A stretch of 59,489 nucleotides of DNA, taken from NCBI GenBank assembly GCA_016212185.1, contig JACRGX010000065.1, positions 1 to 59,489 on the forward strand. The letters run 5' to 3'. This document shows, one piece after another, positions 1-59,489 of this stretch (within the stretch, counting starts at the first letter, position 1; every line of letters begins with the position of its first letter). The position numbers and the translations under genes were made by a program. Origin of the DNA: Nitrospirota bacterium. GTDB taxonomy: Bacteria; Nitrospirota; Thermodesulfovibrionia; UBA6902; DSMQ01. Under the pieces are notes generated by a model that ran no database searches, was not told the DNA's origin, and was given only the letters and a program-made list of their open reading frames with translations.

Positions 1-698
1 CAGTAGAGCAGCAGCGCAGAAGTGCGGCAGCGTAATTGTGCAAGAATAGTTTTCTTAACCTGCTGTTCTGATGTGCTATTGCTCTGCTGCTCTGACTTGA
101 GCCTCCATTTCACATACATCACCAGACTCAGGAGATAAAACGTCGTTGCAAGGGATGTAAACCTTTGAACGATATATGTGACTGCCTGTGTCTGAATTGG
201 GTGCGAGACAAAGAGCAAACTTGAAAATAAGGCAACAAACTTAGTATCAGAGTATCCAAGTATCAAAGTATCAAAGCTTTGACTTTCTGACACTCCACCA
301 CTCTGACACTCTGATACTTTGACACTTTGACACCTGAAATACGGCGTTTGAAAGGTCAGAAGGACAAGCCGGTAAACGAGCAAGGCATTAAGGATATGAA
401 TGATGATATTAACTATGTGGTAGTCTGTAACGTTAAGTCCTCCGAATTTATAGTTCAAGGCAAATGTCAAAAACCCGGCCCATCTGGACCCGGTAGGCGA
501 CCAGAAGTTACTGAGGTCTCTTAATTTATGGTTGTCAACAATATAGTTATAATCATCAAACTGAAAAGGCACATAAAAAGTATTTGAGTATGCAATCAGA
601 CCGATTATGACAATTAATAAAATGTGAACTATTGGTTTATGCAGGAGAGTTATTTTATAAGGGGTATTAACCTTATCTACCCCTTCTATAGTTTTCAT
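1..698 (-). CDS. TMTC-like GT-C membrane protein, N-terminal part (cut by window edge)
   Basis: The minus-strand frame is open from an ATG at 698 to the window edge, so the C-terminal part, including any TPRs, lies outside. The visible protein begins MKTIEGVDKVN, then a hydrophobic helix, an FDD motif after the first membrane span (a loop where GT-C glycosyltransferases carry acidic residues), several further spans, and the HPIQTQAVTYI stretch shared with the two full paralogs at 2650-4677 and 8848-11115. By family analogy (PMT/TMTC) it could transfer sugar from a lipid carrier to exported protein, but this is inference. Residues coded by 229-353 and by roughly 1-77 come from low-complexity repeat DNA read in frame. 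The start was chosen because all three paralogs keep a Met at this site. Confidence 0.75.
   Translation of the reverse strand, partial: MKTIEGVDKVNTPYKITLLHKPIVHILLIVIIGLIAYSNTFYVPFQFDDYNYIVDNHKLRDLSNFWSPTGSRWAGFLTFALNYKFGGLNVTDYHIVNIIIHILNALLVYRLVLLTFQTPYFRCQSVKVSECQSGGVSESQSFDTLILGYSDTKFVALFSSLLFVSHPIQTQAVTYIVQRFTSLATTFYLLSLVMYVKWRLKSEQQSNSTSEQQVKKTILAQLRCRTSALLLY
229..353 (-). repeat. 125-nt block identical to 10586-10710 inside a TMTC-like gene
   Basis: Read by eye, this stretch is identical base for base to 10586-10710 in the paralog, while flanking sequence is diverged. It contains stuttering words such as TATCAAAG and TCTGACACTC and is translated in frame as a Ser/Gln-rich loop. The third paralog lacks it. 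Confidence 0.85.
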
Positions 699-811
699 TG
701 AGATAATATAACATTTGTAATTTTTAACCTCCAATGTATATTTTATAATGTGTCATGCCAAAATCGTTTAGTCAGGCAGTATTTTAAAGAACCGTAAAAA
801 TGTGGTATTAT
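699..811. promoter_or_regulatory. Duplicated divergent promoter region, copy 1
   Basis: This 113-nt stretch aligns without gaps to 4678-4790, with about nine differences. In both places it separates a minus-strand TMTC-like gene from an unrelated plus-strand gene. It ends in TATTAT (806-811), a possible -10 box for the plus strand. On the minus strand it holds GGAGG about 30 nt before the TMTC start. Confidence 0.5.
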
Positions 812-824
812 CCAGGAAATTATC

Positions 825-2621
825 ATGGATGAGAAAACAAAAAAGACCATCCTTAAAATCCTCCAGTCGGCAGGTCTTCTGTCAAAAAAGCAGATGGACG
901 ATATCCTGTCAAAAGAAGATGTGTTTCGCGCCCGTCTCCTTAAATCAAAGGGCGCAGTCATGAAGCGCGGCAGGGGAATACAGCCTGACATTTCAATCTT
1001 TGACATTATTGATTCATTGAAATTGAAAATGCCGGGCAGCGATTCTGTGTATATTTCGGAAGAGACTGTCATGAAGGAGATGGCGAGGCATCTCAACATG
1101 CCGTTTTTAAAGATTGACCCCCTTACGATTGATTCCGATGCGGCGACAAAGATTGTCTCAAGGCCTTATGCTGTTAAACACCTGCTTTTGCCGGTTAAGC
1201 TTTCAGGCAATACTCTGACCGTTGCCACGTCAAACCCTTTTGAACGCGACGGCATTGACGGCATCAAACAATCCAAGGGCTATGACATAGATGTTGTTGT
1301 TTCAACAAAATCAGATATACTGAGGATTATTACAGAATTTTACGGCTTCAAATCTTCCATTGCCGCCGCGCATGGCGAGCTTTCATCGCAGATAGACCTC
1401 GGCAATCTTGAGCAGTATGTAAAATTAAAATCAGTTTCAGATCTCGGAGCCTCGGACCAGCATATTATTGACGCCGTTGAATATCTTCTGCATTATGCCT
1501 ATTCGCAGCGGGCCTCGGACATACACATAGAGCCTAAGCGGGAGCACAGCCTTATACGGTTCAGGATTGACGGGGTGCTGCACGGCATACACAAGATGCC
1601 GAAGGCGGTGCATCCTGCGTTTGTCTCCCGCATCAAAATGCTGTCCCGCATGGATATAGCAGAGAAACGCAGGCCTCAGGACGGCAGGATTAAGACAGAG
1701 CAGGACGGCAAAGAAATAGAACTCCGCGTATCAACACTGCCTGTTGCATTCGGAGAGAAGGTTGTCATAAGAATTTTTGACCCGAATATTTTAATGCAGG
1801 ACATTGAAAATCTCGGCTTTATGGAAAGGGAACTTGCGCTTTTCAAGTCTTTTGTCGCATCTCCAAACGGGCTTATTCTTGTTACCGGTCCCACCGGAAG
1901 CGGCAAGACAACGACCCTTTACTCTGCGTTAAAGACTCTTTCAACGTCCGACGTAAACCTTGTCACCATAGAAGACCCTATTGAAATGATACACGAGGAT
2001 TTTAACCAGACTTCCATACAACCGCAGATAGGCGTTACCTTTGCAAGCAGTTTGAGGACGATTCTCAGGCAGGACCCGGACATAATCATGGTCGGCGAGA
2101 TAAGAGATTTTGAGACGGCGGACAATGCCATTCAGTCTGCGCTTACAGGGCATCTTGTGCTCTCCACGCTTCACACCAACGACGCCCCGGGCTCTGTCAC
2201 AAGACTTTTGGACCTCGGCATCCAGCCTTTTCTGATTAATTCCACTCTTATTGGCGTAGTGGCGCAGAGGCTTGTAAGGACCGTATGCAGGCACTGTGTG
2301 GAACAGTATCACCTCTCGGAAAATGAGTGCAGGATGCTTGGTATAAATTACGACAGGACGAAAAATGCGAAGGTCTCAATCGGCGCCGGATGTCCGCAGT
2401 GCAGGGGCACGGGCTATCTCGGACGGGCCGGAATTTTTGAGGTCCTGGAGATAACGGAAAAGATAAGGGGCGCCATTGAGGAAAAGGCGGCGCCTGCCAA
2501 AATCAGGCAGATTGCAAGGGTTGAAGGTTTTAAGACCCTCAGGGAATGCGCCGTGGAGATAATGTTTAAAGGCGTGACCACATTTGACGAGATTATAAGG
2601 GTGACAGGCATTTCAGTATGA
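825..2621 (+). CDS. gspE: GspE/PilB-type secretion or pilus assembly ATPase
   Basis: This 598-residue cytoplasmic AAA+ ATPase powers type II secretion or type IV pilus extension. The N-terminal third resembles the MshEN/GspE N-domain. The core has Walker A GPTGSGKTTT near residue 355, an Asp box and Walker B (DPDIIMVGEIRD) near 417, and the His box in LSTLHTND. A C-terminal four-Cys zinc site (CRHC near 487 and CPQC near 523) is typical of GspE/PilB and absent from PilT. An AGGA ribosome site lies 8 nt before the ATG. No other secretion or pilus genes are visible nearby, so the choice between GspE and PilB is open. Confidence 0.9.
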   Translation: MDEKTKKTILKILQSAGLLSKKQMDDILSKEDVFRARLLKSKGAVMKRGRGIQPDISIFDIIDSLKLKMPGSDSVYISEETVMKEMARHLNMPFLKIDPLTIDSDAATKIVSRPYAVKHLLLPVKLSGNTLTVATSNPFERDGIDGIKQSKGYDIDVVVSTKSDILRIITEFYGFKSSIAAAHGELSSQIDLGNLEQYVKLKSVSDLGASDQHIIDAVEYLLHYAYSQRASDIHIEPKREHSLIRFRIDGVLHGIHKMPKAVHPAFVSRIKMLSRMDIAEKRRPQDGRIKTEQDGKEIELRVSTLPVAFGEKVVIRIFDPNILMQDIENLGFMERELALFKSFVASPNGLILVTGPTGSGKTTTLYSALKTLSTSDVNLVTIEDPIEMIHEDFNQTSIQPQIGVTFASSLRTILRQDPDIIMVGEIRDFETADNAIQSALTGHLVLSTLHTNDAPGSVTRLLDLGIQPFLINSTLIGVVAQRLVRTVCRHCVEQYHLSENECRMLGINYDRTKNAKVSIGAGCPQCRGTGYLGRAGIFEVLEITEKIRGAIEEKAAPAKIRQIARVEGFKTLRECAVEIMFKGVTTFDEIIRVTGISV

Positions 2622-2649
2622 CATAAATATTAAAACTGGTGGAACAGCT

Positions 2650-4677
2650 TTACTTTTTTTCTAAAGCATGTCCTAACTGCGCGCATGCATCATTGTCCCT
2701 CATATCACAAGCCCTCTGGAAATCTAATATTGCCAATCCTAATTTGCCGATGCGCATATAAGTAATCCCTCGCTCAAGATACGCCGTAGCATAATCAGGA
2801 TTTAAACTGATTGCCTTATTGTAATCTTCAATTGCTTTATCAGGCTGATTTTTATCATCATAAACATTGCCGCGACCGACGTAAGAGGTAAAATGATAAG
2901 GATTCAAAGCAATTGCCTTGTTATATAATTCAACTGCCACGTCAAACTCTCCTTTCTTGGCATAGACAAGACCGAGATTATTATATGCCTCTGAAGAATC
3001 GGGATTCAGTTTCAGGGCAGTTTGTAAATGTTCTATCGCTTTGTCTGGTAAATTATTAGCATCGTAAATTTTGCCAAGATCAATATGTGCTTCTAAAGAA
3101 TCAGGGTTTAATTTCAGGGCGGTTTGTAAATGTTCTATTGCTTTATCTGTTAAATTATTAGAATCATATGCAAGTCCCAAATTGATATGCCCCCTTGCCT
3201 TATTAGGGCTTTTTTTCACTACATCTTCCCATAGCCTAATCTCGTCGCTCCATACGGTGTTTCTGGAATAAGTAGTGCCGGCAAGACTAATAATAATTAC
3301 TATAAATAATAAGACTATGCCCTTGTTCATTGTTTCCCATTTTCTTTGCAGTTTGGCAGTGATAATAAATATAGAAGTTATTATTGCAACAAAGACGCCT
3401 ATAGATGACAAATACAACCTATGCTCAAAAATTATATCTTGTGTGGGTATTATACTTGACTCAACAGACAGTGTTATGAAGAACCAGAAAATGCCGAAGG
3501 CGGTGAGGCGTAAGGATGAAGGATGAAGGATGAAGGTTGAATATTTTTTTGAATAATAAAACAGATAAACCCCGAGTCCGAAGACAGACAATAGAAACAA
3601 AAATGACAAAAACACATTCGGATTTAGAAATGAGTTGTATATCGGATAATCATAATCAAGATTCTGGTTTATCGGCAGAAACAATAACCTTATGTAAGTA
3701 ACAGTTACTCTGAATTGAGTAAATAAATAATCCCACCGTGACATAGTTGAAAGGGCTCTCGTAGCTTCATCTATATTTTCCATAGTATTTCCTTTTGGTA
3801 TAAGGCTTAGTGGTATTATCAAAATTGTGAGAATTAAAGGAGTAAGATATAGCAATTTTTTCGTAATTTCTTTTGTGGATCGTAGATTATCAAAGAACAT
3901 AAACTCAAAGAGAATAATAACAACAGGAAGTGTAAATGCGATTTCCTTTGTCTTCATGGCAAGGACAGCCGAGAGGACAGAGCCCAGATACCAGAACACC
4001 GATGACAGACTAAAGGTTTTTTGCCTCTTGTCTGTGCTCTGTGCTCTGTGCTCTGTGCCTGCCTGTCCGCTAGGCAGGTTCTGTGTTCTGAACTTCACAT
4101 ACATCACCATACTCAGGAGATAAAAGAGCGTCGCAAGGGACGCAAATCGCTGTGTGATATAAGTAACTGCCTGAGTCTGTATCGGATGTGAGACAAAGAG
4201 CAAACTTGAGAATAAGGCAATTAAGTGTGTTCGGTGTTCAGAGTTTAGCATTCGGAGAGAAGGTGTTTGAAACGTGAGCAGGACAAACCAATAGACAAGC
4301 AAGGCATTGATGATATGGATTGAAAGATTAAAGATATGATAACCTGTAACATTAAAGCCGTGCAATTTATAATTAATAGCAAAGGTAAGGGAGCCCATGA
4401 GCCTTTTTTTAAAAGTATATTGAACCAAAATATTAGAAAGGGGATAAGACAATTTAATTTTCTCTATTTTTGAAGGCTCTATAAAATACTGGAAGTCTTT
4501 GATAGCCGAATTTTCAGCGATATACGGTTTATCATCAAACTGAAATGGCACATGAAAAGTATTTGAGTATGCAATCAGGGCGATTATGACAATTAATAAA
4601 ATATGAACTATTGGTTTATGCAGGAGACTTATTTTATAAAGCATGTTAACCTTATCTGCCTCTTCTATGGTTTTCAT
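2650..4677 (-). CDS. TMTC-like GT-C membrane protein with C-terminal TPRs
   Basis: The 675-residue protein has about ten membrane spans in its first two thirds, an FDD acidic motif in the first external loop and the HPIQTQAVTYITQR stretch typical of TMTC-like proteins. About five TPRs follow (residues roughly 480-670), two of them nearly identical (DKAIEHLQTALKLNPDS). Protein O-glycosylation is a possible role by analogy. The ATG at 4677 was preferred over a TTG at 4713 because it matches both paralogs; an ATG at 4644 is also possible. Two loops are repeat-derived: one coded around 4028-4080, with CTGTGCT stutters and a CCTGCC/GGCAGG hairpin, and one near 3515-3540, with GGATGAA stutters. Confidence 0.8.
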   Translation of the reverse strand: MKTIEEADKVNMLYKISLLHKPIVHILLIVIIALIAYSNTFHVPFQFDDKPYIAENSAIKDFQYFIEPSKIEKIKLSYPLSNILVQYTFKKRLMGSLTFAINYKLHGFNVTGYHIFNLSIHIINALLVYWFVLLTFQTPSLRMLNSEHRTHLIALFSSLLFVSHPIQTQAVTYITQRFASLATLFYLLSMVMYVKFRTQNLPSGQAGTEHRAQSTDKRQKTFSLSSVFWYLGSVLSAVLAMKTKEIAFTLPVVIILFEFMFFDNLRSTKEITKKLLYLTPLILTILIIPLSLIPKGNTMENIDEATRALSTMSRWDYLFTQFRVTVTYIRLLFLPINQNLDYDYPIYNSFLNPNVFLSFLFLLSVFGLGVYLFYYSKKYSTFILHPSSLRLTAFGIFWFFITLSVESSIIPTQDIIFEHRLYLSSIGVFVAIITSIFIITAKLQRKWETMNKGIVLLFIVIIISLAGTTYSRNTVWSDEIRLWEDVVKKSPNKARGHINLGLAYDSNNLTDKAIEHLQTALKLNPDSLEAHIDLGKIYDANNLPDKAIEHLQTALKLNPDSSEAYNNLGLVYAKKGEFDVAVELYNKAIALNPYHFTSYVGRGNVYDDKNQPDKAIEDYNKAISLNPDYATAYLERGITYMRIGKLGLAILDFQRACDMRDNDACAQLGHALEKK

Positions 4678-4790
4678 TGAAATAATATAACATTTGTAAT
4701 TTTTAACCTCCAATGTATATTTTATAATGTGTTACGCCAAAATCGTTTAATTAGGCGGTATAATAAAGAACTGTAAAAATGTGGTATTAT
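4678..4790. promoter_or_regulatory. Duplicated divergent promoter region, copy 2
   Basis: It aligns gap-free with 699-811. TATTAT at 4785-4790 is a plausible -10 for pgeF: transcription would begin near 4797, just ahead of the GAAGG ribosome site at 4806-4810. Confidence 0.5.
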
Positions 4791-4818
4791 TTAAAAAATG
4801 ACTATGAAGGCGGATGGC

Positions 4819-5496
4819 ATGAAATTTATTAAGCCGCATAATTTTATAAGCTCCGGCGTAAAGGCTTTTTTTACGACTAAGACAACGGGCAATAACTTTT
4901 ATGAGCCGCTGAAAGAAAGCGGTTTTCCGGAGGATTCCATTTACATGCCTTTGCAGAAGCATACGGACAGTGTAATGATTTTAGAAGATGATTTTAAACC
5001 TCAGATTGCAGATGCTATACTAACAGAAAGGAAGGGCGTATTAATCGGGGTGCAGGTTGCAGACTGCGTCCCTGTACTTTTGCTGGATGAAGGCAAGTCG
5101 GTAATCGGCGCCGTCCATGCGGGGTGGAGGGGAACGTCGTCAGGTATTTTGAAAAAGACGATAAATGCCATGAAGGAGAAGTTTGGCTCATCAGCAGAAG
5201 ATATTTTGGTCGCTATAGGTCCGAGCATCAGGCAGTGCTGTTATAATGTCGGAGATGAAGTAAAGGATGCAGTGCATATGGCAACGGGAGAGGGCGGATA
5301 TTTTTCCAAACGAGATGAAAAATATTTAATTGACCTTTCAAATGCAAACAGGATTCAGGCTCTGGCGGCAGGCGTTTTAGAGAAAAATATCTGGCAGTCG
5401 GAAGAATGCACTTTTTGCAAACCTGCAAAATTCCATTCTTTCAGATATGCAAAAGACCGCGCCGGAAGACAGGGCGGATTTATAGGAATGATATAA
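4819..5496 (+). CDS. pgeF: Peptidoglycan editing factor / purine nucleoside phosphorylase (YfiH/LACC1 family)
   Basis: The 225-residue protein carries the family's metal-site motifs: QVADCVPVLLLD, GAVHAGWRGTSSGIL and GPSIRQCCYNVGDEV, which supply the Cys and His ligands, and a C-terminal FHSFRYAKDRAGRQGGFIG. Members have been described as multicopper oxidase-like, as adenosine/inosine phosphorylases, and as factors that prevent misincorporation of Ser into peptidoglycan. ATGs at 4798 and 4804 are in frame upstream. I chose 4819 because GAAGG lies 8 nt before it and TATTAT lies at a sensible distance. It stands alone between a TMTC paralog and a CBS gene. Confidence 0.88.
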   Translation: MKFIKPHNFISSGVKAFFTTKTTGNNFYEPLKESGFPEDSIYMPLQKHTDSVMILEDDFKPQIADAILTERKGVLIGVQVADCVPVLLLDEGKSVIGAVHAGWRGTSSGILKKTINAMKEKFGSSAEDILVAIGPSIRQCCYNVGDEVKDAVHMATGEGGYFSKRDEKYLIDLSNANRIQALAAGVLEKNIWQSEECTFCKPAKFHSFRYAKDRAGRQGGFIGMI

Positions 5497-5497
5497 A

Positions 5498-5620
5498 TAG
5501 TTTAAACAGTTTAATATTGTTTAACATGGTTCAATAAAAAGATAAAGACGTTCAACATTGTTCAAATGGTTCAACATGGTTTGAACGATTTGAACAGTTT
5601 AAACTGTTTGAACTATTTAA
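5498..5620. repeat. Intergenic stutter repeat of GTTTAAAC/GTTCAA words
   Basis: About 120 nt built from variants of TGTTTAA, GGTTCAA and TTTGAAC, many of them inverted, for example AGTTTAAACT. It fills the gap between pgeF and the CBS gene and has no coding potential. Confidence 0.8.
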
Positions 5621-5632
5621 TTGGAGGGATTG

Positions 5633-6085
5633 ATGCTCAAGGCTAAAGATATGATGACAAAGGATGTTATTACCGTTAAGCCGGAAGCAACAGTTGAGGA
5701 GCTTGCGCGATTGCTGATAGAACATAAAATCAGCGGCGTGCCCGTGGTAGACGAAGGGAAAAAACTTATCGGCATTGTCACTGAAAATGACCTCATAAGC
5801 CAGAACAGAAGGCTCCATATTCCGACAATAATAAGGCTTTTTGACGCCTATATTGTACTCGGCTCCGGCAAGCTGGAAGGAGAAATCAGGAAAATGGCGG
5901 CTACCACAGTCGGTGAAATCTGCACAAAAAATATCGTTACAATTACGGAAGAAACGTCTATGGATGATATTGCCACGATAATGTCAGATAAAAATATTCA
6001 CCTGATACCTGTTGTCAGGGATAAGGTGGTTGTCGGAATTATAGGCAAGGCTGATTTAGTCAGCGCTATGACCCGTGAAGCTTGA
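5633..6085 (+). CDS. Tandem CBS-domain protein
   Basis: The 150-residue protein consists of two CBS domains: residues 1-60 (DMMTKDVITVKPEATVEEL, then GIVTENDL) and 85-148 (CTKNIVTITEETSMDDIA, then GIIGKADLVSAM). Such stand-alone pairs bind adenine nucleotides and act as energy sensors; the partner here is unknown. The ATG at 5633 is preceded by GGAGGG at a good distance, so the in-frame TTG at 5621 is not needed. Its last 11 nt overlap tsaE, suggesting coupled translation. Confidence 0.88.
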   Translation: MLKAKDMMTKDVITVKPEATVEELARLLIEHKISGVPVVDEGKKLIGIVTENDLISQNRRLHIPTIIRLFDAYIVLGSGKLEGEIRKMAATTVGEICTKNIVTITEETSMDDIATIMSDKNIHLIPVVRDKVVVGIIGKADLVSAMTREA

Positions 6086-6491
6086 AAGCAGAAACGAAAC
6101 AGAGACAAGGGAAATCGGCAGAAGGGTTGGAAGACAGCTTCAGACAGGAGATGTCGTTTGTTTATACGGAGAGCTCGGCTCAGGCAAGACAACGATGGTT
6201 AAAGGCATAGCTTCTGCCTTTGGGATAGACGAACGCGATATAACAAGCGCAAGTTTTACAATCATTGCCGAATATAAAGGGGCAACGCCTTTTTATCACA
6301 TAGATCTTTACAGAGTGGAGACTGAAAGGGCAGGGGAACTCGGGCTTGATGAATACCTTGGCAAAGGCGTATCAGTTGTTGAATGGGCTGAGAGGGCAGG
6401 GGAGGAAATCCCTGAAGGATGTATAAAGGTCAGGATTAATTATGCGGGAGAAAATGAAAGGGATATTTTAATAGAGGGGGTTGACTTGTAA
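6075..6491 (+). CDS. tsaE: tRNA threonylcarbamoyladenosine biosynthesis ATPase TsaE
   Basis: This 138-residue P-loop ATPase is needed with TsaB, TsaC and TsaD for the t6A37 modification of ANN-decoding tRNAs. Walker A is GELGSGKTT at residues 32-40. The family motifs SFTIIAEY, YHIDLYR and VVEWAER follow in order. It starts with GTG inside the end of the CBS gene. The other t6A genes are not in this window. Confidence 0.93.
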   Translation: MKLESRNETETREIGRRVGRQLQTGDVVCLYGELGSGKTTMVKGIASAFGIDERDITSASFTIIAEYKGATPFYHIDLYRVETERAGELGLDEYLGKGVSVVEWAERAGEEIPEGCIKVRINYAGENERDILIEGVDL

Positions 6492-6617
6492 AGTTTACCA
6501 CAGAGAACGCAGAGAAAACTTAAATTTAAATTAAAGATAAAATTAAAAAATGAGGAAATAAAAAAATCTGTGTTAATCTGTGGCTAAATTCAGTTTTGTT
6601 TTTTCTGTGGTTTTAAT

Positions 6618-7466
6618 ATGAAAAAGGTCGGCATAATAACAAAGAAAGGGATGCCCGGGGCTGTAAATGCAGTCAGGGGCGCTGTGAAGTCTTTATGGAA
6701 AAAAGGATTTGAAGTTTTTGTTGAGCCTGAATTAGCCGCAGACCTGAGGATAAAGGGTTATCCGCGCAATGAGATCCCTGCGCACGCAGAAATGATAATT
6801 GTCTTGGGCGGAGACGGCACTCTTTTACATGCGGCAGGATTAATCGGCGGCAGGGAGATTCCGATACTTGGCGTCAATCTCGGAGGACTCGGGTTTATTA
6901 CTGAAATTACCCTAAATGAGATTCCTGACGCAATTAATAAAATCGCATCCGGTAAGTACAGTTTAGAAGAACGCATAATGCTTTCCGCCCGTGTGGACCG
7001 GCGGGGGAAACAGGTTTTTAAGGCAGGCGCCCTTAATGATGTTGTAATACATAAAAGCGCCCTTGCAAGGATGATTGAGTTTGACGCCCGTGTGGACCGC
7101 AGGGATGTCACAACCCTAAAGGCTGATGGACTGATAATCTCAACGCCTACCGGCTCAACCGCCCATTCGCTTTCGGCCGGCGGGCCTATTTTATATCCTA
7201 CACTCGGGGCGTTTGTTGTAACTCCTATATGTCCGCATACTCTTACAAACAGACCGATTGTCCTGCCTGATAAATTTATTTTAGAGGTCTCTATAAAAAT
7301 GGGGGATGAAGTTTATCTTACGCTTGACGGACAGGTTGGTTTTCCGCTAAAGGTCAAAGATACAGTGAAGGTCAGGAAGGCAGGGTATAAGACAAAATTC
7401 ATCCGCCTCTCGGACAGGGATTATTTTGAGGTCTTGAGGACAAAACTGAAGTGGGGGGAACGGTGA
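6618..7466 (+). CDS. nadK: NAD kinase
   Basis: This 282-residue ATP- or polyphosphate-dependent kinase makes NADP from NAD. It has the GGDGTLLHA motif at 64-72, NLGGLGFITE, and the NAD-binding segment ISTPTGSTAHSLSAGGP. The length is normal for bacterial NadK. The gap before it (6492-6617) is AT-rich and holds a CACAGAGAACGCAGAG word repeat. The UDG gene follows after 7 nt, so the two are probably cotranscribed. Confidence 0.95.
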   Translation: MKKVGIITKKGMPGAVNAVRGAVKSLWKKGFEVFVEPELAADLRIKGYPRNEIPAHAEMIIVLGGDGTLLHAAGLIGGREIPILGVNLGGLGFITEITLNEIPDAINKIASGKYSLEERIMLSARVDRRGKQVFKAGALNDVVIHKSALARMIEFDARVDRRDVTTLKADGLIISTPTGSTAHSLSAGGPILYPTLGAFVVTPICPHTLTNRPIVLPDKFILEVSIKMGDEVYLTLDGQVGFPLKVKDTVKVRKAGYKTKFIRLSDRDYFEVLRTKLKWGER

Positions 7467-7473
7467 AAAGATA

Positions 7474-8241
7474 GTGAACAGTGAACAGTTAACAGTTGAC
7501 AGCGAAAAAAAAACCCTAACCAAACTAAGAAAGGCGCTTGAGTTTTATCGGGAGATTGGATTTGAGTATCTGCCTCTAAAGACAGTTGCAAGTTACAATT
7601 TGCAAGATTCTGGATTTGAAATGCAGGATAAATCCCCCCATCCCCCCTTTGACAAAGGGGGGCAAGGGGGGATTTATCCGTTACCCGATAAGGACTCTGC
7701 CCTTAAGACATTGAGGGAGGAAATTGGAGACTGCAAACGGTGCAAGCTTTCAAGCGGCAGGACAAACATTGTCTTTGGCGAGGGCAATCCTGAGTCTGAA
7801 CTTATGTTTATTGGAGAAGGACCCGGCAGGGAAGAAGACCTTCAGGCAAGACCTTTTGTCGGCGAGGCAGGAACGGTTCTTACCAACCTTATCGTGAAAA
7901 TGGGTTTAAGGCGCGAAGACGTTTACATAGCTAATATTGTAAAGTGCAGGCCTCCGATGAACAGGGACCCGGAGGAAGACGAAATTAATTCGTGTATGCC
8001 TTTTGTTCAGGAACAGGCAAGTATAATCAATCCGAAGGTTATTATTGCGCTTGGAAGGATTTCAGCGCAGAACCTTCTTAATACAAAAACCCCGATAAGC
8101 AAATTAAGGGGTAGATTTTATGAATACGACGGTATTCCCGTGATGCCGACATTTCATCCTGCGTATTTGCTCAGGAACCCAAAGGATAAATGGCTGACAT
8201 GGGGTGATGCGCAGAAGGTGATGGAGAAACTGAAGAAATAA
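7474..8241 (+). CDS. udg: Type-4 (Fe-S) uracil-DNA glycosylase with repeat-derived insert
   Basis: This 255-residue family-4 uracil-DNA glycosylase removes uracil from DNA. The four cluster cysteines are C87, C90, C158 and C174. The catalytic segments are GEGPGREED (114-122), RPFVGEAG and the late THPAY-like FHPAYLLRNP. Residues 53-68 (KSPHPPFDKGGQGGIY) are coded by a palindromic repeat read in frame, between the N-terminal helix and the first cysteine. The GTG start and first residues (VNSEQLTVDSE) come from a GTGAACAGTGAACAG stutter repeat, so the N-terminus may be a late addition and the true start could lie further in. Confidence 0.9.
   Translation: MNSEQLTVDSEKKTLTKLRKALEFYREIGFEYLPLKTVASYNLQDSGFEMQDKSPHPPFDKGGQGGIYPLPDKDSALKTLREEIGDCKRCKLSSGRTNIVFGEGNPESELMFIGEGPGREEDLQARPFVGEAGTVLTNLIVKMGLRREDVYIANIVKCRPPMNRDPEEDEINSCMPFVQEQASIINPKVIIALGRISAQNLLNTKTPISKLRGRFYEYDGIPVMPTFHPAYLLRNPKDKWLTWGDAQKVMEKLKK
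7630..7675. repeat. In-frame palindromic repeat inside the UDG gene
   Basis: A near-perfect inverted repeat: AAATCCCCCC, A, TCCCCCCTTTG, then CAAAGGGGGG and GGGGGGATTT. It is translated as residues 53-68. It resembles common interspersed G/C-run palindromes of this kind of genome. Confidence 0.85.
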
Positions 8242-8337
8242 TAATTAGCAATTAACATTTATCAATGATCAATTATCAATTAATGATAACTGCTAATTTT
8301 GCAATGATAAATTTTAAATGATTTTTTGAGGAGAGTT

Positions 8338-8823
8338 ATGAAGAGGCTGTGGGCGCCGTGGAGAATGGAATATATCTTATCCGATGAAAAACACAAGGGC
8401 TGCCTTTTCTGCGATTTTATAAAACAGGAAAAACGAAATGACAAAAAAAATTTAATTCTGCACAGGGGGAAACACTGCTTTGTGATTTTAAACCGCTATC
8501 CTTATAACGGCGGACATCTGATGGTGGTCCCCTATTTTCATACACCAACCTTTGACGGTCTTTCAGACAAGGCTCTTTTTGATTTGATAAAGACTGTGGA
8601 AAAATCAGTAGGTATTCTAATAAAGGCGCTGAGCCCCGATGGTTTTAACATGGGGCTTAATTTTGGCAAGGTTGCGGGCGCCGGCATGGAACAGCATATG
8701 CACATTCACGTGGTCCCGCGATGGGCGGGCGATACTGACAGCATGCCCATAATTTCGGAAATAAGGGTGATGCCCGAGCACCTGAGAAAAACCTACGACA
8801 AACTAAGAAAATTCTTCAAGTAG
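8338..8823 (+). CDS. HIT-family hydrolase (Ap4A phosphorylase-like)
   Basis: The 161-residue nucleotide hydrolase or transferase begins with MKRLWAPWRMEYI, the signature start of the Ap4A-phosphorylase-like HIT branch. A CxxC pair (C22, C25), the usual zinc half-site, follows, and the catalytic His triad EQHMHIHVVPRW lies near the C-terminus. GAGGAGAG directly precedes the ATG at 8338, so this start is better than an in-frame TTG 12 nt upstream. The gap before it is filled by TCAATTATCAATTA stutters. Confidence 0.92.
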   Translation: MKRLWAPWRMEYILSDEKHKGCLFCDFIKQEKRNDKKNLILHRGKHCFVILNRYPYNGGHLMVVPYFHTPTFDGLSDKALFDLIKTVEKSVGILIKALSPDGFNMGLNFGKVAGAGMEQHMHIHVVPRWAGDTDSMPIISEIRVMPEHLRKTYDKLRKFFK

Positions 8824-8847
8824 GAGTAGTTTGCTTTTTGAAATAGT

Positions 8848-11115
8848 TCATAATGCCTCACATCCCTTTTTAATTCCCAAATCACAAGATTTTTGGAAGT
8901 CTGACATCGCACTTGCAGTATTACCAAGATGGAAATAGGTAACGCCGCGATTAAAATAGGCATCAGCATATTTCGGATTTATAGTAATTGCTGCAGTATA
9001 GTCATTAAGAGCCTTATCAGGGAGGCCTTCTTCATCGTATGAATTCCCGCGGTTTGTATAAGACTCTACGAGTGTTGGATCCAGGGTAATTGCTTTTGTA
9101 TAATCTTCAATGGCATTTATATATTTTTTTATTCTGGCATAGATAATTCCACGATTATTGTAAGGTTCTGCAAAATAGGGATTTATGGTGATTGCTTTTG
9201 TATAATTTTCGAAGGCTTTATCAAATTGCCCTAGTTTAAAATAAATGACTCCGAGATTATTGTAGATGTAGAATAAATCCGGTTTTTCATTTAAAACTTT
9301 GTTATACATTTCAATTGCCACGGCAAACATATTTATTTTACTGTAAACAGTTGCAAGATTATGAAGTGCATCTGTAAAATGTGGATCTAATTCTATGGCT
9401 ATTTGAAATTTGGAAGTAGCTTTATCAAATATTTCTCTGTTCATATAAGCTATCCCCAATTCATTATAACCTCTTGCCTTATTCGGGCTCTTTTTTATCA
9501 CATTTTCCCATAGCACTATTTCATCTTGCCATACAGTATTTCTTGAATAAGTAGCCCAGGTAAATGTAATAATGATTAACGTAAGTCCTGTGGTGATTAT
9601 GTTATTTATCAGGTGCCATTTGTTTTTTAAGCTTTTTGTCATAAAAAATATAAGAGTTATTATTGCAATGAACGCACCGACTGATGGCAGATATAGTCTG
9701 TGTTCAAAAATTACGTCCACAATAGGAATAACACTTGACTCAACAGACAAGGTTATAAAGAACCAGAAAACTCCAAAGGCGGTGAGACGTAAGACGTGAG
9801 GGGTAAGGCATGATGTGTAGCCGCAGAGCCTGCCCCGTACTTGATACGGGGCTTCAGCCTGCGTATCCGAGGTTTGTTGTTTGGTTTTTGAATAATAAAA
9901 CAGATAAACCCCGAGCCCCAAAATAGATAATAAAAACAGAAACGACAAAAATACATTCGGCTCAAAAAATGAATGATATACCGGATAGTCATAATCAAGA
10001 TTTTGATTTACCGGCAAAAATAAAAGCCTTATATATGTGATAATCACCCTGAACTGAGTAAAAAGATAGTCCACTCTTGACATTGTTGTCTGAACCCTTA
10101 CTGTCTCTGATACTTCGCCTATTAAATCTCCGGCAGACTGTGGAGCTCCGATATGAGAAATAGGAATGATAAGCAGGGTAAGGAGAAAGGGGGTTAGATA
10201 GAGAAAACGTAAGGCGTAAGGGGTAAGGCGTGATATGTAGCCGCAGGCTTTAGTCTGCGAGTTTAGAGTTTCGAGTTCAGGGTTTTGGGTTTTAAGTTTA
10301 GGGTTAAAAAAGAAAATTTCATAAAGCGTTATGATTATCGGAAGGGTGAATGCAATCTCCTTAGTCTTCATGGCAAGAACAGCAGAAAGGACAGATGTCA
10401 GATACCAGAACACAGATGACAGACTAAAGATTTTTTGCCTCTTGTCTGTGTTCTGAATTTTGAATTTCACATACATCACAAGGCTCAGGAGATAAAAGAG
10501 TGTTGAAAGGGATGTAAGCCTCTGGATTATATAGGTAACTGCCTGTGTCTGGATGGGATGGGAGACAAAGAGCAGACTTGAAAACAAGGCAACAAACTTA
10601 GTATCAGAGTATCCAAGTATCAAAGTATCAAAGCTTTGACTTTCTGACACTCCACCACTCTGACACTCTGATACTTTGACACTTTGACACCTGAAATACG
10701 GCGTTTGAAATGTAAGAAGGACAAGCCGGTAGATAAGCAGGGCGTTCAGAAGATGAATTGCAAGATTAACGATGTGATAGCCTGTGACATTAAGACCATG
10801 CAGCTTGTAGTTCAATGCAAAAGTGAGGAAGCCTATGAAACGGTTTTTAAAGCCATCATATTTAAAGGCATAATACTCAATACCCTTTGCCCCTGCTGTT
10901 TTTGCTTTTGAGGGTTCTGTGAAATACCGGAGGTCCTTAATAAAAGAATTTTTGACAATATTGTTTATATCATCAAAATAAAAAGGTACATGGAAGGTCT
11001 TGGAGTATGCAATCAGTCCAATGATGACAATTAATAAAATATGAACGGTTGGTTTATGCAGAAGACTTATTTTATTAGACGTAGTAACATTACATGCTTC
11101 TTCTGCATTTTCCAT
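8848..11115 (-). CDS. TMTC-like GT-C membrane protein with six TPRs
   Basis: The 755-residue paralog of the genes at 1-698 and 2650-4677 has the same N-terminal span, FDD motif, HPIQTQAVTYIIQR stretch and multi-span core. A last span around 500-520 is followed by six TPRs to the C-terminus. It is longer than its sister because several loops carry repeat-coded inserts: the block 10586-10710, GTAAGG stutters near 9790 and 10208, GGGTTTTAAG stutters near 10262-10310, and a GCCCCGTA...TACGGGGC palindrome near 9831. A possible protein glycosyltransferase or scaffold; the substrate is unknown. Confidence 0.82.
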   Translation of the reverse strand: MENAEEACNVTTSNKISLLHKPTVHILLIVIIGLIAYSKTFHVPFYFDDINNIVKNSFIKDLRYFTEPSKAKTAGAKGIEYYAFKYDGFKNRFIGFLTFALNYKLHGLNVTGYHIVNLAIHLLNALLIYRLVLLTFQTPYFRCQSVKVSECQSGGVSESQSFDTLILGYSDTKFVALFSSLLFVSHPIQTQAVTYIIQRLTSLSTLFYLLSLVMYVKFKIQNTDKRQKIFSLSSVFWYLTSVLSAVLAMKTKEIAFTLPIIITLYEIFFFNPKLKTQNPELETLNSQTKACGYISRLTPYALRFLYLTPFLLTLLIIPISHIGAPQSAGDLIGEVSETVRVQTTMSRVDYLFTQFRVIITYIRLLFLPVNQNLDYDYPVYHSFFEPNVFLSFLFLLSILGLGVYLFYYSKTKQQTSDTQAEAPYQVRGRLCGYTSCLTPHVLRLTAFGVFWFFITLSVESSVIPIVDVIFEHRLYLPSVGAFIAIITLIFFMTKSLKNKWHLINNIITTGLTLIIITFTWATYSRNTVWQDEIVLWENVIKKSPNKARGYNELGIAYMNREIFDKATSKFQIAIELDPHFTDALHNLATVYSKINMFAVAIEMYNKVLNEKPDLFYIYNNLGVIYFKLGQFDKAFENYTKAITINPYFAEPYNNRGIIYARIKKYINAIEDYTKAITLDPTLVESYTNRGNSYDEEGLPDKALNDYTAAITINPKYADAYFNRGVTYFHLGNTASAMSDFQKSCDLGIKKGCEAL
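10586..10710 (-). repeat. 125-nt block identical to 229-353
   Basis: This is the second copy of the block described at 229-353, in the matching position of the paralogous gene and also in frame. Confidence 0.85.
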
Positions 11116-11140
11116 TGAGATAATACAACACTTGCCAACC

Positions 11141-11914
11141 CTATTTCTTTTTCAGCTCACTGTCAATTGTCGCCTTAAAATCATCAAGTGACCTGCCCTG
11201 CATCCTCTTCCCATTTATAAAAAGAGTGGGCGTGCCTGTTACTCCAACGTTATTGCCGAGTGTTATGTCCTGCTGTATCTGTGCGTCATATTTACTGCTG
11301 GAATAGTCAGTATTAAATTTTTCCATATTCAGCCCGAGCTGTGCTGCGAATTCCTTGAATTTGTCTTCGCCAAGCTTGGTGAAATTTGCAAAGATAAGGT
11401 CGTGCATTTCCCAGAATTTGCCCTGTTCAAAAGCTGCGAGACTCGCCTTAGTCGCATTTTTTGCATGAGGGTGGAAAGGCAACGGATATTGTTTAAAAAC
11501 CAGCTTAACCTCTTTTGGATAAGCCTTTAGAACATCGTTTAAAGTGGGCTCAAGCTGGGCGCAGTAAGGACACTGGAAATCAGAAAACTCTGTAATGGTA
11601 ACAGGCGCATTCTTGTCGCCTTTTACAGGTGAATTTCCGATGGGAATGGTATAAACTTTACTGAAATCAACAGCGGGCCTTGCAGGTTGTGCAGGACTTG
11701 AGACTTTCTTTTCAAGGGCATCAAGTTTCAGGAGGATTTCTTTTTGTGTTTTCTGGATTTCCTTAAGCGTATTCTGTATGTCGGGGGATGCCTTCTTTTC
11801 TTCTTTTTGAGCTTTTTGAGCGGGTTGAGTCCCTGCAAAAACCCCGTTACTTGTAAAGGCTGCAAAAACAATCATTGCAAGCATGGATAATGTCAGTTTT
11901 GTAAAGCGTTTCAT
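11141..11914 (-). CDS. DsbA-like periplasmic thioredoxin-fold protein
   Basis: The 257-residue protein has a signal peptide (residues 1-28, ending VFAG), a charged coiled-coil segment (about 38-72) and a DSBA/thioredoxin domain. The redox motif is C115-P-Y-C118 in FSDFQCPYC, with a cis-Pro loop GVTGTPTLFING near 224-235. It probably makes or shuffles disulfides in exported proteins, in the style of BdbD or ScsC; the N-terminal coiled coil may mediate oligomers. AGGAGG lies 8 nt before the ATG. It is divergent from mutS, with 157 nt of AT-rich sequence between. Confidence 0.9.
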   Translation of the reverse strand: MKRFTKLTLSMLAMIVFAAFTSNGVFAGTQPAQKAQKEEKKASPDIQNTLKEIQKTQKEILLKLDALEKKVSSPAQPARPAVDFSKVYTIPIGNSPVKGDKNAPVTITEFSDFQCPYCAQLEPTLNDVLKAYPKEVKLVFKQYPLPFHPHAKNATKASLAAFEQGKFWEMHDLIFANFTKLGEDKFKEFAAQLGLNMEKFNTDYSSSKYDAQIQQDITLGNNVGVTGTPTLFINGKRMQGRSLDDFKATIDSELKKK

Positions 11915-12071
11915 TTCAGTCCTCCTGTTAAGTTGTAGAATTTAATTTGTTAAAAATAACACAAAAGAAAAATTTTAGCAAATTGTATTCTGAGTTGAGC
12001 AGTTATTTCAAACTCTTTTATTATGACAGTTATTATGGTATATTCTTAAGATTCTTTAATTTTAGATTTTT

Positions 12072-14687
12072 ATGTCAGAACTAACCCCTTTAATGAGGCA
12101 ATATCACGAGGTAAAACAGAATCATCCCGATTCTATTGTATTTTTCCGCCTCGGTGATTTTTATGAGATGTTCGGGCAGGATGCAGTGACAGCGTCAAAA
12201 ATTCTTCAGATTGCCCTGACAACGAGGGACCGGGGCAAAGAAGACGCCGTTCCGATGTGCGGCGTGCCGCATTTTACTGCAGAAACCTATATCGCAAAAT
12301 TAATAAAAAGCGGACATAAGGTTGCAATCTGCGAGCAGGTGGAAGACCCGAAAGATGCAAAGGGGATAGTGAGGAGGGAGGTTGTCAGGGTTGTGACTCC
12401 CGGGACCTTTCAACCCGAGAGTCCGAAGGAAAACAATTACATACTGAGTATTTTTCAGAAGGAAAATATTTTTGGTTTTGCCGCCGCCGATATAACGACC
12501 GGAGAGTTCCAGATTTACGAATCCTGCAATAATCTTAATGACGAGATAGTGAGGTTTGAGCCTAAGGAAGTGCTTTACCCCCTGAGTTTTAAGCACAATC
12601 CCTCCATTCAGGAATGGCTTAACGGTTATTACACTACCCCGTATGAGGACTGGTATTACGATTATATTGAGGCGTACAGGGCGCTTTTAAAACACTTCAA
12701 AGTAGGCTCTCTTGACGGTTATGGCGTTGAGGGCATGGTCGTGGCTGTTTCAGCGGCCGGCGCTCTTCTTAATTATCTTGAGGGTACACAGAAAGGAGCT
12801 CTCGGATTTAAAAAGATAAAAGTCCTCAAGCGCGATTCGCACATGCTGCTTGACGCCGCCACGCAGAAAAACCTGGAGCTTATAAAAAATATTAAAGATG
12901 ACGCAAAGGAAGGCAGTCTGCTCTGGGTTATTGATGAGACGCTTACGCCGATGGGCGCAAGGCTTCTGAGGACCTGGCTTCTTAATCCCCTGCTTAACGC
13001 TGAAAAAATATGGGAAAGGCAGGATTCAGTTGGTTCTCTTTATGATGATTCAGCGCTGCTTTCTAAAATTCAGGGGATTTTAAAAGATATATCAGATATT
13101 GAGCGCTTATCATCCAGGATGGACAACGAAAGCGCTAATGCAAGGGACCTGACAGCGCTTAAGAATTCACTGAAACTCCTGCCAGGACTTAAGGGCTTGC
13201 TCAGAGACAGCGGAGACAGGCGTATTAAATTTCTGCAAGGGCAAATTGATGAACTTTCAGACATAGAAGCGCTTATTGAAAAATCCATTGCCGGAAATCC
13301 TCCTCTCAGCCTGAAAGACGGAGGCCTGATAAGGCAGGAATTCAGCCCTGAGGTTGACGAACTGAGGCAGATTAGTTCAAGCGGAAAGGATTTCCTTGCC
13401 TCGCTTGAAACAAGAGAGAAGGAGCGCACAGGCATATCATCATTAAAAATAGGCTATAACAGGGTCTTTGGTTATTTTATTGAAGTTACAAAACCGAACC
13501 TCCCGCAGGTCCCGCCTGATTATATAAGAAAACAGACGATTGCAAACGGCGAGCGTTTTATAACGCCTGAACTCAAAGAATATGAATCAAAGGTTTTGGG
13601 CGCGGAAGAAAGGCTTAAAAATCTTGAATATGAAATTTTCATAAAACTAAGGGCTGAGATTCTGAAAGAAACTGAAAGGATTCAAAAGACTGCTTCTGCA
13701 ATTGCAGAACTGGACGCCCTGTCCGGTTTTGCACGCATTGCGGCCAAATATAATTATGTAAGGCCTGTGGTTGACAGCGGCGACATTATCCGGATTTCCG
13801 AGGGCCGGCATCCTGTGCTTGAAAGGCTGGCGATAAGCGACAGGTTTATCCCGAACGACGCAATGCTTGATACATTCGCAAACAATATTTTAATCATCAC
13901 AGGCCCGAACATGGCAGGCAAATCAACATATATGAGGCAGGTTGCTCTCATAGTTTTACTGGCACAGACAGGCAGTTTTGTGCCTGCGAAAGAGGCCAGG
14001 ATAGGGATTGTTGACAGGATATTTACACGCATAGGCGCATCGGATGTAATAACCAAAGGTCAAAGCACTTTTATGATTGAAATGATTGAAACGGCAAATA
14101 TCATAAACAATGCAACCCAAAAGAGCCTTATCCTGCTTGATGAAGTTGGAAGGGGGACCAGCACTTTTGACGGTATAAGCATTGCATGGGCAACTGCCGA
14201 ATACATCGCTAAGAACCTGAAGGCAAGGACGCTTTTTGCAACTCATTACCATGAACTCACAGAACTTGCGCTCTGCCTTGAGGGAATTAAGAACCTGAAT
14301 GTTGCCGTTAAAGAGTGGGGCGATGAAATAATATTTTTAAGAAAAATTGAAGAGGGACCTGCCGACAAGAGTTACGGCATACAGGTTGCGAGACTTGCAG
14401 GGCTTCCCGATGATGTAATAAAACGCGCAAAAGAAGTTCTTTCAAATCTTGAAAAGGCAGAGCTTAATGAACTCGGCGCACCGAAGATTGCCTATTCTGC
14501 AGATTCCCCTGCAGAGAAACCAAAGGGCGGACAACTGGACCTTTTCACCACGCAGGCAGACCCCGTGATAAAGGAGCTCTTAGGGCTGGATATTATGAGC
14601 ATGTCGCCGATTGAGGCATTGAATAAACTCTATGAGATGCGTAGAAAACTGTCGGAAAAAGGCGCGGAAAAAGCGCAGGGCAATTGA
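12072..14687 (+). CDS. mutS: DNA mismatch repair ATPase MutS
   Basis: The 871-residue protein has full MutS architecture. The mismatch-reading F-Y-E motif sits near residue 30 (GDFYEMFG). Connector, lever and clamp domains follow (TPELKEYESKVLGAEERL in the clamp). Walker A GPNMAGKST lies near 611, and the C-terminal ATPase contains DEVGRGTSTFDG and FATHYHELTEL. It recognises mispairs and recruits MutL. No clear Shine-Dalgarno precedes the ATG. No mutL is nearby. Confidence 0.97.
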   Translation: MSELTPLMRQYHEVKQNHPDSIVFFRLGDFYEMFGQDAVTASKILQIALTTRDRGKEDAVPMCGVPHFTAETYIAKLIKSGHKVAICEQVEDPKDAKGIVRREVVRVVTPGTFQPESPKENNYILSIFQKENIFGFAAADITTGEFQIYESCNNLNDEIVRFEPKEVLYPLSFKHNPSIQEWLNGYYTTPYEDWYYDYIEAYRALLKHFKVGSLDGYGVEGMVVAVSAAGALLNYLEGTQKGALGFKKIKVLKRDSHMLLDAATQKNLELIKNIKDDAKEGSLLWVIDETLTPMGARLLRTWLLNPLLNAEKIWERQDSVGSLYDDSALLSKIQGILKDISDIERLSSRMDNESANARDLTALKNSLKLLPGLKGLLRDSGDRRIKFLQGQIDELSDIEALIEKSIAGNPPLSLKDGGLIRQEFSPEVDELRQISSSGKDFLASLETREKERTGISSLKIGYNRVFGYFIEVTKPNLPQVPPDYIRKQTIANGERFITPELKEYESKVLGAEERLKNLEYEIFIKLRAEILKETERIQKTASAIAELDALSGFARIAAKYNYVRPVVDSGDIIRISEGRHPVLERLAISDRFIPNDAMLDTFANNILIITGPNMAGKSTYMRQVALIVLLAQTGSFVPAKEARIGIVDRIFTRIGASDVITKGQSTFMIEMIETANIINNATQKSLILLDEVGRGTSTFDGISIAWATAEYIAKNLKARTLFATHYHELTELALCLEGIKNLNVAVKEWGDEIIFLRKIEEGPADKSYGIQVARLAGLPDDVIKRAKEVLSNLEKAELNELGAPKIAYSADSPAEKPKGGQLDLFTTQADPVIKELLGLDIMSMSPIEALNKLYEMRRKLSEKGAEKAQGN

Positions 14688-14855
14688 CTATAACTCAGAC
14701 GGTTTTGTATCCTATAATGTTATAACAGCAATTACGAGTTGAGAGTTAAAAATTAAGAGTTAAAAGTGAAAAGCCAGAGGAATAGACGCTATAAACGCTG
14801 TTTTTTATTTGTTCACTAATAACTCTTAACTTGTAACTTGTTACTGTCGTTTTTT

Positions 14856-14926
14856 TGGGGAGTCGTCCAATGGCAGGACGGCAGACTCTGGATCTGCTTA
14901 TAGGGGTTCGAATCCTCTCTCCCCAG
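14856..14926 (+). tRNA. tRNA-Gln (CUG anticodon)
   Basis: The acceptor arms TGGGGAG and CTCCCCA pair, with discriminator G. The D arm, a T arm with GGTTCGAATCC, and an anticodon stem GCAGA/TCTGC enclosing CTCTGGA give anticodon CTG. CCA is not encoded. One base separates it from the next tRNA, so they are probably one transcript. Confidence 0.95.
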
Positions 14927-14927
14927 T

Positions 14928-15003
14928 GGTCCCATCGTCTAGCGGCCTAGGACGTGGCCCTCTCAAGGCTGAAACACGGGTTCGAAACCCGTTGGGACCG
15001 CCA
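14928..15003 (+). tRNA. tRNA-Glu (CUC anticodon)
   Basis: The acceptor arms GGTCCCA and TGGGACC pair, followed by an encoded GCCA end. The anticodon loop CTCTCAA gives CTC. The T arm is CGGGTTCGAAACCCG. Unlike the neighbouring tRNA-Gln it carries a genomic CCA. Confidence 0.95.
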
Positions 15004-15066
15004 TTAAAGACAGTGAACAGTAATCAGTGAACAGTGTATAGTTAAAAACAGAAGTAAGGAGGTTAA

Positions 15067-16137
15067 ATGCCTAAGACTTATAACATTGCAGTGGTCCCGG
15101 GCGACGGCACGGGTCCGGAGGTTATCGCAGAGGGAGTGAAGGTCTTAAATGCCGTATCGCACAAATACGGATTTAAACTGAATCTAAACTATTTTGATTT
15201 CGGCGGCGAGAGGTATTTAAAAACAGGCGAGACGCTTCCTCCGGACGCAATTGAAGAGCTTAAGAAATATGACGCTATTTATCTCGGCGCAATCGGACAC
15301 CCTGACGTAAAACCCGGTGTGCTTGAAAAGGGCATTCTCCTCAGGCTCAGGTTTGAGCTGGACCAGTATATTAATTTAAGACCGGTAAAACTTTATCCCG
15401 GCGTGGACTGTCCGCTTAAGGACAAAAAACCCGAGCATATAGATTTCGTCGTTGTGAGGGAGAATACCGAAGGGCTTTATGCGGGCGCGGGCGGTGTGCT
15501 TAAAAAAGGGACGCCTGACGAAGTAGCGGTGCAGGAGTCAATTAACACCAGAAAAGGCGTTGAGCGCTGTATCCGCTATGCCTTTGAATATTGCAGGAAG
15601 AGGAACAAGGCGAACAAGCTTACCCTTTGCGGAAAGACAAATGTCCTGACGTTTGCCTTTGATTTATGGGAGAGGACCTTTTATGAGGTTGCAAAGGAAT
15701 ATCCGGATGTAAAACCTGACTATGCACATGTGGATGCGATAACCATGTGGTTTGTCAAAAACCCCGAGTGGTTTGATGTTATTGTAACAGACAATATGTT
15801 CGGCGACATAATCACTGATTTGGGCGCAATGATTCAGGGCGGGATGGGTATTGCGGCCGGAGGGAATATAAATCCTCAGGGCGTGTCCATGTTTGAGCCG
15901 ATAGGAGGCTCTGCGCCTAAATATAAAGGAATGAATGTAATTAATCCGCTTGCCGCCATATGCGCAGGGGGCATGATGCTTGAGCATTTGGGCGAGGAAA
16001 AAGCAAGTAAATGCATTGAGCAGGCTGTCATGACTGTCACTGCAAAACATATTAAAAGCCTTGCGGCAGGTCAGATGGGACACACGACGGCTGAAACAGG
16101 AGATCTTGTTGCAAAATATGCGGTAGAACTTTCTTAG
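15067..16137 (+). CDS. leuB: 3-isopropylmalate dehydrogenase (isocitrate/isopropylmalate family)
   Basis: This 356-residue NAD-dependent beta-decarboxylating dehydrogenase has an N-terminal [16 protein letters not shown], the substrate-Arg region [14 protein letters not shown], the [10 protein letters not shown] loop and the metal-binding [12 protein letters not shown], then GSAPKYKG. Leucine synthesis is the likely role, supported by asd, another amino-acid gene, just downstream. The family also holds isocitrate, homoisocitrate and tartrate dehydrogenases, so specificity is inferred. AAGGAGG precedes the ATG at a normal distance. Confidence 0.85.
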
Positions 16138-16184
16138 CAAATGCATAGATGTCATTGTCTTCGGGGATAATGACAATTATAAAA

Positions 16185-17009
16185 ATGAGAAAAACAACTA
16201 TACGGCTGACAGCTTTGATTGCCATTCTTTCTTTTTTAGGATGCACAACAGCCTCTAAGAATGTGCCGCTTGCCAAGAAGAATCTGACTACCAGTCAGTA
16301 TTTAAAAGTGGTGAGATTTAAAACACCGGGAGGCATTAGGGTATCAAGCGCTGAATGCACCATTTTTAGTGCGAGCATCGGAACTCTGCTGTTCCCGGGA
16401 GTGGGAACAGCGGTGGGAACCCTGGCGTCAATACAGCGGATAGGGAATGAAATTCCCCGTCCGGATTTTGGCAAACTGGTATTAGAAAAATTTGTAAGAC
16501 GCGCGCTTAAGAACATCCCTAATTGGCCTGAGATGAGCATTGAAGAAGAGCCTGTAAAAGAAGTATTTGTGAAGAAGGCACCTTTGAAGAAGGCACCTGC
16601 GAAGGAAGTATATGTAAAGGAAGAACCGATGATAGAGCGTCCAACTTATGAATTTTTTATGCCATTACTGCTTGAGGAATCTTTTGTGTCATTGCCGCCT
16701 GAGGAAGAAGAGATTGAGTTTGAAAATGCCGTGCTTGAATTTAAGGTGTATCGTATTTCAATTGATACTGTTGATATGGAGCTTTCAAGCAGTACAAAGG
16801 CAACACTGAAGGACCCTTACGGCAAGGTCCTCTGGGAAAAATCATTTACTTACAGGGGAGGCGATTTTAAGAGGAAATACACCTTGAGAGAATTCACAGC
16901 TAACGATGGAGAAATTTTAAAAGAAGAACTGGAGTACGCCGCCGATGCTACGGCAGCCGACTTCATAGAACATTTTACAGGGACGGTAACATTAGAAAAA
17001 CCATTGTAA
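16185..17009 (+). CDS. Putative lipoprotein with Lys/Glu/Pro repeats, unknown function
   Basis: I do not recognise the family. The protein starts with MRKTTIRL, a hydrophobic stretch and the lipobox LSFLGC, so it should be anchored in a membrane by lipid. A middle segment repeats KEVFVKK/KEVYVKE words rich in Lys, Glu and Pro, which may span the periplasm. The C-terminal 90 residues look like a folded domain (LEFKVYRISIDTVDMELSSS). In-frame ATGs at 16149 and 16170 are alternatives; none has a good ribosome site. It lies between leuB and asd on the same strand. Confidence 0.7.
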   Translation: MRKTTIRLTALIAILSFLGCTTASKNVPLAKKNLTTSQYLKVVRFKTPGGIRVSSAECTIFSASIGTLLFPGVGTAVGTLASIQRIGNEIPRPDFGKLVLEKFVRRALKNIPNWPEMSIEEEPVKEVFVKKAPLKKAPAKEVYVKEEPMIERPTYEFFMPLLLEESFVSLPPEEEEIEFENAVLEFKVYRISIDTVDMELSSSTKATLKDPYGKVLWEKSFTYRGGDFKRKYTLREFTANDGEILKEELEYAADATAADFIEHFTGTVTLEKPL

Positions 17010-17052
17010 TATATGAAGTAAAATTTAATTTTTATTAAGAAAGGTCATACAG

Positions 17053-18066
17053 ATGCTGAAGAAAAAAAAGAAATATGTTGTTGCGGTTGTTGGAGCAACG
17101 GGCGCGGTTGGAAATGAAATGGTTTCAATCCTTGAGGGAAGGAAGTTCCCGGTTGAAAAACTGAGGCTTTTTGCCTCGGAGCGTTCAGAAGGCAAGACTA
17201 TTGAATTCAATGACAAGGCAGTGCTTGTGGAAATACTGAGTGAAAAGGTTTTTGCAGGGATAGACATCGCCCTGTTTTCTGCCGGAGCAGAGCGGAGCCT
17301 TCACTTTGCTCCCTTTGCGGTTAAGGCAGGCTGTGTTGTCATTGACAATTCAAGCGCATGGAGGATGGATCCCGGTGTGCCGCTTGTGGTGCCTGAGGTC
17401 AACCCCCATGATTTAAAGTGGCATAAGGGGATAATTGCAAATCCAAACTGTTCAACAATCCAAATGGTTGTTGTCATGAAGCCCATTCATGATGCGGTTA
17501 AAATCAAGAGGGTGGTTGTGACCACATTCCAGTCTGTCTCAGGCACAGGCAAAAGGGCCATGGAGGAGCTCCTGCAGCAGTCCTCGGACATGCTTAATTT
17601 CAAGGAGATAAAGCCGGTTGTCTATCCGCATCAGATAGCTTTTAACTGCCTTCCCCATATTGATAAGTTTATGGAAGACGGTTATACAAAAGAAGAGATT
17701 AAGATGGTAAATGAGACCAAGAAGATTATGGGGGATGATTCAATAAGGCTTACGGCAACTACCGTACGGGTGCCTGTCTTCAGGGGGCATTCTGAGTCAG
17801 TTAACATTGAGACTGAGAGAAAATTATCGGCGAATGAGGCAAGGACGCTGCTTTCAAAAGCGCCGGGCATTGTTATTTACGATGCCCCTGAGAAAAACCT
17901 TTATCCCCTTCCTGTTGACGCCGCCGGAAAAGATGCAGTATATGTAGGAAGGATAAGGGAGGACCATTCTGTTGAAAACGGCATCAACTTGTGGGTGGTT
18001 TCGGATAATTTAAGAAAAGGCGCGGCGCTTAATGCTGTGCAGATTGCGGAAAAACTGATTGAATGA
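17053..18066 (+). CDS. asd: Aspartate-semialdehyde dehydrogenase
   Basis: The 337-residue enzyme reduces aspartyl-phosphate to the semialdehyde for Lys, Thr, Met and diaminopimelate synthesis. The NADP-binding VGATGAVGNEM is at residues 13-23, the catalytic Cys is C133 in NPNCST, and the SGTGKRAMEELLQQ and TTVRVPVFRGHSE segments carry substrate residues. Its length and order match bacterial Asd. It follows leuB and the lipoprotein on the same strand; a hairpin follows its stop. Confidence 0.95.
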   Translation: MLKKKKKYVVAVVGATGAVGNEMVSILEGRKFPVEKLRLFASERSEGKTIEFNDKAVLVEILSEKVFAGIDIALFSAGAERSLHFAPFAVKAGCVVIDNSSAWRMDPGVPLVVPEVNPHDLKWHKGIIANPNCSTIQMVVVMKPIHDAVKIKRVVVTTFQSVSGTGKRAMEELLQQSSDMLNFKEIKPVVYPHQIAFNCLPHIDKFMEDGYTKEEIKMVNETKKIMGDDSIRLTATTVRVPVFRGHSESVNIETERKLSANEARTLLSKAPGIVIYDAPEKNLYPLPVDAAGKDAVYVGRIREDHSVENGINLWVVSDNLRKGAALNAVQIAEKLIE

Positions 18067-18067
18067 C

Positions 18068-18085
18068 AAAGGCGCATATGCCTTT
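18068..18085 (+). terminator. Hairpin after asd
   Basis: AAAGGC pairs with GCCTTT around a 6-nt loop two bases after the asd stop. The following tract, ATTGATTTG, is only moderately T-rich, so this is a weak terminator candidate. Confidence 0.4.
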
Positions 18086-18121
18086 ATTGATTTGTCATTT
18101 GGATTTTGGATTTGAAATTAA

Positions 18122-18254
18122 AGGCATACATGCCCTCAAAACTTTAAGCATGCAACCAAGAGTATTATCAGTCATGCTGCAAGGGTTTTAAGTAATTGCT
18201 TTTGAACTATTTATAAAAGGCAGCATGACATTAAGGTGTTGCCTTAAAGTTTTT
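18122..18254 (+). promoter_or_regulatory. Candidate transcription attenuator in the mtaD leader
   Basis: AGCATG at 18147-18152 can pair with CATGCT at 18173-18178. CATGCTGC at 18173-18180 can instead pair perfectly with GCAGCATG at 18220-18227. The latter overlaps the left arm of a terminator-like hairpin (18217-18226 with 18236-18245, two G-U pairs) followed by AAAGTTTTT. These mutually exclusive helices are the classic terminator/antiterminator layout. No known riboswitch class was recognised. Confidence 0.4.
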
Positions 18255-18314
18255 CAGACATATATGCCTTATTCGCCACTTTTAAAGAGGGGAATATTGA
18301 GGAAGAGGAGCATT

Positions 18315-19628
18315 ATGGGAAAAGTTGATTTCATTATACGCGGTGATTATGTGCTTCCGATGGAGGACGGGCTTCCTGTCATACGGGACGGCGCTGTTGC
18401 AGTAGCAGGCAGGAACATTACAGATGTCGGTGCATATGCCGATATTTCAAAAAAATATACTGCCGGAAAAACAATCGGCGGCGCAAACAAAGTTGTTGCC
18501 CCGGGGTTAATCAATACCCACACGCATGCCCCGATGGTTTATTTCAGGGGGCTTGCCGATGACCTGCCGCTTCAGGAGTGGCTTGAAAAGCACATCTGGC
18601 CTGCCGAGGCGAAGTGGATGAGTCCTGAGTTTGTATCCGATGCTGTTGAACTGGCCTGCCTTGAAATGTTAAAGGCAGGGGTTACAACATATGCAGACAT
18701 GTATTTTTATGAAGATGCCGCAGGCAGGAAACTTGAGAAAATAGGAATGAGAGGCGTGCTTGGCGCAGGCGTTATTGACTTCCCTTCAGGTTATGCGCAG
18801 ACCCCTGACGATTATTTCAGAAATGCCGAGGAATTTATCAAGGACTGGAAGGGCAGTGAATTGATAACTCCTTTTATTGCCCCTCACGCAACCTATACCT
18901 GCGGTCCTGACACGCTGAAGAGGGCAGATGAACTTTCTGAAAAATACAGAGTTCCGATACATACCCATGTTGCTGAGACCGCTTGGGAAGTTGCCGAGAT
19001 ACAAAAACGCTACGGCCAAACTCCGGTGGAATATTTAGAAAGTCTCGGCGTTCTTTCAAAACGCATGTTTGCTGCGCATTGTGTGTGGCTGACCGATAAA
19101 GAAATTGAAATACTTGCGGAAAGGAAAGTGGGCGTTGCGCACTGCATTGAAAGCAATCTTAAACTTGCGTCAGGTTTTGCGCCTGTGCCTAAGATGATTA
19201 AAGCAGGGGTAAGAGTTGCGCTCGGCACGGACGGCGCTGCAAGCAACAACGATCTTAGCATTTTAGGTGAACTGTCTACTGCTGCTAAGGTGCACAAGGC
19301 TGTTTCCGGCGACCCGACTATTGTTGACAGCAAAACGGCTCTTTTAATGGCAACCGGATGGGGCGCTGAGATTTTAGGGCTCGGCGAAAAAACCGGCACA
19401 CTTAAGCCCGGCAAACTAGCAGACCTGTTTATTGCAGACCTCAGACAGCCTCATTTAGTGCCGATTTACGATATATATTCCCACATTGTATATTGCATGA
19501 GGCCTTCGGATATCTTGACAGTGATGGTTAACGGCAGGGTCGTAGTTGAAAACAGAAGGCTTACGACAATGGATGAAGAAGATATAATCGGCAAGGCACA
19601 GGTGTGGCAGAAGAAGATCAAAGGCTGA
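18315..19628 (+). CDS. mtaD: 5-methylthioadenosine/S-adenosylhomocysteine deaminase-type amidohydrolase
   Basis: This 437-residue metal-dependent amidohydrolase has the first metal-binding His pair in NTHTHAPMVYFRG near residue 68, HTHVAETAWE with the second His, AHCVWL with the third, and the catalytic Asp in LGTDGAASNNDLSILGE. Deamination of S-adenosylhomocysteine, methylthioadenosine or a related adenosine is the best prediction; guanine- or atrazine-type relatives look similar. GAGGAG directly before the ATG at 18315 fixes the start; an upstream in-frame ATG at 18225 would lie inside the leader hairpin. Its stop abuts the stop of the convergent DUF3106 gene with no gap. Confidence 0.88.
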   Translation: MGKVDFIIRGDYVLPMEDGLPVIRDGAVAVAGRNITDVGAYADISKKYTAGKTIGGANKVVAPGLINTHTHAPMVYFRGLADDLPLQEWLEKHIWPAEAKWMSPEFVSDAVELACLEMLKAGVTTYADMYFYEDAAGRKLEKIGMRGVLGAGVIDFPSGYAQTPDDYFRNAEEFIKDWKGSELITPFIAPHATYTCGPDTLKRADELSEKYRVPIHTHVAETAWEVAEIQKRYGQTPVEYLESLGVLSKRMFAAHCVWLTDKEIEILAERKVGVAHCIESNLKLASGFAPVPKMIKAGVRVALGTDGAASNNDLSILGELSTAAKVHKAVSGDPTIVDSKTALLMATGWGAEILGLGEKTGTLKPGKLADLFIADLRQPHLVPIYDIYSHIVYCMRPSDILTVMVNGRVVVENRRLTTMDEEDIIGKAQVWQKKIKG

Positions 19629-20048
19629 TTAGCGTTTCTGTCGGCGCTGAGGAGGCATCTGCCTCTGCTGTCTGTAGCGTTCTCTTATTTCTTCTCTCTT
19701 TTCGGGCCTGAGGCTTTTCCATCGTTTATAATTTTCCATGATCTTATGCTTTTCCTCAGGAGGCAGTTGTTTGAATTTTGTGTATTTATTTTTTATCTTT
19801 TCCCTTTCCTCTGGTGAAAGGGCTTTAAACCGCTGGTAGTTTTTTCTTACCGCCGCTTTTTCGCTGTCAGGCAGTTTTTTCCATTCCTGAAACCGTTCCT
19901 TGATTTTTTCGTGTTCCTCAGGAGTCATCTGCTGCCATTTCTTCAGATTTTCCTGGTAATTATCATCAGGTTGCTCAGCTCGCAGAGGCAGGATTGCAAG
20001 AAAGAAAAAGCAGGTAATATAAATTATGATTAAATTAATTTTTTTCAC
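19629..20048 (-). CDS. DUF3106-type exported protein
   Basis: The 139-residue protein has an N-terminal signal segment (KKINLIIIYITCFFFLAILPLRA). Four tandem motifs of the form W/F-xx-L/M-[TS]-PEE-[RK]-xKI follow, for example WQQMTPEEHEKIKERFQEW, the mark of DUF3106. It ends with a Gln/Arg-rich tail. The role is unknown; such proteins often ride with ECF sigma/anti-sigma pairs. It starts with GTG at 20048 behind AAGGGG and overlaps the gene above by 14 nt, so translation is probably coupled. It is the last gene of the sigma operon. Confidence 0.8.
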   Translation of the reverse strand: MKKINLIIIYITCFFFLAILPLRAEQPDDNYQENLKKWQQMTPEEHEKIKERFQEWKKLPDSEKAAVRKNYQRFKALSPEEREKIKNKYTKFKQLPPEEKHKIMENYKRWKSLRPEKREEIRERYRQQRQMPPQRRQKR

Positions 20049-20292
20049 TGTTTCCCCTTTTAGCTTTTTCTTCGGTGTTTGGATTGATGGTTTGCGTGTC
20101 ATTTGTTTTTTCCTTATCTTCATATAGGTCCATGTTTATCAAAAGGTCATAATCTTCAAGCATATCAAGAACCTTTATAATTTCCTCTTCAACTTCTTTT
20201 GCATCTTGTTTTTCACCAGATGCATTAGCGCCGCTCAATAAAACAATAAAAATAAAAATACAAGCGCATATAACCTCATGTTTTTTCAACAA
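20035..20292 (-). CDS. Small exported acidic protein in the sigma operon
   Basis: The 85-residue protein has a signal peptide (LKKHEVICACIFIFIVLLSGANAS) and then an acidic helical segment with EVEEEIIKVLDMLEDYDLLINMDL. I do not know the family. The start is TTG at 20292, with GGAG 7 nt upstream lying in the end of the anti-sigma gene. It overlaps both neighbours, so it belongs to the sigma/anti-sigma operon. The segment EDYDLLINMDLYED echoes the last residues of the anti-sigma protein (FIKNLDLFEEYEIL), so the two may share a short interaction motif. Confidence 0.7.
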   Translation of the reverse strand: MLKKHEVICACIFIFIVLLSGANASGEKQDAKEVEEEIIKVLDMLEDYDLLINMDLYEDKEKTNDTQTINPNTEEKAKRGNSEKN

Positions 20293-20737
20293 CCGCTATC
20301 TCCTGAAGGTTTTGTAATATCTCGTACTCTTCAAATAAGTCAAGATTTTTTATAAAGTCGTAATTCTGGGAAATGAATGTATTTTCCTGTTTTGACTCAT
20401 AAAATTTGATGCCGCCCCAAAAAACAGCAAGCAGCGCCATTGCTATTGCAGCTGCCGGGATGAGCCTTGGCAGCCGGAACAGCCATGACGTTCTTTCCCG
20501 ATGCGGTTTTTTACTGTCAATTTTTTTATAAACTTTCTGACTGTACCGTTTCCAAAAGGCATCCGGGAGGGCAGGCTCTTTAATCTTAATCCCATTAAGT
20601 GTTTTCTTAAGCTTTTCCAGCGAAGACGCACAATTATCACAATATCCAAGGTGTTCATCCACTGCAGACTTAAGAACATTACCCGCCTCATTGTAATAAT
20701 AATTCACCAGTTCTTTTTGGACCTCTTTACACTGCAT
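20276..20737 (-). CDS. Anti-sigma factor with zinc-finger (zf-HC2) domain
   Basis: The 153-residue membrane anti-sigma factor has an N-terminal zinc-binding anti-sigma fold: C3 and then H29-x3-C33-x2-C36 (EHLGYCDNCASSL). One transmembrane helix lies around residues 90-112 (LIPAAAIAMALLAVFWGGI). The short C-terminal external part ends in FIKNLDLFEEYEILQNLQEI. It should hold the sigma factor coded directly upstream, which it overlaps by 11 nt, until a signal arrives. The signal is not evident. Confidence 0.85.
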   Translation of the reverse strand: MQCKEVQKELVNYYYNEAGNVLKSAVDEHLGYCDNCASSLEKLKKTLNGIKIKEPALPDAFWKRYSQKVYKKIDSKKPHRERTSWLFRLPRLIPAAAIAMALLAVFWGGIKFYESKQENTFISQNYDFIKNLDLFEEYEILQNLQEIAVVEKT

Positions 20738-21317
20738 TATAAAACCCCTTTAACTTTTCCTGAAGTTCCTTAACGGCCCTGAACAGATGCGATTTGACAG
20801 TGCCCTCTGCGCATCCGAGTATCTCGGATATTTCACTGATTTTCATGCCGTTAAAATGTTTCATTACAAAAACTTCCTGCTGTTTCACCGGCAGGTTTTT
20901 AACTGCGTTTTTAATCGCAGAGCCGAGCTGTTTGGTTGAGAGTTCATCCTCAGGCGTAGTTTCCGCTGCTGCATCTATTGTCTTTTCTTCTCCTTCTTTA
21001 GTAAAAAAATTAAGTGAAATAAATGAGGCAAACCTGTTTTTCCTGTAATGCCTTCTGCACAGATTTACGATAATTCTGTAGAACCATGTCTTAAAACTGC
21101 TTTCCCCCCTGAATTTATGTATCTGTGAATGGACTATTACAAAGGCCTCCTGCGATATGTCCTGCGCATCTTCAATGCTGCCTGACATATTATAAGCTAA
21201 TGAAAAACCCATCTTTTTATACCTTTCAACAAGCTCCTCAAAGGCATTAGTATCATCAGCTTTAAGCCTTTCTACAAGTTCTTTGTCTGTGAGGCTTTTC
21301 ATCATATTTAGAGTCAT
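20727..21317 (-). CDS. ECF-family RNA polymerase sigma factor
   Basis: The 196-residue sigma-70-family protein has only regions 2 and 4. Region 2 includes AQDISQEAFVIVHSQIHKF and SSFKTWFYRIIVNLCRRHYRK. Region 4 includes LPVKQQEVFVMKHFNGMKISEISEILGCAEGTVKSHLFRA. It is RpoE-like and sits above its anti-sigma gene. The upstream DNA carries GTAAACTT-N17-TCTAA, matching an RpoE-type promoter, so it probably activates its own operon. That -10 box lies inside the first codons counted from 21317, so translation may really begin at the ATG-ATG pair at 21305/21302, close to the predicted transcript start. Confidence 0.9.
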   Translation of the reverse strand: MTLNMMKSLTDKELVERLKADDTNAFEELVERYKKMGFSLAYNMSGSIEDAQDISQEAFVIVHSQIHKFRGESSFKTWFYRIIVNLCRRHYRKNRFASFISLNFFTKEGEEKTIDAAAETTPEDELSTKQLGSAIKNAVKNLPVKQQEVFVMKHFNGMKISEISEILGCAEGTVKSHLFRAVKELQEKLKGFYNAV

Positions 21318-21337
21318 GTTTAACTGAAAAAGTTTAC
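21308..21337 (-). promoter_or_regulatory. ECF (RpoE-like) promoter of the sigma operon
   Basis: On the minus strand, GTAAACTT (21337-21330) and TCTAA (21312-21308) are 17 nt apart. The same motif, with 16-nt spacing, lies before the divergent EF-hand gene. Confidence 0.6.
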
Positions 21338-21401
21338 ATTATATGCTGTGCGCTTCGCAAGACATTGATTTTTAAAACTAAAATTTTTTTATTAACTTAT
21401 G

Positions 21402-21430
21402 GTAAACTTTTCCTGTAAAACTTGCTCTAA
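21402..21430 (+). promoter_or_regulatory. ECF (RpoE-like) promoter of the EF-hand gene
   Basis: GTAAACTT at 21402-21409 and TCTAA at 21426-21430 are 16 nt apart, matching the known RpoE-type pattern GGAACTT/TCTRA. Transcription would begin near 21437, leaving a 33-nt leader with AAGGAGGAG. Confidence 0.6.
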
Positions 21431-21469
21431 TAAACCAGATAATCTTAAGAATTGAAAAGGAGGAGTAAA

Positions 21470-22270
21470 ATGAAAAAGCAGATTGTGGTTTTAACAATGA
21501 TTTTAGGGCTTTTGCTAATCTGGTCAATGCCGGCATTTGCGGCAGATTCAGCAGGCGAAACCCAGGGGGAAAATGTAAGCTCCGAGCCTTATGCAGTTGA
21601 GAACTTAAGAAGCATTGATACAAACCAGGATGGCGTCCTTGATAAAAATGAAATCGCTGCAGACCCGAGAATGAATAGTTATTACGACAATAAGAAGATG
21701 TTTCAGCATGCAGACAGGAACAACGATGGTGTTATAAGCGTTGAGGAGGCAAAGTCCCAGAGGGAATGGCAAATGAAACAAAGTAAGCCTGCGTCAAAAA
21801 AAGAAGCGCTTGAAAAGATTAAAGACAAAAAAGAAGACATTCGCGACAAACGCGAAGAGATGAAAGACCGCAGGGAAGATATCAAGGACAGGCGCGAAGA
21901 TGTACAGGATAGAAGAGAGGATATTATAGATAGAAAAGATGATAAGATAAAGGCAGAACAGCTTAGCAACTTGCAGAATCAACTGGCAAATACCACAGAC
22001 CCCCAAGAGCAGGCAAGGCTGCAAGGTCAGATAGATAGACTGCAGAATAATATTAGAAGGGATAAACAGGAAGACATCAGGGACCGGCGCGAGGATGTCC
22101 GTGATAGGAAAGAAGACGCCAGAGATAGGAAGGAAGATGTAAAAGACCGTAAGGAAGATATAAAGGACAGGAGAGAAGATATTCGGGACCGAAGAGGAAA
22201 TATGAGGGACAGGAAAGACATGCCCCGTCATAGGCAAGACCGGCAGAGAGAGCACAAACCGCGCAGGTAA
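21470..22270 (+). CDS. Exported EF-hand protein with long Asp-Arg repeat coiled coil
   Basis: The 266-residue protein has a signal peptide (1-25, ending AFAA) and two EF-hand loops, D50-TNQDGVLDKN-E61 and D82-RNNDGVISVE-E93, each with normal calcium ligands. About 140 residues of heptad-like repeats of DRREDIKDRRED follow, broken by a Gln/Asn-rich stretch. The tail is basic. The repeats predict a very long charged helix. AAGGAGGAG precedes the ATG. The promoter match suggests control by the adjacent ECF sigma factor, so a cell-envelope stress or metal-binding role is plausible but unproved. Confidence 0.85.
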   Translation: MKKQIVVLTMILGLLLIWSMPAFAADSAGETQGENVSSEPYAVENLRSIDTNQDGVLDKNEIAADPRMNSYYDNKKMFQHADRNNDGVISVEEAKSQREWQMKQSKPASKKEALEKIKDKKEDIRDKREEMKDRREDIKDRREDVQDRREDIIDRKDDKIKAEQLSNLQNQLANTTDPQEQARLQGQIDRLQNNIRRDKQEDIRDRREDVRDRKEDARDRKEDVKDRKEDIKDRREDIRDRRGNMRDRKDMPRHRQDRQREHKPRR

Positions 22271-22285
22271 GGGGAATAAGAATAT

Positions 22286-22317
22286 AGAGTGTCAGAGATT
22301 TATAACTCTGACACTCT
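22286..22317. terminator. Bidirectional hairpin between convergent genes
   Basis: AGAGTGTCAGAG pairs perfectly with CTCTGACACTCT around an 8-nt loop. It lies between the stops of the EF-hand gene and the convergent PEP-CTERM gene. T-tracts are weak on both sides. Its words match the TCTGACACTC repeats inside the TMTC genes. Confidence 0.5.
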
Positions 22318-22330
22318 GTAATTTGAATCT

Positions 22331-24331
22331 TTAATGTTTTGCCCTTCTGAATCTCCTCACGGCAAAGACCGAGGCCCCTGAGAGGAATAAAATCGCCGAC
22401 ATGGGCTCGGGCGTTACCATCAGGCTTACATTATTTGCATTGTATGCCACATCCCATCCCATTCCGTTTCCTAATGCCGGCAGATTATAGGTGTTAAACG
22501 TCCCGTAGATATTGTTCGCTGACAGGATAGTAAAACTGTTGCCGAGGGTTGGAGTAAATCCGTTAAGCAAATCAACTGACAATGCCCCTGCAAGATAGGC
22601 GCTGCCCGTTACATTTAACATATCATACTCTGTCCCCTGCGTTAACCCTGCAAGTTCAATTAGAAGGGATGCAGAGGAATCCATTGTGTAATTACCGTCC
22701 ACTGTTAACATGTCCGGAGATAAACCCGGCATTACGCTTCCGCTGTTTACCACATCACCGTTTATTGTCCCTGTGCCGGAAATGCTTCCGCTTGATGTCA
22801 GCATCCCTGTGCCTGTGCTGTTTATTTTTAAGATACTGTTATCGCCGACTATTATTGCACCTGAATTTGTCAGATTCCCTGCTGTTGTGAAATCCCTGTC
22901 ATTCAGGATGCTGAAACTGCCGTTGTTTGTATTAAGATTCGCAAGGGCATTGTTTGTGCCTGATGTACCGTTGTAGAGGTTTGAACTTGTTCCATCAAGA
23001 ATAATAGAGGCAGCATTGATATTGATTGCGCCTGGCAGACGCATTGTACCAGTAACATAATATGTCCCTCCTGTCAGTGTATTGCCTGCAAGGTTTGTAA
23101 GGGTATCATTTACTGTAAGTGTGCTGCCGCTGTTTGCCCTGAATGTGCCGTTGTTAGTAACCCCGGCGCTGCCAGGGTTAATGAGCAATGCAGTGCTCTG
23201 ATTGGCAATAATTGTGCCGTTGTTAGTAATCCCTAAAATGTTATCGCCTAACTGTCCAGAACCCTGTATGGTATGATTGGTATCATTTGTCAATACAGCG
23301 CCGGATGCGCCGGTAATCCGATTGTTTGCATAGTTGCTAAGATTTAGAATCCCTGTGCCTGTAATAGTGCTGTTCCCATACAAGTATAAGTCCGTGTAAG
23401 TAGTGGACCCGTTCAGTGACATGGTCCCGTTGTTGGTAATGGCGCCGGCATAAAGATAGGTATCTGTCCCGTTATTTGCTAAAAAATCTCCATTTAAGGT
23501 AATCCCGTTTAAGTATGCTGCGCTTGTATTCCTGATTTTACTGCCGCCGCTGGTATTTAAATTCCCTCCAACTATGGTAGCGGCATTAAGTTGAACTTCA
23601 TAGCCGTTTAATGCCTCAATGATATTGTTGTTGGTGAATGTGCCACTATATAGAGAGAGTGTCCCGCCATTCGCCCGCATAATGCCGTTGTTAGTAACCC
23701 CGGCGCTGCCAGGGTTAATGGTCAATGCAGTGCTCTGATTGGCAATAATTGTGCCGTTGTTGGTAATTCCTAAAATGTTATTGCCTAACTGTCCAGAGCC
23801 CTGTATGGTATGATTGGTATCATTTGTCAATACAGCGCCAGATGCACCGGTAATCCGATTGTTTGCATAGTTGCTAAGATTTAGAATCCCAGTGCCTGTA
23901 ATAGTGCTGTTCCCATTCAAGTATAAGTCCGTGTAAGTAGTGGACCCGTTCAGTGACATGGTCCCGTTGTTGGTAATGGCGCCGGCTGACGCACCACCTG
24001 CAATGTATAAGTGAGAGTTATTATTGACAGTGAGGCTGTCGCCTGTATCAACGGTCAGATTGTCAATGGTAGGATTTGTGTTCAAAGACACGGTGTAGTC
24101 AGGCAGATATAAGCCGCCGATAAAGACATTGTACGTATCCGTTCCATTATTAGGAATAACATTCGGGTCCCAGTTGGTGGCTGTATTCCAGTAATTTGTG
24201 CCTCCACCTCCATCCCAGACAGCATCAACCTGTGCGGCAGGCACACTGCCTGCAAAACACAGTAATACGACTACGGTAGAAAACACTTCTGTAAAAAAAC
24301 TTTTTGCCCTATGAATTTTTAAACACTTCAT
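22331..24331 (-). CDS. PEP-CTERM surface protein with autotransporter-like repeats
   Basis: The 666-residue exported protein has a signal peptide (1-33, ending PAA) and a WDGGGGTNYWNTATNWDP start typical of autotransporter-like beta-solenoids. Many short NNGT/ITNNGTI strands follow. The C-terminus is VTPEPMSAILFLSGASVFAVRRFRR, a clear PEP-CTERM sorting signal (PEP, hydrophobic span, basic tail) recognised by exosortase. No exosortase is in the window. Two 303-bp DNA segments (23147-23449 and 23684-23986) are about 97% identical, coding near-duplicate 101-residue blocks. Probably a secreted or surface adhesin or matrix protein. Confidence 0.88.
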   Translation of the reverse strand: MKCLKIHRAKSFFTEVFSTVVVLLCFAGSVPAAQVDAVWDGGGGTNYWNTATNWDPNVIPNNGTDTYNVFIGGLYLPDYTVSLNTNPTIDNLTVDTGDSLTVNNNSHLYIAGGASAGAITNNGTMSLNGSTTYTDLYLNGNSTITGTGILNLSNYANNRITGASGAVLTNDTNHTIQGSGQLGNNILGITNNGTIIANQSTALTINPGSAGVTNNGIMRANGGTLSLYSGTFTNNNIIEALNGYEVQLNAATIVGGNLNTSGGSKIRNTSAAYLNGITLNGDFLANNGTDTYLYAGAITNNGTMSLNGSTTYTDLYLYGNSTITGTGILNLSNYANNRITGASGAVLTNDTNHTIQGSGQLGDNILGITNNGTIIANQSTALLINPGSAGVTNNGTFRANSGSTLTVNDTLTNLAGNTLTGGTYYVTGTMRLPGAININAASIILDGTSSNLYNGTSGTNNALANLNTNNGSFSILNDRDFTTAGNLTNSGAIIVGDNSILKINSTGTGMLTSSGSISGTGTINGDVVNSGSVMPGLSPDMLTVDGNYTMDSSASLLIELAGLTQGTEYDMLNVTGSAYLAGALSVDLLNGFTPTLGNSFTILSANNIYGTFNTYNLPALGNGMGWDVAYNANNVSLMVTPEPMSAILFLSGASVFAVRRFRRAKH
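23147..23449 (-). repeat. 303-bp intragenic repeat, copy 1
   Basis: It matches 23684-23986 with about ten differences counted by eye. The offset is 537 bp (179 codons), so the frame is kept. Confidence 0.85.
23684..23986 (-). repeat. 303-bp intragenic repeat, copy 2
   Basis: The partner of 23147-23449. Between the copies lies a unique 234-bp segment of the same gene. Confidence 0.85.
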
Positions 24332-24363
24332 AAAATCACCGCCTTTAAATGTTGTTTGTTTAT

Positions 24364-24750
24364 CTATTTTGTTTCCTGAGTCTCTGCATCTGCTTTAATC
24401 AACTGTGCCACCCTTGAGTCAGACGATACCGGCTCTATTAAAACTATGTGTTTTGCATTCAGATACATTATGTCAGGGCCATGCCATTCCTTGCCCCTCT
24501 TGATAAGAATGCTGTTTACCTGCTTGGTCTCCGGATTTGTCTGACTCTGGACATAATAAACATCTTTTAAAACCGGATATGATGAGCCGGCGCCCTCAAG
24601 CTTTCCAAAGAATGCCTGTCCGTTGTCAAGGAATACAACCTGATACTCTGACTGAAATTTTATTGAGGATGATTTTGAATTATTGCATCCCTGAAAAAAT
24701 AAGATTGAACATAGAACTGAGATACAGGAAATAAATAATCTGCCTTTCAT
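24364..24750 (-). CDS. Small lipoprotein upstream of the PEP-CTERM gene
   Basis: The 128-residue protein has a signal peptide and the lipobox LFFQGC, then Asn/Ser-rich residues and a compact domain with VVFLDNGQAFFGKLEG, YPVLKDVYYVQSQ and GKEWHGPDIMYLNAKHIVLIEP. I recognise the pattern of a widespread uncharacterised small exported family but cannot give a function. It lies 32 nt above the PEP-CTERM gene and is probably cotranscribed with it. The ATG at 24750 is preceded by a G-run; an upstream in-frame start at 24786 would push the signal peptide inward. Confidence 0.75.
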   Translation of the reverse strand: MKGRLFISCISVLCSILFFQGCNNSKSSSIKFQSEYQVVFLDNGQAFFGKLEGAGSSYPVLKDVYYVQSQTNPETKQVNSILIKRGKEWHGPDIMYLNAKHIVLIEPVSSDSRVAQLIKADAETQETK

Positions 24751-24836
24751 GCCTTCTGCCCCCCCTGAAATTATTTTATATTGCAAAGAAAATTTACATA
24801 ACTTTATGAAAAATATTATCCTTTATTTTTAGTTAT

Positions 24837-24852
24837 ATCAAAAATCATGCCA
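24837..24852 (-). promoter_or_regulatory. Candidate sigma-54 promoter for the lipoprotein/PEP-CTERM pair
   Basis: On the minus strand TGGCATG-N4-TTGAT fits the -24/-12 pattern (TGGCACG-N4-TTGCW), with A in place of the -12 C. It lies about 75 nt before the lipoprotein start. PEP-CTERM genes in other bacteria are known to be sigma-54 dependent. Confidence 0.3.
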
Positions 24853-25041
24853 GGTCTAAAAATAGCAATAACGTATAATGGATATTAAAAAATATATAAA
24901 TTTCAGATAGTTGGTGAAGACAGGCAGATTGTTTATATGCAGGACACTATGTAAATATTACATAAGTGTTATGGTGCAATTATGTAACTGGGACGTAAAA
25001 GCAATTGACACTAACCAAAACGCTTTAAACGCTTAGAGATA

Positions 25042-25974
25042 TTATCCGGAGCCTATACTATTTAACGTCTCTTCAAGGCTTTTAGTATCCTCAACATTAA
25101 GCACTCTCGCTTCTTTGTCTATTTTCCTGATAATGGCGGAAAGGATTTTGCCGGGGCCGACTTCAATAAATGTGTTTACTTCATTTTTAATCATGAGCCT
25201 TATGGAATCATCCCACAGAAGCGGGTGGTTAAGCTGTTTAATAAGAGATGCTTTAATCTCCTCAGGGGAATTTAAAAAAACTGCATCTGCATTATTTACA
25301 ATAGGCACTTTAGGCGGTTGGAACTGAGTATTGTTTAACAGTTCAGCTAATCTGTTGGCGGCGTCTGACATAAGTTTGCAGTGAGAAGGCACTGATACCG
25401 GAAGCACGACAGCCCTCTTGGCGCCTGCCTCTTTTGACAGCTCTATTGCCTCTTCAACCGCAGGTTTTTCGCCTGCAATCACAATCTGTCCCGGGCAATT
25501 GTAGTTTGCAGGAGCAACATAACCCGAACTGACTGACCGGCACACATTTTCCAACTCGCTTCTTTCAAGCCCGAGTATGGCTGCCATAAGCCCTTTGCCT
25601 TCAGGCACTGCGTCCTGCATGAACTGCCCTCTTTTTTCAGTAATCTTTACAGCATCTTTAAACGGAATAACCCCGGATGCAACTACAGCAGAATATTCGC
25701 CGAGGCTGTGGCCGGACACGCAGAACGGAGTTATGTTTTTTGAAGAGAGGACTTTGAATGCCGCAAAGCTTGCAGTCAGAAGGCACGGCTGGGTCCTGAA
25801 GGTCTTATAAATCTCATCTTGAGGGCCGTTAAAGCTCAGTCCTGCAATATCATAGCCAAGCGCATCAGAGGCTTCTTTATATATTTGCTTAACTTCGCCG
25901 AAATTTTCATAAAGGTCTTTTCCCATTCCGACATGCTGTGATCCTTGACCGGGAAAAACAAAAGCGATTTTCAT
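25042..25974 (-). CDS. fabD: Malonyl-CoA:ACP transacylase
   Basis: The 310-residue enzyme loads malonyl groups onto acyl carrier protein for fatty-acid synthesis. It has the FPGQGSQHVGMG start, the nucleophile S90 in GHSLGEYSA, the QPCLLTASFA segment with the substrate Gln, and a later catalytic His in VPSHCKLM. The length is standard. AGGAGG precedes the ATG. It stands alone: no fabH, fabG, acpP or plsX is next to it, which is unusual because fabD normally lies in a fab operon. Confidence 0.95.
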   Translation of the reverse strand: MKIAFVFPGQGSQHVGMGKDLYENFGEVKQIYKEASDALGYDIAGLSFNGPQDEIYKTFRTQPCLLTASFAAFKVLSSKNITPFCVSGHSLGEYSAVVASGVIPFKDAVKITEKRGQFMQDAVPEGKGLMAAILGLERSELENVCRSVSSGYVAPANYNCPGQIVIAGEKPAVEEAIELSKEAGAKRAVVLPVSVPSHCKLMSDAANRLAELLNNTQFQPPKVPIVNNADAVFLNSPEEIKASLIKQLNHPLLWDDSIRLMIKNEVNTFIEVGPGKILSAIIRKIDKEARVLNVEDTKSLEETLNSIGSG

Positions 25975-26201
25975 ATTCCCTCCTGCACCTTGTTTTGCCT
26001 GTAAATTTTATAGGAAAACAAACTTATTCTAAAGATTTTGTTAGGGAGTGCCCCATAAGTGGTTTGAATGATATTACTGTAAAATAATATAAACTTAATA
26101 TCAAGTGAAAATCAACAAATGAACACTATAAACTGAAGGGTCACATTTTATAAATTTTTAAAGATGTTAGTGCTATAATATTTTTAAAAGGAGGGCTTGA
26201 G

Positions 26202-26375
26202 ATGAACACAAAAAGATTTATATGAGCAGGCATAGCGGTATTTTTGGCATTTGAGATTATTGATGCGATTGTTCATACCGGAATTTTGAGCAAGACTTAC
26301 GAGGCTCTCGCACCTCTCTGGAGGCCTGACATGATGTCAAAGATGTGGATTTTTCATTTGTTAATAATTTTTTGA
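26202..26375 (+). pseudogene. Decayed small membrane protein gene
   Basis: An ATG behind AAGGAGGG opens MNTKRFI, then an in-frame TGA at 26223-26225 interrupts an otherwise continuous protein-like frame: AGIAVFLAFEIIDAIVHTG, SKTYEALAPLWRPDMMSKMW. The frame stops again at 26373. A TGG-to-TGA change would explain the first stop. The 3' part seems lost at the junction with the next fragment. The intact family looks like a small multi-span membrane protein of unknown role. The 226 nt before it hold only AT-rich DNA with a TATAAT near 26173. Confidence 0.6.
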
Positions 26376-26934
26376 TATCACCCGATGGATTGCGTATTGC
26401 ATGGAATGTTAATAGAATTACCAATATTATTGAGGATGATGACGGCACTGCATTCATAAAGCATGAAGTTTATACAGCTAACATTGACGGCAAGGATAAG
26501 AGGCTTGTATTTAAAGAACAGCTTAAGGTCAAGGATGTATTCGCTGACAATGGCATGGAAAGACGCATGGTTTACTGGTCCAGAAAAATAAAAAATCAAT
26601 TATTTTTTTCTACATTTAATATCGGACAACTTTGGTCGGAGTATAAGAGCCTTTTTGCTTTGAATATAGAAACAGGGCTTTTATCAGAGATTAACAAGGA
26701 TGTTGAAGTATTCCTAAATTTTTCACTTAATGAAACGTTGGTTGCATACACACCAAATGATCATACGTGTTGCGCCGGGACTAATTACACGAACAACACC
26801 GTAAGTATATTGGATTTAATCTCAGGGAAAAATGTTGTAATCTACTTACGAAGGATTAGTTATTTTTGATCGTGCAAAAAATACCGAAAAAGTTTTATCT
26901 TCCCAGAAAATAGTTTGGATTGCAATAGAGTAGA
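26345..26934 (+). pseudogene. Fragment of a TolB/WD40-like propeller protein with frameshift
   Basis: The frame gives VDFSFVNNFLISPDGLRIAW, blade-like segments (KHEVYTANIDGKDKRLVF, YKSLFALNIETGLLSEI) and GKNVV. Near 26841 the natural continuation (STYEGLVIFDRAKNTEKVL, ending WIAIE and a stop at 26934) moves to another frame. There is no start or export signal; the N-terminal part is missing, apparently deleted together with the end of the preceding gene. Probably dead. Confidence 0.55.
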
Positions 26935-26985
26935 TTAATGTGAAGAGCCGCTGAGTATCAGTTTCTCTGAAAAGAATTTATAGCC

Positions 26986-28182
26986 CTACATACCCTTTGC
27001 CTCTTTAATTTTCTTAATCAGCAGAGGGATTACTTCATACAAGTTGCCGACTATGCCATAAGTTGCAACGCTGAATATCTGCGCTTCAGGGTTTTTGTTT
27101 ATTGCGATAATAATGTCTGAGGACTGCATCCCGACAAGGTGTTGAACCGCCCCAGAAATCCCACAGGCGAAGTAAATCTTGGGGCAAACGGTCTTGCCTG
27201 TCTGCCCGACCTGATGGCTGTATGAAATCCACCCTTCATCAACTGCAGCCCTTGATGCGCCGATGGCTCCGCCCATAACTGCTGCAAGCTCTTCAAGGAG
27301 TTTAAATCCCTTTACATCACCGAGCCCTCTTCCGCCTGCCACGATGACATCAGCCTCATGGAGATTTACTGTAAGCTCGGAAACTTCTTTAATTGTATCA
27401 AGGACCATAGTTCTTGAGGTTAGATTATCCGCGTTGACATGTATTATTTCACCTGTTCTTCCTGCGTCATATTCTCCCTTTTTCATTACGCGGGGTCTTA
27501 CAGTTGCCATCTGCGGTCTGTAATCAGGGCAGAGGATTGTAGCCATTATGTTGCCTCCGAATGCAGGTCGTATCTGCAGGAGGTTCTTTGTCGCTTTGTC
27601 TATCTCAAGCGAGGTGCAGTCGGCAGTAAGCCCTGTTTTAAGTTTTGCCGCAACACGCGGAATGAACGACCTGCCGACCGGCGTTGCGCCTGCGAGGACA
27701 ATTGCCGGCTTATATTCACTAATAAGTTTTGAGAGAAGCCCGGAATATGTATCATCATTAAAATCTCCGAGGATTGTGTCAGTGCATAAATATACTTTGT
27801 CAGCGCCCCATCTTATAAGTTCATCTGCCTCTGAATCACTGCCCCCAAATAAAACAGCGGAGAGATCTGTCGCAAGTTCATCAGCGAGTTTTTTCCCGGC
27901 GCCGAGGAGTTCATAGGATACAGATGCAATTTTCCCTTCTCTTTGTTCAGCAAATACCCACACGCCTTTATAATCGGTAAGGGGTAAGGTGTGAGTGGAA
28001 GAGGGGGTATCTTCTACCTCAACTATTGCGCCCTCAGGGCAGACCTCAAGACATGCCTTGCAGAGCTGGCAGTACTCATTTATAAAGGCTACTCCGCTTG
28101 TAATGCTGATGGCATCATAAGGGCATGAGGCTACACATGTTTCACACCCGCTGCATTTATCGGGCTTTACGATTATATGCAT
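26986..28182 (-). CDS. etfA: Electron transfer flavoprotein alpha subunit with N-terminal ferredoxin domain
   Basis: The 398-residue protein has two 4Fe-4S motifs at its start (C10, C13, C16, C20 and C38, C41, C44, C48). The ETF-alpha domain and a C-terminal FAD-binding domain follow, with GGRGLGDVKGFKLLEELA, GASRAAVDEGW and HQVGQTGKTVCPKIYFACGISG. With EtfB it moves electrons between an acyl-CoA or hydroxyacid dehydrogenase and another carrier; the ferredoxin domain is typical of anaerobic and often bifurcating ETFs. It overlaps etfB by 10 nt. The linker (PSSTHTLPLTDYKG) is coded by a GTAAGGGGTAAGG stutter repeat. Confidence 0.93.
   Translation of the reverse strand: MHIIVKPDKCSGCETCVASCPYDAISITSGVAFINEYCQLCKACLEVCPEGAIVEVEDTPSSTHTLPLTDYKGVWVFAEQREGKIASVSYELLGAGKKLADELATDLSAVLFGGSDSEADELIRWGADKVYLCTDTILGDFNDDTYSGLLSKLISEYKPAIVLAGATPVGRSFIPRVAAKLKTGLTADCTSLEIDKATKNLLQIRPAFGGNIMATILCPDYRPQMATVRPRVMKKGEYDAGRTGEIIHVNADNLTSRTMVLDTIKEVSELTVNLHEADVIVAGGRGLGDVKGFKLLEELAAVMGGAIGASRAAVDEGWISYSHQVGQTGKTVCPKIYFACGISGAVQHLVGMQSSDIIIAINKNPEAQIFSVATYGIVGNLYEVIPLLIKKIKEAKGM
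27974..28000. repeat. GTAAGG stutter repeat in the EtfA linker
   Basis: GTAAGGGGTAAGG followed by TGTGA matches almost the same words in the TMTC gene at 10215-10232 and near 9800. It codes the linker between the ferredoxin and ETF domains. Confidence 0.65.
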
Positions 28183-28955
28183 TTGATTTTCCGTAACTCT
28201 TCAATCAATACACTTGCCTGTTCTTCCGGCGCGCCGTCAATCATCATTCTGTCAGATTTGGATTGCGGTGCAAAAATATTTTTAACCTTTGTGGGAGAGC
28301 CGTTGAGTCCAAGGCTGTTTTCATCCGCTTCTATTTCTGAAGGCCCCATTTTTGTTATTACTGCCTTTTTCGCCGCCATCTTGCCTTTAAGTGACGGGAG
28401 CCGCGGGACATTCAGTTCCTTAACAACGGTAAGTAAAACGGGCAAAGAAGATTCCACGATGTCATACCCGTCGTCCATGAGCCGCTGGACTCTGATATAA
28501 CCTTCTTTCACTTCTTCAATCTTTCTCACATAGGCAATGTGCGGGATATTCAGAAATTCGGCTGTTTCAGGACCTACTTGAGCTGTATCGCCGTCTATCG
28601 CCTGCTTGCCGCAGAATATTATGTCAGCGCCGATTTTTTTAATTGCCGCTGCAAGGGTGTATGCAGTTGCCCATGTGTCAGAGCCTGCAAATGCCCTGTC
28701 TGAAAGCAAAACTGCTTCATCAGCGCCCATTGATACTGCCTCCCGCAACGCATTTTCCGCCTGAGGCGGTCCCATGGTCAAGACAGTCATGTTCCCTCCC
28801 AAAGCCTCTTTTATTAGGGCTCCTGCCTCAAGGGCGTGAAGGTCAAATGGATTGATTATGCTCGGAACGCCTTCTCTAATTAATGTGTTTGTCTCAGGAT
28901 TAATCCTGATCTCTGCCGTATCAGGCACCTGCTTTATGCAGACAATAATTTTCAC
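28173..28955 (-). CDS. etfB: Electron transfer flavoprotein beta subunit
   Basis: The 260-residue partner of EtfA has the IKQVPDTAEIRINPETN start, NPFDLHALEAGALIKE, the nucleotide-loop MGPPQAENALREAVSMGADEAVLLSD, and the GKQAIDGDTAQVGPETAEFL motif that binds AMP or the second FAD. The start is GTG at 28955 behind GGAGG. No acyl-CoA dehydrogenase or other electron partner is adjacent, so the pathway cannot be told from context; beta-oxidation or hydroxyacid metabolism are the usual options. Confidence 0.94.
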   Translation of the reverse strand: MKIIVCIKQVPDTAEIRINPETNTLIREGVPSIINPFDLHALEAGALIKEALGGNMTVLTMGPPQAENALREAVSMGADEAVLLSDRAFAGSDTWATAYTLAAAIKKIGADIIFCGKQAIDGDTAQVGPETAEFLNIPHIAYVRKIEEVKEGYIRVQRLMDDGYDIVESSLPVLLTVVKELNVPRLPSLKGKMAAKKAVITKMGPSEIEADENSLGLNGSPTKVKNIFAPQSKSDRMMIDGAPEEQASVLIEELRKIKCI

Positions 28956-29038
28956 CTTTACTCATCCTCCAGCGGTTCTTAAAAAGAATTAAAAAAGCGG
29001 GGTACTATATTATACAATTTTAGAAATGAAAAATGCAG

Positions 29039-29935
29039 TTATTTTTTATATTTAGAAAGTTCATCTTTTAATTTTTGTATCTCGTCTTTCAGTCCTTTCA
29101 TCTTGAGCTCCCTGCCTACTGCTATCTCATAGAATTTTTCAAGTTCTTCAACTCTTTTCTTAAGTTCTTCTTCCACCAGCTTGCGGTCTGTAATATCGCG
29201 GACATATTCAATTATGCCTTTAAGCTCATTTGTTTCCATATCTACCAGAGGGAAACTATACAGGTCCAGCCACCCGACAACCTCGCCTCTTGGCCCTCTT
29301 TTTGGAACCACATTGTAAGCTACCCTGCAGTTTTCAATGGTCCGGCTCGTAGGGCAGACTTCACAGCATTCTTTGCGGCTGTGATATGCATCATAGCATT
29401 TTTTACCTATCAGAGGCATGGCATGTGAATACCAGCGTTCTATTGCATGATTTACACGGATGATAGTCATATCTTTATCAAGGATGCTTATACCGTCTTG
29501 TATGCTGTCAAAGATGTCATTGAGGAACTTTTCGTTTTTTTTTATTTCCTCGCCTTTCAGCTTATGCGCGGTGACATCCCTCACTATTTCAATGCCGGCA
29601 ACAATTTTACCTGAAGCGCTGCGTAATGGCGAGGCAGTAATTTCAAAGAATCTCATTCCATTATTCGTTGGAGTGTTTCTTACTGCGGTATGAACAGTGC
29701 CATCCTTAAAAACCATAATAAGCGGGCAGCCTTCACAGGTATCGCTATTATTCGCAAAGGATTTGTAGCAGTACTCGCCGATGTGGTCGCCCATAAAATT
29801 TTTATGGCTTTTGTTCTGATAAAGCACTCTAAAAGCAGTGTCCTGAATGCTGACGCCGTCTCCAATGGCGTCAAGTATTCCATGGGCTTCAAGTTTATTC
29901 AGGATATGGCTGATACTGCTTGTTTTGTGTTTCAT
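29039..29935 (-). CDS. Double PAS-domain protein with cysteine clusters, no output domain
   Basis: The 298-residue soluble protein has PAS domain 1 at about 15-140 with C56, C67 and C70 (CYKSFANNSDTCEGCP), PAS domain 2 at about 145-265 with a matching CYDAYHSRKECCEVCP, and a C-terminal Lys/Glu coiled coil. There is no kinase, cyclase or DNA-binding domain. The repeated C-x(10)-C-x2-CP arrangement suggests metal, Fe-S or redox sensing and is found in PAS proteins of sulfate-reducing-type bacteria. Output presumably occurs through the coiled coil and a partner. Confidence 0.8.
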   Translation of the reverse strand: MKHKTSSISHILNKLEAHGILDAIGDGVSIQDTAFRVLYQNKSHKNFMGDHIGEYCYKSFANNSDTCEGCPLIMVFKDGTVHTAVRNTPTNNGMRFFEITASPLRSASGKIVAGIEIVRDVTAHKLKGEEIKKNEKFLNDIFDSIQDGISILDKDMTIIRVNHAIERWYSHAMPLIGKKCYDAYHSRKECCEVCPTSRTIENCRVAYNVVPKRGPRGEVVGWLDLYSFPLVDMETNELKGIIEYVRDITDRKLVEEELKKRVEELEKFYEIAVGRELKMKGLKDEIQKLKDELSKYKK

Positions 29936-30035
29936 ATACTTATAATATTTAAAAGCGAAATGCCGTATAAGTCAAGTTTTTTGTTCTTGCATACCAAGGA
30001 ACCGTCGGCTATAATTATCAGGAAGGAGGCATGTT

Positions 30036-30308
30036 GTGACTGCAAAAAAACATTTTACAGCAGTTGAGGCAAAAAAAATAGGCGGAGCGCTCGGCATTGA
30101 CTGGAACAAATTTGACGTTGAGCAGTTCAGGATGGGGCTTGATGTTGAGCTTGAGCACGGGAGGCACGACCCTGCCACCAATGTGACCAATGACGACCCG
30201 ATGACAACCGGCAAAATAGCGCTTGCGCACTTAAACGAGTTCCCGGATTATTACACAAGGCTTGAGAAGATGGAGGAAGAGGCTGAGCGATTTCACGGCA
30301 AGGGCTGA
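30036..30308 (+). CDS. DUF5661-family small protein
   Basis: This 90-residue soluble protein contains FTAVEAKKIGGALGIDWNKFDVEQFRMGLDVELEHG, then a conserved HDPATNVTNDDPMTTGKIALAHLNEFPDYYTRL, the mark of DUF5661. Its function is not known. It begins with GTG at 30036, fixed by GGAAGGAGG 7 nt upstream; an ATG at 30031 would run straight into a stop. It stands alone on the plus strand. Confidence 0.85.
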   Translation: MTAKKHFTAVEAKKIGGALGIDWNKFDVEQFRMGLDVELEHGRHDPATNVTNDDPMTTGKIALAHLNEFPDYYTRLEKMEEEAERFHGKG

Positions 30309-30331
30309 GGTTTTCCGGCATTTTTTAAAAA

Positions 30332-30712
30332 TCAATCCAACCCGATTGCCTTGCGAAAACTCTTCCAGCCTTTCTTGAAAAAGTTTCCTGTCCTGTGGAG
30401 GGCGTCTTTTGCGCCGTCACGAATCTTATGCCAGATATTTTTAGTGTCTTTTTTAGCCTCTTGGGCTTTTTGTTTTGTTTCTTTTTTTACTTCTTTTAAG
30501 TCTTCTTTAACCTTTCCCTTTACCTCTTTTAGATCTTTTTTTATTATTGTCTTTATATTCTTTGCGGTCTTTTTGGCCATGCCTGCTGTTTCCTTGAGAT
30601 TTTTTTTGATATGCTCTTTTTTGGTCTCAGCAGGTTTCTCCTCCTGTGCGAATACAGGAGAGAGCAAGGCGCAGATAATTAGGGGAAACAGGATAGTTTT
30701 ATATAGTTTCAT
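30332..30712 (-). CDS. Small exported Lys-rich coiled-coil protein
   Basis: The 126-residue protein has a signal peptide (1-22, ending VFAQ) and a long Lys/Glu helix of LKE, VKE and KKE repeats (about 30-95). The basic C-terminal segment is DALHRTGNFFKKGWKSFRKAIGLD. No family was recognised. GGAG lies about 13 nt before the ATG. It lies just downstream of what looks like the old 3' end of acs on the same strand. Confidence 0.7.
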   Translation of the reverse strand: MKLYKTILFPLIICALLSPVFAQEEKPAETKKEHIKKNLKETAGMAKKTAKNIKTIIKKDLKEVKGKVKEDLKEVKKETKQKAQEAKKDTKNIWHKIRDGAKDALHRTGNFFKKGWKSFRKAIGLD

Positions 30713-30714
30713 TT

Positions 30715-30813
30715 TTACAGCCGCTCCTTCACCAGATTATCCACCACAGACGGGTCGGCAAGGGTAGAGGTGTCGCCCAAATCATCAACATCTCCCTGTG
30801 CTATTTTTCTGAG
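30715..30813 (-). repeat. 99-bp duplication of the acs 3' end
   Basis: It matches 31233-31331 with few changes and keeps the coding frame, including the C-terminus DNLVKERL and the stop. The two copies flank the transposase wreck. Confidence 0.9.
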
Positions 30814-30823
30814 TAAGAATTAT

Positions 30824-30947
30824 GGGGTCAGGTCTTGAAATATCAGTTTTCAACCTCCGCCTCTTTAATTGCCTTACTAACAGTAGTATAATGAACCTTT
30901 AAATAATCCGCAATCTCCTTTGAGGTTATATTTCAAGACCTGACCCC
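30824..30947. repeat. 20-bp inverted repeat pair flanking a transposase remnant
   Basis: GGGGTCAGGTCTTGAAATAT at 30824-30843 is the exact reverse complement of 30928-30947. The 84-nt interior holds the helix-turn-helix remnant. It looks like a MITE-like or element end. Confidence 0.75.
30843..30930 (-). pseudogene. C-terminal helix-turn-helix remnant of a REP-associated transposase
   Basis: The minus strand reads ITSKEIADYLKVHYTTVSKA and ends IKEAEVEN and a stop, the kind of helix-turn-helix tail carried by many IS200-like REP-associated (RAYT) transposases. It is separated from the N-terminal remnant, and the catalytic middle is missing. Confidence 0.55.
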
Positions 30948-30964
30948 AATTTTGCCGCCAATTT

Positions 30965-31118
30965 TGCCGTTTACTGAGTATTTTTCAGTATAAATTTTGA
31001 GCCAGTTTAAATACCGCACAAAATCATCCCTGTGCTCAAAAACAGATTGACGGTAATTACCGCGTTGGGTGATATGGTGCGGATAATTAACTGCTACAGC
31101 GCGTGCTATTCTCGGCAT
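30965..31118 (-). pseudogene. N-terminal remnant of a REP-associated (Y1, RAYT) transposase
   Basis: MPRIARAVAVNYPHHITQRG, then NYRQSVFEHRDDFVRYLNWL, is the standard start of a RAYT/IS200-like protein. It breaks off after about 48 residues into a tandem AATTTTGCCG junction. The catalytic Tyr and most of the enzyme are gone. Confidence 0.75.
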
Positions 31119-31155
31119 GGATTTAAGAATAACTAACTTGACTCTATATGTCAAT

Positions 31156-31180
31156 AAAAATAGGCGCTGTCCCTATTTTT
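31156..31180. repeat. Hairpin at the edge of the transposase remnant
   Basis: AAAAATAGG pairs with CCTATTTTT around a 7-nt loop. It probably marks the other end of the inserted element and could act as a terminator. Confidence 0.5.
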
Positions 31181-31232
31181 TTACCGAACTTAGAGTTGTT
31201 TTTCTCTGTGCTCGCTGTGGTTAAATTTGTTT

Positions 31233-33206
31233 TTACAATCTCTCCTTCACCAGATTATCCACTACAGACGGGTCGGCAAGGGTAGAGGTGTCGCCCAAAT
31301 CATCAACATCTCCCTGTGCTATTTTTCTGAGGATTCTCCTCATTATTTTGCCGCTTCTGGTCTTTGGGAGTCCGGGCGCAAACTGGAGTTTATCAGGCGT
31401 TGCAATGGGTCCGATGACTGTCCTTACATGACCGACAAGTATTTTCTTCAGCTCGTCTGAAGGTTTCTGTCCCTGCTTAAGTGTTACATATGCATAGATG
31501 CCTTCGCCTTTTATCTCATGAGGATAGCCGACGACTGCTGATTCTGCAACTGCCTCATGGCTGACAAGGGCAGACTCCACCTCTGCGGTGCCGAGCCTGT
31601 GCCCTGAGATGTTGATGACGTCATCAATTCTTCCCATGAGCCAGTAGTCTCCGTCTTTATCCACCCATGCGCCGTCGCCGGTTAAATACTTGCCTGTAAA
31701 TCTTGAAAAGTAGACTTCTTTGATGCGCTTGCCTTCAGGGTCGCCGTAAGTGCCTCTTATCATGCCGGGCCAGGGTTTTTCAATTACAAGGTAGCCGCCT
31801 TCATTCACCGCCGCCTGCGAGCCGTCTTCTTTTAAAATTTGGGGTGCAACGCCGGGGAACGGCAGGTTTGCCGAGCCGGGCTTTAAAGTCATGGCCCCAG
31901 GCAACGGAGTTATCAGTATGCCTCCTGTCTCTGTCTGCCACCATGTGTCAACAATCGGGAGTCTGCCTTTTCCCACATTGGTGTGATACCACATCCATGC
32001 CTCCGGGTTAATAGGCTCTCCGACTGTGCCTAAAACCCTGAGTGATGACAGGTCGTGATTATTTATCCATTTTTCGCCTTCCCTCATCAAAGCCCTGATA
32101 GCCGTAGGCGCTGTGTAGAAGATATTGACTTTATGCTTGTCAACGATGCTCCAGAACCTTCCTGCATCAGGGTATGTGGGAATGCCTTCAAACATGAGAC
32201 TTGTTGCGCCATTTGACAATGGCCCGTAAATTATATAGCTGTGTCCTGTCACCCATCCGATGTCTGCTGTGCAGAAATGTATGTCCTCATCGCGGCAATC
32301 AAATATCCATCTGAATGTAAGATTGGTATAAAGGAGATAACCGGCGGTTGTGTGCAGAACGCCCTTTGGCTTGCCTGTTGAGCCTGACGTATAAAGTATA
32401 AAGAGGGGGTCTTCTGCATCCATTTGTTCAGGCTCGCAGTAGTTTGCGATGTCAGGTGCATTTATCTCGTCATGCCACCACAAATCCCTGCCGGGCTCCA
32501 TATCTATGCCGTCAGTCCTTTTTACCACGATCATTTTTTCAACTGTCGGACATTCGTGCAGTGCGGCATCTGCATTTGCCTTGAGCGCAACCGGCCGGCC
32601 TCCCCTCATTCCCCGGTCTGCGGTAATGACAAGTTTTGCCTTGCAGTCTTGAATTCTGTCCCTCAGCGCCTGTGCGCTGAATCCGCCGAAAACTATGCAG
32701 TGGATAGCGCCTATTCTTGCGCATGCGAGCATTGAAATCGCAAGCTCAGGTATCATCGGCAGATAAATCGTAACCCTGTCGCCCTTTTTTACGCCGTGCT
32801 TTTTGAGGACATTGGCAAATCTGTTTACTTCATAATGCAATTGCTGATATGTGAATGTTTTATAAACTCCGCTGTCAGCTTCCCATATAATTGCCGCCTT
32901 GTTCCTTGTTGCAGTTGATAAATGCTTGTCAAGACAGTTATATGAGGCGTTAAGCTTGCCGCCCTGAAACCATTTTATCTCGGGCTTCTCAAAATTATAC
33001 TCAAGAACCTTGTTCCACTTTTTATACCATGTAATATTTTTTTCAGCCATTTCAGCCCAGAAGCCTTCAGGGTCTTCAATGGACTGTTTATATATTTTTT
33101 CGTACTCCTGCATGCTCTTTATGTGAGCCTTTGCGCTGAATTCCTTTGACGGCGGGAAGGTCCTTCCCGCTGTCATTAAGACTTCAATCTTTTTTGTGTC
33201 TGCCAT
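31233..33206 (-). CDS. acs: Acetyl-CoA synthetase (AMP-forming)
   Basis: The 657-residue enzyme activates acetate with ATP and CoA. It has the N-terminal ACAS domain ([19 protein letters not shown]), the adenylate core motif [20 protein letters not shown], the hinge region [16 protein letters not shown], and the acetylation-site motif [16 protein letters not shown] near the end. AGGAGGG precedes the ATG. The last 33 codons are duplicated at 30715-30813. It closes a minus-strand run of TauE and signalling genes, hinting at growth on acetate or a related anion. Confidence 0.97.
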
Positions 33207-33262
33207 GAAAACCCTCCTATGTCATCAAAGGTATGCTGTAAAGTGTAAACTTTCTGAGATTA

Positions 33263-33679
33263 TCAGTGTCCGCCTGACTTCAGCAGCCCTGATGCTGCAA
33301 GAGCAAGGACAAGAACCTCAAATATAGCGATAATGCCGTATACAGTATCTTTTTTTCTGAAAAATATCGGAATTATTCTTATGTAACAAGGTATAGTTAT
33401 ACCCGCAAGAAAGGCGATTCCAATAAAATTAAGAAAATCCCCCTTGCCGAGCATTCCAAGCCATGCCCAGCCGGGATGAATACCTGTTGCTTTAAGGTAA
33501 TCCTTTACAGGCATTCCCCAGTACTTTGGAAGATCATTGACCGGCACATGAGGTGTAAATATTCCCAGCAAATAAATTACAAATGTGATGGTTATTGCAA
33601 TTAATCCTGCCTTCATCCCTGTGTCCAGGAGCTTTGCATATACAACCTGCTCCTCAGTCGCCTTTAATTTCTTATCCAT
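33263..33679 (-). CDS. Small membrane protein next to TauE and acs
   Basis: The 138-residue protein has three or four membrane spans (about 23-43, 83-102 and 114-134). An external loop carries PVNDLPKYWGMPVKDYLKATGIHPGWAW. I do not know its function. GGAGG precedes the ATG. It lies between the TauE/SafE gene at 33923 and acs. The other two TauE genes in this window also have a small membrane-protein neighbour, though the sequences differ. Confidence 0.75.
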   Translation of the reverse strand: MDKKLKATEEQVVYAKLLDTGMKAGLIAITITFVIYLLGIFTPHVPVNDLPKYWGMPVKDYLKATGIHPGWAWLGMLGKGDFLNFIGIAFLAGITIPCYIRIIPIFFRKKDTVYGIIAIFEVLVLALAASGLLKSGGH

Positions 33680-33778
33680 GTATTTCCTCCGTTTAAATTT
33701 AATTCAAGATTCATTGAAAAAGGATTCAACATCTATATCTATTACCCCCTGTGGTCTCTGCCACAGTTCCAAATTTCT

Positions 33779-33843
33779 GTCATTCCGGCTTGTCCGGAAT
33801 CTTTCCGGAAGGATTCCCGACGCGCTTCGCTTGCGGGAATGAC
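33779..33843. repeat. REP-like palindrome, intergenic
   Basis: It begins GTCATTCCGGCTTGTCCGG and ends GCGGGAATGAC, with inner imperfect inverted arms. It is one of five members of this family in the window. A second hairpin, CCCTGCGG/CCGCAGGG, lies near 33877-33898 just past the TauE stop. Confidence 0.85.
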
Positions 33844-33922
33844 ACCAAAAAATAAACATTCAAATAATAGACGCCCTGCGGTCTCTGCCGCAGGGTTCTT
33901 CACTAATTTTGCATTTATTTCA

Positions 33923-34906
33923 TTAATTCCAGATGCCCAGACCTTTAAGCAGCGCCCTTGCGCCTGCAAATAAAAGCATTATTATAACTATATAGCGGAT
34001 TGCCGCCGGCTTTGTCTTTGCAAGGATCCTGACGCCTACAATGGAGCCCAGCATTATCCCGATTATTGAGGGAACAACCATCATAGGCAGTACTGCCCCG
34101 TTATTAAAATAAATCCATGCGGCAGATGTATCTGTTATAGAGAGCAGAAACTTGCTGGTTGCCACAGAGACTTTTAAGGGCGCTCCCATCATGAGATTCA
34201 GCACCGGCACGTTGGCCCATCCTGCTCCAAGCCCGAACATACCTGCCATTACGCCTATGAGAACAAATGTTGCAAGCCCCTGAGGCGTCCTGTGTATTTT
34301 CCAGTTAATTTCCTCTCCTGTAGACACCTCGTGGTATATTCCGTTTATCCTGAGGGCTGTGGAAAGTGAATCCGCCTGCTTTACCTCGGGGTATTCTGAT
34401 TTTTTTGCCATGAGCATAATTGCAACGATTCCCAGAATAGTTGCACCCAGCGCAGTCTGAACAACATTTGTCGGCAGTGCAAGACCCAGCATGGCCCCAA
34501 CAATTGCGCATGAAGATGCAATGAGCGCCACAGGCAGGGCAAGTCTTAAATCTGCCATGCCTTTTTTAAGCAGGCCGGGTCCTGCGGCAAGCGCTCCTGA
34601 TAGGGCCACCAGAAGACCCGCCCCTCTGACAAAATCAAGGTGAAACGGGAAAAAACCTCCTATAATAGGCACAAAGAGCACGCCCCCGCCTACACCGCCT
34701 AAAACAGCTACAATCCCGAGCACAAATGTTAAAACAAATAAAGTCAGCGGCCAGACCCACCATGGAGCGGCAGAACCATTTGCCGCTGCGTCTGCTGTTT
34801 GCTCTTCGCCGTAAGCAGCTCCATTGAAACCTGAAATACAGACAGCCGCAACTGCAATAATGAAAATTACATATAAAAACTTACGGTGTATATTTAATTG
34901 CTCCAT
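33923..34906 (-). CDS. TauE/SafE-family anion permease, module A
   Basis: The 327-residue membrane protein has an N-terminal hydrophobic leader (FLYVIFIIAVAAVCISGF) and then about eight spans in two TauE halves: GVGGGVLFVPIIGGFFPFHL and GLGAGWANVPVLNLMMGAPL. The family exports or imports small organosulfonates, sulfite, sulfoacetate or other anions. ATG 34906 was chosen over 34918 because AAGGA lies at a usable distance and the upstream regulator stops at 34912. It follows three signalling genes on the same strand and is followed by a small membrane protein and acs. Confidence 0.85.
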   Translation of the reverse strand: MEQLNIHRKFLYVIFIIAVAAVCISGFNGAAYGEEQTADAAANGSAAPWWVWPLTLFVLTFVLGIVAVLGGVGGGVLFVPIIGGFFPFHLDFVRGAGLLVALSGALAAGPGLLKKGMADLRLALPVALIASSCAIVGAMLGLALPTNVVQTALGATILGIVAIMLMAKKSEYPEVKQADSLSTALRINGIYHEVSTGEEINWKIHRTPQGLATFVLIGVMAGMFGLGAGWANVPVLNLMMGAPLKVSVATSKFLLSITDTSAAWIYFNNGAVLPMMVVPSIIGIMLGSIVGVRILAKTKPAAIRYIVIIMLLFAGARALLKGLGIWN

Positions 34907-34911
34907 TATTT

Positions 34912-35352
34912 TTACCATCCTTTGCTTTCTAATATCTCCTTTACTTGTTTTTCCGCTTTTTTCTCAACGAGAAGTATTTTTTTGCTCTGTGCCTCTCCGA
35001 TTTTTTCCATGAGTTTATTTAAGTCCACAGGCTTTTCCATAAAGTCAACTGCGCCTGCCTTTATTGCCTCAACACCTTTCTCTAATGTGCCGTGCCCTGT
35101 AAGGATTACAATCTGCATATCAGGATTTTCCTGCCGCAGGCGTTTAAGGGTTTCTATGCCGCTTATCCCCGGCATCATGAGGTCCAGAACAATCGCATCA
35201 AAGTCCTTGCCCTTGGCCCGTTTAACGGCGTCTTCTCCGCTGCTTGCAGTGTCTACTTTCATGCCCCGGCCTTCAAGTCTTTTTGAAAACACATCAAGGA
35301 ACTGTTCTTCGTCATCTACTAAGAGTATGTTTGCTTTAATATCTTCAGACAT
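34912..35352 (-). CDS. Single-domain response regulator
   Basis: The 146-residue CheY-like receiver has acidic pocket LLVDDEEQF, phospho-acceptor D57 (IVLDLMMPG), T in ILTGHGT and K in MEKPVD. A short helical tail (SKKILLVEKKAEKQVKEILE) follows, with no DNA-binding domain. GGAGG precedes the ATG. It directly precedes the TauE gene and follows another receiver, so the pair probably relay phosphate from the kinases upstream. Confidence 0.92.
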   Translation of the reverse strand: MSEDIKANILLVDDEEQFLDVFSKRLEGRGMKVDTASSGEDAVKRAKGKDFDAIVLDLMMPGISGIETLKRLRQENPDMQIVILTGHGTLEKGVEAIKAGAVDFMEKPVDLNKLMEKIGEAQSKKILLVEKKAEKQVKEILESKGW

Positions 35353-35376
35353 AATATTTACCTCCGTTTTCGTCTT

Positions 35377-35829
35377 CTATTCTTCTTTTTTTATGATTTT
35401 TTTTGCAGTATCAAAAACACCTTCCTCGGCAAATGTAATTGCCGTCATGGCTCTTTCAATCTTTTCAGTGAATGCCTCTTTGATTTTGGCTACGAGAAGA
35501 TCAATGTCCGCAGGCTTCCGCAGGAAGTCAAATCCGCCGAGATTTTTTGCCTCTACGGCGTTTTTTTCCGTGCCGTGTCCTGTCAGGATAATGACCTGTA
35601 TGGCGGGTTTTATATTTTTTATTTCCCTAAGCACATCTATGCCGTGCAGTCCCGGCATTTTCAGGTCCAGGACAATCACATCAGGCTCTATTTTCTTTAT
35701 AAAAGATAAAGCCTGAGCGCCATCGTAAACCGTATCCACCACAAGCTCCCGCATTTTGAGCCGCTGTGCAAGAGTGTTTACAAAATCAACTTCGTCATCT
35801 ACGAGCAAGACTTTAATCGCCTTTTTCAT
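35377..35829 (-). CDS. Response regulator with FAEEG tail
   Basis: The 150-residue receiver has DD at 11-12, phospho-acceptor D55 (VLDLKMPG), ILTGHGT and RKPADI. The tail after the receiver reads IERAMTAITFAEEGVFDTAK and matches short segments in the 64-residue protein at 55284 and the stress-type protein at 55505. There is no output domain. It stands 46 nt below the degenerate kinase gene and 25 nt above the next receiver, in one run. Confidence 0.92.
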   Translation of the reverse strand: MKKAIKVLLVDDEVDFVNTLAQRLKMRELVVDTVYDGAQALSFIKKIEPDVIVLDLKMPGLHGIDVLREIKNIKPAIQVIILTGHGTEKNAVEAKNLGGFDFLRKPADIDLLVAKIKEAFTEKIERAMTAITFAEEGVFDTAKKIIKKEE

Positions 35830-35874
35830 CAGACCCCCCTTTCGTTTATTTTTTATTTGAGTATTTTAAAAAAT

Positions 35875-36558
35875 TTATTCGTCCTGTTGTCCGGAGTTTA
35901 AAAATACAGGGAGCGTAATTACTGTTGTTTCATCCCCGGTTTGACAGGAAATATCCCCTCCCATCTTATTAATTATCATATGCAAAACGCTCTTATCATA
36001 ACACACAGAATCTGCATTTGTTTCCTTGAAATCTCCCTTAGGGATAATGCTTATTGACACCGACCCGTTTGTATATGCTGTTTTTATAATTATCTTGCCG
36101 CCGTAATCCAGCAAGTCCATACTTTTTTCAAGGAGGCAGAAGATGAGAAACTGCAGTTTTGACGGACTGTTGTAAAGCGAGGGTATGTTTTGGGCAAAAT
36201 CTTTCTTAAAGCTGAGTTTTTTCTGATTGGCAGTTCTTTGAATAAGGCTAAGAAGTTCCTCCAGGCATTCGTTTAAGTTAAATGTGGACACGGACATATC
36301 CATTCTGTGTCCAAGGCGGTTGAGGTTTGTGCAGAGCAAAGATGTTTTTGTAATCTGATGCTCAACGGATTCAATGATTTTCAGACACTGCGCAGCATTA
36401 GGAGCTGTCTGCCCCAGTGTTATTAAATCCCCTATTAATCCGTTTGACTCTTTTATAATGGCAAGATGGTTTTTGATCTCATGAGTAAAGACCGAAAGCA
36501 CCTTAGCTATAAAGCTTAGCTGAGAGTCTGCCGGCATGTCTTCTTCCATGTGTTCCAT
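35875..36558 (-). CDS. Histidine-kinase-like protein with degenerate ATPase domain
   Basis: The 227-residue soluble protein has an H box with H26 (FTHEIKNHLAII), a dimerisation helix pair and an ATPase-like fold. The N-box Asn residues are missing (FCLLEKSMDLL where NLLxNA is expected) and there is no DxGxG. It may accept or pass phosphate (Spo0B-like) rather than bind ATP. The ATG at 36558 has AAGGA 8 nt upstream. An in-frame start at 36660 would translate a REP-like repeat (VIPAKAGIQ) and is rejected. Confidence 0.75.
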   Translation of the reverse strand: MEHMEEDMPADSQLSFIAKVLSVFTHEIKNHLAIIKESNGLIGDLITLGQTAPNAAQCLKIIESVEHQITKTSLLCTNLNRLGHRMDMSVSTFNLNECLEELLSLIQRTANQKKLSFKKDFAQNIPSLYNSPSKLQFLIFCLLEKSMDLLDYGGKIIIKTAYTNGSVSISIIPKGDFKETNADSVCYDKSVLHMIINKMGGDISCQTGDETTVITLPVFLNSGQQDE

Positions 36559-36577
36559 CTTATTATTCCTTATTTTC

Positions 36578-36654
36578 GTCATTCCGTCCCGACGCATCGG
36601 GAATGCGGAATCCAGAAAGTCGTTTTCCTGGATTCCCGCCTTCGCGGGAATGAC
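36578..36654. repeat. REP-like palindrome upstream of the kinase-like gene
   Basis: It runs from GTCATTCCGTCCC to CGCGGGAATGAC with inner arms (CCCGACGCATCGGG and CCCGCCTTCGCGGG). Translated, it would give the VIPAKAGIQ peptide often mis-annotated in such genomes. Confidence 0.85.
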
Positions 36655-36715
36655 ATACAAAGCAGTTATTTTATTTTGAATACCCCACCCCGAAAAATCG
36701 GGACTGCAGGGCGGT

Positions 36716-37090
36716 TCATTTTACACTGCGTTTTTTCATGGCATTGTCAATTTTTACAGTCAATTCATTTATCTCCACCGGTTTTAGAATATATTCAAAT
36801 ACCTCTGCTGTTATTTCCGGTTTCACATTGTCTGTCATCTGACCGGTCAGTATTATGACCTCAATAGCCGGGTTGAACTGTTTGACGATGCCGAGAAGTT
36901 CAAAGCCGTTCATCCCAGGTATTCTCAGGTCCAGCAATACAACGTCCAGCGGCTTGCTGCGCACAGCGGTAATAGCGTCTTCAGCGCAGTACACCGCCTT
37001 TGCTTCGTAATCGCGCAAAGTCAGCCTTTCTGCAAGGGTTGAGGCGAATTCCACCTCATCGTCAACTATAAGCACTTTGGCGCGGCTCAT
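36716..37090 (-). CDS. Single-domain response regulator
   Basis: The 124-residue receiver has DDE at 10-12, phospho-acceptor D54 (VLLDLRIPG), ILTGQMT and LKPVEI. It overlaps the upstream kinase by the ATGA of the shared stop and start, so the two are a cognate, translationally coupled pair. An in-frame ATG at 37102 is an alternative. There is no output domain, so it probably acts by protein contact. Confidence 0.9.
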   Translation of the reverse strand: MSRAKVLIVDDEVEFASTLAERLTLRDYEAKAVYCAEDAITAVRSKPLDVVLLDLRIPGMNGFELLGIVKQFNPAIEVIILTGQMTDNVKPEITAEVFEYILKPVEINELTVKIDNAMKKRSVK

Positions 37091-38553
37091 GCGGTTTTCC
37101 ATTCAGCCGGTTTCCCGTGCACCGGCAGTTCAATTGTAAAAGCTGTTCCTTGGCCCGCCTCGCTGTCAACGTAAATATTCCCACCCAAGTTATTTATAAT
37201 ACCATATGTGATAGAAAGACCAAGCCCGGTTCCTTTTTTCCTTTCCTTAGTCGTAAAAAAGGGTTCAAAGATGCGGTTTAAGTTTTCCGGCGGTATCCCG
37301 CATCCGGTATCTTTAATAGCTATTCTTACTGTGTCTTTATCTTTTAAATCTGTGGATATTGTTATAACTCCTCCTTCTTCAACAGCATCAATGGCATTTT
37401 TTATCAGATTAAGAAACACCTGCTGGAGCTGTCCACGGTCGCTCTTAACCGGAGGCATATTTTCCTGAAGATTTATTTCCAGACGTATGCTTCTGTAGAA
37501 CATCTCTTTTTCCATGAACTCTGAGGCTTCTTTAACTGTGCTATTGATATTGAAGGCCTCAAACGCAATATCAGATTTTCTTGCAAAACCGAGTATGCGG
37601 TGGGTAATTGTTTTACAGCGGTTTATGCTGTCAAGTATGGCGCTGATCAGTCCCAGGAACTTCTCTTTATTGCCGAAGTCCTCTGATATTTCAAGGATGT
37701 CCTTCATAAGGCCGGCTTTTTCATTGATTATGGCAATTGGGTTGTTTATCTCATGCGCCACTCCTGCAGAGAATTTTCCCAGTGTAGCGAGTTTTTCTGT
37801 TTCCACAAGCTGAGCCTGTTTCTCATTCAGTCTTGTTATAGCAAGTTTAAAGGCTCCCATGGTATCCCGCAATTTATCCTCCATGATGTTGACCGATGCG
37901 CTCAGAGATGCAAGCTCATCCCGGCCCCTGATTTTAATTTTTTCTGAAAAATCACCGGCTGCAATTTTCTTTGTTACCTCCTCAAGTTTTTTTATCGGCT
38001 CGGCAATACTTTTTGCAAGTCGTATATTTATAATTGCTCCAAGTACTACTACTATCAGTATGACAAATATAAGGAGACGGGAGGACAATTGCAGCCGTCT
38101 ATTTATATCGGCTCTTTCCTGCTTTGAAAAGGCATCTATAAAAGATTCTATCTGCCTTGCATCTGACCTCACGACGTCTATGGAATCCTGCTGTTTGAAG
38201 TTTTCTCCGATTCTGTTAATGTGCTGTTCGTATTCGGCTGTTGCCGCCAGTATCATTTCATAGTTGGCTTCCCCTAATTCCTTTACCATTTCGCCCTTAA
38301 TGCTGAGTATATGTTTTTTAAAAATCTCAAGATAGTTTTTGAGTTCTCCCATGCTGCTCTTGTCCTTATACAGCAGGAGATTTTTCTCGTATCTCCTTAC
38401 CTCAAGAAGGGCATTGGTTATATCATCAGCCGTCTCAACAAACTTTAGTCCCTTTGTAATTGTGCGTAATTCATTGTATGTAAAAAACCCGCCCATTACA
38501 GCGAGTAATATGTAGAAACTAACGGCAAGGTGTAGTTTGTCGCGTATTTTCAT
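37087..38553 (-). CDS. Membrane sensor histidine kinase (4HB/HBM-type sensor, HAMP)
   Basis: The 488-residue kinase has TM1 (about 8-27), a helical external sensor with LLEVRRYEKNLLLYKDKSS, TM2 (about 157-177), HAMP, and HisKA with the phospho-His in SAGVAHEINNPIAII. The full ATPase has N box LIKNAIDAVEEGG, G1 DTGCGIPPENL, F box and GTGLGLSITYGI. The sensor motif RRxEKNxxLY also occurs in the kinase at 57579, so both may sense related ligands. It is coupled to the receiver at 36716. Confidence 0.93.
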   Translation of the reverse strand: MKIRDKLHLAVSFYILLAVMGGFFTYNELRTITKGLKFVETADDITNALLEVRRYEKNLLLYKDKSSMGELKNYLEIFKKHILSIKGEMVKELGEANYEMILAATAEYEQHINRIGENFKQQDSIDVVRSDARQIESFIDAFSKQERADINRRLQLSSRLLIFVILIVVVLGAIINIRLAKSIAEPIKKLEEVTKKIAAGDFSEKIKIRGRDELASLSASVNIMEDKLRDTMGAFKLAITRLNEKQAQLVETEKLATLGKFSAGVAHEINNPIAIINEKAGLMKDILEISEDFGNKEKFLGLISAILDSINRCKTITHRILGFARKSDIAFEAFNINSTVKEASEFMEKEMFYRSIRLEINLQENMPPVKSDRGQLQQVFLNLIKNAIDAVEEGGVITISTDLKDKDTVRIAIKDTGCGIPPENLNRIFEPFFTTKERKKGTGLGLSITYGIINNLGGNIYVDSEAGQGTAFTIELPVHGKPAEWKTA

Positions 38554-38658
38554 ATCCGATAAAGTTTAATAGTTTGGGGTGTTTTTTCTCAAGTGTTAAT
38601 TAAATAGCACCATGACTCATGGTGTTGAGTTTCTTGAATTCTATGTTATTATTTCCTT

Positions 38659-38707
38659 GTCATTCCCGTGGAAGTCCCGAACAAGTCGGGGCTTCCGCAG
38701 GAATGAC
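38659..38707. repeat. Short REP-like palindrome
   Basis: It begins GTCATTCCCGTGGAAGTCCC and ends TTCCGCAGGAATGAC, with inner arms around CCCGAACAAGTCGGG. It lies between NhaD and the kinase gene. Confidence 0.8.
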
Positions 38708-38719
38708 AACTTTTTACAA

Positions 38720-40000
38720 TCAGTGCAGAAGATTGTACTGAATGATATACGCTGCCACGCCGCAGAAATACCCGGCAAAGGCAAGCGGTCCGATACGGCG
38801 TGCATACCAGAAAAACTCTATCTTTTCAAGCCCCATGGCAGCCACGCCCGCAGCCGAGCCGATTATCAGGATGGAGCCTCCGGTGCCTGCGCAGTAAGCC
38901 ATGAACTCCCAAAGGAATGAGTCCGGAGGGAACTGGGTTAAGGGGTACATGCCCATGGAAGCGGCAACCAGTGGAATATTATCTATGACAGCGGAACAAA
39001 GGCCGATAATAATGACGATAAGAGACTGGTTGCCGAGTTTGGCGTCAAGCCACCCGGCAAGGGCAGGGAGCATACCGTTAGCGGAAAGGGCAGCCACGGC
39101 AAGCAGGATGCCGATGAAGAACACTACAGATGCCATATCAATGCGTTTGAGCGCTTTGGATAGAGTGAGGTGTTCCTTCACTTCTGAAGGCTTTTCACGA
39201 TGCAGTATATTACCCGTCAGCCATAGCACGCCGAGGGCAAACAAAATGCCGAGGTATGGGGGTAAATGCGTAACTGCCTTGAATATCGGAACGAAAATCA
39301 GGGAGCCCATGCCCATAAAGAACATAAAGGTTTTCTCAAACTGAGAGGTGGCAGAGGCGCCGTTTTCAACTGTGTCTGGAGGCACGACATTTCCCTTGAG
39401 GAAAAAGGATGCAATGACAAGAGGAACCAGCAAATTAATAGTGGAAGAAATCCAGAGTCCCTTCATTATATTGCCCGTGGTTATTTGTCCGCCTATCCAG
39501 AGCATGGTAGTAGTCACATCGCCGATGGGGGTCCAGGCGCCGCCGGCATTGGCGGCGATGACGATGATACCCGCAAAGAAGAGACGCTGCTTATGGTCTT
39601 TAAGCAGGCGCTTCATTAAAGCGACCATCACAATAGTTGTAGTCATGTTATCTAAAATGGAAGACAGGTAAAAGGAGATGAAGCCTATTATCCAGAGCAG
39701 GCTTGACAGTTTCGTTGCCTTAATGCGTGAGGTGATGACCTCAAAACCTCCGTGAGAGTCAGTCACTTCTACAATGGTCATGGCGCAAATCAGGAAGAAT
39801 ACGATTGCCGCTGTTTCAGCCAGCTTTTCCGTGAGCTGATGGCTGACGCCTTCAACGCCTGCCGGACTTGCAAAGGAGTATAGGGTCCACATTAAGCCCG
39901 CGGCAATCAGCGCTGTGGCGGATTTATTGATTTTGATAGGGTGCTCAAGGGCAATCATTGAGTAGGCTAATACGAATACAATTGCGACCAGGGTCATCAT
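38720..40000 (-). CDS. nhaD: NhaD-type Na+/H+ antiporter
   Basis: The 426-residue protein has about twelve spans. It has the NhaD signature: an early LEHPIKINKSATALIAAG, the DSHGGFEVI loop, SSILDNMTTTIVMVALM and GGAWTPIGDVTTTMLW, with buried acidic residues for cation binding, then AVIDNIPLVAASMGMY. It exchanges Na+ for H+ and supports pH and sodium balance. GGAGG lies 9 nt before the ATG. It is the last gene of the GntR-CBS-DASS-carbonic anhydrase-NhaD run, where it could recycle sodium taken in by the DASS symporter. Confidence 0.92.
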   Translation of the reverse strand: MMTLVAIVFVLAYSMIALEHPIKINKSATALIAAGLMWTLYSFASPAGVEGVSHQLTEKLAETAAIVFFLICAMTIVEVTDSHGGFEVITSRIKATKLSSLLWIIGFISFYLSSILDNMTTTIVMVALMKRLLKDHKQRLFFAGIIVIAANAGGAWTPIGDVTTTMLWIGGQITTGNIMKGLWISSTINLLVPLVIASFFLKGNVVPPDTVENGASATSQFEKTFMFFMGMGSLIFVPIFKAVTHLPPYLGILFALGVLWLTGNILHREKPSEVKEHLTLSKALKRIDMASVVFFIGILLAVAALSANGMLPALAGWLDAKLGNQSLIVIIIGLCSAVIDNIPLVAASMGMYPLTQFPPDSFLWEFMAYCAGTGGSILIIGSAAGVAAMGLEKIEFFWYARRIGPLAFAGYFCGVAAYIIQYNLLH

Positions 40001-40015
40001 AGGATTAATCCTCCG

Positions 40016-40729
40016 TTAAAATTTTATTTCCTCTCTTACGTTATTTACGACTACGTAGCCCGAGACATTCCCTACATAGTTAGTGTCAGGTCCGTGTATC
40101 TGAATGCCTGTCAGAAGGGCGTAATCGCTTTTAGCCTTGTCAATAATTGTGTTTATCGCATGCTCAAGGTCTTTTTGTATAACCCGCTGCGTTATTTTTG
40201 TCAATTCAAGCAGGTCCGGGATATGACCGTAAGGTATCTCCCGCAGGAGACGCCTCTTAAGCAGGCTCTGCTCAAGGTCTATGTCGTCCATTGAAAGATT
40301 TAATGAACCCGTTGTCATTTCCTTCTGAAATGCGCACAGGGCGCCGCATGCGGTGGACTCTTCCTCTCTTCCGGTGCGCATGCAGGCGCCGAGCCGTCCG
40401 TCCTTGTCAATTGCAATGTGGGGCAGGGCAAAGTAGACATAGCGCTCCCTGCCGTTCACATTCGGGGCATGGTGCATTGCGGCTGCCAGACCGGTCTGAC
40501 CGGCAAAAAACATACCTCCGAGGCTTGAAAGATTGAATGCCTCACCCCAGATGTGTTTGATAACACTGCGCAGTGATTGTGAGATTTCATCCCTGCAAAT
40601 GCATACAGAGGCGATTGAGTTTTCATCGCTGAACCCTAATTCTTTAAGCACGGCGTATGTTTTTTTAACGAAATCAACCTCAGTGTATATGCTGTCAAAA
40701 TACTTTTTTAAAATATTTTCATAATCCAC
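40016..40729 (-). CDS. LCIB/LCIC-type (theta-class) carbonic anhydrase
   Basis: The 237-residue protein matches the limiting-CO2-inducible B/C carbonic anhydrase domain. It has C45-R-D-E in SVCICRDEIS, WGEAFNLSSLGGMFFAGQTG, AAAMHHAPNVNGRERYVYFA, H104 in LPHIAID and C128 in STACGAL. The Cys/His/Cys spacing fits the zinc site, and D47 fits the Asp of beta-CA-like sites. It would interconvert CO2 and bicarbonate. The start is GTG behind AGGAGAG. It sits 13 nt below a DASS anion symporter and 15 nt above nhaD, so a role in handling bicarbonate with those transporters is likely. Confidence 0.82.
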   Translation of the reverse strand: MDYENILKKYFDSIYTEVDFVKKTYAVLKELGFSDENSIASVCICRDEISQSLRSVIKHIWGEAFNLSSLGGMFFAGQTGLAAAMHHAPNVNGRERYVYFALPHIAIDKDGRLGACMRTGREEESTACGALCAFQKEMTTGSLNLSMDDIDLEQSLLKRRLLREIPYGHIPDLLELTKITQRVIQKDLEHAINTIIDKAKSDYALLTGIQIHGPDTNYVGNVSGYVVVNNVREEIKF

Positions 40730-40742
40730 TTACTCTCTCCTC

Positions 40743-42260
40743 TTACTTTAACACCGTCGGCATTCCCAAAATCGGCCATAACGAGAGTATAAGCGCGCCG
40801 ATTATTACGACTAAGACCACACTCAGCAATATTCCGTGCTTGAAAAACTCTCCGGTTGAAAATTGTTTAGATTCATAAGCGATTGCATTCGGGGCGGCTC
40901 CGATAAGAAGCACAAAAGGCATTCCCGCTGTAGCGAGCGATGCATAGAAAATTACATCAGGCGAGACGCCGAGATATCCTGCTATAACGAGCGATACAGG
41001 GAGTGAAATGGCTATTGCCGCCACATTCATAATGAAGTTTGTCATTATAAGGACAAATGTTGCGATGCTTAGAATAAAAACAAGCCAGTGCGCATTCTGG
41101 AACATGACAAGCCAGTTAACAGCCATCCACTGCGCGGCGCCTGTTTTCCACAGGCAAAAACCAATGCTCATAGCGCCGCTGAAAAGGAGGATAATGTTCC
41201 AGGGGATTTCTTCAAGCTCTTTGACCGTGAGTATCTTAAAAATAAAGAATATGAGTGTTGATATAAGAATTAATGCCGCCCTGTCCATGGACTTTAATGC
41301 CGGCACAAAAGACTGCAGGGACATGATTATTACAACGCTGATGACGGTTATGATTACAAACTTCTCGTTTTTGGTCATGGGACCCAGCTCTTTGGAGAGT
41401 TTTTTGACCTTTTCCTTTAGGCCGGAAATGACATCCTTTTCCGGCTTTAGGAATATCATCAGATAGCCCCATATCAGAAAGACCATCAGCCATCCGAGGA
41501 AGAACATGTATTTGCTGAGCTCAAAAAAACCAATGTCCCTGCCGGTAAATTCCTTAAACATTCCCGCGCCTGCCGCCGCGCGCGCAGAGCCTAAGAATGT
41601 AATGATGCTCCCCGCGCCTGCCGCATAAGCCATGCCGATGAAAAGCGCTTTGCCGAAGTTTGTCTGTTTGTCGCCTTCGCCGTAGAGCGCATAAATAGCC
41701 AGCAGAATCGGGAAGACGGTTGCCGCCGCAGCCGTATGCGCCATGAGATGCGCAAGCCCTGCGGTTACTACAAGCGCGCCTAATAATATCATGCTGGTTT
41801 TTTCTCCTACTATTTCCAGCATTTTATACGCAAGGCGTTTTGTTAGTCCGGTTGTTGAAAATGCCAGACCCACAACAACAGAGCCGAAGATGAACATAAC
41901 GGACGGGTCCATAAAGTCCTTGAAGGCGTCTTTTGCAGAGCGGATGCTGAATAACGCCTGAAACACGCCGATTGCTATGGACGTAATACCGATCGGCAAT
42001 ACCTCAAAAACCCACCATACTCCTGCCATTGCAAACAGGGCAATGGCTCCTTTCCCCTCGTTTGATAAAGGGAATGCCTTGCCTGCGGGGTCCACGGCAT
42101 CTTTCCACGATGGCATAAAATAGATAAGAAGGAAAAGTCCCAGTCCCAGCAAGATGAAAAATACACGCTTCCATTCAAACGGGATTTTTGGAGCTGCAAT
42201 TACTATATCTTTCGGAGGCTCCGGCAATCCCCGAGTTTTTTTAATATCTTTATCTGTCAT
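40743..42260 (-). CDS. DASS/SLC13-family sodium:anion symporter
   Basis: The 505-residue protein has about twelve spans and a basic N-terminal tail. DASS marks include the VWWVFEVLPIGITSIAIGVF start, the first substrate-loop region GSARAAAGAGMF and the late GAAPNAIAYESKQF signature. Relatives carry dicarboxylates, sulfate or other anions with Na+. Next to a carbonic anhydrase and NhaD, bicarbonate is an attractive substrate, but this is inference. AAAGGAGG precedes the ATG. It lies 13 nt below the CBS gene. Confidence 0.9.
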   Translation of the reverse strand: MTDKDIKKTRGLPEPPKDIVIAAPKIPFEWKRVFFILLGLGLFLLIYFMPSWKDAVDPAGKAFPLSNEGKGAIALFAMAGVWWVFEVLPIGITSIAIGVFQALFSIRSAKDAFKDFMDPSVMFIFGSVVVGLAFSTTGLTKRLAYKMLEIVGEKTSMILLGALVVTAGLAHLMAHTAAAATVFPILLAIYALYGEGDKQTNFGKALFIGMAYAAGAGSIITFLGSARAAAGAGMFKEFTGRDIGFFELSKYMFFLGWLMVFLIWGYLMIFLKPEKDVISGLKEKVKKLSKELGPMTKNEKFVIITVISVVIIMSLQSFVPALKSMDRAALILISTLIFFIFKILTVKELEEIPWNIILLFSGAMSIGFCLWKTGAAQWMAVNWLVMFQNAHWLVFILSIATFVLIMTNFIMNVAAIAISLPVSLVIAGYLGVSPDVIFYASLATAGMPFVLLIGAAPNAIAYESKQFSTGEFFKHGILLSVVLVVIIGALILSLWPILGMPTVLK

Positions 42261-42273
42261 TATATTGCCTCCT

Positions 42274-42795
42274 TTATCCCTTTAAAATAATGTTGGAAAT
42301 TTCATCAAATATCTCTATCAGTCTGACCACGCCGACAAGCTTCTTTTTGTTTTCCAGAACGGGCAGTAAAACCAAATCATTATGAAGCATAAGATACGCC
42401 GCTTTGGTAATGGGATCGCCGGGCTCAACAAAGACCTTAGCGGGAACCATGACTTCGCTTATCGGTTTTTCAGACAGTTCTCTGGACTTTTCATCAAAAA
42501 ATGTATCCCATAAAAGAGACAACCCTGCCTCATTCTCCGCCGGAACCTGCGCCTTTGCGGTAGGCTTCAGGAATTTCGGCTCAAGCCCTTTCAGAATATC
42601 CTTAAGACTCAAGGTGCCCACGAGGTTATACTTTTCGTCAAAGACCAGTATTGCCAGAGGCCGGATACATTTCTCATCAACAAGCAATGACTTTTTGGTA
42701 ACCCCCATAGCTTGTTTTATTGAAAACCAGTAGGGGATATGAGGAAACTCAAAAACGTCCATCATCAAATCCTGTACAACTTTACTTTGTGACAT
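42274..42795 (-). CDS. CBS-domain protein of the transporter cluster
   Basis: The 173-residue soluble protein has two CBS-like halves. Residues 1-80 contain VVQDLMMDVFEFPHIPYWFS and VGTLSLKDILKG. Residues 100-170 contain ISEVMVPAKVFVEPGDPITKAAYLMLHNDLVLLPV and VGVVRLIEIFDEI. Such proteins gate transporters or sense adenine nucleotides. AGGAGG precedes the ATG. It lies between the GntR gene and the DASS transporter, so a regulatory role for that transporter is likely. Confidence 0.85.
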   Translation of the reverse strand: MSQSKVVQDLMMDVFEFPHIPYWFSIKQAMGVTKKSLLVDEKCIRPLAILVFDEKYNLVGTLSLKDILKGLEPKFLKPTAKAQVPAENEAGLSLLWDTFFDEKSRELSEKPISEVMVPAKVFVEPGDPITKAAYLMLHNDLVLLPVLENKKKLVGVVRLIEIFDEISNIILKG

Positions 42796-42854
42796 AAGTC
42801 CTCCTTTTTTATAGTGTCAGTTTTTAGTGTTGGTTACTACGACTATTTACTGTT

Positions 42855-43595
42855 TTACGACACCTTTCGTTCAAGTTCTAAAAAGAATCTAAACCGTTCC
42901 GGCTGTTTAATGGACCGCGTATATTGTATCTGAATTTCACCTGAATAAAAAAATTGTTCTATAAGCAGTGCGGCAGAGCCTTCCTGTAATTCCAATAAGC
43001 TGGATTCTTCGGCGCTGAGATATGCAATTCCAATGTAGCCTTTGACCTTGGTAATCTTTATGCTGTATTTTTTTTCAAGGACTTCAAGCAGGGAATTATT
43101 TTCTAAATCCTCATCTAAGAGCGGAGGACAAATATGATGCGGTATGTATGTTTCCTGCAGTAAAACAGGCTCATTGTCCACGAGGCGCAGTCTTTTCAGG
43201 TAAATCACATGCTTATCATCGTGAACATCTAATTTTAAACTTATGTCGTCTGTCGGCATCATTACTGTCTGTGCAAGCACCTTTGTAGTAAAAATTATTC
43301 CTGCCTCAAGCATTAATTCCTTAAAACTTGTCAGCATGGAAAGACCTTCGGGGATAATCCTCTTGCATACAAAGGTCCCTTTGCCCTGCTGTCGTCTGAG
43401 ATAACCTTGCCTTACCATCTCAGAGATTGCAAGCCGCACAGTTGCCTTACTTATTTCATATGTTTTGCATAGTTCTTCTTCTGTGGGTATCTGGGTATAA
43501 ACACTCCATTCCCCGCTCTCAATTTTCCCCCTTAATATTTCATAGAGCTGGACGTAAAGTTTCAGGGGGTGCTCTCTGTCAATTAGTTTTTCCAT
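42855..43595 (-). CDS. GntR/HutC-family regulator (UTRA domain), first copy
   Basis: The 246-residue regulator has an N-terminal winged helix with SGEWSVYTQIPTEEELCKTY, EISKATVRLAISEMVRQGYL and RRQQGKGTFV, then a UTRA effector domain. It is a paralog of 52175-52933. It has a perfect consensus promoter overlapped by an 18-bp palindrome, so it probably represses itself and perhaps the divergent PEP-synthase-like gene and the downstream CBS-DASS-carbonic anhydrase-NhaD run. The ligand is unknown; UTRA proteins usually bind small organic metabolites. Confidence 0.92.
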   Translation of the reverse strand: MEKLIDREHPLKLYVQLYEILRGKIESGEWSVYTQIPTEEELCKTYEISKATVRLAISEMVRQGYLRRQQGKGTFVCKRIIPEGLSMLTSFKELMLEAGIIFTTKVLAQTVMMPTDDISLKLDVHDDKHVIYLKRLRLVDNEPVLLQETYIPHHICPPLLDEDLENNSLLEVLEKKYSIKITKVKGYIGIAYLSAEESSLLELQEGSAALLIEQFFYSGEIQIQYTRSIKQPERFRFFLELERKVS

Positions 43596-43605
43596 TTTGG
43601 TAGCT

Positions 43606-43653
43606 GGTTATGTTATTATAATGTTATGCCTTATTCATTATAATAACATAACC
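43606..43653. promoter_or_regulatory. 18-bp perfect palindrome, likely GntR operator
   Basis: GGTTATGTTATTATAATG at 43606-43623 is the exact reverse complement of 43636-43653, with a 12-nt spacer. It overlaps the -10 box and part of the spacer of the gntR promoter. The core TATTATAATGTTATG recurs with one change before the second gntR at 52947-52961. Confidence 0.8.
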
Positions 43654-43665
43654 TTTGCTTGTCAA
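43637..43665 (-). promoter_or_regulatory. Consensus sigma-70 promoter of the first gntR
   Basis: On the minus strand TTGACA (43665-43660), 17 nt, TATAAT (43642-43637): perfect hexamers and spacing. Transcription would begin near 43630. Confidence 0.85.
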
Positions 43666-43703
43666 GAGTTTTTTTATAAGGTAATTTTGAGGTATAATTA
43701 AAC

Positions 43704-46343
43704 ATGCTTAATTTCTTAAAGCCATTCAAAAAGACTGGTGAAAGCCCGCCGGATGCTTTTAAGGAAGCCATTAAAAGCAAGTACAATATATTTCAGTCTC
43801 TTCTGACAAAGAACAATAATGTGCTTGAGCTTATGGCTGATATGGAGGAAAAACTCTCCGGTGAATACCTCTTTGACAGGCAGTATATAAATTCCAATGC
43901 GCGCTTAATTGCTGACGGAGTTTTAACAATCATTAAAAACCTTAATGCCCTCTCCGGTGATAAATACAAGCAGTTTTACGGACTATATAATGAGATTAAT
44001 AAAGAAATAGACAAAACCTTGGCGCACAAATCAGATGTTCCGGTTAGCGATTTAACCGTTCCCTTTGAAAATCTCACAGCCGGGATGTCGGATATTGCCG
44101 GCGGTAAAACAGCGCATTTGGGCGAAATAAAAAACCGTCTTAAGCTTTTGACCCCGGATGGTTTTACAATCAGCGCCTATGCATTTAAAAAATTTATGGA
44201 ACACAACAGGCTTACGGAAAAGATAAATGAAAGACTGTCTTTATTGAACATAAACAACATGGAAGAACTGAATAAGGCAGGCCAAGAGATACAGGAAATG
44301 ATAATAAGCGCAGAGGTTCCTGAGGAGTTACGGACGGCTATCAATAAAGCGGTTGAAAGTTTGAAGTTGAAATTGGAAGATTTGTCATTCCGGCTTGTCC
44401 GGAATCTTTCCGAAAAAGGATTGCCGACAAGCGGCAATGACAGCAACAAACAACAATCATTAATGGTCTCCGTCAGAAGCAGTGCAATTCAGGAGGACGG
44501 AGAGTTCAGTTTTGCAGGGCAGTATTCTACTTTTCTCAATGTGCCTGAGCGCCGGATCCTGCAGAAATACAAAGAGGTTCTGGCAAGTTTATTCACCCAG
44601 CGTGCTATTTTTTACTATAAGACAAAAGGCTTTGCTGAAGAAGAAATGGTTATGGCGGTCGGTGTATTACAGATGGTAAATTCAAGGGCAGGCGGGGTCG
44701 CATATACGATGGACCCGAATGACCCTGTGAATGACGCGGTCATAATTAATGCTGTACACGGGCTCGGGAAGACCGTTGTTGACGGAATGGTAAATCCTGA
44801 TTCTTACATGGTCTCAAAAAAGACAGGCGCCATTTTAGAAAAGAGGATTGCTGAACAGCAGATAATGCTTGTATGCAATCCTGATGGAGACATTAAAGAG
44901 GTTGATATCCCTGATGAGGTTAAGGGCAAACCGTGTCTTACTGATGAACAGATAAAGACATTATACGGGTATGCCGTGATTCTTAAAGACCATTATGCGA
45001 AACCTCAGGACATAGAATGGGCCCTTGACATGGACGGCAGGCTGTACATCCTGCAGAGCAGACCGCTGAGAATCCTGAAGGCGGAAGGTGAAGGATTAAA
45101 AGTTCCGAGAAGGATAGAAGGGCGCAACAGCCTGATTGATAAAGGGATCATTGCGTGCAAAGGCATCGGCGCGGGTAAGGCATTTGTGCTTAAGGGCGAA
45201 GAAGACCTGAAAGATTTTCCAGAGGGCGCTGTGCTTGTGGCAAGGCATACATCCACAAAATTCGTAACTGTCATGAATAAGGCGTCTGCCATTGTTACGG
45301 ATATCGGGGGAGCGACAGGACACATGGCGTCTATTTCAAGGGAATATCAGGTTCCGACAATCCTTGATACCGGAACAGCGACAACTGTTATTAAGAATGG
45401 ACAGGAGATAACAGTGGATGCCGTAAACTGCAATATCTATGAGGGAAAGGTTAATGAACTTATTGCGTACGCATTAAAAAAGAAAGAGCCTTTTAAAGAC
45501 ACGCATCTGTTTAAGGTTTTGGAAAAAACATTAAAATGGATAGTTCCTTTAAATCTGGTTGATCCCGAAGATGAGAACTTTAAGCCTGAATATTGTAAGA
45601 CATTTCATGATATAACACGGTTTGCCCATGAAACGGCAATGGCTGAGATGTTTCTGATAGGCGAGGGGCCTGATGCCGGGAAGTCCCATACGATTATACT
45701 AAAGGCAGGGATTCCTATTGACGCTCATATGATAGACATTGACGGCGGCATTAAAGCCGATATAAAAAAGGCAACTCATGAAGATATACTCTCAATTCCA
45801 TTTTCCGCATTACTTAAGGGGATGAGATGTATGAGATGGCCTGAGCCGAGGGCTGCCGATGCAAAGGGTTTTTTAGGCATGATTGCGCATACGGCATCTA
45901 TCCCTGAAGATGATATTTATAAAACTGCCGAGAAAAGCTTTGCAATAGTATCCGGCCATTACATGAATTTCAGCATAAGACTCGGCTACCATTTCTCAAT
46001 GGTAGAGGCATATGCCGGAGAGAATATGAATGACAATTACATTAAATTCTTTTTTAAGGGCGGGGGAGCCGCCGTAGACAGGAGATTAAGAAGGGTCAGG
46101 CTCATTACGGAAATCCTTAAAAAACTGGACTTCAAAGTCAATGCCGCGCAGGATGTGATAGATGCAATTCTTACCAAGTACAGGCAGGAGACTATAGAAG
46201 AAAAATTAGAGATAATGGGCAAACTGACAGCTTATACCAAACAACTGGACATGGTTATGTATAACGACGCCATTACAGACTGGTATATAGAGGAATTCGT
46301 TAAAGAACACATTAAAGAACAGCCAATAGGCAATAGGGAATAG
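43704..46343 (+). CDS. PEP-synthase-like protein with unusual C-terminal domain
   Basis: The 879-residue protein has a helical N-terminus (1-110) and a PEP/pyruvate-binding ATP-grasp domain (about 125-465) with GGKTAHLGEIKN, VSVRSSAIQEDGEFSFAGQ and LYILQSRPLR. The swivelling phosphohistidine domain carries H540 in GGATGHMASISRE. The C-terminal 280 residues do not look like the usual PEP-binding barrel; they include TRFAHETAMAEMFLIGEG, KGMRCMRWPEPR and SGHYMNFSIRLGYHFS. It may phosphorylate a different acceptor. Residues 227-247 are a REP-coded insert, and the last residues (PIGNRE) and stop come from an intergenic repeat. GAGG lies 11 nt before the ATG. Divergent from gntR. Confidence 0.82.
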   Translation: MLNFLKPFKKTGESPPDAFKEAIKSKYNIFQSLLTKNNNVLELMADMEEKLSGEYLFDRQYINSNARLIADGVLTIIKNLNALSGDKYKQFYGLYNEINKEIDKTLAHKSDVPVSDLTVPFENLTAGMSDIAGGKTAHLGEIKNRLKLLTPDGFTISAYAFKKFMEHNRLTEKINERLSLLNINNMEELNKAGQEIQEMIISAEVPEELRTAINKAVESLKLKLEDLSFRLVRNLSEKGLPTSGNDSNKQQSLMVSVRSSAIQEDGEFSFAGQYSTFLNVPERRILQKYKEVLASLFTQRAIFYYKTKGFAEEEMVMAVGVLQMVNSRAGGVAYTMDPNDPVNDAVIINAVHGLGKTVVDGMVNPDSYMVSKKTGAILEKRIAEQQIMLVCNPDGDIKEVDIPDEVKGKPCLTDEQIKTLYGYAVILKDHYAKPQDIEWALDMDGRLYILQSRPLRILKAEGEGLKVPRRIEGRNSLIDKGIIACKGIGAGKAFVLKGEEDLKDFPEGAVLVARHTSTKFVTVMNKASAIVTDIGGATGHMASISREYQVPTILDTGTATTVIKNGQEITVDAVNCNIYEGKVNELIAYALKKKEPFKDTHLFKVLEKTLKWIVPLNLVDPEDENFKPEYCKTFHDITRFAHETAMAEMFLIGEGPDAGKSHTIILKAGIPIDAHMIDIDGGIKADIKKATHEDILSIPFSALLKGMRCMRWPEPRAADAKGFLGMIAHTASIPEDDIYKTAEKSFAIVSGHYMNFSIRLGYHFSMVEAYAGENMNDNYIKFFFKGGGAAVDRRLRRVRLITEILKKLDFKVNAAQDVIDAILTKYRQETIEEKLEIMGKLTAYTKQLDMVMYNDAITDWYIEEFVKEHIKEQPIGNRE
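44384..44441. repeat. REP-like element translated inside the PEP-synthase-like gene
   Basis: GTCATTCCGGCTTGTCCGG, then AATCTTTCC, ending GCGGCAATGAC, is the same family as 33779-33843 and 52051-52126. It codes residues 227-247 just before the conserved VSVRSS motif, with no frame break. Confidence 0.85.
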
Positions 46344-46384
46344 CCAAGAGGCAAGAAGGATTTCCCCCTATTTCCTATCCCTTA
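46326..46384. repeat. CAATAGGGAATAG-type repeat at a gene 3' end
   Basis: The words CAATAGGCAATAGGGAATAG and, inverted, CCCTATTTCC supply the last codons and stop of the PEP-synthase-like gene. Related words occur at 46746-46790 and 47208-47284. Confidence 0.75.
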
Positions 46385-46406
46385 AGCCTTTTGCTTAAAC
46401 TGTTTA

Positions 46407-46745
46407 TCAAAGAAAAGAATTGAGCATTTTGTTTATCTCTTGGGTTTTTTGTAGTATTATTTCCAATGCCTGGCTGTTTAGATATTGCAGATTTTTTGAT
46501 ACTATAAGATGAGTTTCCAATTCTAATAAAGAACCTCTGGCAATTCTCAGAAACTGAATATACTCTTTTGTCATATTCCGTCCCCATCCTTCAGCTATAT
46601 TTGCTGGAATTGAAATTGCTGCTCGTCGAATCTGGTTTGTCAAAGCATAGATTTCTTCATTAGGAAATGTTTTTGTTATTTTGTAAATCTCCGTTACAAG
46701 TTCTATAGCCTTCTTCCACACTTCCAGTTCCTGATATGATTCCAT
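46407..46745 (-). CDS. Four-helix-bundle protein (S23 / 23S rRNA intervening-sequence family)
   Basis: This 112-residue protein contains SYQELEVWKKAIELVTEIYKITKTFP, a central RRAAISIPANIAEGWGR and YIQFLRIARGSLLELETHL, the S23-family pattern. The family was found in 23S rRNA intervening sequences but is mostly free-standing; it may bind nucleic acid. Function here is unknown. It sits between two stretches of CAATAGGGAATAG repeats and lies in a gap between the PEP-synthase-like gene and a two-component system, as if carried in by the repeats. Confidence 0.88.
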   Translation of the reverse strand: MESYQELEVWKKAIELVTEIYKITKTFPNEEIYALTNQIRRAAISIPANIAEGWGRNMTKEYIQFLRIARGSLLELETHLIVSKNLQYLNSQALEIILQKTQEINKMLNSFL

Positions 46746-46790
46746 TTCTTTCCCTACTCCCTATTGGCTATTCTCTATTCCCTTCTTCAG
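46746..46790. repeat. CCCTATTGGCTATTC-type repeat
   Basis: It fills the gap between the S23-family gene and the receiver gene and encodes the receiver's last residues (GIENSQ) and stop. Confidence 0.7.
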
Positions 46791-47192
46791 CTGTTCCTTC
46801 AATATCCTGTTTTCATTCCGGAGCGCTACCCATTTGGAAGCCCTGTCTATTGTGTAAAGTATCTGTTCTTTACGAAAAGGCTTTGTTATAAAGTCAAAAG
46901 CCCCCTTATGCATCGTCTCGGCGGCAGACTCAACCGTACCGTAGGCTGTGATGATAATAACAGGGATATTTTCATCAAATTTCCTTACGGCGTCAAGAAG
47001 CTCTACGCCGTCAAGCCCCGGCATCTTCAGGTCTGCAATTATAATGTCAAAGCCGCCCTGTTTTGCCAGCTCAAGCGCCTCCAGAGGATTGTTAGTGGTT
47101 ATAATCTCGTGAGATGTCTTTTCTCTGATAATCATACTCAGAAGCTTTAACATATCAGGTTCATCATCAACAGCCAATATCTTTTCGGGCAT
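46761..47192 (-). CDS. Response regulator paired with the dCache/PAS kinase
   Basis: The 143-residue receiver has DDE at 9-11, phospho-acceptor D54 (IIADLKMPG), VIIITAYGT and ITKPFRKEQ. A helical tail (ALRNENRILKEQLKKGIENSQ) follows, with no DNA-binding domain. AGGAGGAGG directly precedes ATG 47192; an upstream in-frame start would translate repeat DNA. It lies 75 nt below the kinase at 47268 and probably pairs with it. Its stop comes from a repeat. Confidence 0.9.
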   Translation of the reverse strand: MPEKILAVDDEPDMLKLLSMIIREKTSHEIITTNNPLEALELAKQGGFDIIIADLKMPGLDGVELLDAVRKFDENIPVIIITAYGTVESAAETMHKGAFDFITKPFRKEQILYTIDRASKWVALRNENRILKEQLKKGIENSQ

Positions 47193-47207
47193 AATTCCTC
47201 CTCCTTT

Positions 47208-47284
47208 GGTTAAGCCAATAGGCAATAGAGAAGAGGGAATAGGGGGGAAATCCCTCTGGGCTATTCCCTATTGGCTATTCCCTG
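47208..47284. repeat. Inverted CAATAGG/CCTATTG repeat between kinase and regulator
   Basis: GCCAATAGGCAATAGAG and GGGAATAGG on one side face CCTATTGGCTATTCCC on the other, so the whole region can fold back. It supplies the last codons (GNSQ) and stop of the kinase gene. Confidence 0.75.
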
Positions 47285-49550
47285 CCTTTACTGCCGGCAG
47301 GGTTATTATAAAAGTTGTTCCGGTCTTGCTTGATTCTTCCTTGGTCATTGTTTCAAAGGTAATTGTACCACCGTATTTTGCAATAATTCCATAAGAAACT
47401 GAAAGCCCCAGACCCGTGCCTTCTCCAACCTTTTTTGTTGTAAATAACGGGTCAAATATTCTGGTACTGTATTCTTTTTTAATTCCGCTGCCTGTATCGG
47501 AAATTTTTATTTCTACCGCGCCCCCTTCATCTATCATTTTTGCGGCAATCGTTAAAGTGCCGCCGCCCTTCATGGCGGATATCGCATTATTCACTATATT
47601 TAAGAAAACCTGCTGAAGTTCTCTCGGGTCGCCCTTTACTATGGGCAGGGATTCTGACAATTCTTCTACGATAGCGACTTTGTTAAGCGAAAGGGTATTT
47701 CCCACAATAGTGAGAACTTCCTTCAGATTCATATTTATATCAACATTTTCTTCTTTATATTCTGAAAAACGGGCAAAGGTCAGGAGATTTTCCACAACCC
47801 TTTTCGCATTCAGCCCCTGCTTTTCAATGGTCTTTAATATTTCATAATATTCAGAGTATGCCGGCACCTTTTCTTTCAGCAGGTCTGTAAAGCCGAGTAT
47901 TATTGTCAGCGGATTATTTATTTCATGCGCCACGCCCGCAGCCAGAGTCCCGAGGGATGCCAGTTTCTCGGTATGGGACATTTGTTCTTCTATCTTTTTC
48001 CTTTCTGTAAAATCCCTTGCAATTCCCAGAACGGCAAAAACCTCGCCTTTGTCGTCTAATAGCGCGCTGAAGTTTGTGCTGAGCCAGTATTTATTACCGC
48101 TGATTATAACAGGGTAAGTAATCTGCCGGCTCAGGCGCGCTGCTTTAAAGACATCGTCAATAGCTTTTAATTGAAGAGAGGCGCTGTCCTCATTAAAACA
48201 GATTTCCCCTATATTGTCTCCTACAATTTCTTCATCGTCTCTTTTAAAAAAAGTCCGCCCGGCATGATTCATAGAGATGATTTCACCATCATGGGTTACT
48301 GTAAATATAATGTCATTTGCATGTTCTATAAGAGATTTGTACTGACTTTCGGATTTTATTAATTCACTTGTCTTATTTTTAACTTCTTTCTGCAATGAAC
48401 TGGACCAGACAAGCATTAAACTGACTATTAATAGACCTCCGAAGAATATAGTAAGTATAGTAAACCCCTCAAGATAAAACTGCCGGATCTGTATCTCATG
48501 TATTACGCCCTCAACCTCGCTTATAGGCGCCACAACTGCTACGGACCAGATGCGGTTATCTGCCGTATTGTCCAGGGGGATAGGCGCATAGGCAATCAAT
48601 TTCTTCATCTCTCCTTCTTTCCCCCTGTGCCATCCGGATATATACCAGCTGGTCCCTACCATGCCTTTCAACATTTTCTCCCTCTGAATTGTATTAATCC
48701 TTGCAAATGATATCGCAGGTTTTTTTGCCTTGCGGACCTCAAATGCATTTTTCCCGATGAACCATTTTTCAGGGTGATACAAGAATGTTCCGTTTCTGTC
48801 AATGACCCACGCATATCCCGTATTGCCTGAAATAATATTTTTTGTTGTCTCTCCGGCCAATGCAGTTGCATCAATAATAAACAGTAAGACGCCTGAGAAT
48901 TTATTGGCTGCCACCGGATGTGTCACATCAACGGAAATCTGCCAGACAGACAGAGCCATTGTTATTATAAGTTTCTGACTGTTTTTGTAATTTTTTGCTG
49001 AAACATCGCTTAACGAGATCTTGCCCTTATTTTCTTCCCGCCCGGCCTGCTTCAAATAATACAAATCATCAGCGGATGGATTGGAGAGATTATATCCCCG
49101 GCTGTTTGCCACAATGGTTTTTTTGTCTTTATTTTTAACAAACCTTATTTCCAGTCCGCCCTCGTCTTTTATGCTTGAAAAGGCGATATCCATTCTCTTT
49201 CCCATGAATACTTCTTCATCATACTGAATTGACGGAGAGAAACTAAGGAGGGACAATTCGCGTTTCAAAATATTTATGCTGTTTTCAATTTGTCCTGCCG
49301 CGTGCTGGGCAAGAACCAACTGCTGCTGGTTAAAGTTTAGAGTTACAACGTCTTTTATTTTAATTGTGGACATCCATGCGAGTATGAGAACGCCTGACAG
49401 AAGAACCGGAGGGATTATAATGCCGGCTAAAATCAAAAATGACTTTACATTGAACGGGTGAAACCTTTCCCACAGAAAAGGCTTTAAATCCTTAAGGCTG
49501 AAAGAAGCGGTTTTTTTTCCTTTCAATTTATCAGCGCCGGTAAAAATCAA
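47268..49550 (-). CDS. Membrane sensor histidine kinase with dCache-type sensor and PAS
   Basis: The 760-residue kinase has TM1 (about 38-62), a long external sensor of dCache type (to about 365, with GYAWVIDRNGTFLYHPEKWF), TM2 (about 368-388), a PAS domain (410-520) and HisKA with LGTLAAGVAHEINNPLTIIL. The intact ATPase has NIVNNAISAMKGGG, DTGSGIKKEYS and GTGLGLSVSYGI. The annotated TTG start at 49550 overlaps a terminator hairpin and has no good ribosome site, so the true start may be a little downstream; no ATG lies before TM1. The receiver at 46761 follows. Confidence 0.88.
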   Translation of the reverse strand: MIFTGADKLKGKKTASFSLKDLKPFLWERFHPFNVKSFLILAGIIIPPVLLSGVLILAWMSTIKIKDVVTLNFNQQQLVLAQHAAGQIENSINILKRELSLLSFSPSIQYDEEVFMGKRMDIAFSSIKDEGGLEIRFVKNKDKKTIVANSRGYNLSNPSADDLYYLKQAGREENKGKISLSDVSAKNYKNSQKLIITMALSVWQISVDVTHPVAANKFSGVLLFIIDATALAGETTKNIISGNTGYAWVIDRNGTFLYHPEKWFIGKNAFEVRKAKKPAISFARINTIQREKMLKGMVGTSWYISGWHRGKEGEMKKLIAYAPIPLDNTADNRIWSVAVVAPISEVEGVIHEIQIRQFYLEGFTILTIFFGGLLIVSLMLVWSSSLQKEVKNKTSELIKSESQYKSLIEHANDIIFTVTHDGEIISMNHAGRTFFKRDDEEIVGDNIGEICFNEDSASLQLKAIDDVFKAARLSRQITYPVIISGNKYWLSTNFSALLDDKGEVFAVLGIARDFTERKKIEEQMSHTEKLASLGTLAAGVAHEINNPLTIILGFTDLLKEKVPAYSEYYEILKTIEKQGLNAKRVVENLLTFARFSEYKEENVDINMNLKEVLTIVGNTLSLNKVAIVEELSESLPIVKGDPRELQQVFLNIVNNAISAMKGGGTLTIAAKMIDEGGAVEIKISDTGSGIKKEYSTRIFDPLFTTKKVGEGTGLGLSVSYGIIAKYGGTITFETMTKEESSKTGTTFIITLPAVKAGNSQ

Positions 49551-49575
49551 GGGTGAATCAGCGTATTCACCCTTG
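49548..49575 (-). terminator. Rho-independent terminator of the USP/TauE run
   Basis: An 11-bp perfect stem (CAAGGGTGAAT with ATTCACCCTTG) and 6-nt loop; on the minus strand it is followed by ATTTTTA. It lies 26 nt after the stress-protein stop. Confidence 0.8.
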
Positions 49576-49601
49576 TGTTGTTGAACTCTTATCCTGCCGG
49601 A

Positions 49602-50030
49602 TTATTTTACCACATATACAGAACAGGAGCTATGCCTGACCACTTTTGACGCAACGCTCCCCATCCTGAATCTTGAAGAAGGGCTTAAGCCGCGGCTGCC
49701 GATTATTATCAAGTCAACTTTTTCTTTTTCAGCAAAATCAATTACTGCATCAGGCACTGAAGTTGAGGCGGCTATTTCCCTGCAAGTTGCGATTACGTCT
49801 TCTGTGGCAAGCACGCCGCAAGCCTGCTGGACTATATAATCAGCGCGCTTCCTCATGCTTTCTTTAAGTTTATCTTTTTCAGACGGGGAAATTTCCAGGT
49901 CTATGCCTTCAAGGACCGGGACTACATTAATCAGGCATATCTTGGCGCCTTTTGTTTTTGCAAAGTCTTTGGCAACATTCAATGCCTTTGTGGAATATTC
50001 TGAACCGTCTACTGGAACAAGTATTTTCAT
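49602..50030 (-). CDS. Universal stress protein
   Basis: The 142-residue UspA-fold protein has the MKILVPVDGSEYSTKAL start and ATP-binding motif G-SR-G-LSPSSRFRM-GS, followed by ASKVVRHSSCSVYVVK. The motif is complete, so ATP binding is expected. It is the last gene of the run TauE (50771), two-span protein (50041), USP, and is closed by a clear terminator. AGGAGG precedes the ATG. Confidence 0.93.
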   Translation of the reverse strand: MKILVPVDGSEYSTKALNVAKDFAKTKGAKICLINVVPVLEGIDLEISPSEKDKLKESMRKRADYIVQQACGVLATEDVIATCREIAASTSVPDAVIDFAEKEKVDLIIIGSRGLSPSSRFRMGSVASKVVRHSSCSVYVVK

Positions 50031-50040
50031 TGTATCCTCC

Positions 50041-50769
50041 TTACACTTCTTTTTTAACCTTTGATTTCTTCATCGTAAGCCCTATGCCTTCAAATATGAA
50101 GAATATTGCAAACCCCCACCACATGGTATATACCACATAAAATACCAGAAGACCTGTCATAAGGACTGCATTCTCAGAGACTTTCTGGGCTGTTATCCCG
50201 TAAAAGTTGTAGGATGTTTCTACGGCTTTTTTGTTTACGCTGTCAAGAAGTTTTGCCTCGTCAAGTTTCTTATCTTTTGTGAAGGTCTTTGCCATCTTGC
50301 TCAGCGCCTGCCACCAGTTTTTCATCACAGCCTTTTCGGCATACCCGTACAGCCCCGATACCTTGGAACCGTCATTATTGTACATTGCATCCGAATCGTT
50401 AAGAACGGTCTCTACCACCTTGCCGAGGTCGCCTTCTATCTTCATTTCAGTTCCCTGCATTTCCGCACGGGCGCCGGCAGAGTTAAACAGCTTGATTGTA
50501 TTTTCAGCGTCTTCAGGTTTGTCTATCTTTATACTGACTGCAAATGTCTTACCGATAAATTTCTCATTATCCTTTTTTATCTTTGGAATGAAATAAGAGG
50601 ACCCCTTGGAGAGTTCGTTAAACATTCTGTCGGCAAAGTCCAGTCCGTTCTGGGAGTTACCCTCCGGAGTCTTCGGGAAAATGGGCGAAAAAATCAAGAC
50701 TAATACTACAATAAACGATATGGCAAGGACTATTCCCGTTCCAAGATGTTTTTTATGCGCTTCAGCCAT
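50041..50769 (-). CDS. Two-span membrane protein of TauE module B
   Basis: The 242-residue protein has TM1 (11-32) and TM2 (about 203-228), enclosing a 165-residue external domain with FADRMFNELSKGSSYFIPKI, FAVSIKIDKPEDAENTIKLF and DSDAMYNNDGSKVSGLYGYAEK. A basic tail follows. I do not recognise the family. It directly follows the TauE gene with a 1-nt gap and precedes a USP, so it is likely an accessory or sensor part of that transporter. Confidence 0.8.
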   Translation of the reverse strand: MAEAHKKHLGTGIVLAISFIVVLVLIFSPIFPKTPEGNSQNGLDFADRMFNELSKGSSYFIPKIKKDNEKFIGKTFAVSIKIDKPEDAENTIKLFNSAGARAEMQGTEMKIEGDLGKVVETVLNDSDAMYNNDGSKVSGLYGYAEKAVMKNWWQALSKMAKTFTKDKKLDEAKLLDSVNKKAVETSYNFYGITAQKVSENAVLMTGLLVFYVVYTMWWGFAIFFIFEGIGLTMKKSKVKKEV

Positions 50770-50770
50770 G

Positions 50771-52018
50771 TTATGCCTCCTCTCTTAGCGTTTTGATATT
50801 TGTAAAGAATTTGCTTATAACCCAGAAACCGAAAAACCCGACAACTATCCAGAATATGATATTGCCGGCGGTTTCTATGCCTGAGGAAACAGATTTTGAC
50901 ATATGAATAACTTCAAGCTCGGTGAGCTTTTTGGGAAGTGTAGCAACTCTGTTTATAAAACCGGCAATAATTGACATTGCGTAAAATCCCCTGATGTGTA
51001 TTCCCTTGACAACCTTTGTCGTAAGAGCGCCGACCTGAATGCCGATCAAAGAGCCGATGAGCATTCCCATTGCGAGTGTATAAAACACATACCCATAGAT
51101 GGCGTATTGTGTGACTGCTCCTATTCCTGCAGTGAAAATAATTTGCAGTATGTCTGTGCCGACGGTTGTCATGGAGGATACTCCGAAAACATATACAAAC
51201 ATCGGAAATGTTATGAATCCTCCTCCGACTCCCATTATTGCCGCCAATATACCCACAATAACGCCGCCCATTGCAACAATAATGCCGGAAACTTTTCGTC
51301 CGCCCAGGTCCTCATCAAAAGATATCATGGGCGGGATTTTCATATTCTGTACCTTCATTCCGAGAGGAGGTATGCTTGACGGCCCGCCATGTGCGCCATG
51401 CCCTCCCGCATCAGCTTCCTTTCTTGACTTCAGAAAATCAATCAGCGCATAGAAACCGAGGAAGCCCAGTAAAACAGCATATACCAGACTGATGAAGGCC
51501 TCGCTCAATAAGGGGTCTTTATCATAAAGGCCCTTCTGTATAGCGCCGCCGATAAATGTACCCCCGGCAGAGCCTACAAGGAATGCTATCGCAAGCTTTA
51601 CCGAGACATTGCCGAGTTTTTTATGAACCGTTGTACCCATTATCGCTTTGGCAAAGATATGGAAAAGATCCGTACCAACGGCAAGTATGCCTTTTACTCC
51701 GGCTGCCATCAGGGCAGGAGTGATTATGAAACCTCCGCCTGCGCCGATACATCCTGTTATAAGCCCCGCCGCAAGTCCTACTGCGATTGAAACGAAAAAT
51801 ATAAGGTTGGAATAAAATGCCGGCGCATATGCCGTCTTGCCGCCTATCATATCGCTTGCCTCAACAAACGATATCGCGAGAATAGGAGCCAGCATGGCAA
51901 GCAGAATCAAAAGCTTTTTCCTGTTTTTTAAAATAGACATAGAGACTTCGTAGTCCCATTGTGCATGAGCAACTGACGCAGCCTTAAGAAATTCAAACAA
52001 CTTTCTTGGACCACTCAT
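50771..52018 (-). CDS. TauE/SafE-family anion permease, module B
   Basis: The 415-residue membrane protein has a 40-residue cytoplasmic N-tail and a first span. The TauE halves contain GCIGAGGGFIITPALMAAGV and GVGGGFITFPMFVYVFGVSS, separated by a His/Gly-rich cytoplasmic loop (AGGHGAHGGPSSIPPLGMK). AAGGGGG precedes the ATG. It lies 156 nt below the second gntR, with a REP element between, and above the two-span protein. An anion exporter or importer; the substrate is unknown. Confidence 0.88.
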   Translation of the reverse strand: MSGPRKLFEFLKAASVAHAQWDYEVSMSILKNRKKLLILLAMLAPILAISFVEASDMIGGKTAYAPAFYSNLIFFVSIAVGLAAGLITGCIGAGGGFIITPALMAAGVKGILAVGTDLFHIFAKAIMGTTVHKKLGNVSVKLAIAFLVGSAGGTFIGGAIQKGLYDKDPLLSEAFISLVYAVLLGFLGFYALIDFLKSRKEADAGGHGAHGGPSSIPPLGMKVQNMKIPPMISFDEDLGGRKVSGIIVAMGGVIVGILAAIMGVGGGFITFPMFVYVFGVSSMTTVGTDILQIIFTAGIGAVTQYAIYGYVFYTLAMGMLIGSLIGIQVGALTTKVVKGIHIRGFYAMSIIAGFINRVATLPKKLTELEVIHMSKSVSSGIETAGNIIFWIVVGFFGFWVISKFFTNIKTLREEA

Positions 52019-52050
52019 TTTTTCAACCCCCTTTAATTAATAGCTATTCT

Positions 52051-52126
52051 GTCATTCCGGCTTGTCCGTCCCGATGTATCGGGATTCAAGAAGGATTCCC
52101 GATCCCGAAATTTCGGGAGGAATGAC
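52051..52126. repeat. REP-like palindrome between gntR and TauE
   Basis: It begins GTCATTCCGGCTTGTCCG and ends TTTCGGGAGGAATGAC, with inner CCCGATGTATCGGG and CCCGAAATTTCGGG hairpins. On the transcript it could attenuate or protect the TauE message. Confidence 0.85.
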
Positions 52127-52174
52127 AAATTATGGGGCTTTACTTATGCCCCCTTTAGTTCTATATGATTCGTT

Positions 52175-52933
52175 TTACCTAATTCTTTCAAATTCCGTCT
52201 GAAATTTATATTTGTCAGTTCTGCCCAGAATCTTTGTGTATGCAATCGGTATGTCGTCAGAACTGAAAAAGAGCCTGTGAACAATAAGCGCTGCCGAGCC
52301 TTCGCCTAAGCCTAAATTCTTTGCATTATCTCCGGACGCCTGAGCCACCTCAATGGTTTGTATCATCTTAAATATTTTTCTGGTGCCTTTTTCCTGAAGC
52401 ACGGAATAAATTGAGCTGTGGGTAATGTCAAGTTTTTCAATAAAGGGAAGCATATTGTAGGGAATATAGGTTTCCTCAATGTATGCGGTTTCACCTCCGC
52501 TTGTTCTTTTACTCAGGATGTAGAATATCCTGTCATCGGTTTTTAAATATGCTGTTACATCAGGCGGCGCCTGTTGTACTCCTTTAAATAATATCTCCCT
52601 CTCCAAATGAGCTTCCCTGCCGAACATTTCTTCGGTAAGCCTTGTTTTCATGGCAAGCCCTACGACTGGAGATACAGAGCTGACAAAGGTCCCTTTGCCC
52701 TGAATTTTTGTAAGATAGCCGTCAGAGACGAGGTTAGTTACCGCCTGCCTGACTGTTATTTTGCTTACGTTATATTTTTTGCAGAGGTCTTCCTCAGTTG
52801 GAATCTGCTGTTCGGGCTGCCACTGCCCTGAGCTTATTTCCTCAAGAAATATTCTTGTGAGCTGGATATAAAGCTTTTCCTGATTCAGCCTGTCAATTAT
52901 TTTACCCTGATGTACTAATTGGCTATCTTGCAT
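52175..52933 (-). CDS. GntR/HutC-family regulator (UTRA domain), second copy
   Basis: This 252-residue paralog of 42855-43595 has the same winged-helix layout (SGQWQPEQQIPTEEDLCKKY, NVSKITVRQAVTNLVSDGYL, TKIQGKGTFV) and a UTRA domain. Its promoter carries the same core operator word as the first copy, so the two regulators may cross-control. The start codon lies only about 10 nt past the -10 box, implying an almost leaderless message or a second promoter. TauE module B follows. Confidence 0.92.
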   Translation of the reverse strand: MQDSQLVHQGKIIDRLNQEKLYIQLTRIFLEEISSGQWQPEQQIPTEEDLCKKYNVSKITVRQAVTNLVSDGYLTKIQGKGTFVSSVSPVVGLAMKTRLTEEMFGREAHLEREILFKGVQQAPPDVTAYLKTDDRIFYILSKRTSGGETAYIEETYIPYNMLPFIEKLDITHSSIYSVLQEKGTRKIFKMIQTIEVAQASGDNAKNLGLGEGSAALIVHRLFFSSDDIPIAYTKILGRTDKYKFQTEFERIR

Positions 52934-52941
52934 TGTGACAA

Positions 52942-52971
52942 TATAATATTATAATGATATGATGATGTCAA
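52942..52971 (-). promoter_or_regulatory. Promoter and operator of the second gntR
   Basis: On the minus strand TTGACA (52971-52966), 17 nt, TATTAT (52948-52943). The region includes TATAATATTATA (52942-52953), a perfect 12-bp palindrome. TATTATAATGATATG at 52947-52961 matches the first operator core with one change. Confidence 0.7.
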
Positions 52972-53063
52972 GAAAAAAATATATGAGTGGAGAAATCGAA
53001 AGAATCGTCATGTCTCGAAATCATTCGTGGCACAAAGAAGCATGAAAATACACCCTAAAAAAC

Positions 53064-53918
53064 TTATGGTTTGACTACAAGCACAGGGCAGGGAGCGTGC
53101 CCTATAACTTTTTCTGTAACGCTTCCCATGAGGAGTCTCTTTAATCCTGTCCGCCCGTGTGAGCCGAGGATTATTGTGTCAACTTTTTGTTTTTTTGCAA
53201 GGGCGGTAATTGCCTCGTATGCCACGTCTTCACGAACAAAAATCGCTGTTTTTATGCCGGATGCCTCAGCCAGTTTGCGGGCCTCCTCCACATATCCTTT
53301 TGCTTTCCTGATTAAGTCATCTGCAACCTCAGGGGCCTCAGCATAAAATTCTGCGGGGACGTCTATAACAGACAGGATATTCAGTTCCCCGCCGTATGAT
53401 TTAGCGAAGTCAATTGCTTTTTCAATTGCAGCCCTGCTGTATTTTGAGCCGTCAGTGGCAACAAGGATGTTCTGCCAGCCCACAAAGGTGTCTCTCGGAA
53501 TAACAAGGATGTCATTGCGGGTGTAGCCGATTACTCTTGCGGTTACGCTTCCCATAAGCGCTCTTTCAAGCCGGCGCAGTCCGCGCCTTCCCATTATTAT
53601 CAGGTCGCAGTTGTTAGTTTCTGCAAGGTTAACAATCTTTTCATATGGCTCGCCTTCCTCACAGACTGTTTTTATCAAAGCTTTTTCAGTCCTTGCCGCC
53701 TCTTCAGCCTTTGAAAGGGCATCTTCGCATGGTTTTCTTATGGATGCCATGACATCTCTAACCCCGGTTAAATCAAGGTCTCCGGTGTAAGGCGGAACAA
53801 CAGACACGACAGTTATCCAGCTTCCTTCATTCACAGCAAGCTTGAAGGATTCTTTCAGCGCATGGATGCTTGTTTCAGAGCCGTCAACGGCAACAAGCAG
53901 TTTTCTGTATCTCCCCAA
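53064..53918 (-). CDS. Tandem universal stress protein
   Basis: The 284-residue protein has two UspA domains. The first ends with the ATP motif G-RR-G-LRRLERALM-GS and the second with G-SH-G-RTGLKRLLM-GS, both intact; each half starts with a VAVDGSE or VATDGSK segment. It starts with TTG at 53918, 2 nt after the TauE stop, with AAGGTG close by, so it is coupled to module C TauE. It may bind ATP and regulate the permease or respond to the same stress. Confidence 0.93.
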   Translation of the reverse strand: MGRYRKLLVAVDGSETSIHALKESFKLAVNEGSWITVVSVVPPYTGDLDLTGVRDVMASIRKPCEDALSKAEEAARTEKALIKTVCEEGEPYEKIVNLAETNNCDLIIMGRRGLRRLERALMGSVTARVIGYTRNDILVIPRDTFVGWQNILVATDGSKYSRAAIEKAIDFAKSYGGELNILSVIDVPAEFYAEAPEVADDLIRKAKGYVEEARKLAEASGIKTAIFVREDVAYEAITALAKKQKVDTIILGSHGRTGLKRLLMGSVTEKVIGHAPCPVLVVKP

Positions 53919-53919
53919 A

Positions 53920-55011
53920 CTACACCTTTCCGTGCTCTAAAGCCGCTCCTGCATGCTGAAGCCTCTCAACCCTGCGTCCCTGCCACATGGCTTTAAGGAC
54001 TATAAAGGCGCCGAGTACAAGGGCGAAAATCATTATACCAAAACTTACATTTTTTAATGTCTTTGTTAAAGCATCGCTAAGTGTTTGTATCAGGCCAAGC
54101 TGGGACAGATAAACAGGGACCATAAGGGCGCGGCTGAAAAGGACGATAACCATGATTAATCCCATTACTACCTTTATCATATGAGGTTTAACATAGGTTG
54201 TGCCTATTGCGCCAAGCTGAATGCCGAATAAAGAACCGGCAAGGATAATCATGGCGAGGCGTATGTCAACCAGTCCGTGCATTGCGTATTTTAATGAACC
54301 GCCTAATCCCATGACAAACGCAATTACAAGTTCTGTGGCTGAAGCCATCAGGCTGGGCGCCCCGAGAACATAAATCATTGAAGGGACACCGATAAAACCG
54401 CCTACTGCAATGGTTGCTGCAAGCATTCCGGTTGCAAAACCGAGTGGAATCGTGAAGAGCACTGAAACCTTTGCATTCAGACTCTTAAAGTAAACCATTG
54501 TACCCGGAATATTTATGGATTGCACCCGGCGCGCAAGTTTTGTGAGTTTTTCTTCTTCATTGGTGTTTCCAGATTTGTAAGTTTTCCATGCATCCAGTAA
54601 TACAAAACTGCCCACAATTGCAAGAATTACTACAAATGCCGCGCTGACATAGAGGTTGGACCCTGCATCGCCGAAATTTTTCTTTATATTTTCCTGTATC
54701 TGCGCGCCGTAAAGGACGCCTGCTTCTGCAGATATTCCAAGTACGATGCCGAGTTTTACATCAACCTGCCCGTATTTTGCGCGTTTAAGCGCACCGATGA
54801 GGGCCTTGGGAAATTTGTGGCACATATTGCTTGCGACTGCCACGAGTCCGGGCACTCCAAGGCTCATCATGGCGGGTGTAAGCACAAATGCGCCGCCTGA
54901 GCCGATAAATCCGCTTACAAGACCTCCGACAAATCCTACAATAAACAGGTAGGCAACAGTCATTACATCAAGATTGATGAAATTAGCTGCCTCCTTGACC
55001 ATATCATGCAT
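53920..55011 (-). CDS. TauE/SafE-family anion permease, module C
   Basis: This 363-residue, eight-to-nine-span protein has the TauE halves GFIGSGGAFVLTPAMMSLGV and AVGGFIGVPSMIYVLGAPSL, with a cytoplasmic loop (YKSGNTNEEEKLTKLARRVQ). It starts 2 nt after the small membrane gene and is followed by the tandem USP. An internal ATG at 55002 is possible. It is closer in length and loop plan to module B than to module A. Confidence 0.88.
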   Translation of the reverse strand: MHDMVKEAANFINLDVMTVAYLFIVGFVGGLVSGFIGSGGAFVLTPAMMSLGVPGLVAVASNMCHKFPKALIGALKRAKYGQVDVKLGIVLGISAEAGVLYGAQIQENIKKNFGDAGSNLYVSAAFVVILAIVGSFVLLDAWKTYKSGNTNEEEKLTKLARRVQSINIPGTMVYFKSLNAKVSVLFTIPLGFATGMLAATIAVGGFIGVPSMIYVLGAPSLMASATELVIAFVMGLGGSLKYAMHGLVDIRLAMIILAGSLFGIQLGAIGTTYVKPHMIKVVMGLIMVIVLFSRALMVPVYLSQLGLIQTLSDALTKTLKNVSFGIMIFALVLGAFIVLKAMWQGRRVERLQHAGAALEHGKV

Positions 55012-55012
55012 G

Positions 55013-55258
55013 TTACTTTACCTCCCTTTTCTTTTTTGCAGCCTCTACCCCAAGCACAGTCCAGAAATGTCCTGTAAATGAACCGTGGACAAACGAAAAG
55101 GCAAATGCCGTAGCTACCAGCAAAAACGCATATGCGCCTCCGTGACCAAAGTAGTTGTTAAGAAAATCCTGATTTAAAAGAAGCGCTGCATACATTCCGA
55201 CTGAAATAATTCCCATGAGTGTCATTCCCGCATAGGGCTTTTTCTTTTTCTCTGACAT
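55013..55258 (-). CDS. Two-span small membrane protein of TauE module C
   Basis: The 81-residue protein has a basic N-tail (SEKKKKPYAG), spans at about 11-30 and 40-60, a Phe/His-rich second span (FSFVHGSFTGHFWTVLGVEA) and a Lys-rich tail. The function is not known. GGAGGAG fixes ATG 55258; the longer in-frame start at 55279 lacks a site. It is packed against TauE module C. Confidence 0.75.
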   Translation of the reverse strand: MSEKKKKPYAGMTLMGIISVGMYAALLLNQDFLNNYFGHGGAYAFLLVATAFAFSFVHGSFTGHFWTVLGVEAAKKKREVK

Positions 55259-55283
55259 CTCTCCTCCATCTTTCTTCATAGAA

Positions 55284-55478
55284 TTAATTGCTTCCTACGG
55301 CTGAATTGACTGCAATCTTTGATACATATTCACCACTGGATTTTTTGCTGATTTTTTTGTGAGGGGGCTCTTCTTCCTGCATAAACTGCTTTGCCGTTTC
55401 AAATTCCCCGGCTTCGGCAAAGGTAACGGCAAACATTGCATTCTCAAATTTTTTGAATATGCTTTTGAGTGTTTTCAT
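55284..55478 (-). CDS. Small FAEAG-motif protein
   Basis: The 64-residue protein reads MKTLKSIFKKFENAMFAVTF, then AEAGEFETAKQFMQEEE and a Lys/Ser-rich tail. No family is recognised. Residues 14-30 match the tail of the receiver at 35377 and an internal segment of the stress-type protein just upstream. AAGGAGG precedes the ATG. It looks like a free-standing copy of an interaction motif and lies between the USP-like gene and the small membrane gene in one run. Confidence 0.75.
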   Translation of the reverse strand: MKTLKSIFKKFENAMFAVTFAEAGEFETAKQFMQEEEPPHKKISKKSSGEYVSKIAVNSAVGSN

Positions 55479-55504
55479 TTCGCTTCCTCCTTTTTAACCT
55501 GTAC

Positions 55505-55990
55505 CTATGCCTCTGCCTTTGCAGGCGCTGACATGGCTACGACAGGTTTTGTTATGTTTTTGAGTAATTTTTTAAAGTCAACCCCTTTTTTATCGTCTGA
55601 AAGATTCGGGCTTAAAAGGACCATATCAATGAACGGCCTATTTTTAAGAAAATCCTTAATTGCCGTTATCGTGTCATTAAATGCTGTCCGGTAAATGAGC
55701 GATATGGAATTCTTCCCGCATGTTTCAACAAATTTTTTAATCTTGATTTCTGCAGCTTCTTTAATTTTTTCTTCCTGCTCATGCAGGAGCCATTTAACAG
55801 TCTCCGTATCTCCTGCCTCTGCAAATGCAACCGCAGCCATTGTGTCTTCAAGGGTGATCAATGCCTGTTTGCCGTAAACCATTAATACCGCAATCCCGGC
55901 ATTAAGAGTTTTGGCAAGCTCTACCGCATAAGAAAATCCGTTATCGCAGTCTTCACCTCCCTTTGTTACAAATAAGATTTTTTCTTGCAT
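55505..55990 (-). CDS. USP-like protein with inserted FAEAG motif
   Basis: The 161-residue protein has a UspA-like order: ILFVTKGGEDCDNGFSYAVE, a strand AGIAVLMVYG, and late IDMVLLSPNL and PVVAMSA. It lacks the G2xG9xGS ATP motif. Residues 47-75 (TLEDTMAAVAFAEAGDTETV) hold the FAEAG motif, followed by a charged helix. It is first in the run 55990 to 53064. GGAGGG precedes the ATG, and a candidate sigma-54 promoter lies about 40 nt upstream. Confidence 0.8.
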   Translation of the reverse strand: MQEKILFVTKGGEDCDNGFSYAVELAKTLNAGIAVLMVYGKQALITLEDTMAAVAFAEAGDTETVKWLLHEQEEKIKEAAEIKIKKFVETCGKNSISLIYRTAFNDTITAIKDFLKNRPFIDMVLLSPNLSDDKKGVDFKKLLKNITKPVVAMSAPAKAEA

Positions 55991-56027
55991 GTATTCCCTC
56001 CTTAAATTGAACTTCTACATAGGTAAT

Positions 56028-56044
56028 AGAAAGAAGCATGCCAG
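56028..56044 (-). promoter_or_regulatory. Candidate sigma-54 promoter of TauE module C
   Basis: On the minus strand CTGGCATG-N4-TTTCT has the -24 GG and a near-miss -12 (TC for GC). It starts the run that follows the sigma-54 activator gene. The other candidate, at 24837-24852, also begins CTGGCATG. Confidence 0.3.
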
Positions 56045-56253
56045 CTCATAACTTATTGGAATTAAATGGAAAGCTATTTTTTGACGCTTAAATTATTGTT
56101 TCAAATATGAACGCAGGTGAACGGTTTTATCACTAACATCATGAAAGGAGTTATAGATTTAATTACCTTGCAGACTTTTTGTTGAGGAGGAATTTTTACG
56201 AAAAAAACTTTACGTTGAAGGAAGATAATGGAATCTAATGCTTCGGAATGTTA

Positions 56254-57582
56254 TTACTTTTTAAGTATCCGCCAGAGGCTTGTCCTTGAGATGCCCAGAA
56301 GGTCAGCCGCTTTTGCTCTGTTGTTCTCCACAAACTCAAGCACTTTTTCTGCATATTCTTTATTTATCTCGTCAATTGTTTTTATTTTTTTAGGGGTGAT
56401 TGTTTCAACCTGAAATAACTTTATGCTCTGGGGAAGGCTCTCAGGCATTATACGGGAGGTTTTCTCCAGAATAAGGGCCCGCTCAATAATATTTTCAAGC
56501 TCCCTGACATTGCCCGGAAAATTATATGCCATGAGCATATCTATCGCTTCTTTGCCGAAACCGCTTATCTTTTTATTTACCTTTTTAGAATGTTTTTCTA
56601 AAAAATGATTGCTGAGCGGGACAATATCTTCCCTTCTTTCCCGTAGCGGAGGTATATGAATATCCATGACATTGAGCCTGTAAAATAAATCCTCTCTGAA
56701 CTTTCCGTCGGATACGAGCGTATTGATATTCTGATTTGTTGCGGCAATGAACCTTACGTCAACCTTGATTTGCCTTGTGCCGCCTACGCGCAGGAATTCT
56801 TTATCCTCAATTACCTTAAGCAGTTTTGCCTGCAGGGCTGTTGACATCTCCGCTATCTCATCAAGAAATAATGTGCCGGTGTTTGCAATTTCAATAAGTC
56901 CCTGTTTAGTGGCGACGGCGCCGGTGAAGGCCCCTTTTTCATGTCCGAAAAGTTCGCTTGCAAGAAGTTCTTCCGTAAAGATTGCGCAATTTACCGCCAA
57001 AAAAGGTTTTTCTTTGCGGGGACCTGTGTAGTGGATGAGCTTTGCTATAAGCCCTTTGCCTGTGCCGCTCTCTCCGGTCAGCAAGACATTGCAGTCAGAA
57101 TTTGTTATGCTGTTTACAATCTCTACCACCCTTTTTATCACCCTGCTTTTTGCTATGAAAGGGTAATCCCTGCCTATCCCCAGAGAAACTTTAAGGGCTA
57201 TGTTTTCTTTTTGTAAGGTTTTTTTTTCCTGAATTTTTTTGATTTTAAGGCTCAGCTCATCCAGATTAAAGGGCTTGGTGATGTAGTCAAATGCGCCTTT
57301 TTTCATTGCCTCAACCGCAGATTCAATACTGCCAAAACCTGTGATTATTATTACATCAGTGGCGGGATAGTTGTCTTTTACCTTGCCGAGAAGCGTTATG
57401 CCGTCCATGCCGGGCATTTTTATGTCGGCAATGAGAATGTCAAACTCCTCTTTCTCAAGTTTATTGAAGGCTTCAATGCCGTTTTTTACGCCTGTTACGG
57501 CATAGCCCTCTTTTTCCAGAGCATACTTAAGGTGTTTTAGTGTTATCTCTTCGTCTTCTGCAATCAGGATATTAAGGTTCAT
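56254..57582 (-). CDS. NtrC-family sigma-54-dependent response regulator
   Basis: The 442-residue activator has a receiver with D53 (IADIKMPG) and an AAA+ domain with Walker A GESGTGKG (170-177). The sigma-54 contact loop GAFTGA lies near 234, followed by the ATPase sensor segments and a Fis-type helix-turn-helix at the end (ENNRAKAADLLGISRTSLWR). It overlaps the kinase upstream by ATGA, so they are a coupled pair. The next genes downstream form TauE module C, its likely target. Confidence 0.95.
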   Translation of the reverse strand: MNLNILIAEDEEITLKHLKYALEKEGYAVTGVKNGIEAFNKLEKEEFDILIADIKMPGMDGITLLGKVKDNYPATDVIIITGFGSIESAVEAMKKGAFDYITKPFNLDELSLKIKKIQEKKTLQKENIALKVSLGIGRDYPFIAKSRVIKRVVEIVNSITNSDCNVLLTGESGTGKGLIAKLIHYTGPRKEKPFLAVNCAIFTEELLASELFGHEKGAFTGAVATKQGLIEIANTGTLFLDEIAEMSTALQAKLLKVIEDKEFLRVGGTRQIKVDVRFIAATNQNINTLVSDGKFREDLFYRLNVMDIHIPPLRERREDIVPLSNHFLEKHSKKVNKKISGFGKEAIDMLMAYNFPGNVRELENIIERALILEKTSRIMPESLPQSIKLFQVETITPKKIKTIDEINKEYAEKVLEFVENNRAKAADLLGISRTSLWRILKK

Positions 57583-59147
57583 TGTTCTTTCGGCAGTATT
57601 ATAGTGAAAGTAGTTTTCTTGTCAGGTTCGCTCACGACATCTATTTTACCATTATGCTTTTTTATTATGTTGTAAGCAATCGCCAGTCCTAACCCTGTGC
57701 CTTTTTCCTTTGTGGTAAAAAACGGGTCAAAAATTCTTGATATATCTTTCGGCTGGATGCCCCTGCCTGTGTCAGTGATTTTAATTTGTACGCCGGTGTT
57801 GACGGCATCCATTCTGATATCCAGCAAGCCCTTGCCTTCCATCGCATCAACGGCATTGATGAAAAGATTTATAAAGACCTGCTCCATGAGATGCCTGTCT
57901 GCAGGGAGTTCAATGTTTTCAGGGGCAGCAAGATTGTACTGTACATCTGACATCTCGCCCGACGTCTGCATTTGATTAAGCACGTCATGGACCAGATGGA
58001 CTATGTTGATTTTTTTGAGTTCAGGGCCTTTTTCCCTGGCAAACTCAAGGAGGTCGCTGACTATCCTTTTCACCCGGAGCGTTTGCGAAGCAATGTCCCT
58101 GACGCTTTCAGTGATTACTTCAGGGCAGGCTTCCGACTCTATTACCTGGTCTATTTCTTTTGATAATATCTGAGACGCAAGGTAAATATTATTAAGCGGG
58201 TTGTTAAGTTCATGGGCCACCCCGGATGCAAGCGTTCCTATGGATGCCAGTTTCCTGCTTTGGAGCAGTTCCTCATTTTTTCTGTTAAGCTCCTCATCCC
58301 GTGCAATCAGATCTGCCTTCATTTTGTTAAAGGTCTTAATCAGCAAGCCTATCTCGTCCTGTTTTTCCGGAATTTTCAGAGATGAGAAGTGCCCTTTGCC
58401 TGTCTCTTCAATTGCATCGGAAAGAATTTTCAGGCGCTTCACAGTGCTCTGACTTATCCCGAACAACGCCCACAACCCCACAAAAATAAACATCGGGAAA
58501 AGGATTAATGCCGTGGTCTGCGATACGACCATTGCTTTGTCTACCTTTTCTCTTGCCGACTTATCCATGTCATTAGATATGGTCAGTATTTCTTCCCCGT
58601 CTTTTCTTATGGCGGTCATCTCGGTATTCAATTCCTGAAGGTTTTTAATTATTGAATCCTCTTCACGCAGTAAAAAGGTCTTTTTTAAAAGTTCTGCGGT
58701 TATGATAGGGCGTTCAAAAAATGTAGATTCAATCAGTTCAAAAAAAACAGAATACCGGGAATTTAAAGGTTTAAGCTTTGCTAATCTATCCCGAACTTCA
58801 TAGAAGATGGCTTCAATATGGTTAAACTTCTGCTCATATTCGTCAATTTTTTTCTCAAGTACGAGCAGGTAGTTGTTTTTATAAGCGCTTTTGCCCTGAT
58901 TAAGAAGAAGCTTTATATCATTTAAATAAGTATGAACTTTTTCAACAGCGCTGACGTCCATGTAAAGGAAAAAGTTCTTTTCATGACGTCTGAGCTGCAG
59001 GGATTTGCTTCTGAGGTTGTCGGATAGTTCAAGGTAATGTATCTCTTTTCTGATTTCAATGAAGCTGACAAAGCCAAAGATCATAATGACGACAATAATT
59101 ATTGAGCTTGTGAGAAAGCCGAGGATTATCTTTTTCTTCAAAGACAT
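57579..59147 (-). CDS. Membrane sensor histidine kinase paired with the sigma-54 activator
   Basis: The 522-residue kinase has TM1 (about 8-28) and a helical external sensor with LQLRRHEKNFFLYMDVSAVE, the same RRxEKNxxLY motif as the kinase at 37087. TM2 (about 210-232), HAMP and HisKA with LASGVAHELNNPLNNIYLA follow. The complete ATPase has NLFINAVDAMEGKG, DTGRGIQPKDI and GTGLGLAIAYNI. It is coupled to the NtrC-type regulator. The ligand is unknown; 4HB/HBM sensors often bind organic acids. Confidence 0.94.
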   Translation of the reverse strand: MSLKKKIILGFLTSSIIIVVIMIFGFVSFIEIRKEIHYLELSDNLRSKSLQLRRHEKNFFLYMDVSAVEKVHTYLNDIKLLLNQGKSAYKNNYLLVLEKKIDEYEQKFNHIEAIFYEVRDRLAKLKPLNSRYSVFFELIESTFFERPIITAELLKKTFLLREEDSIIKNLQELNTEMTAIRKDGEEILTISNDMDKSAREKVDKAMVVSQTTALILFPMFIFVGLWALFGISQSTVKRLKILSDAIEETGKGHFSSLKIPEKQDEIGLLIKTFNKMKADLIARDEELNRKNEELLQSRKLASIGTLASGVAHELNNPLNNIYLASQILSKEIDQVIESEACPEVITESVRDIASQTLRVKRIVSDLLEFAREKGPELKKINIVHLVHDVLNQMQTSGEMSDVQYNLAAPENIELPADRHLMEQVFINLFINAVDAMEGKGLLDIRMDAVNTGVQIKITDTGRGIQPKDISRIFDPFFTTKEKGTGLGLAIAYNIIKKHNGKIDVVSEPDKKTTFTIILPKEQ

Positions 59148-59213
59148 GGTGAGTTATTTTATCACTAAAAGATGGAAAAAGAAAAATATAGAGGATAATT
59201 TATAGGGAATTTG

Positions 59214-59489
59214 TCAGGAGTTTACCACAAACACGGGGCAGGGGGCTTGGTTAATAACTTTTTCCACGACATGATCGCCCAAGAACCTGCTTATCCAGTT
59301 CCGTCTGCGGCGCGCTCCCATGATGATGATGTCGCACCTTTCTTCTTCGGCAACTTCTACGATTTTCCTATGAATATCACCTTCTTCAAGGCGTGTTTTT
59401 ATCAATGCTCCTTCGGTGTCTGCAATGGAATTCATTTCAGCGATTTCTCTTTTGCAATTGCTGTTTAATACATCTTCAATGTTTTTTAC
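59214..59489 (-). CDS. Universal stress protein, C-terminal part (cut by window edge)
   Basis: The frame is open to the window edge. The visible 91 residues include LIKTRLEEGDIHRKIVEVAE, CDIIIMGARRRRNWISRFLG and VVEKVINQAPCPVFVV, the end of a UspA domain. The ATP loop is degenerate: the second Gly is Arg and the final GS is GD, so ATP binding is doubtful. A Met at 59435 is internal, not a start. Confidence 0.8.
   Translation of the reverse strand, partial: VKNIEDVLNSNCKREIAEMNSIADTEGALIKTRLEEGDIHRKIVEVAEEERCDIIIMGARRRRNWISRFLGDHVVEKVINQAPCPVFVVNS

Follow-up and report, generated by a model that had tools for sequence, protein, structure and literature searches.

A five-gene operon of a Nitrospirota bacterium appears to specify a module for the acquisition of dissolved inorganic carbon, in which bicarbonate uptake by a divergent carrier of the DASS family would be combined with a carbonic anhydrase of the LCIB family and a cation/proton antiporter. 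We hold this reading to be moderately probable, and we infer import of bicarbonate from the convergence of several lines of evidence. The operon lies on the minus strand of a 59,489-nucleotide stretch of DNA, hereafter the window, carried by a 2.33-Mb, 97.6% complete genome (G000:C65).

The gene order is gntR-CBS-DASS-LCIB-nhaD, running from 43595 down to 38720, with gaps of 59, 13, 13 and 15 nucleotides in that order; the tight packing of the carbonic anhydrase gene between the carrier and the antiporter, already noticed in a sequence-only reading of the window, is thus confirmed. The unit begins with a GntR/UTRA regulator (42855 to 43595, 246 residues, with PF00392 and PF07702), which holds the equivalent position in homologous loci, and continues with a CBS-domain protein (42274 to 42795, 173 residues, PF00571 at 45.3 bits), which probably regulates the carrier. 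Then follow the carrier itself (40743 to 42260, 505 residues), the carbonic anhydrase, of theta/beta-like type (40016 to 40729, 237 residues, with a GTG start), and an NhaD-type Na+/H+ antiporter (38720 to 40000, 426 residues), the gene of which falls outside the coordinates first given for the cluster (40016-42795). Upstream of gntR, a sigma-70 promoter (TTGACA-17-TATAAT, 43637 to 43665, minus strand) matches the consensus at 12 of 12 positions; one of the two arms of a perfect 18-bp inverted repeat of GGTTATGTTATTATAATG lies over the -10 box (arms at 43606-43623 and 43636-43653; 0.07 matches expected). The -35 box recurs in 24 of the 36 upstream regions of homologous units, and the core of the repeat, CATTATAA, in 26 of 36. 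This repeat is probably the operator of the GntR protein, and the simplest reading of the arrangement is that of a single autoregulated transcription unit, the full extent of which would go from the promoter/operator region (43606-43665) through a terminator-like hairpin placed 3' of nhaD by a consensus scan (38608 to 38624, minus strand).

The intergenic operator region is common to the unit and to a divergent gene coding for a PEP-synthase-like protein (43704 to 46343, plus strand, 879 residues, PF01326 and PF00391), a family that adjoins the unit in this divergent orientation in 24 loci, and which is possibly a co-regulated neighbour. The protein keeps its ATP-binding and mobile domains; the profile search found the PEP-utilizers_C domain missing, and the C-terminal 300 residues are unrecognised. 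Directly 3' of nhaD lie histidine kinases and short response regulators (35377-38553, minus strand), and many related loci likewise have two-component genes of related type after the unit. A second GntR-family regulator of the window (52175-52933, minus strand) is related to that of the operon (150 bits).

The survey of these genes was confined to the phylum Nitrospirota, where PF18599, the LCIB family, is present in 60 of 396 genomes. In the class, counted from genome lists that include fragments, 28 of 167 genomes carry both LCIB and the DASS subfamily linked to it, five the carrier only, seven LCIB only and 127 neither, so that the co-occurrence which the sequence-only reading had suggested looking for does exist (Fisher p about 2e-20, a value overstated because related genomes are not independent). 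LCIB comes directly after DASS in 33 loci, some of which are one genome present twice (29 non-identical DASS proteins). The CBS gene precedes DASS with a gap of mostly 5-17 nucleotides in homologous loci, in most loci the genes of the succession CBS-DASS-LCIB stand between a few and some tens of nucleotides apart, and the complete order GntR-CBS-DASS-LCIB-antiporter is kept in tens of them; taken together with the co-occurrence test, this excludes a chance association. The joint unit that had been proposed stands as a conserved operon, although NhaD is not a fixed member of it, being replaced by Mrp or by a MamN/ArsB-like carrier, and LCIB is missing from some similar units. In the closest relative locus (L002), LCIB is 90% identical to that of the window. 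Strict co-inheritance of DASS and LCIB was tested and set aside, the correlation of their distances being weak (r 0.24, Mantel p 0.046). Outside the class, Nitrospira-type genomes have LCIB without the LCIB-linked DASS subfamily, and in three such loci (L065, L066, L069) LCIB comes directly after a gene of the Na/Ca-exchanger family. Some further peculiarities may be recorded here: a small IVP gene (23S rRNA-intervening-sequence-type) separates LCIB from the antiporter, or DASS from LCIB, in L023, L028, L030 and L004, and one genome (G316:C34; L136, L075) has, at some 14-20 kb from its LCIB, another two gntR-CBS-DASS units, the DASS gene immediately before LCIB being a short remnant.

The carrier is a member of the DASS family (148.5 bits against PF00939, for a cut-off of 27), which falls narrowly under the curated cut-off of the NCBIfam model TIGR00785 dass (186.9 bits for 198.6). 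The LCIB-linked subfamily is sharply discrete: its members are at least 65% identical, three genomes stand at 46-48% and the others at about 33% or less. In VcINDY, a Ser-Asn-Thr motif is present at each hairpin tip, where it contacts the carboxylate (PMC9098524); the HPin hairpin of human NaS1 holds sulfate through Ser139 and Thr141 and Na+ through Asn140, and mutation of the equivalent residues reduced transport by NaDC1 (PMC10980263). The window carrier aligns with VcINDY and the SLC13 dicarboxylate and sulfate carriers over its whole length, but it differs from them exactly at these places. The motif table of the subfamily has A-H-T for the first Ser-Asn-Thr motif in 35 of 35 members and M-N-V for the second across the 35, save for one divergent exception with T-N-V, while the VcINDY loop GSPPN has become G[SA]AR[AG] in all 35, with a new Arg in the binding loop. 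Both motifs being replaced, recognition of carboxylate and of sulfate would be altered alike, and the protein therefore counts as DASS on grounds of ancestry rather than of a known substrate; it has no close relative among proven carriers of either type. Such a replacement suggests a changed substrate and by itself is no proof of bicarbonate. The Asn of the Na2 site is kept, and that of the Na1 site is His, which makes Na+ coupling plausible, not assured: of the sodium symporter that had been announced, the family (PF00939) is retained and the coupling is uncertain.

Uptake of sulfate is the main rival reading, because the hosts reduce sulfate. The carrier would then be a Na+:sulfate symporter feeding dissimilatory sulfate reduction, the antiporter would recycle Na+, and LCIB would be a passenger that helps to balance protons and CO2. 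The substrates of DASS proteins are diverse and do include sulfate (PMC5840216), the genome that carries the window possesses dsrA, as does nearly all of the class, and this genome has no SulP carrier. Yet the DASS subfamily occurs in just 33 of 167 class genomes, as against the near-universal dsrA, the HPin Ser and Asn that NaS1 and NaDC1 use have been replaced, and the conserved partner of the carrier is a carbonic anhydrase, with no sat, apr or dsr gene recognised in the operon. This narrow spread, the loss of sulfate-binding residues and the nature of the partner weaken the sulfate reading, which we regard as unlikely. The same diversity of DASS substrates (PMC5840216), and the PEP-synthase-like enzyme as divergent neighbour, would also fit with transport of another anion, such as carboxylate, phosphate or formate, LCIB handling CO2 from or for the corresponding metabolism; with no conserved catabolic gene for such an anion in the operon, and with the carboxylate motifs lost, this has a slim chance of being right.

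The gene that follows LCIB usually codes for a cation/proton antiporter, of unrelated kinds. NhaD (169.4 bits against NF038006, above the cut-off of 80; 385 bits against TIGR00775, below that of 577) occupies this slot in the window and in L002, L020, L023, L024, L027-L030, L059, L060 and L062. Other loci have in this place a MamN/ArsB-like carrier, the length of which is 456 or about 578 residues (L021, L022, L026, L058, L061, L079; L068, L071, L085, L094), and because its scores are under the curated cut-offs of every antiporter model, an antiporter activity is here a guess. A complete Mrp operon, with MnhE, MrpF, MnhG, MbhD, MbhE, MnhB, MnhC and two D-type subunits, is present in L003, L004, L005 and L025, and two loci (L070, L084) have no antiporter behind LCIB. 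That unrelated cation/proton antiporters come to occupy one and the same slot leads us to argue that cycling of Na+ (or H+) belongs to the function of the unit. Antiporters together with a carbonic anhydrase would also fit with pH control, and the direction of transport is not readable from sequence, but a unit meant for pH, Na+ and CO2 homeostasis or for bicarbonate export rather than for carbon supply is improbable, as a Na+ symporter engaged in export would need no Na+ extrusion behind it, and the hosts have CODH/ACS.

The carbonic anhydrase, assigned at first from recognised motifs, is borne out as a member of the LCIB/LCIC family by a full-length match to PF18599 (195.6 bits for a cut-off of 25; 203 residues, from 17 to 219). 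Its best relatives in the PDB are LCIB (5k5w, E value 1e-44) and LCIC (5b5x, 1e-43) of Chlamydomonas, diatom-type and other proteins coming far behind (1e-15 to 1e-12), and this closeness to the green-algal proteins over the diatom-type ones may have a bearing on the origin of the algal gene. No plasmid-borne relative was found in the plasmid search. What had been noticed as a Cys-x-Asp, His and Cys pattern turns out to be a complete active site: the Cys/His/Cys zinc ligands and the active-site Asp, Arg and His are all present, and C45, R46, D47, H87, H104, R118 and C128, aligned with Chlamydomonas LCIB, do not vary across the 46 relatives compared. Purified algal LCIB/LCIC showed no activity, which has been linked to disorder of His162 and Arg194 of LCIB (PMC5876011); to these two residues H87 and R118 appear to correspond in the PDB alignment, with a spacing of about 32 residues in both cases. 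The bacterial family, since these equivalents are among its invariant residues, apparently keeps an intact active site. That the window protein would be catalytically silent, a structural or regulatory partner of the kind proposed for algal LCIB/LCIC, agrees with the inactivity of the proteins to which it is closest, but is improbable given invariant zinc ligands and catalytic residues and an own genome devoid of beta-type carbonic anhydrase. The window LCIB shares with its Chlamydomonas counterparts the family, the fold (by homology), the zinc ligands and the active-site residues, and differs from them in that it is bacterial and belongs to a transporter operon, without pyrenoid or RuBisCO. 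AlphaFold2 models built on alignments of five sequences were too poor for use (pLDDT 43 for LCIB and 41 for DASS).

The host is a sulfate-reducing bacterium that probably fixes CO2: its genome has CODH/ACS (CdhC) and dsrA, and a family-by-family search found there no RuBisCO, beta-type carbonic anhydrase, DabA or SulP. The gamma-type probe, E. coli YrdA, had no match and was uninformative. Nearly every genome of the class has dsrA, and likewise CdhC, and neither gene separates the unit-positive from the unit-negative genomes. A beta-type enzyme is present in 4 of 4 genomes that have the DASS subfamily without LCIB, compared with 8 of the 28 that do have LCIB (p 0.014, a post hoc comparison in which one of the four, G397, has its DASS gene cut by a contig end, and which excludes G174 on account of the degraded state of its DASS remnant); it is equally common in unit-free genomes (9 of 30).

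As for substrate, direction, coupling ion and the roles of the CBS and GntR proteins, we may put forward the following scheme. The divergent carrier would import bicarbonate with Na+ (or H+), and the antiporter behind LCIB would expel Na+ again while maintaining pH; cytoplasmic LCIB would equilibrate bicarbonate and CO2, providing CO2 to CODH/ACS for the Wood-Ljungdahl pathway and bicarbonate to carboxylases. To judge from what is known of their families, the CBS protein would probably gate the carrier as a function of the adenine-nucleotide state, and GntR would repress the promoter via the palindrome until it binds a small ligand or metabolite. We favour this bicarbonate module because of the intact LCIB, the conserved CBS-DASS-LCIB order, the co-occurrence, the antiporter slot and the lost Ser-Asn-Thr motifs, as well as CODH/ACS in a genome without RuBisCO, beta-type enzyme, DabA or SulP, the beta-type enzyme of all four LCIB-less DASS genomes, and a parallel with BicA. 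Counted against it are the sulfate-reducing hosts, the sulfate carriers of the DASS family, the five class genomes with DASS only, the weak correlation of distances, the inactivity of the purified algal proteins, the His of the Na1 site and a possible gamma-type enzyme.

Prokaryotic carriers of inorganic carbon are known in few families, BicA/SulP, SbtA, BCT1 and Dab. DAB (DabA-DabB) takes up inorganic carbon by means of a carbonic-anhydrase-like part, and SbtA-SbtB does so with SbtB as a nucleotide-sensing partner; the present unit resembles them in these respects and differs from both by the family of its carrier, DabA being absent from 62 of 62 related genomes checked (those of L087 and L090 are outside this set). 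The system that comes nearest to the present one is that of BicA in Nitrospira and Aphanothece, where its gene clusters with those of Mrp or NhaB antiporters and the Na+ which these pump out was proposed to drive bicarbonate uptake (PMC7784846, PMC8115632). There as here, an anion carrier has Na+/H+ antiporters next to it and the cell also possesses a carbonic anhydrase (PMC7784846, PMC8115632), whereas the carrier is now a DASS protein, in a genome without SulP, and an LCIB-type enzyme is encoded within the operon. We propose that the present unit follows the logic of BicA and its antiporter, with DASS as the carrier and with a carbonic anhydrase of its own.

While ion-coupled uptake of inorganic carbon combined with a carbonic anhydrase is already known as a principle, the carrier has a fair chance of representing a new family of bicarbonate transporters. 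We would give even chances to the broader view that this DASS subfamily is a further independent bicarbonate-carrier family of Thermodesulfovibrionia-type bacteria, with an in-operon LCIB and an interchangeable Na+ pump, feeding carbon fixation of the CODH/ACS type, not of the RuBisCO type. A 2024 review of inorganic-carbon toolkits mentions neither LCIB nor DASS (PMC10880623), and our searches of the open-access literature brought up no account of a unit made of LCIB and DASS, of a part played by either in the uptake of inorganic carbon by bacteria, or of any DASS protein as an inorganic-carbon carrier. If the proposal is true, it adds DASS to the families of inorganic-carbon carriers, has LCIB act in bacteria within a transport module, and offers a compact, transferable group of genes with which bicarbonate could be taken up independently of concentrating mechanisms based on RuBisCO; the label 'sodium:sulfate symporter' in sulfate reducers may then conceal bicarbonate carriers.

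A second type of operon (L148, L149, L150, L151, L090) associates gntR, CBS, another DASS subfamily, a full Mrp set, a D-type subunit of the PRK12668 type and LCIB. The NuoL-like gene that adjoins LCIB in L087 and L090 was considered as a DabB-like subunit and rejected, since its match to Na+/H+ antiporter subunit D (PRK12668) exceeds the cut-off and since DabA is absent from the 62 related genomes mentioned. This second DASS subfamily is about 30% identical, the tip of its first hairpin bearing an H-D motif; the operon gntR-CBS-DASS2-Mrp is found in G246, G142, G269, G187 and G184. In G142 and G246, this operon and a PRK12668-LCIB piece each stop at contig ends, and because both end in this way they are probably joined. 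An unbroken gntR-CBS-Mrp-PRK12668-LCIB succession, without DASS, is present in G121.

Follow-up and report, generated by a model that had tools for sequence, protein, structure and literature searches.

Three otherwise unrelated proteins, a 64-residue protein, a USP-like protein and a stand-alone phospho-receiver, share a short segment built around FAE(A/E)G. All are encoded in the 59,489-nucleotide stretch of Nitrospirota DNA analyzed here (contig JACRGX010000065.1), referred to as the window. A sequence-only reading suggested that the segment is a portable docking motif not described as a domain and always near TauE genes, or else a lone TPR-like helix pair. The question raised by the locus is what this segment is and what it may do for such different hosts. 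Sulfate reducers commonly have stand-alone receivers, odd USPs and orphan TauE permeases, for most of which no output is known; a shared docking module, if true, would link all three in one physical, testable assembly.

The module and its distribution

The pattern was found in the proteins starting at 55284, 55505 and 35377, all on the minus strand. An initial AM had been ascribed to all three, but the USP copy reads T-M. Alignment of the three segments (alignment A1) gave 9 invariant columns among 29 (E5, M8, A10, F13, A14, E15, G17, T21 and K23), and the pattern was absent from every other ORF of the window, all of which were checked. The copies and their profile matches are:

55371..55457 (-), module copy 1, FKKFENAMFAVTFAEAGEFETAKQFMQEE, within the free-standing 64-aa protein; 1.7e-16
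55775..55861 (-), module copy 2, between beta2 and alpha2 of the USP-like protein; 4.8e-18
35383..35469 (-), module copy 3, C-terminal tail of the receiver; 3.4e-16

All three match, at E 3e-16 or lower, a profile that these same copies were used to build. A whole-genome search with this three-copy profile gave exactly four sites in the 2.33-Mb genome, a result not due to chance. The fourth copy (C9:29817, E 2e-9) lies in another USP-like protein, with a TauE gene directly after it and an NtrC-type regulator before it. An iterated profile retrieved 334 copies in 293 ORFs of loci from related genomes, or 236 distinct host ORFs once duplicates were removed; as decoys for the refined profile, reversed ORFs gave 0 matches and shuffled ORFs 0 at E<=0.01. 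The 25-residue module has the consensus FEDxMSAVTFAEAGEFETAREIMK, and the conservation in the 25-position profile is 1.00 for A12,.98 for F11 and E13,.97 for A8,.92 for G15 and A20,.85 for E16 and.82 for T19.

The module was present in 49 of 61 genomes, counting that of the window and 60 relatives. Nitrospirota (Thermodesulfovibrionia) and Desulfobacterota (Desulfobulbaceae, Desulfobacterales) accounted for most occurrences in a named scan of genome contigs; Latescibacterota, Ignavibacteriaceae and Melioribacteraceae gave single cases. As context only, since ancestry confounds the comparison, dsrA was found in 42 of 47 module-positive and 22 of 101 module-negative Nitrospirota genomes.

No family in Pfam or NCBIfam matched the module regions of the window hosts, no PDB chain matched the module profile and the sequence FAEAGE was not found in papers. 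PADLOC matches (defence systems) were confined to the receiver domain, and a plasmid search with the USP host gave no match. The module is thus real, specific and, as had been supposed, undescribed in the libraries and papers searched, and it is now a defined family with a usable profile. The type of fold is not new, and part of one host system had been described before.

Host proteins and gene cassettes

The suggestion of portability was borne out by at least seven host architectures: 1) free-standing proteins of 56-100 aa, the commonest single class (66), 2) proteins with two or three copies in tandem, 3) receivers with the module as a C-terminal tail, as in the window (35377), 4) degenerate USPs with the module between beta2 and alpha2 (window 55505, L002), 5) another type of USP with the module in front (L012, L073), 6) a small membrane protein of Desulfobulbaceae preceded by a fused module and 7) a PEP-synthase-like protein of ~900 aa with the module in its N-terminal part. 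The same USP fold has therefore received the module at different places, in front and inside. In the PEP-synthase-like host the module is a clean insertion of ~26 residues plus a linker in one of two neighboring paralogues; in the alignment, the inserted stretch is exactly missing from the neighboring paralogue and from the window's 43704-46343 protein. In Nitrospirota, the module protein and the small membrane protein are separate neighboring genes (window 55013-55279). The module was carried by 87 of 191 USPs, 32 of 200 receivers, 14 of 63 small membrane proteins and 5 of 20 PEP-synthase-like proteins, and never by TauE (0/116), kinase (0/138), NtrC (0/104), DASS (0/20), CBS (0/16) or Alph_Pro_TM (0/21) proteins. 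Adjacent PEP-synthase-like paralogues of ~870 and ~900 aa were seen at L045:5066-10441, L047, L087 and L094; these pairs have an uncharacterized C-terminal part, and only one paralogue per pair has the module.

Two copies in the window belong to one operon, with regulatory genes upstream (cassette A, 53-59 kb):

53064..53918 (-), double-domain USP, last gene of the cassette (PF00582, 224 bits)
53920..55011 (-), TauE/TSUP permease (PF01925, 127 bits)
55013..55279 (-), small membrane protein, 88 aa, with a Desulfobulbaceae homologue fused to the module
55284..55478 (-), free-standing module protein, 64 aa; ORF with an AAGGAGG ribosome-binding site and a basic, probably unstructured tail
55505..55990 (-), degenerate USP-like protein with module, 161 aa (Pfam Usp 20.3 bits, cut-off 24)
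56029..56043 (-), candidate sigma-54 site TGGCATGCTTCTTTC, degenerate, 39 bases upstream of the 55505-55990 start codon
56254..57582 (-), NtrC-type response regulator (profile labels NtrC and RR)
57579..59147 (-), histidine kinase (HATPase_c and HisKA)

The intergenic gaps in the operon at ~55 kb are 26, 4 and 1 bases. Because the gaps are short and the ribosome-binding site is good, the 64-aa ORF was taken to be a real gene of the operon; its homologues (56-100 aa) occur in many genomes. The 55505 host has a USP fold, its best Foldseek match being a USP (E 8e-6, prob 1.0). By eye, in an alignment of 26 relatives, its family lacks the motif G-2x-G-9x-G(S/T), which defines only the ATP-binding USP subgroup. 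Nearby, window 50041-50769 (-) encodes a 242-aa protein without a Pfam match, flanked by TauE and USP; its place is taken by Alph_Pro_TM (PF09608) in relatives, and its family also occurs between TauE and a PEP-synthase-like protein (L093, L105, L127, L130).

The third copy lies in the receiver cassette (33923-42795), listed here with the PEP-synthase-like gene beyond it:

33923..34918 (-), TauE/TSUP permease (PF01925, 126.7 bits)
34912..35352 (-), second receiver, without module (Response_reg 113.6 bits)
35377..35829 (-), stand-alone phospho-receiver with module tail, 150 aa (Response_reg 101.7 bits, cut-off 30.2)
37087..38553 (-), histidine kinase (HATPase_c, HAMP, HisKA)
40743..42795 (-), Na_sulph_symp (DASS) symporter and CBS-domain protein (Pfam)
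43704..46343 (+), PEP-synthase-like protein without module (PPDK_N 323.8 bits), homologues of which elsewhere have the module insertion

The 35377 receiver retains the phospho-acceptor residues (VDDE, DLKMPG, TGH and KP). A 23S rRNA intervening-sequence-type protein (PF05635; window 46407-46745, -) lies between PEP-synthase-like and receiver genes. An acetyl-CoA synthetase, a citrate-type transporter, an LCIB-type carbonic anhydrase, the DASS symporter and the CBS protein occur together at window 31233-42795 (-), neighbors that hint at a substrate such as carboxylate or bicarbonate instead of sulfur anions.

Four layouts recur among the islands. Cassette A, exemplified by window 53064-59147, comprises a module protein, a USP with module, a small membrane protein, TauE and a USP, flanked by kinase and NtrC. 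Kinase, NtrC, a USP with inserted module, TauE, Alph_Pro_TM and USPs make up cassette B (L049, L051, L054). Cassette C (window 33923-42795, L117, L135) has a kinase, a receiver, a short kinase-like protein, a receiver with module, a receiver, CBS and DASS, with TauE optional; the symporter and CBS-domain protein are recurrent partners of such receiver-type cassettes. Cassette D (L045, L087) contains a PEP-synthase-like pair and a receiver, Alph_Pro_TM and TauE.

In 12 near-complete genomes, TauE was within 5 kb of 43 of the 45 module copies, where ~2% would be expected per copy, although P values for this association are inexact because the copies are related by descent. On the level of islands, 18 of 19 had TauE within 10 kb; conversely, 31 of the 72 TauE genes in these genomes were near a module. 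The description "always near TauE" slightly overstates the association: some receiver versions have a DASS-type symporter beside them instead.

Sigma-54 promoters and the D. vulgaris system

Sigma-54 sites with <=1 mismatch were present at 29 of 99 operon starts; shuffled sequences predict 0.16, and the reverse strand of the 99 starts had none. The site TGGCATGCTTCTTTC has two mismatches, and the sigma-54 pattern is not above chance in the window alone; relatives have strong sites at the matching place.

The main cassette resembles, by gene content, the stress and anion-transport system DVU3298-3305 of D. vulgaris. PMC3333781 and PMC4641369 describe an NtrC regulator (DVU3305), a kinase (DVU3304) and a receiver-Lon (DVU3303), beside which lies a sigma-54 operon with membrane and UspA proteins. 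According to the same papers, expression of these genes rises under stress, for example at high pH, on heat shock and in stationary phase, and DVU3305 has orthologues in Thermodesulfovibrio yellowstonii. DVU3299 is described in PMC10102598 as a putative anion transporter, important under chlorate stress, whose loss hurts growth under chlorate; through this resemblance the module family may connect to a genetic phenotype. The set of kinase, NtrC, receiver-Lon and an operon encoding a USP, a small membrane protein and a TSUP permease is complete in relatives (L039, L056 and L077 show the same genes), and the window has all except receiver-Lon, which most islands also lack. Another difference is that the parts consulted of the three descriptions (PMC3333781, PMC4641369, PMC10102598) mention no shared motif.

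The protease raises a rival idea: the receiver-Lon fusion might recognize the module as a degradation tag or as an adaptor site. A receiver-AAA-Lon protein adjoins 17 of the 102 islands from retrieved loci, as DVU3303 does in D. vulgaris (PMC3333781), and DVU3303-like fusions were seen beside module operons at L039:7391-9415, L056:11494-13503 and L077:5389-7428. However, the window's genome assembly and 9 more of 17 module genomes have housekeeping Lon only, and the module is often internal or joined to a membrane protein. Since most tested module genomes, the window's included, are without receiver-Lon, this explanation is very unlikely.

Relation to TPR and a possible docking role

Residue by residue, the module corresponds to TPR positions 2-26, and it has the TPR signature at A8 (.97), F11 (.98), G15 (.92), A20 (.92) and L/M24. 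AlphaFold predicted two hairpins for a tandem protein (helices 4-25/29-37 and 42-69/73-108), with an overall pLDDT of 77, a pTM of 0.46 and a pLDDT of ~95 for the second hairpin, from an input of 14 sequences. For the window USP, a USP fold was predicted (pLDDT 81 overall, 55-75 in the module region), the module forming helices 49-58 and 62-93 between strands 32-38 and 98-103. TeaD was among its fold matches in the structure libraries. Sequence register and model fit a lone TPR-like hairpin, so that the second suggestion of the sequence-only reading was largely right, although TPR matches stayed below the cut-off wherever one was given. The segment could be a docking motif and a TPR-like helix pair at once.

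If the module were an ordinary TPR repeat, a short piece left over from TPR arrays and engaged in generic helix packing with no special role, it would share this register (TPR positions 8, 11, 15, 17, 20 and 24), and tandem hosts gave weak TPR_4, TPR_6, TPR_12 and TPR_14 matches, the best at 5e-6. The Pfam gathering cut-off was, however, unreached in every tandem-host match tabulated with its cut-off, and the window's solo, USP and receiver hosts matched no Pfam TPR family. A designed TPR was ranked first by Foldseek for the tandem model, but at E 0.6, and the structure libraries held no significant relative. Profile comparison of the module with the TPR consensus gave a probability of 2.4%, and none of the 74 TPR_16 matches in the genome fell at the four module sites or was matched by the module profile. 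Nor does the module form a stacked array of 34-residue units: mostly one copy of ~25 residues is present, and tandem copies, three at most, are ~35-53 residues apart. In ordinary TPRs, the most variable positions are 2, 5, 9, 12, 13, 33 and 34, which form the concave surface that contacts the ligand (PMC1261162), whereas A12, E13 and T19 are fixed in the module. Together with the strong genomic association with TauE, these observations make an ordinary TPR unlikely. The outcome named in the sequence-only reading as refuting a docking motif, an ordinary TPR or random helices lacking any genomic association, was thus not obtained. The fixation of positions 12 and 13, variable elsewhere, suggests from sequence that the modules may have one common partner.

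Modules of different hosts were no more alike inside one island than between islands (0.546 vs 0.543; 68/300 permutations). Island-specific matched pairs were accordingly rejected, and there is no island-specific pairing code. The module sequence tracks host type more than island (0.597 vs 0.546), a trend easier to reconcile with a common partner or general self-association than with island-specific pairs. A purely homotypic module, joining only its own host into dimers or four-helix bundles, would agree with this trend and with the tandem and triple copies, but the occurrence of free-standing copies next to module-bearing USPs suggests that different proteins are partners, and we regard a purely homotypic module as unlikely.

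The conserved hairpin could instead serve ligand sensing or host folding. In the former case, the fixed acidic and small residues would bind a metabolite or ion, each host reading it separately. The invariant E13, the conserved E16 and T19 and the co-location with anion permeases are compatible with such a sensor, while a 25-residue hairpin offers little pocket and the most frequent host class, the free-standing proteins, has no output domain; it is quite unlikely.

The explanation we consider fairly probable is that the module is a portable hairpin for docking, one that brings USPs, receivers and a membrane anchor together around anion permeases. It would consist of two helices in TPR register, ~25 residues in all and self-contained, and would mark the soluble signaling parts (degenerate USPs, phospho-receivers and the PEP-synthase-like protein) and, as membrane anchor, the small membrane protein. 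The genes of the marked proteins would lie in anion-permease islands (TauE/TSUP, sometimes DASS) under sigma-54/NtrC control. In favor of docking are the number and variety of hosts, the uptake of the module at different places in USPs, its clean insertion in one PEP-synthase-like paralogue, the fusion to the membrane protein, the fixed positions 12 and 13, the predicted hairpins, the proximity to TauE and the sigma-54 sites; the missing pairing code and the moderate confidence of the tandem model count against it. Through one fixed face (A12, E13, F11 and T19), the hairpins may bind one another or a common partner at the permease, so that docking would relay receiver phosphorylation and USP state to the transporter, and free-standing and tandem copies may act as linkers or competitors. 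More generally, it is possible, on balance doubtful, that the module is a plug by which receivers, USPs and the PEP-synthase-like enzyme dock on TauE/DASS-type permeases in sulfur-metabolizing bacteria, phosphorelay and energy state gating anion flux post-translationally.

Tom20 and the MIT domain bind partner peptides. Together with ribosomal protein S20, they contain lone TPR-like hairpins in non-repetitive proteins (PMC5074805). The module is likewise a single helical hairpin similar to a TPR unit, but those hairpins belong to one protein family each, whereas the module has its own fixed signature and is common to unrelated hosts of one neighborhood. The encapsulation peptides of bacterial microcompartments are also short helical tags found in unrelated proteins of one locus; the module differs in being a hairpin that is also free-standing and tandem, and no microcompartment shell genes were recognized among the annotated neighbors of module genes. 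In TeaD-TeaABC, the USP TeaD itself acts on the transporter. Rv2623-Rv1747 is another USP coupled to a transporter (PMC5549992). In both pairs a USP is tied to a transporter, but there the USP itself acts, whereas the USPs of the present islands carry a separate hairpin module in addition.

Finally, the tandem-module proteins of receiver-type islands were seen to have a common C-terminal element resembling DFL..GLKGVR.TYG (L127:7989-8288, L130:2165-2464, L093, L085, L117 and L147).
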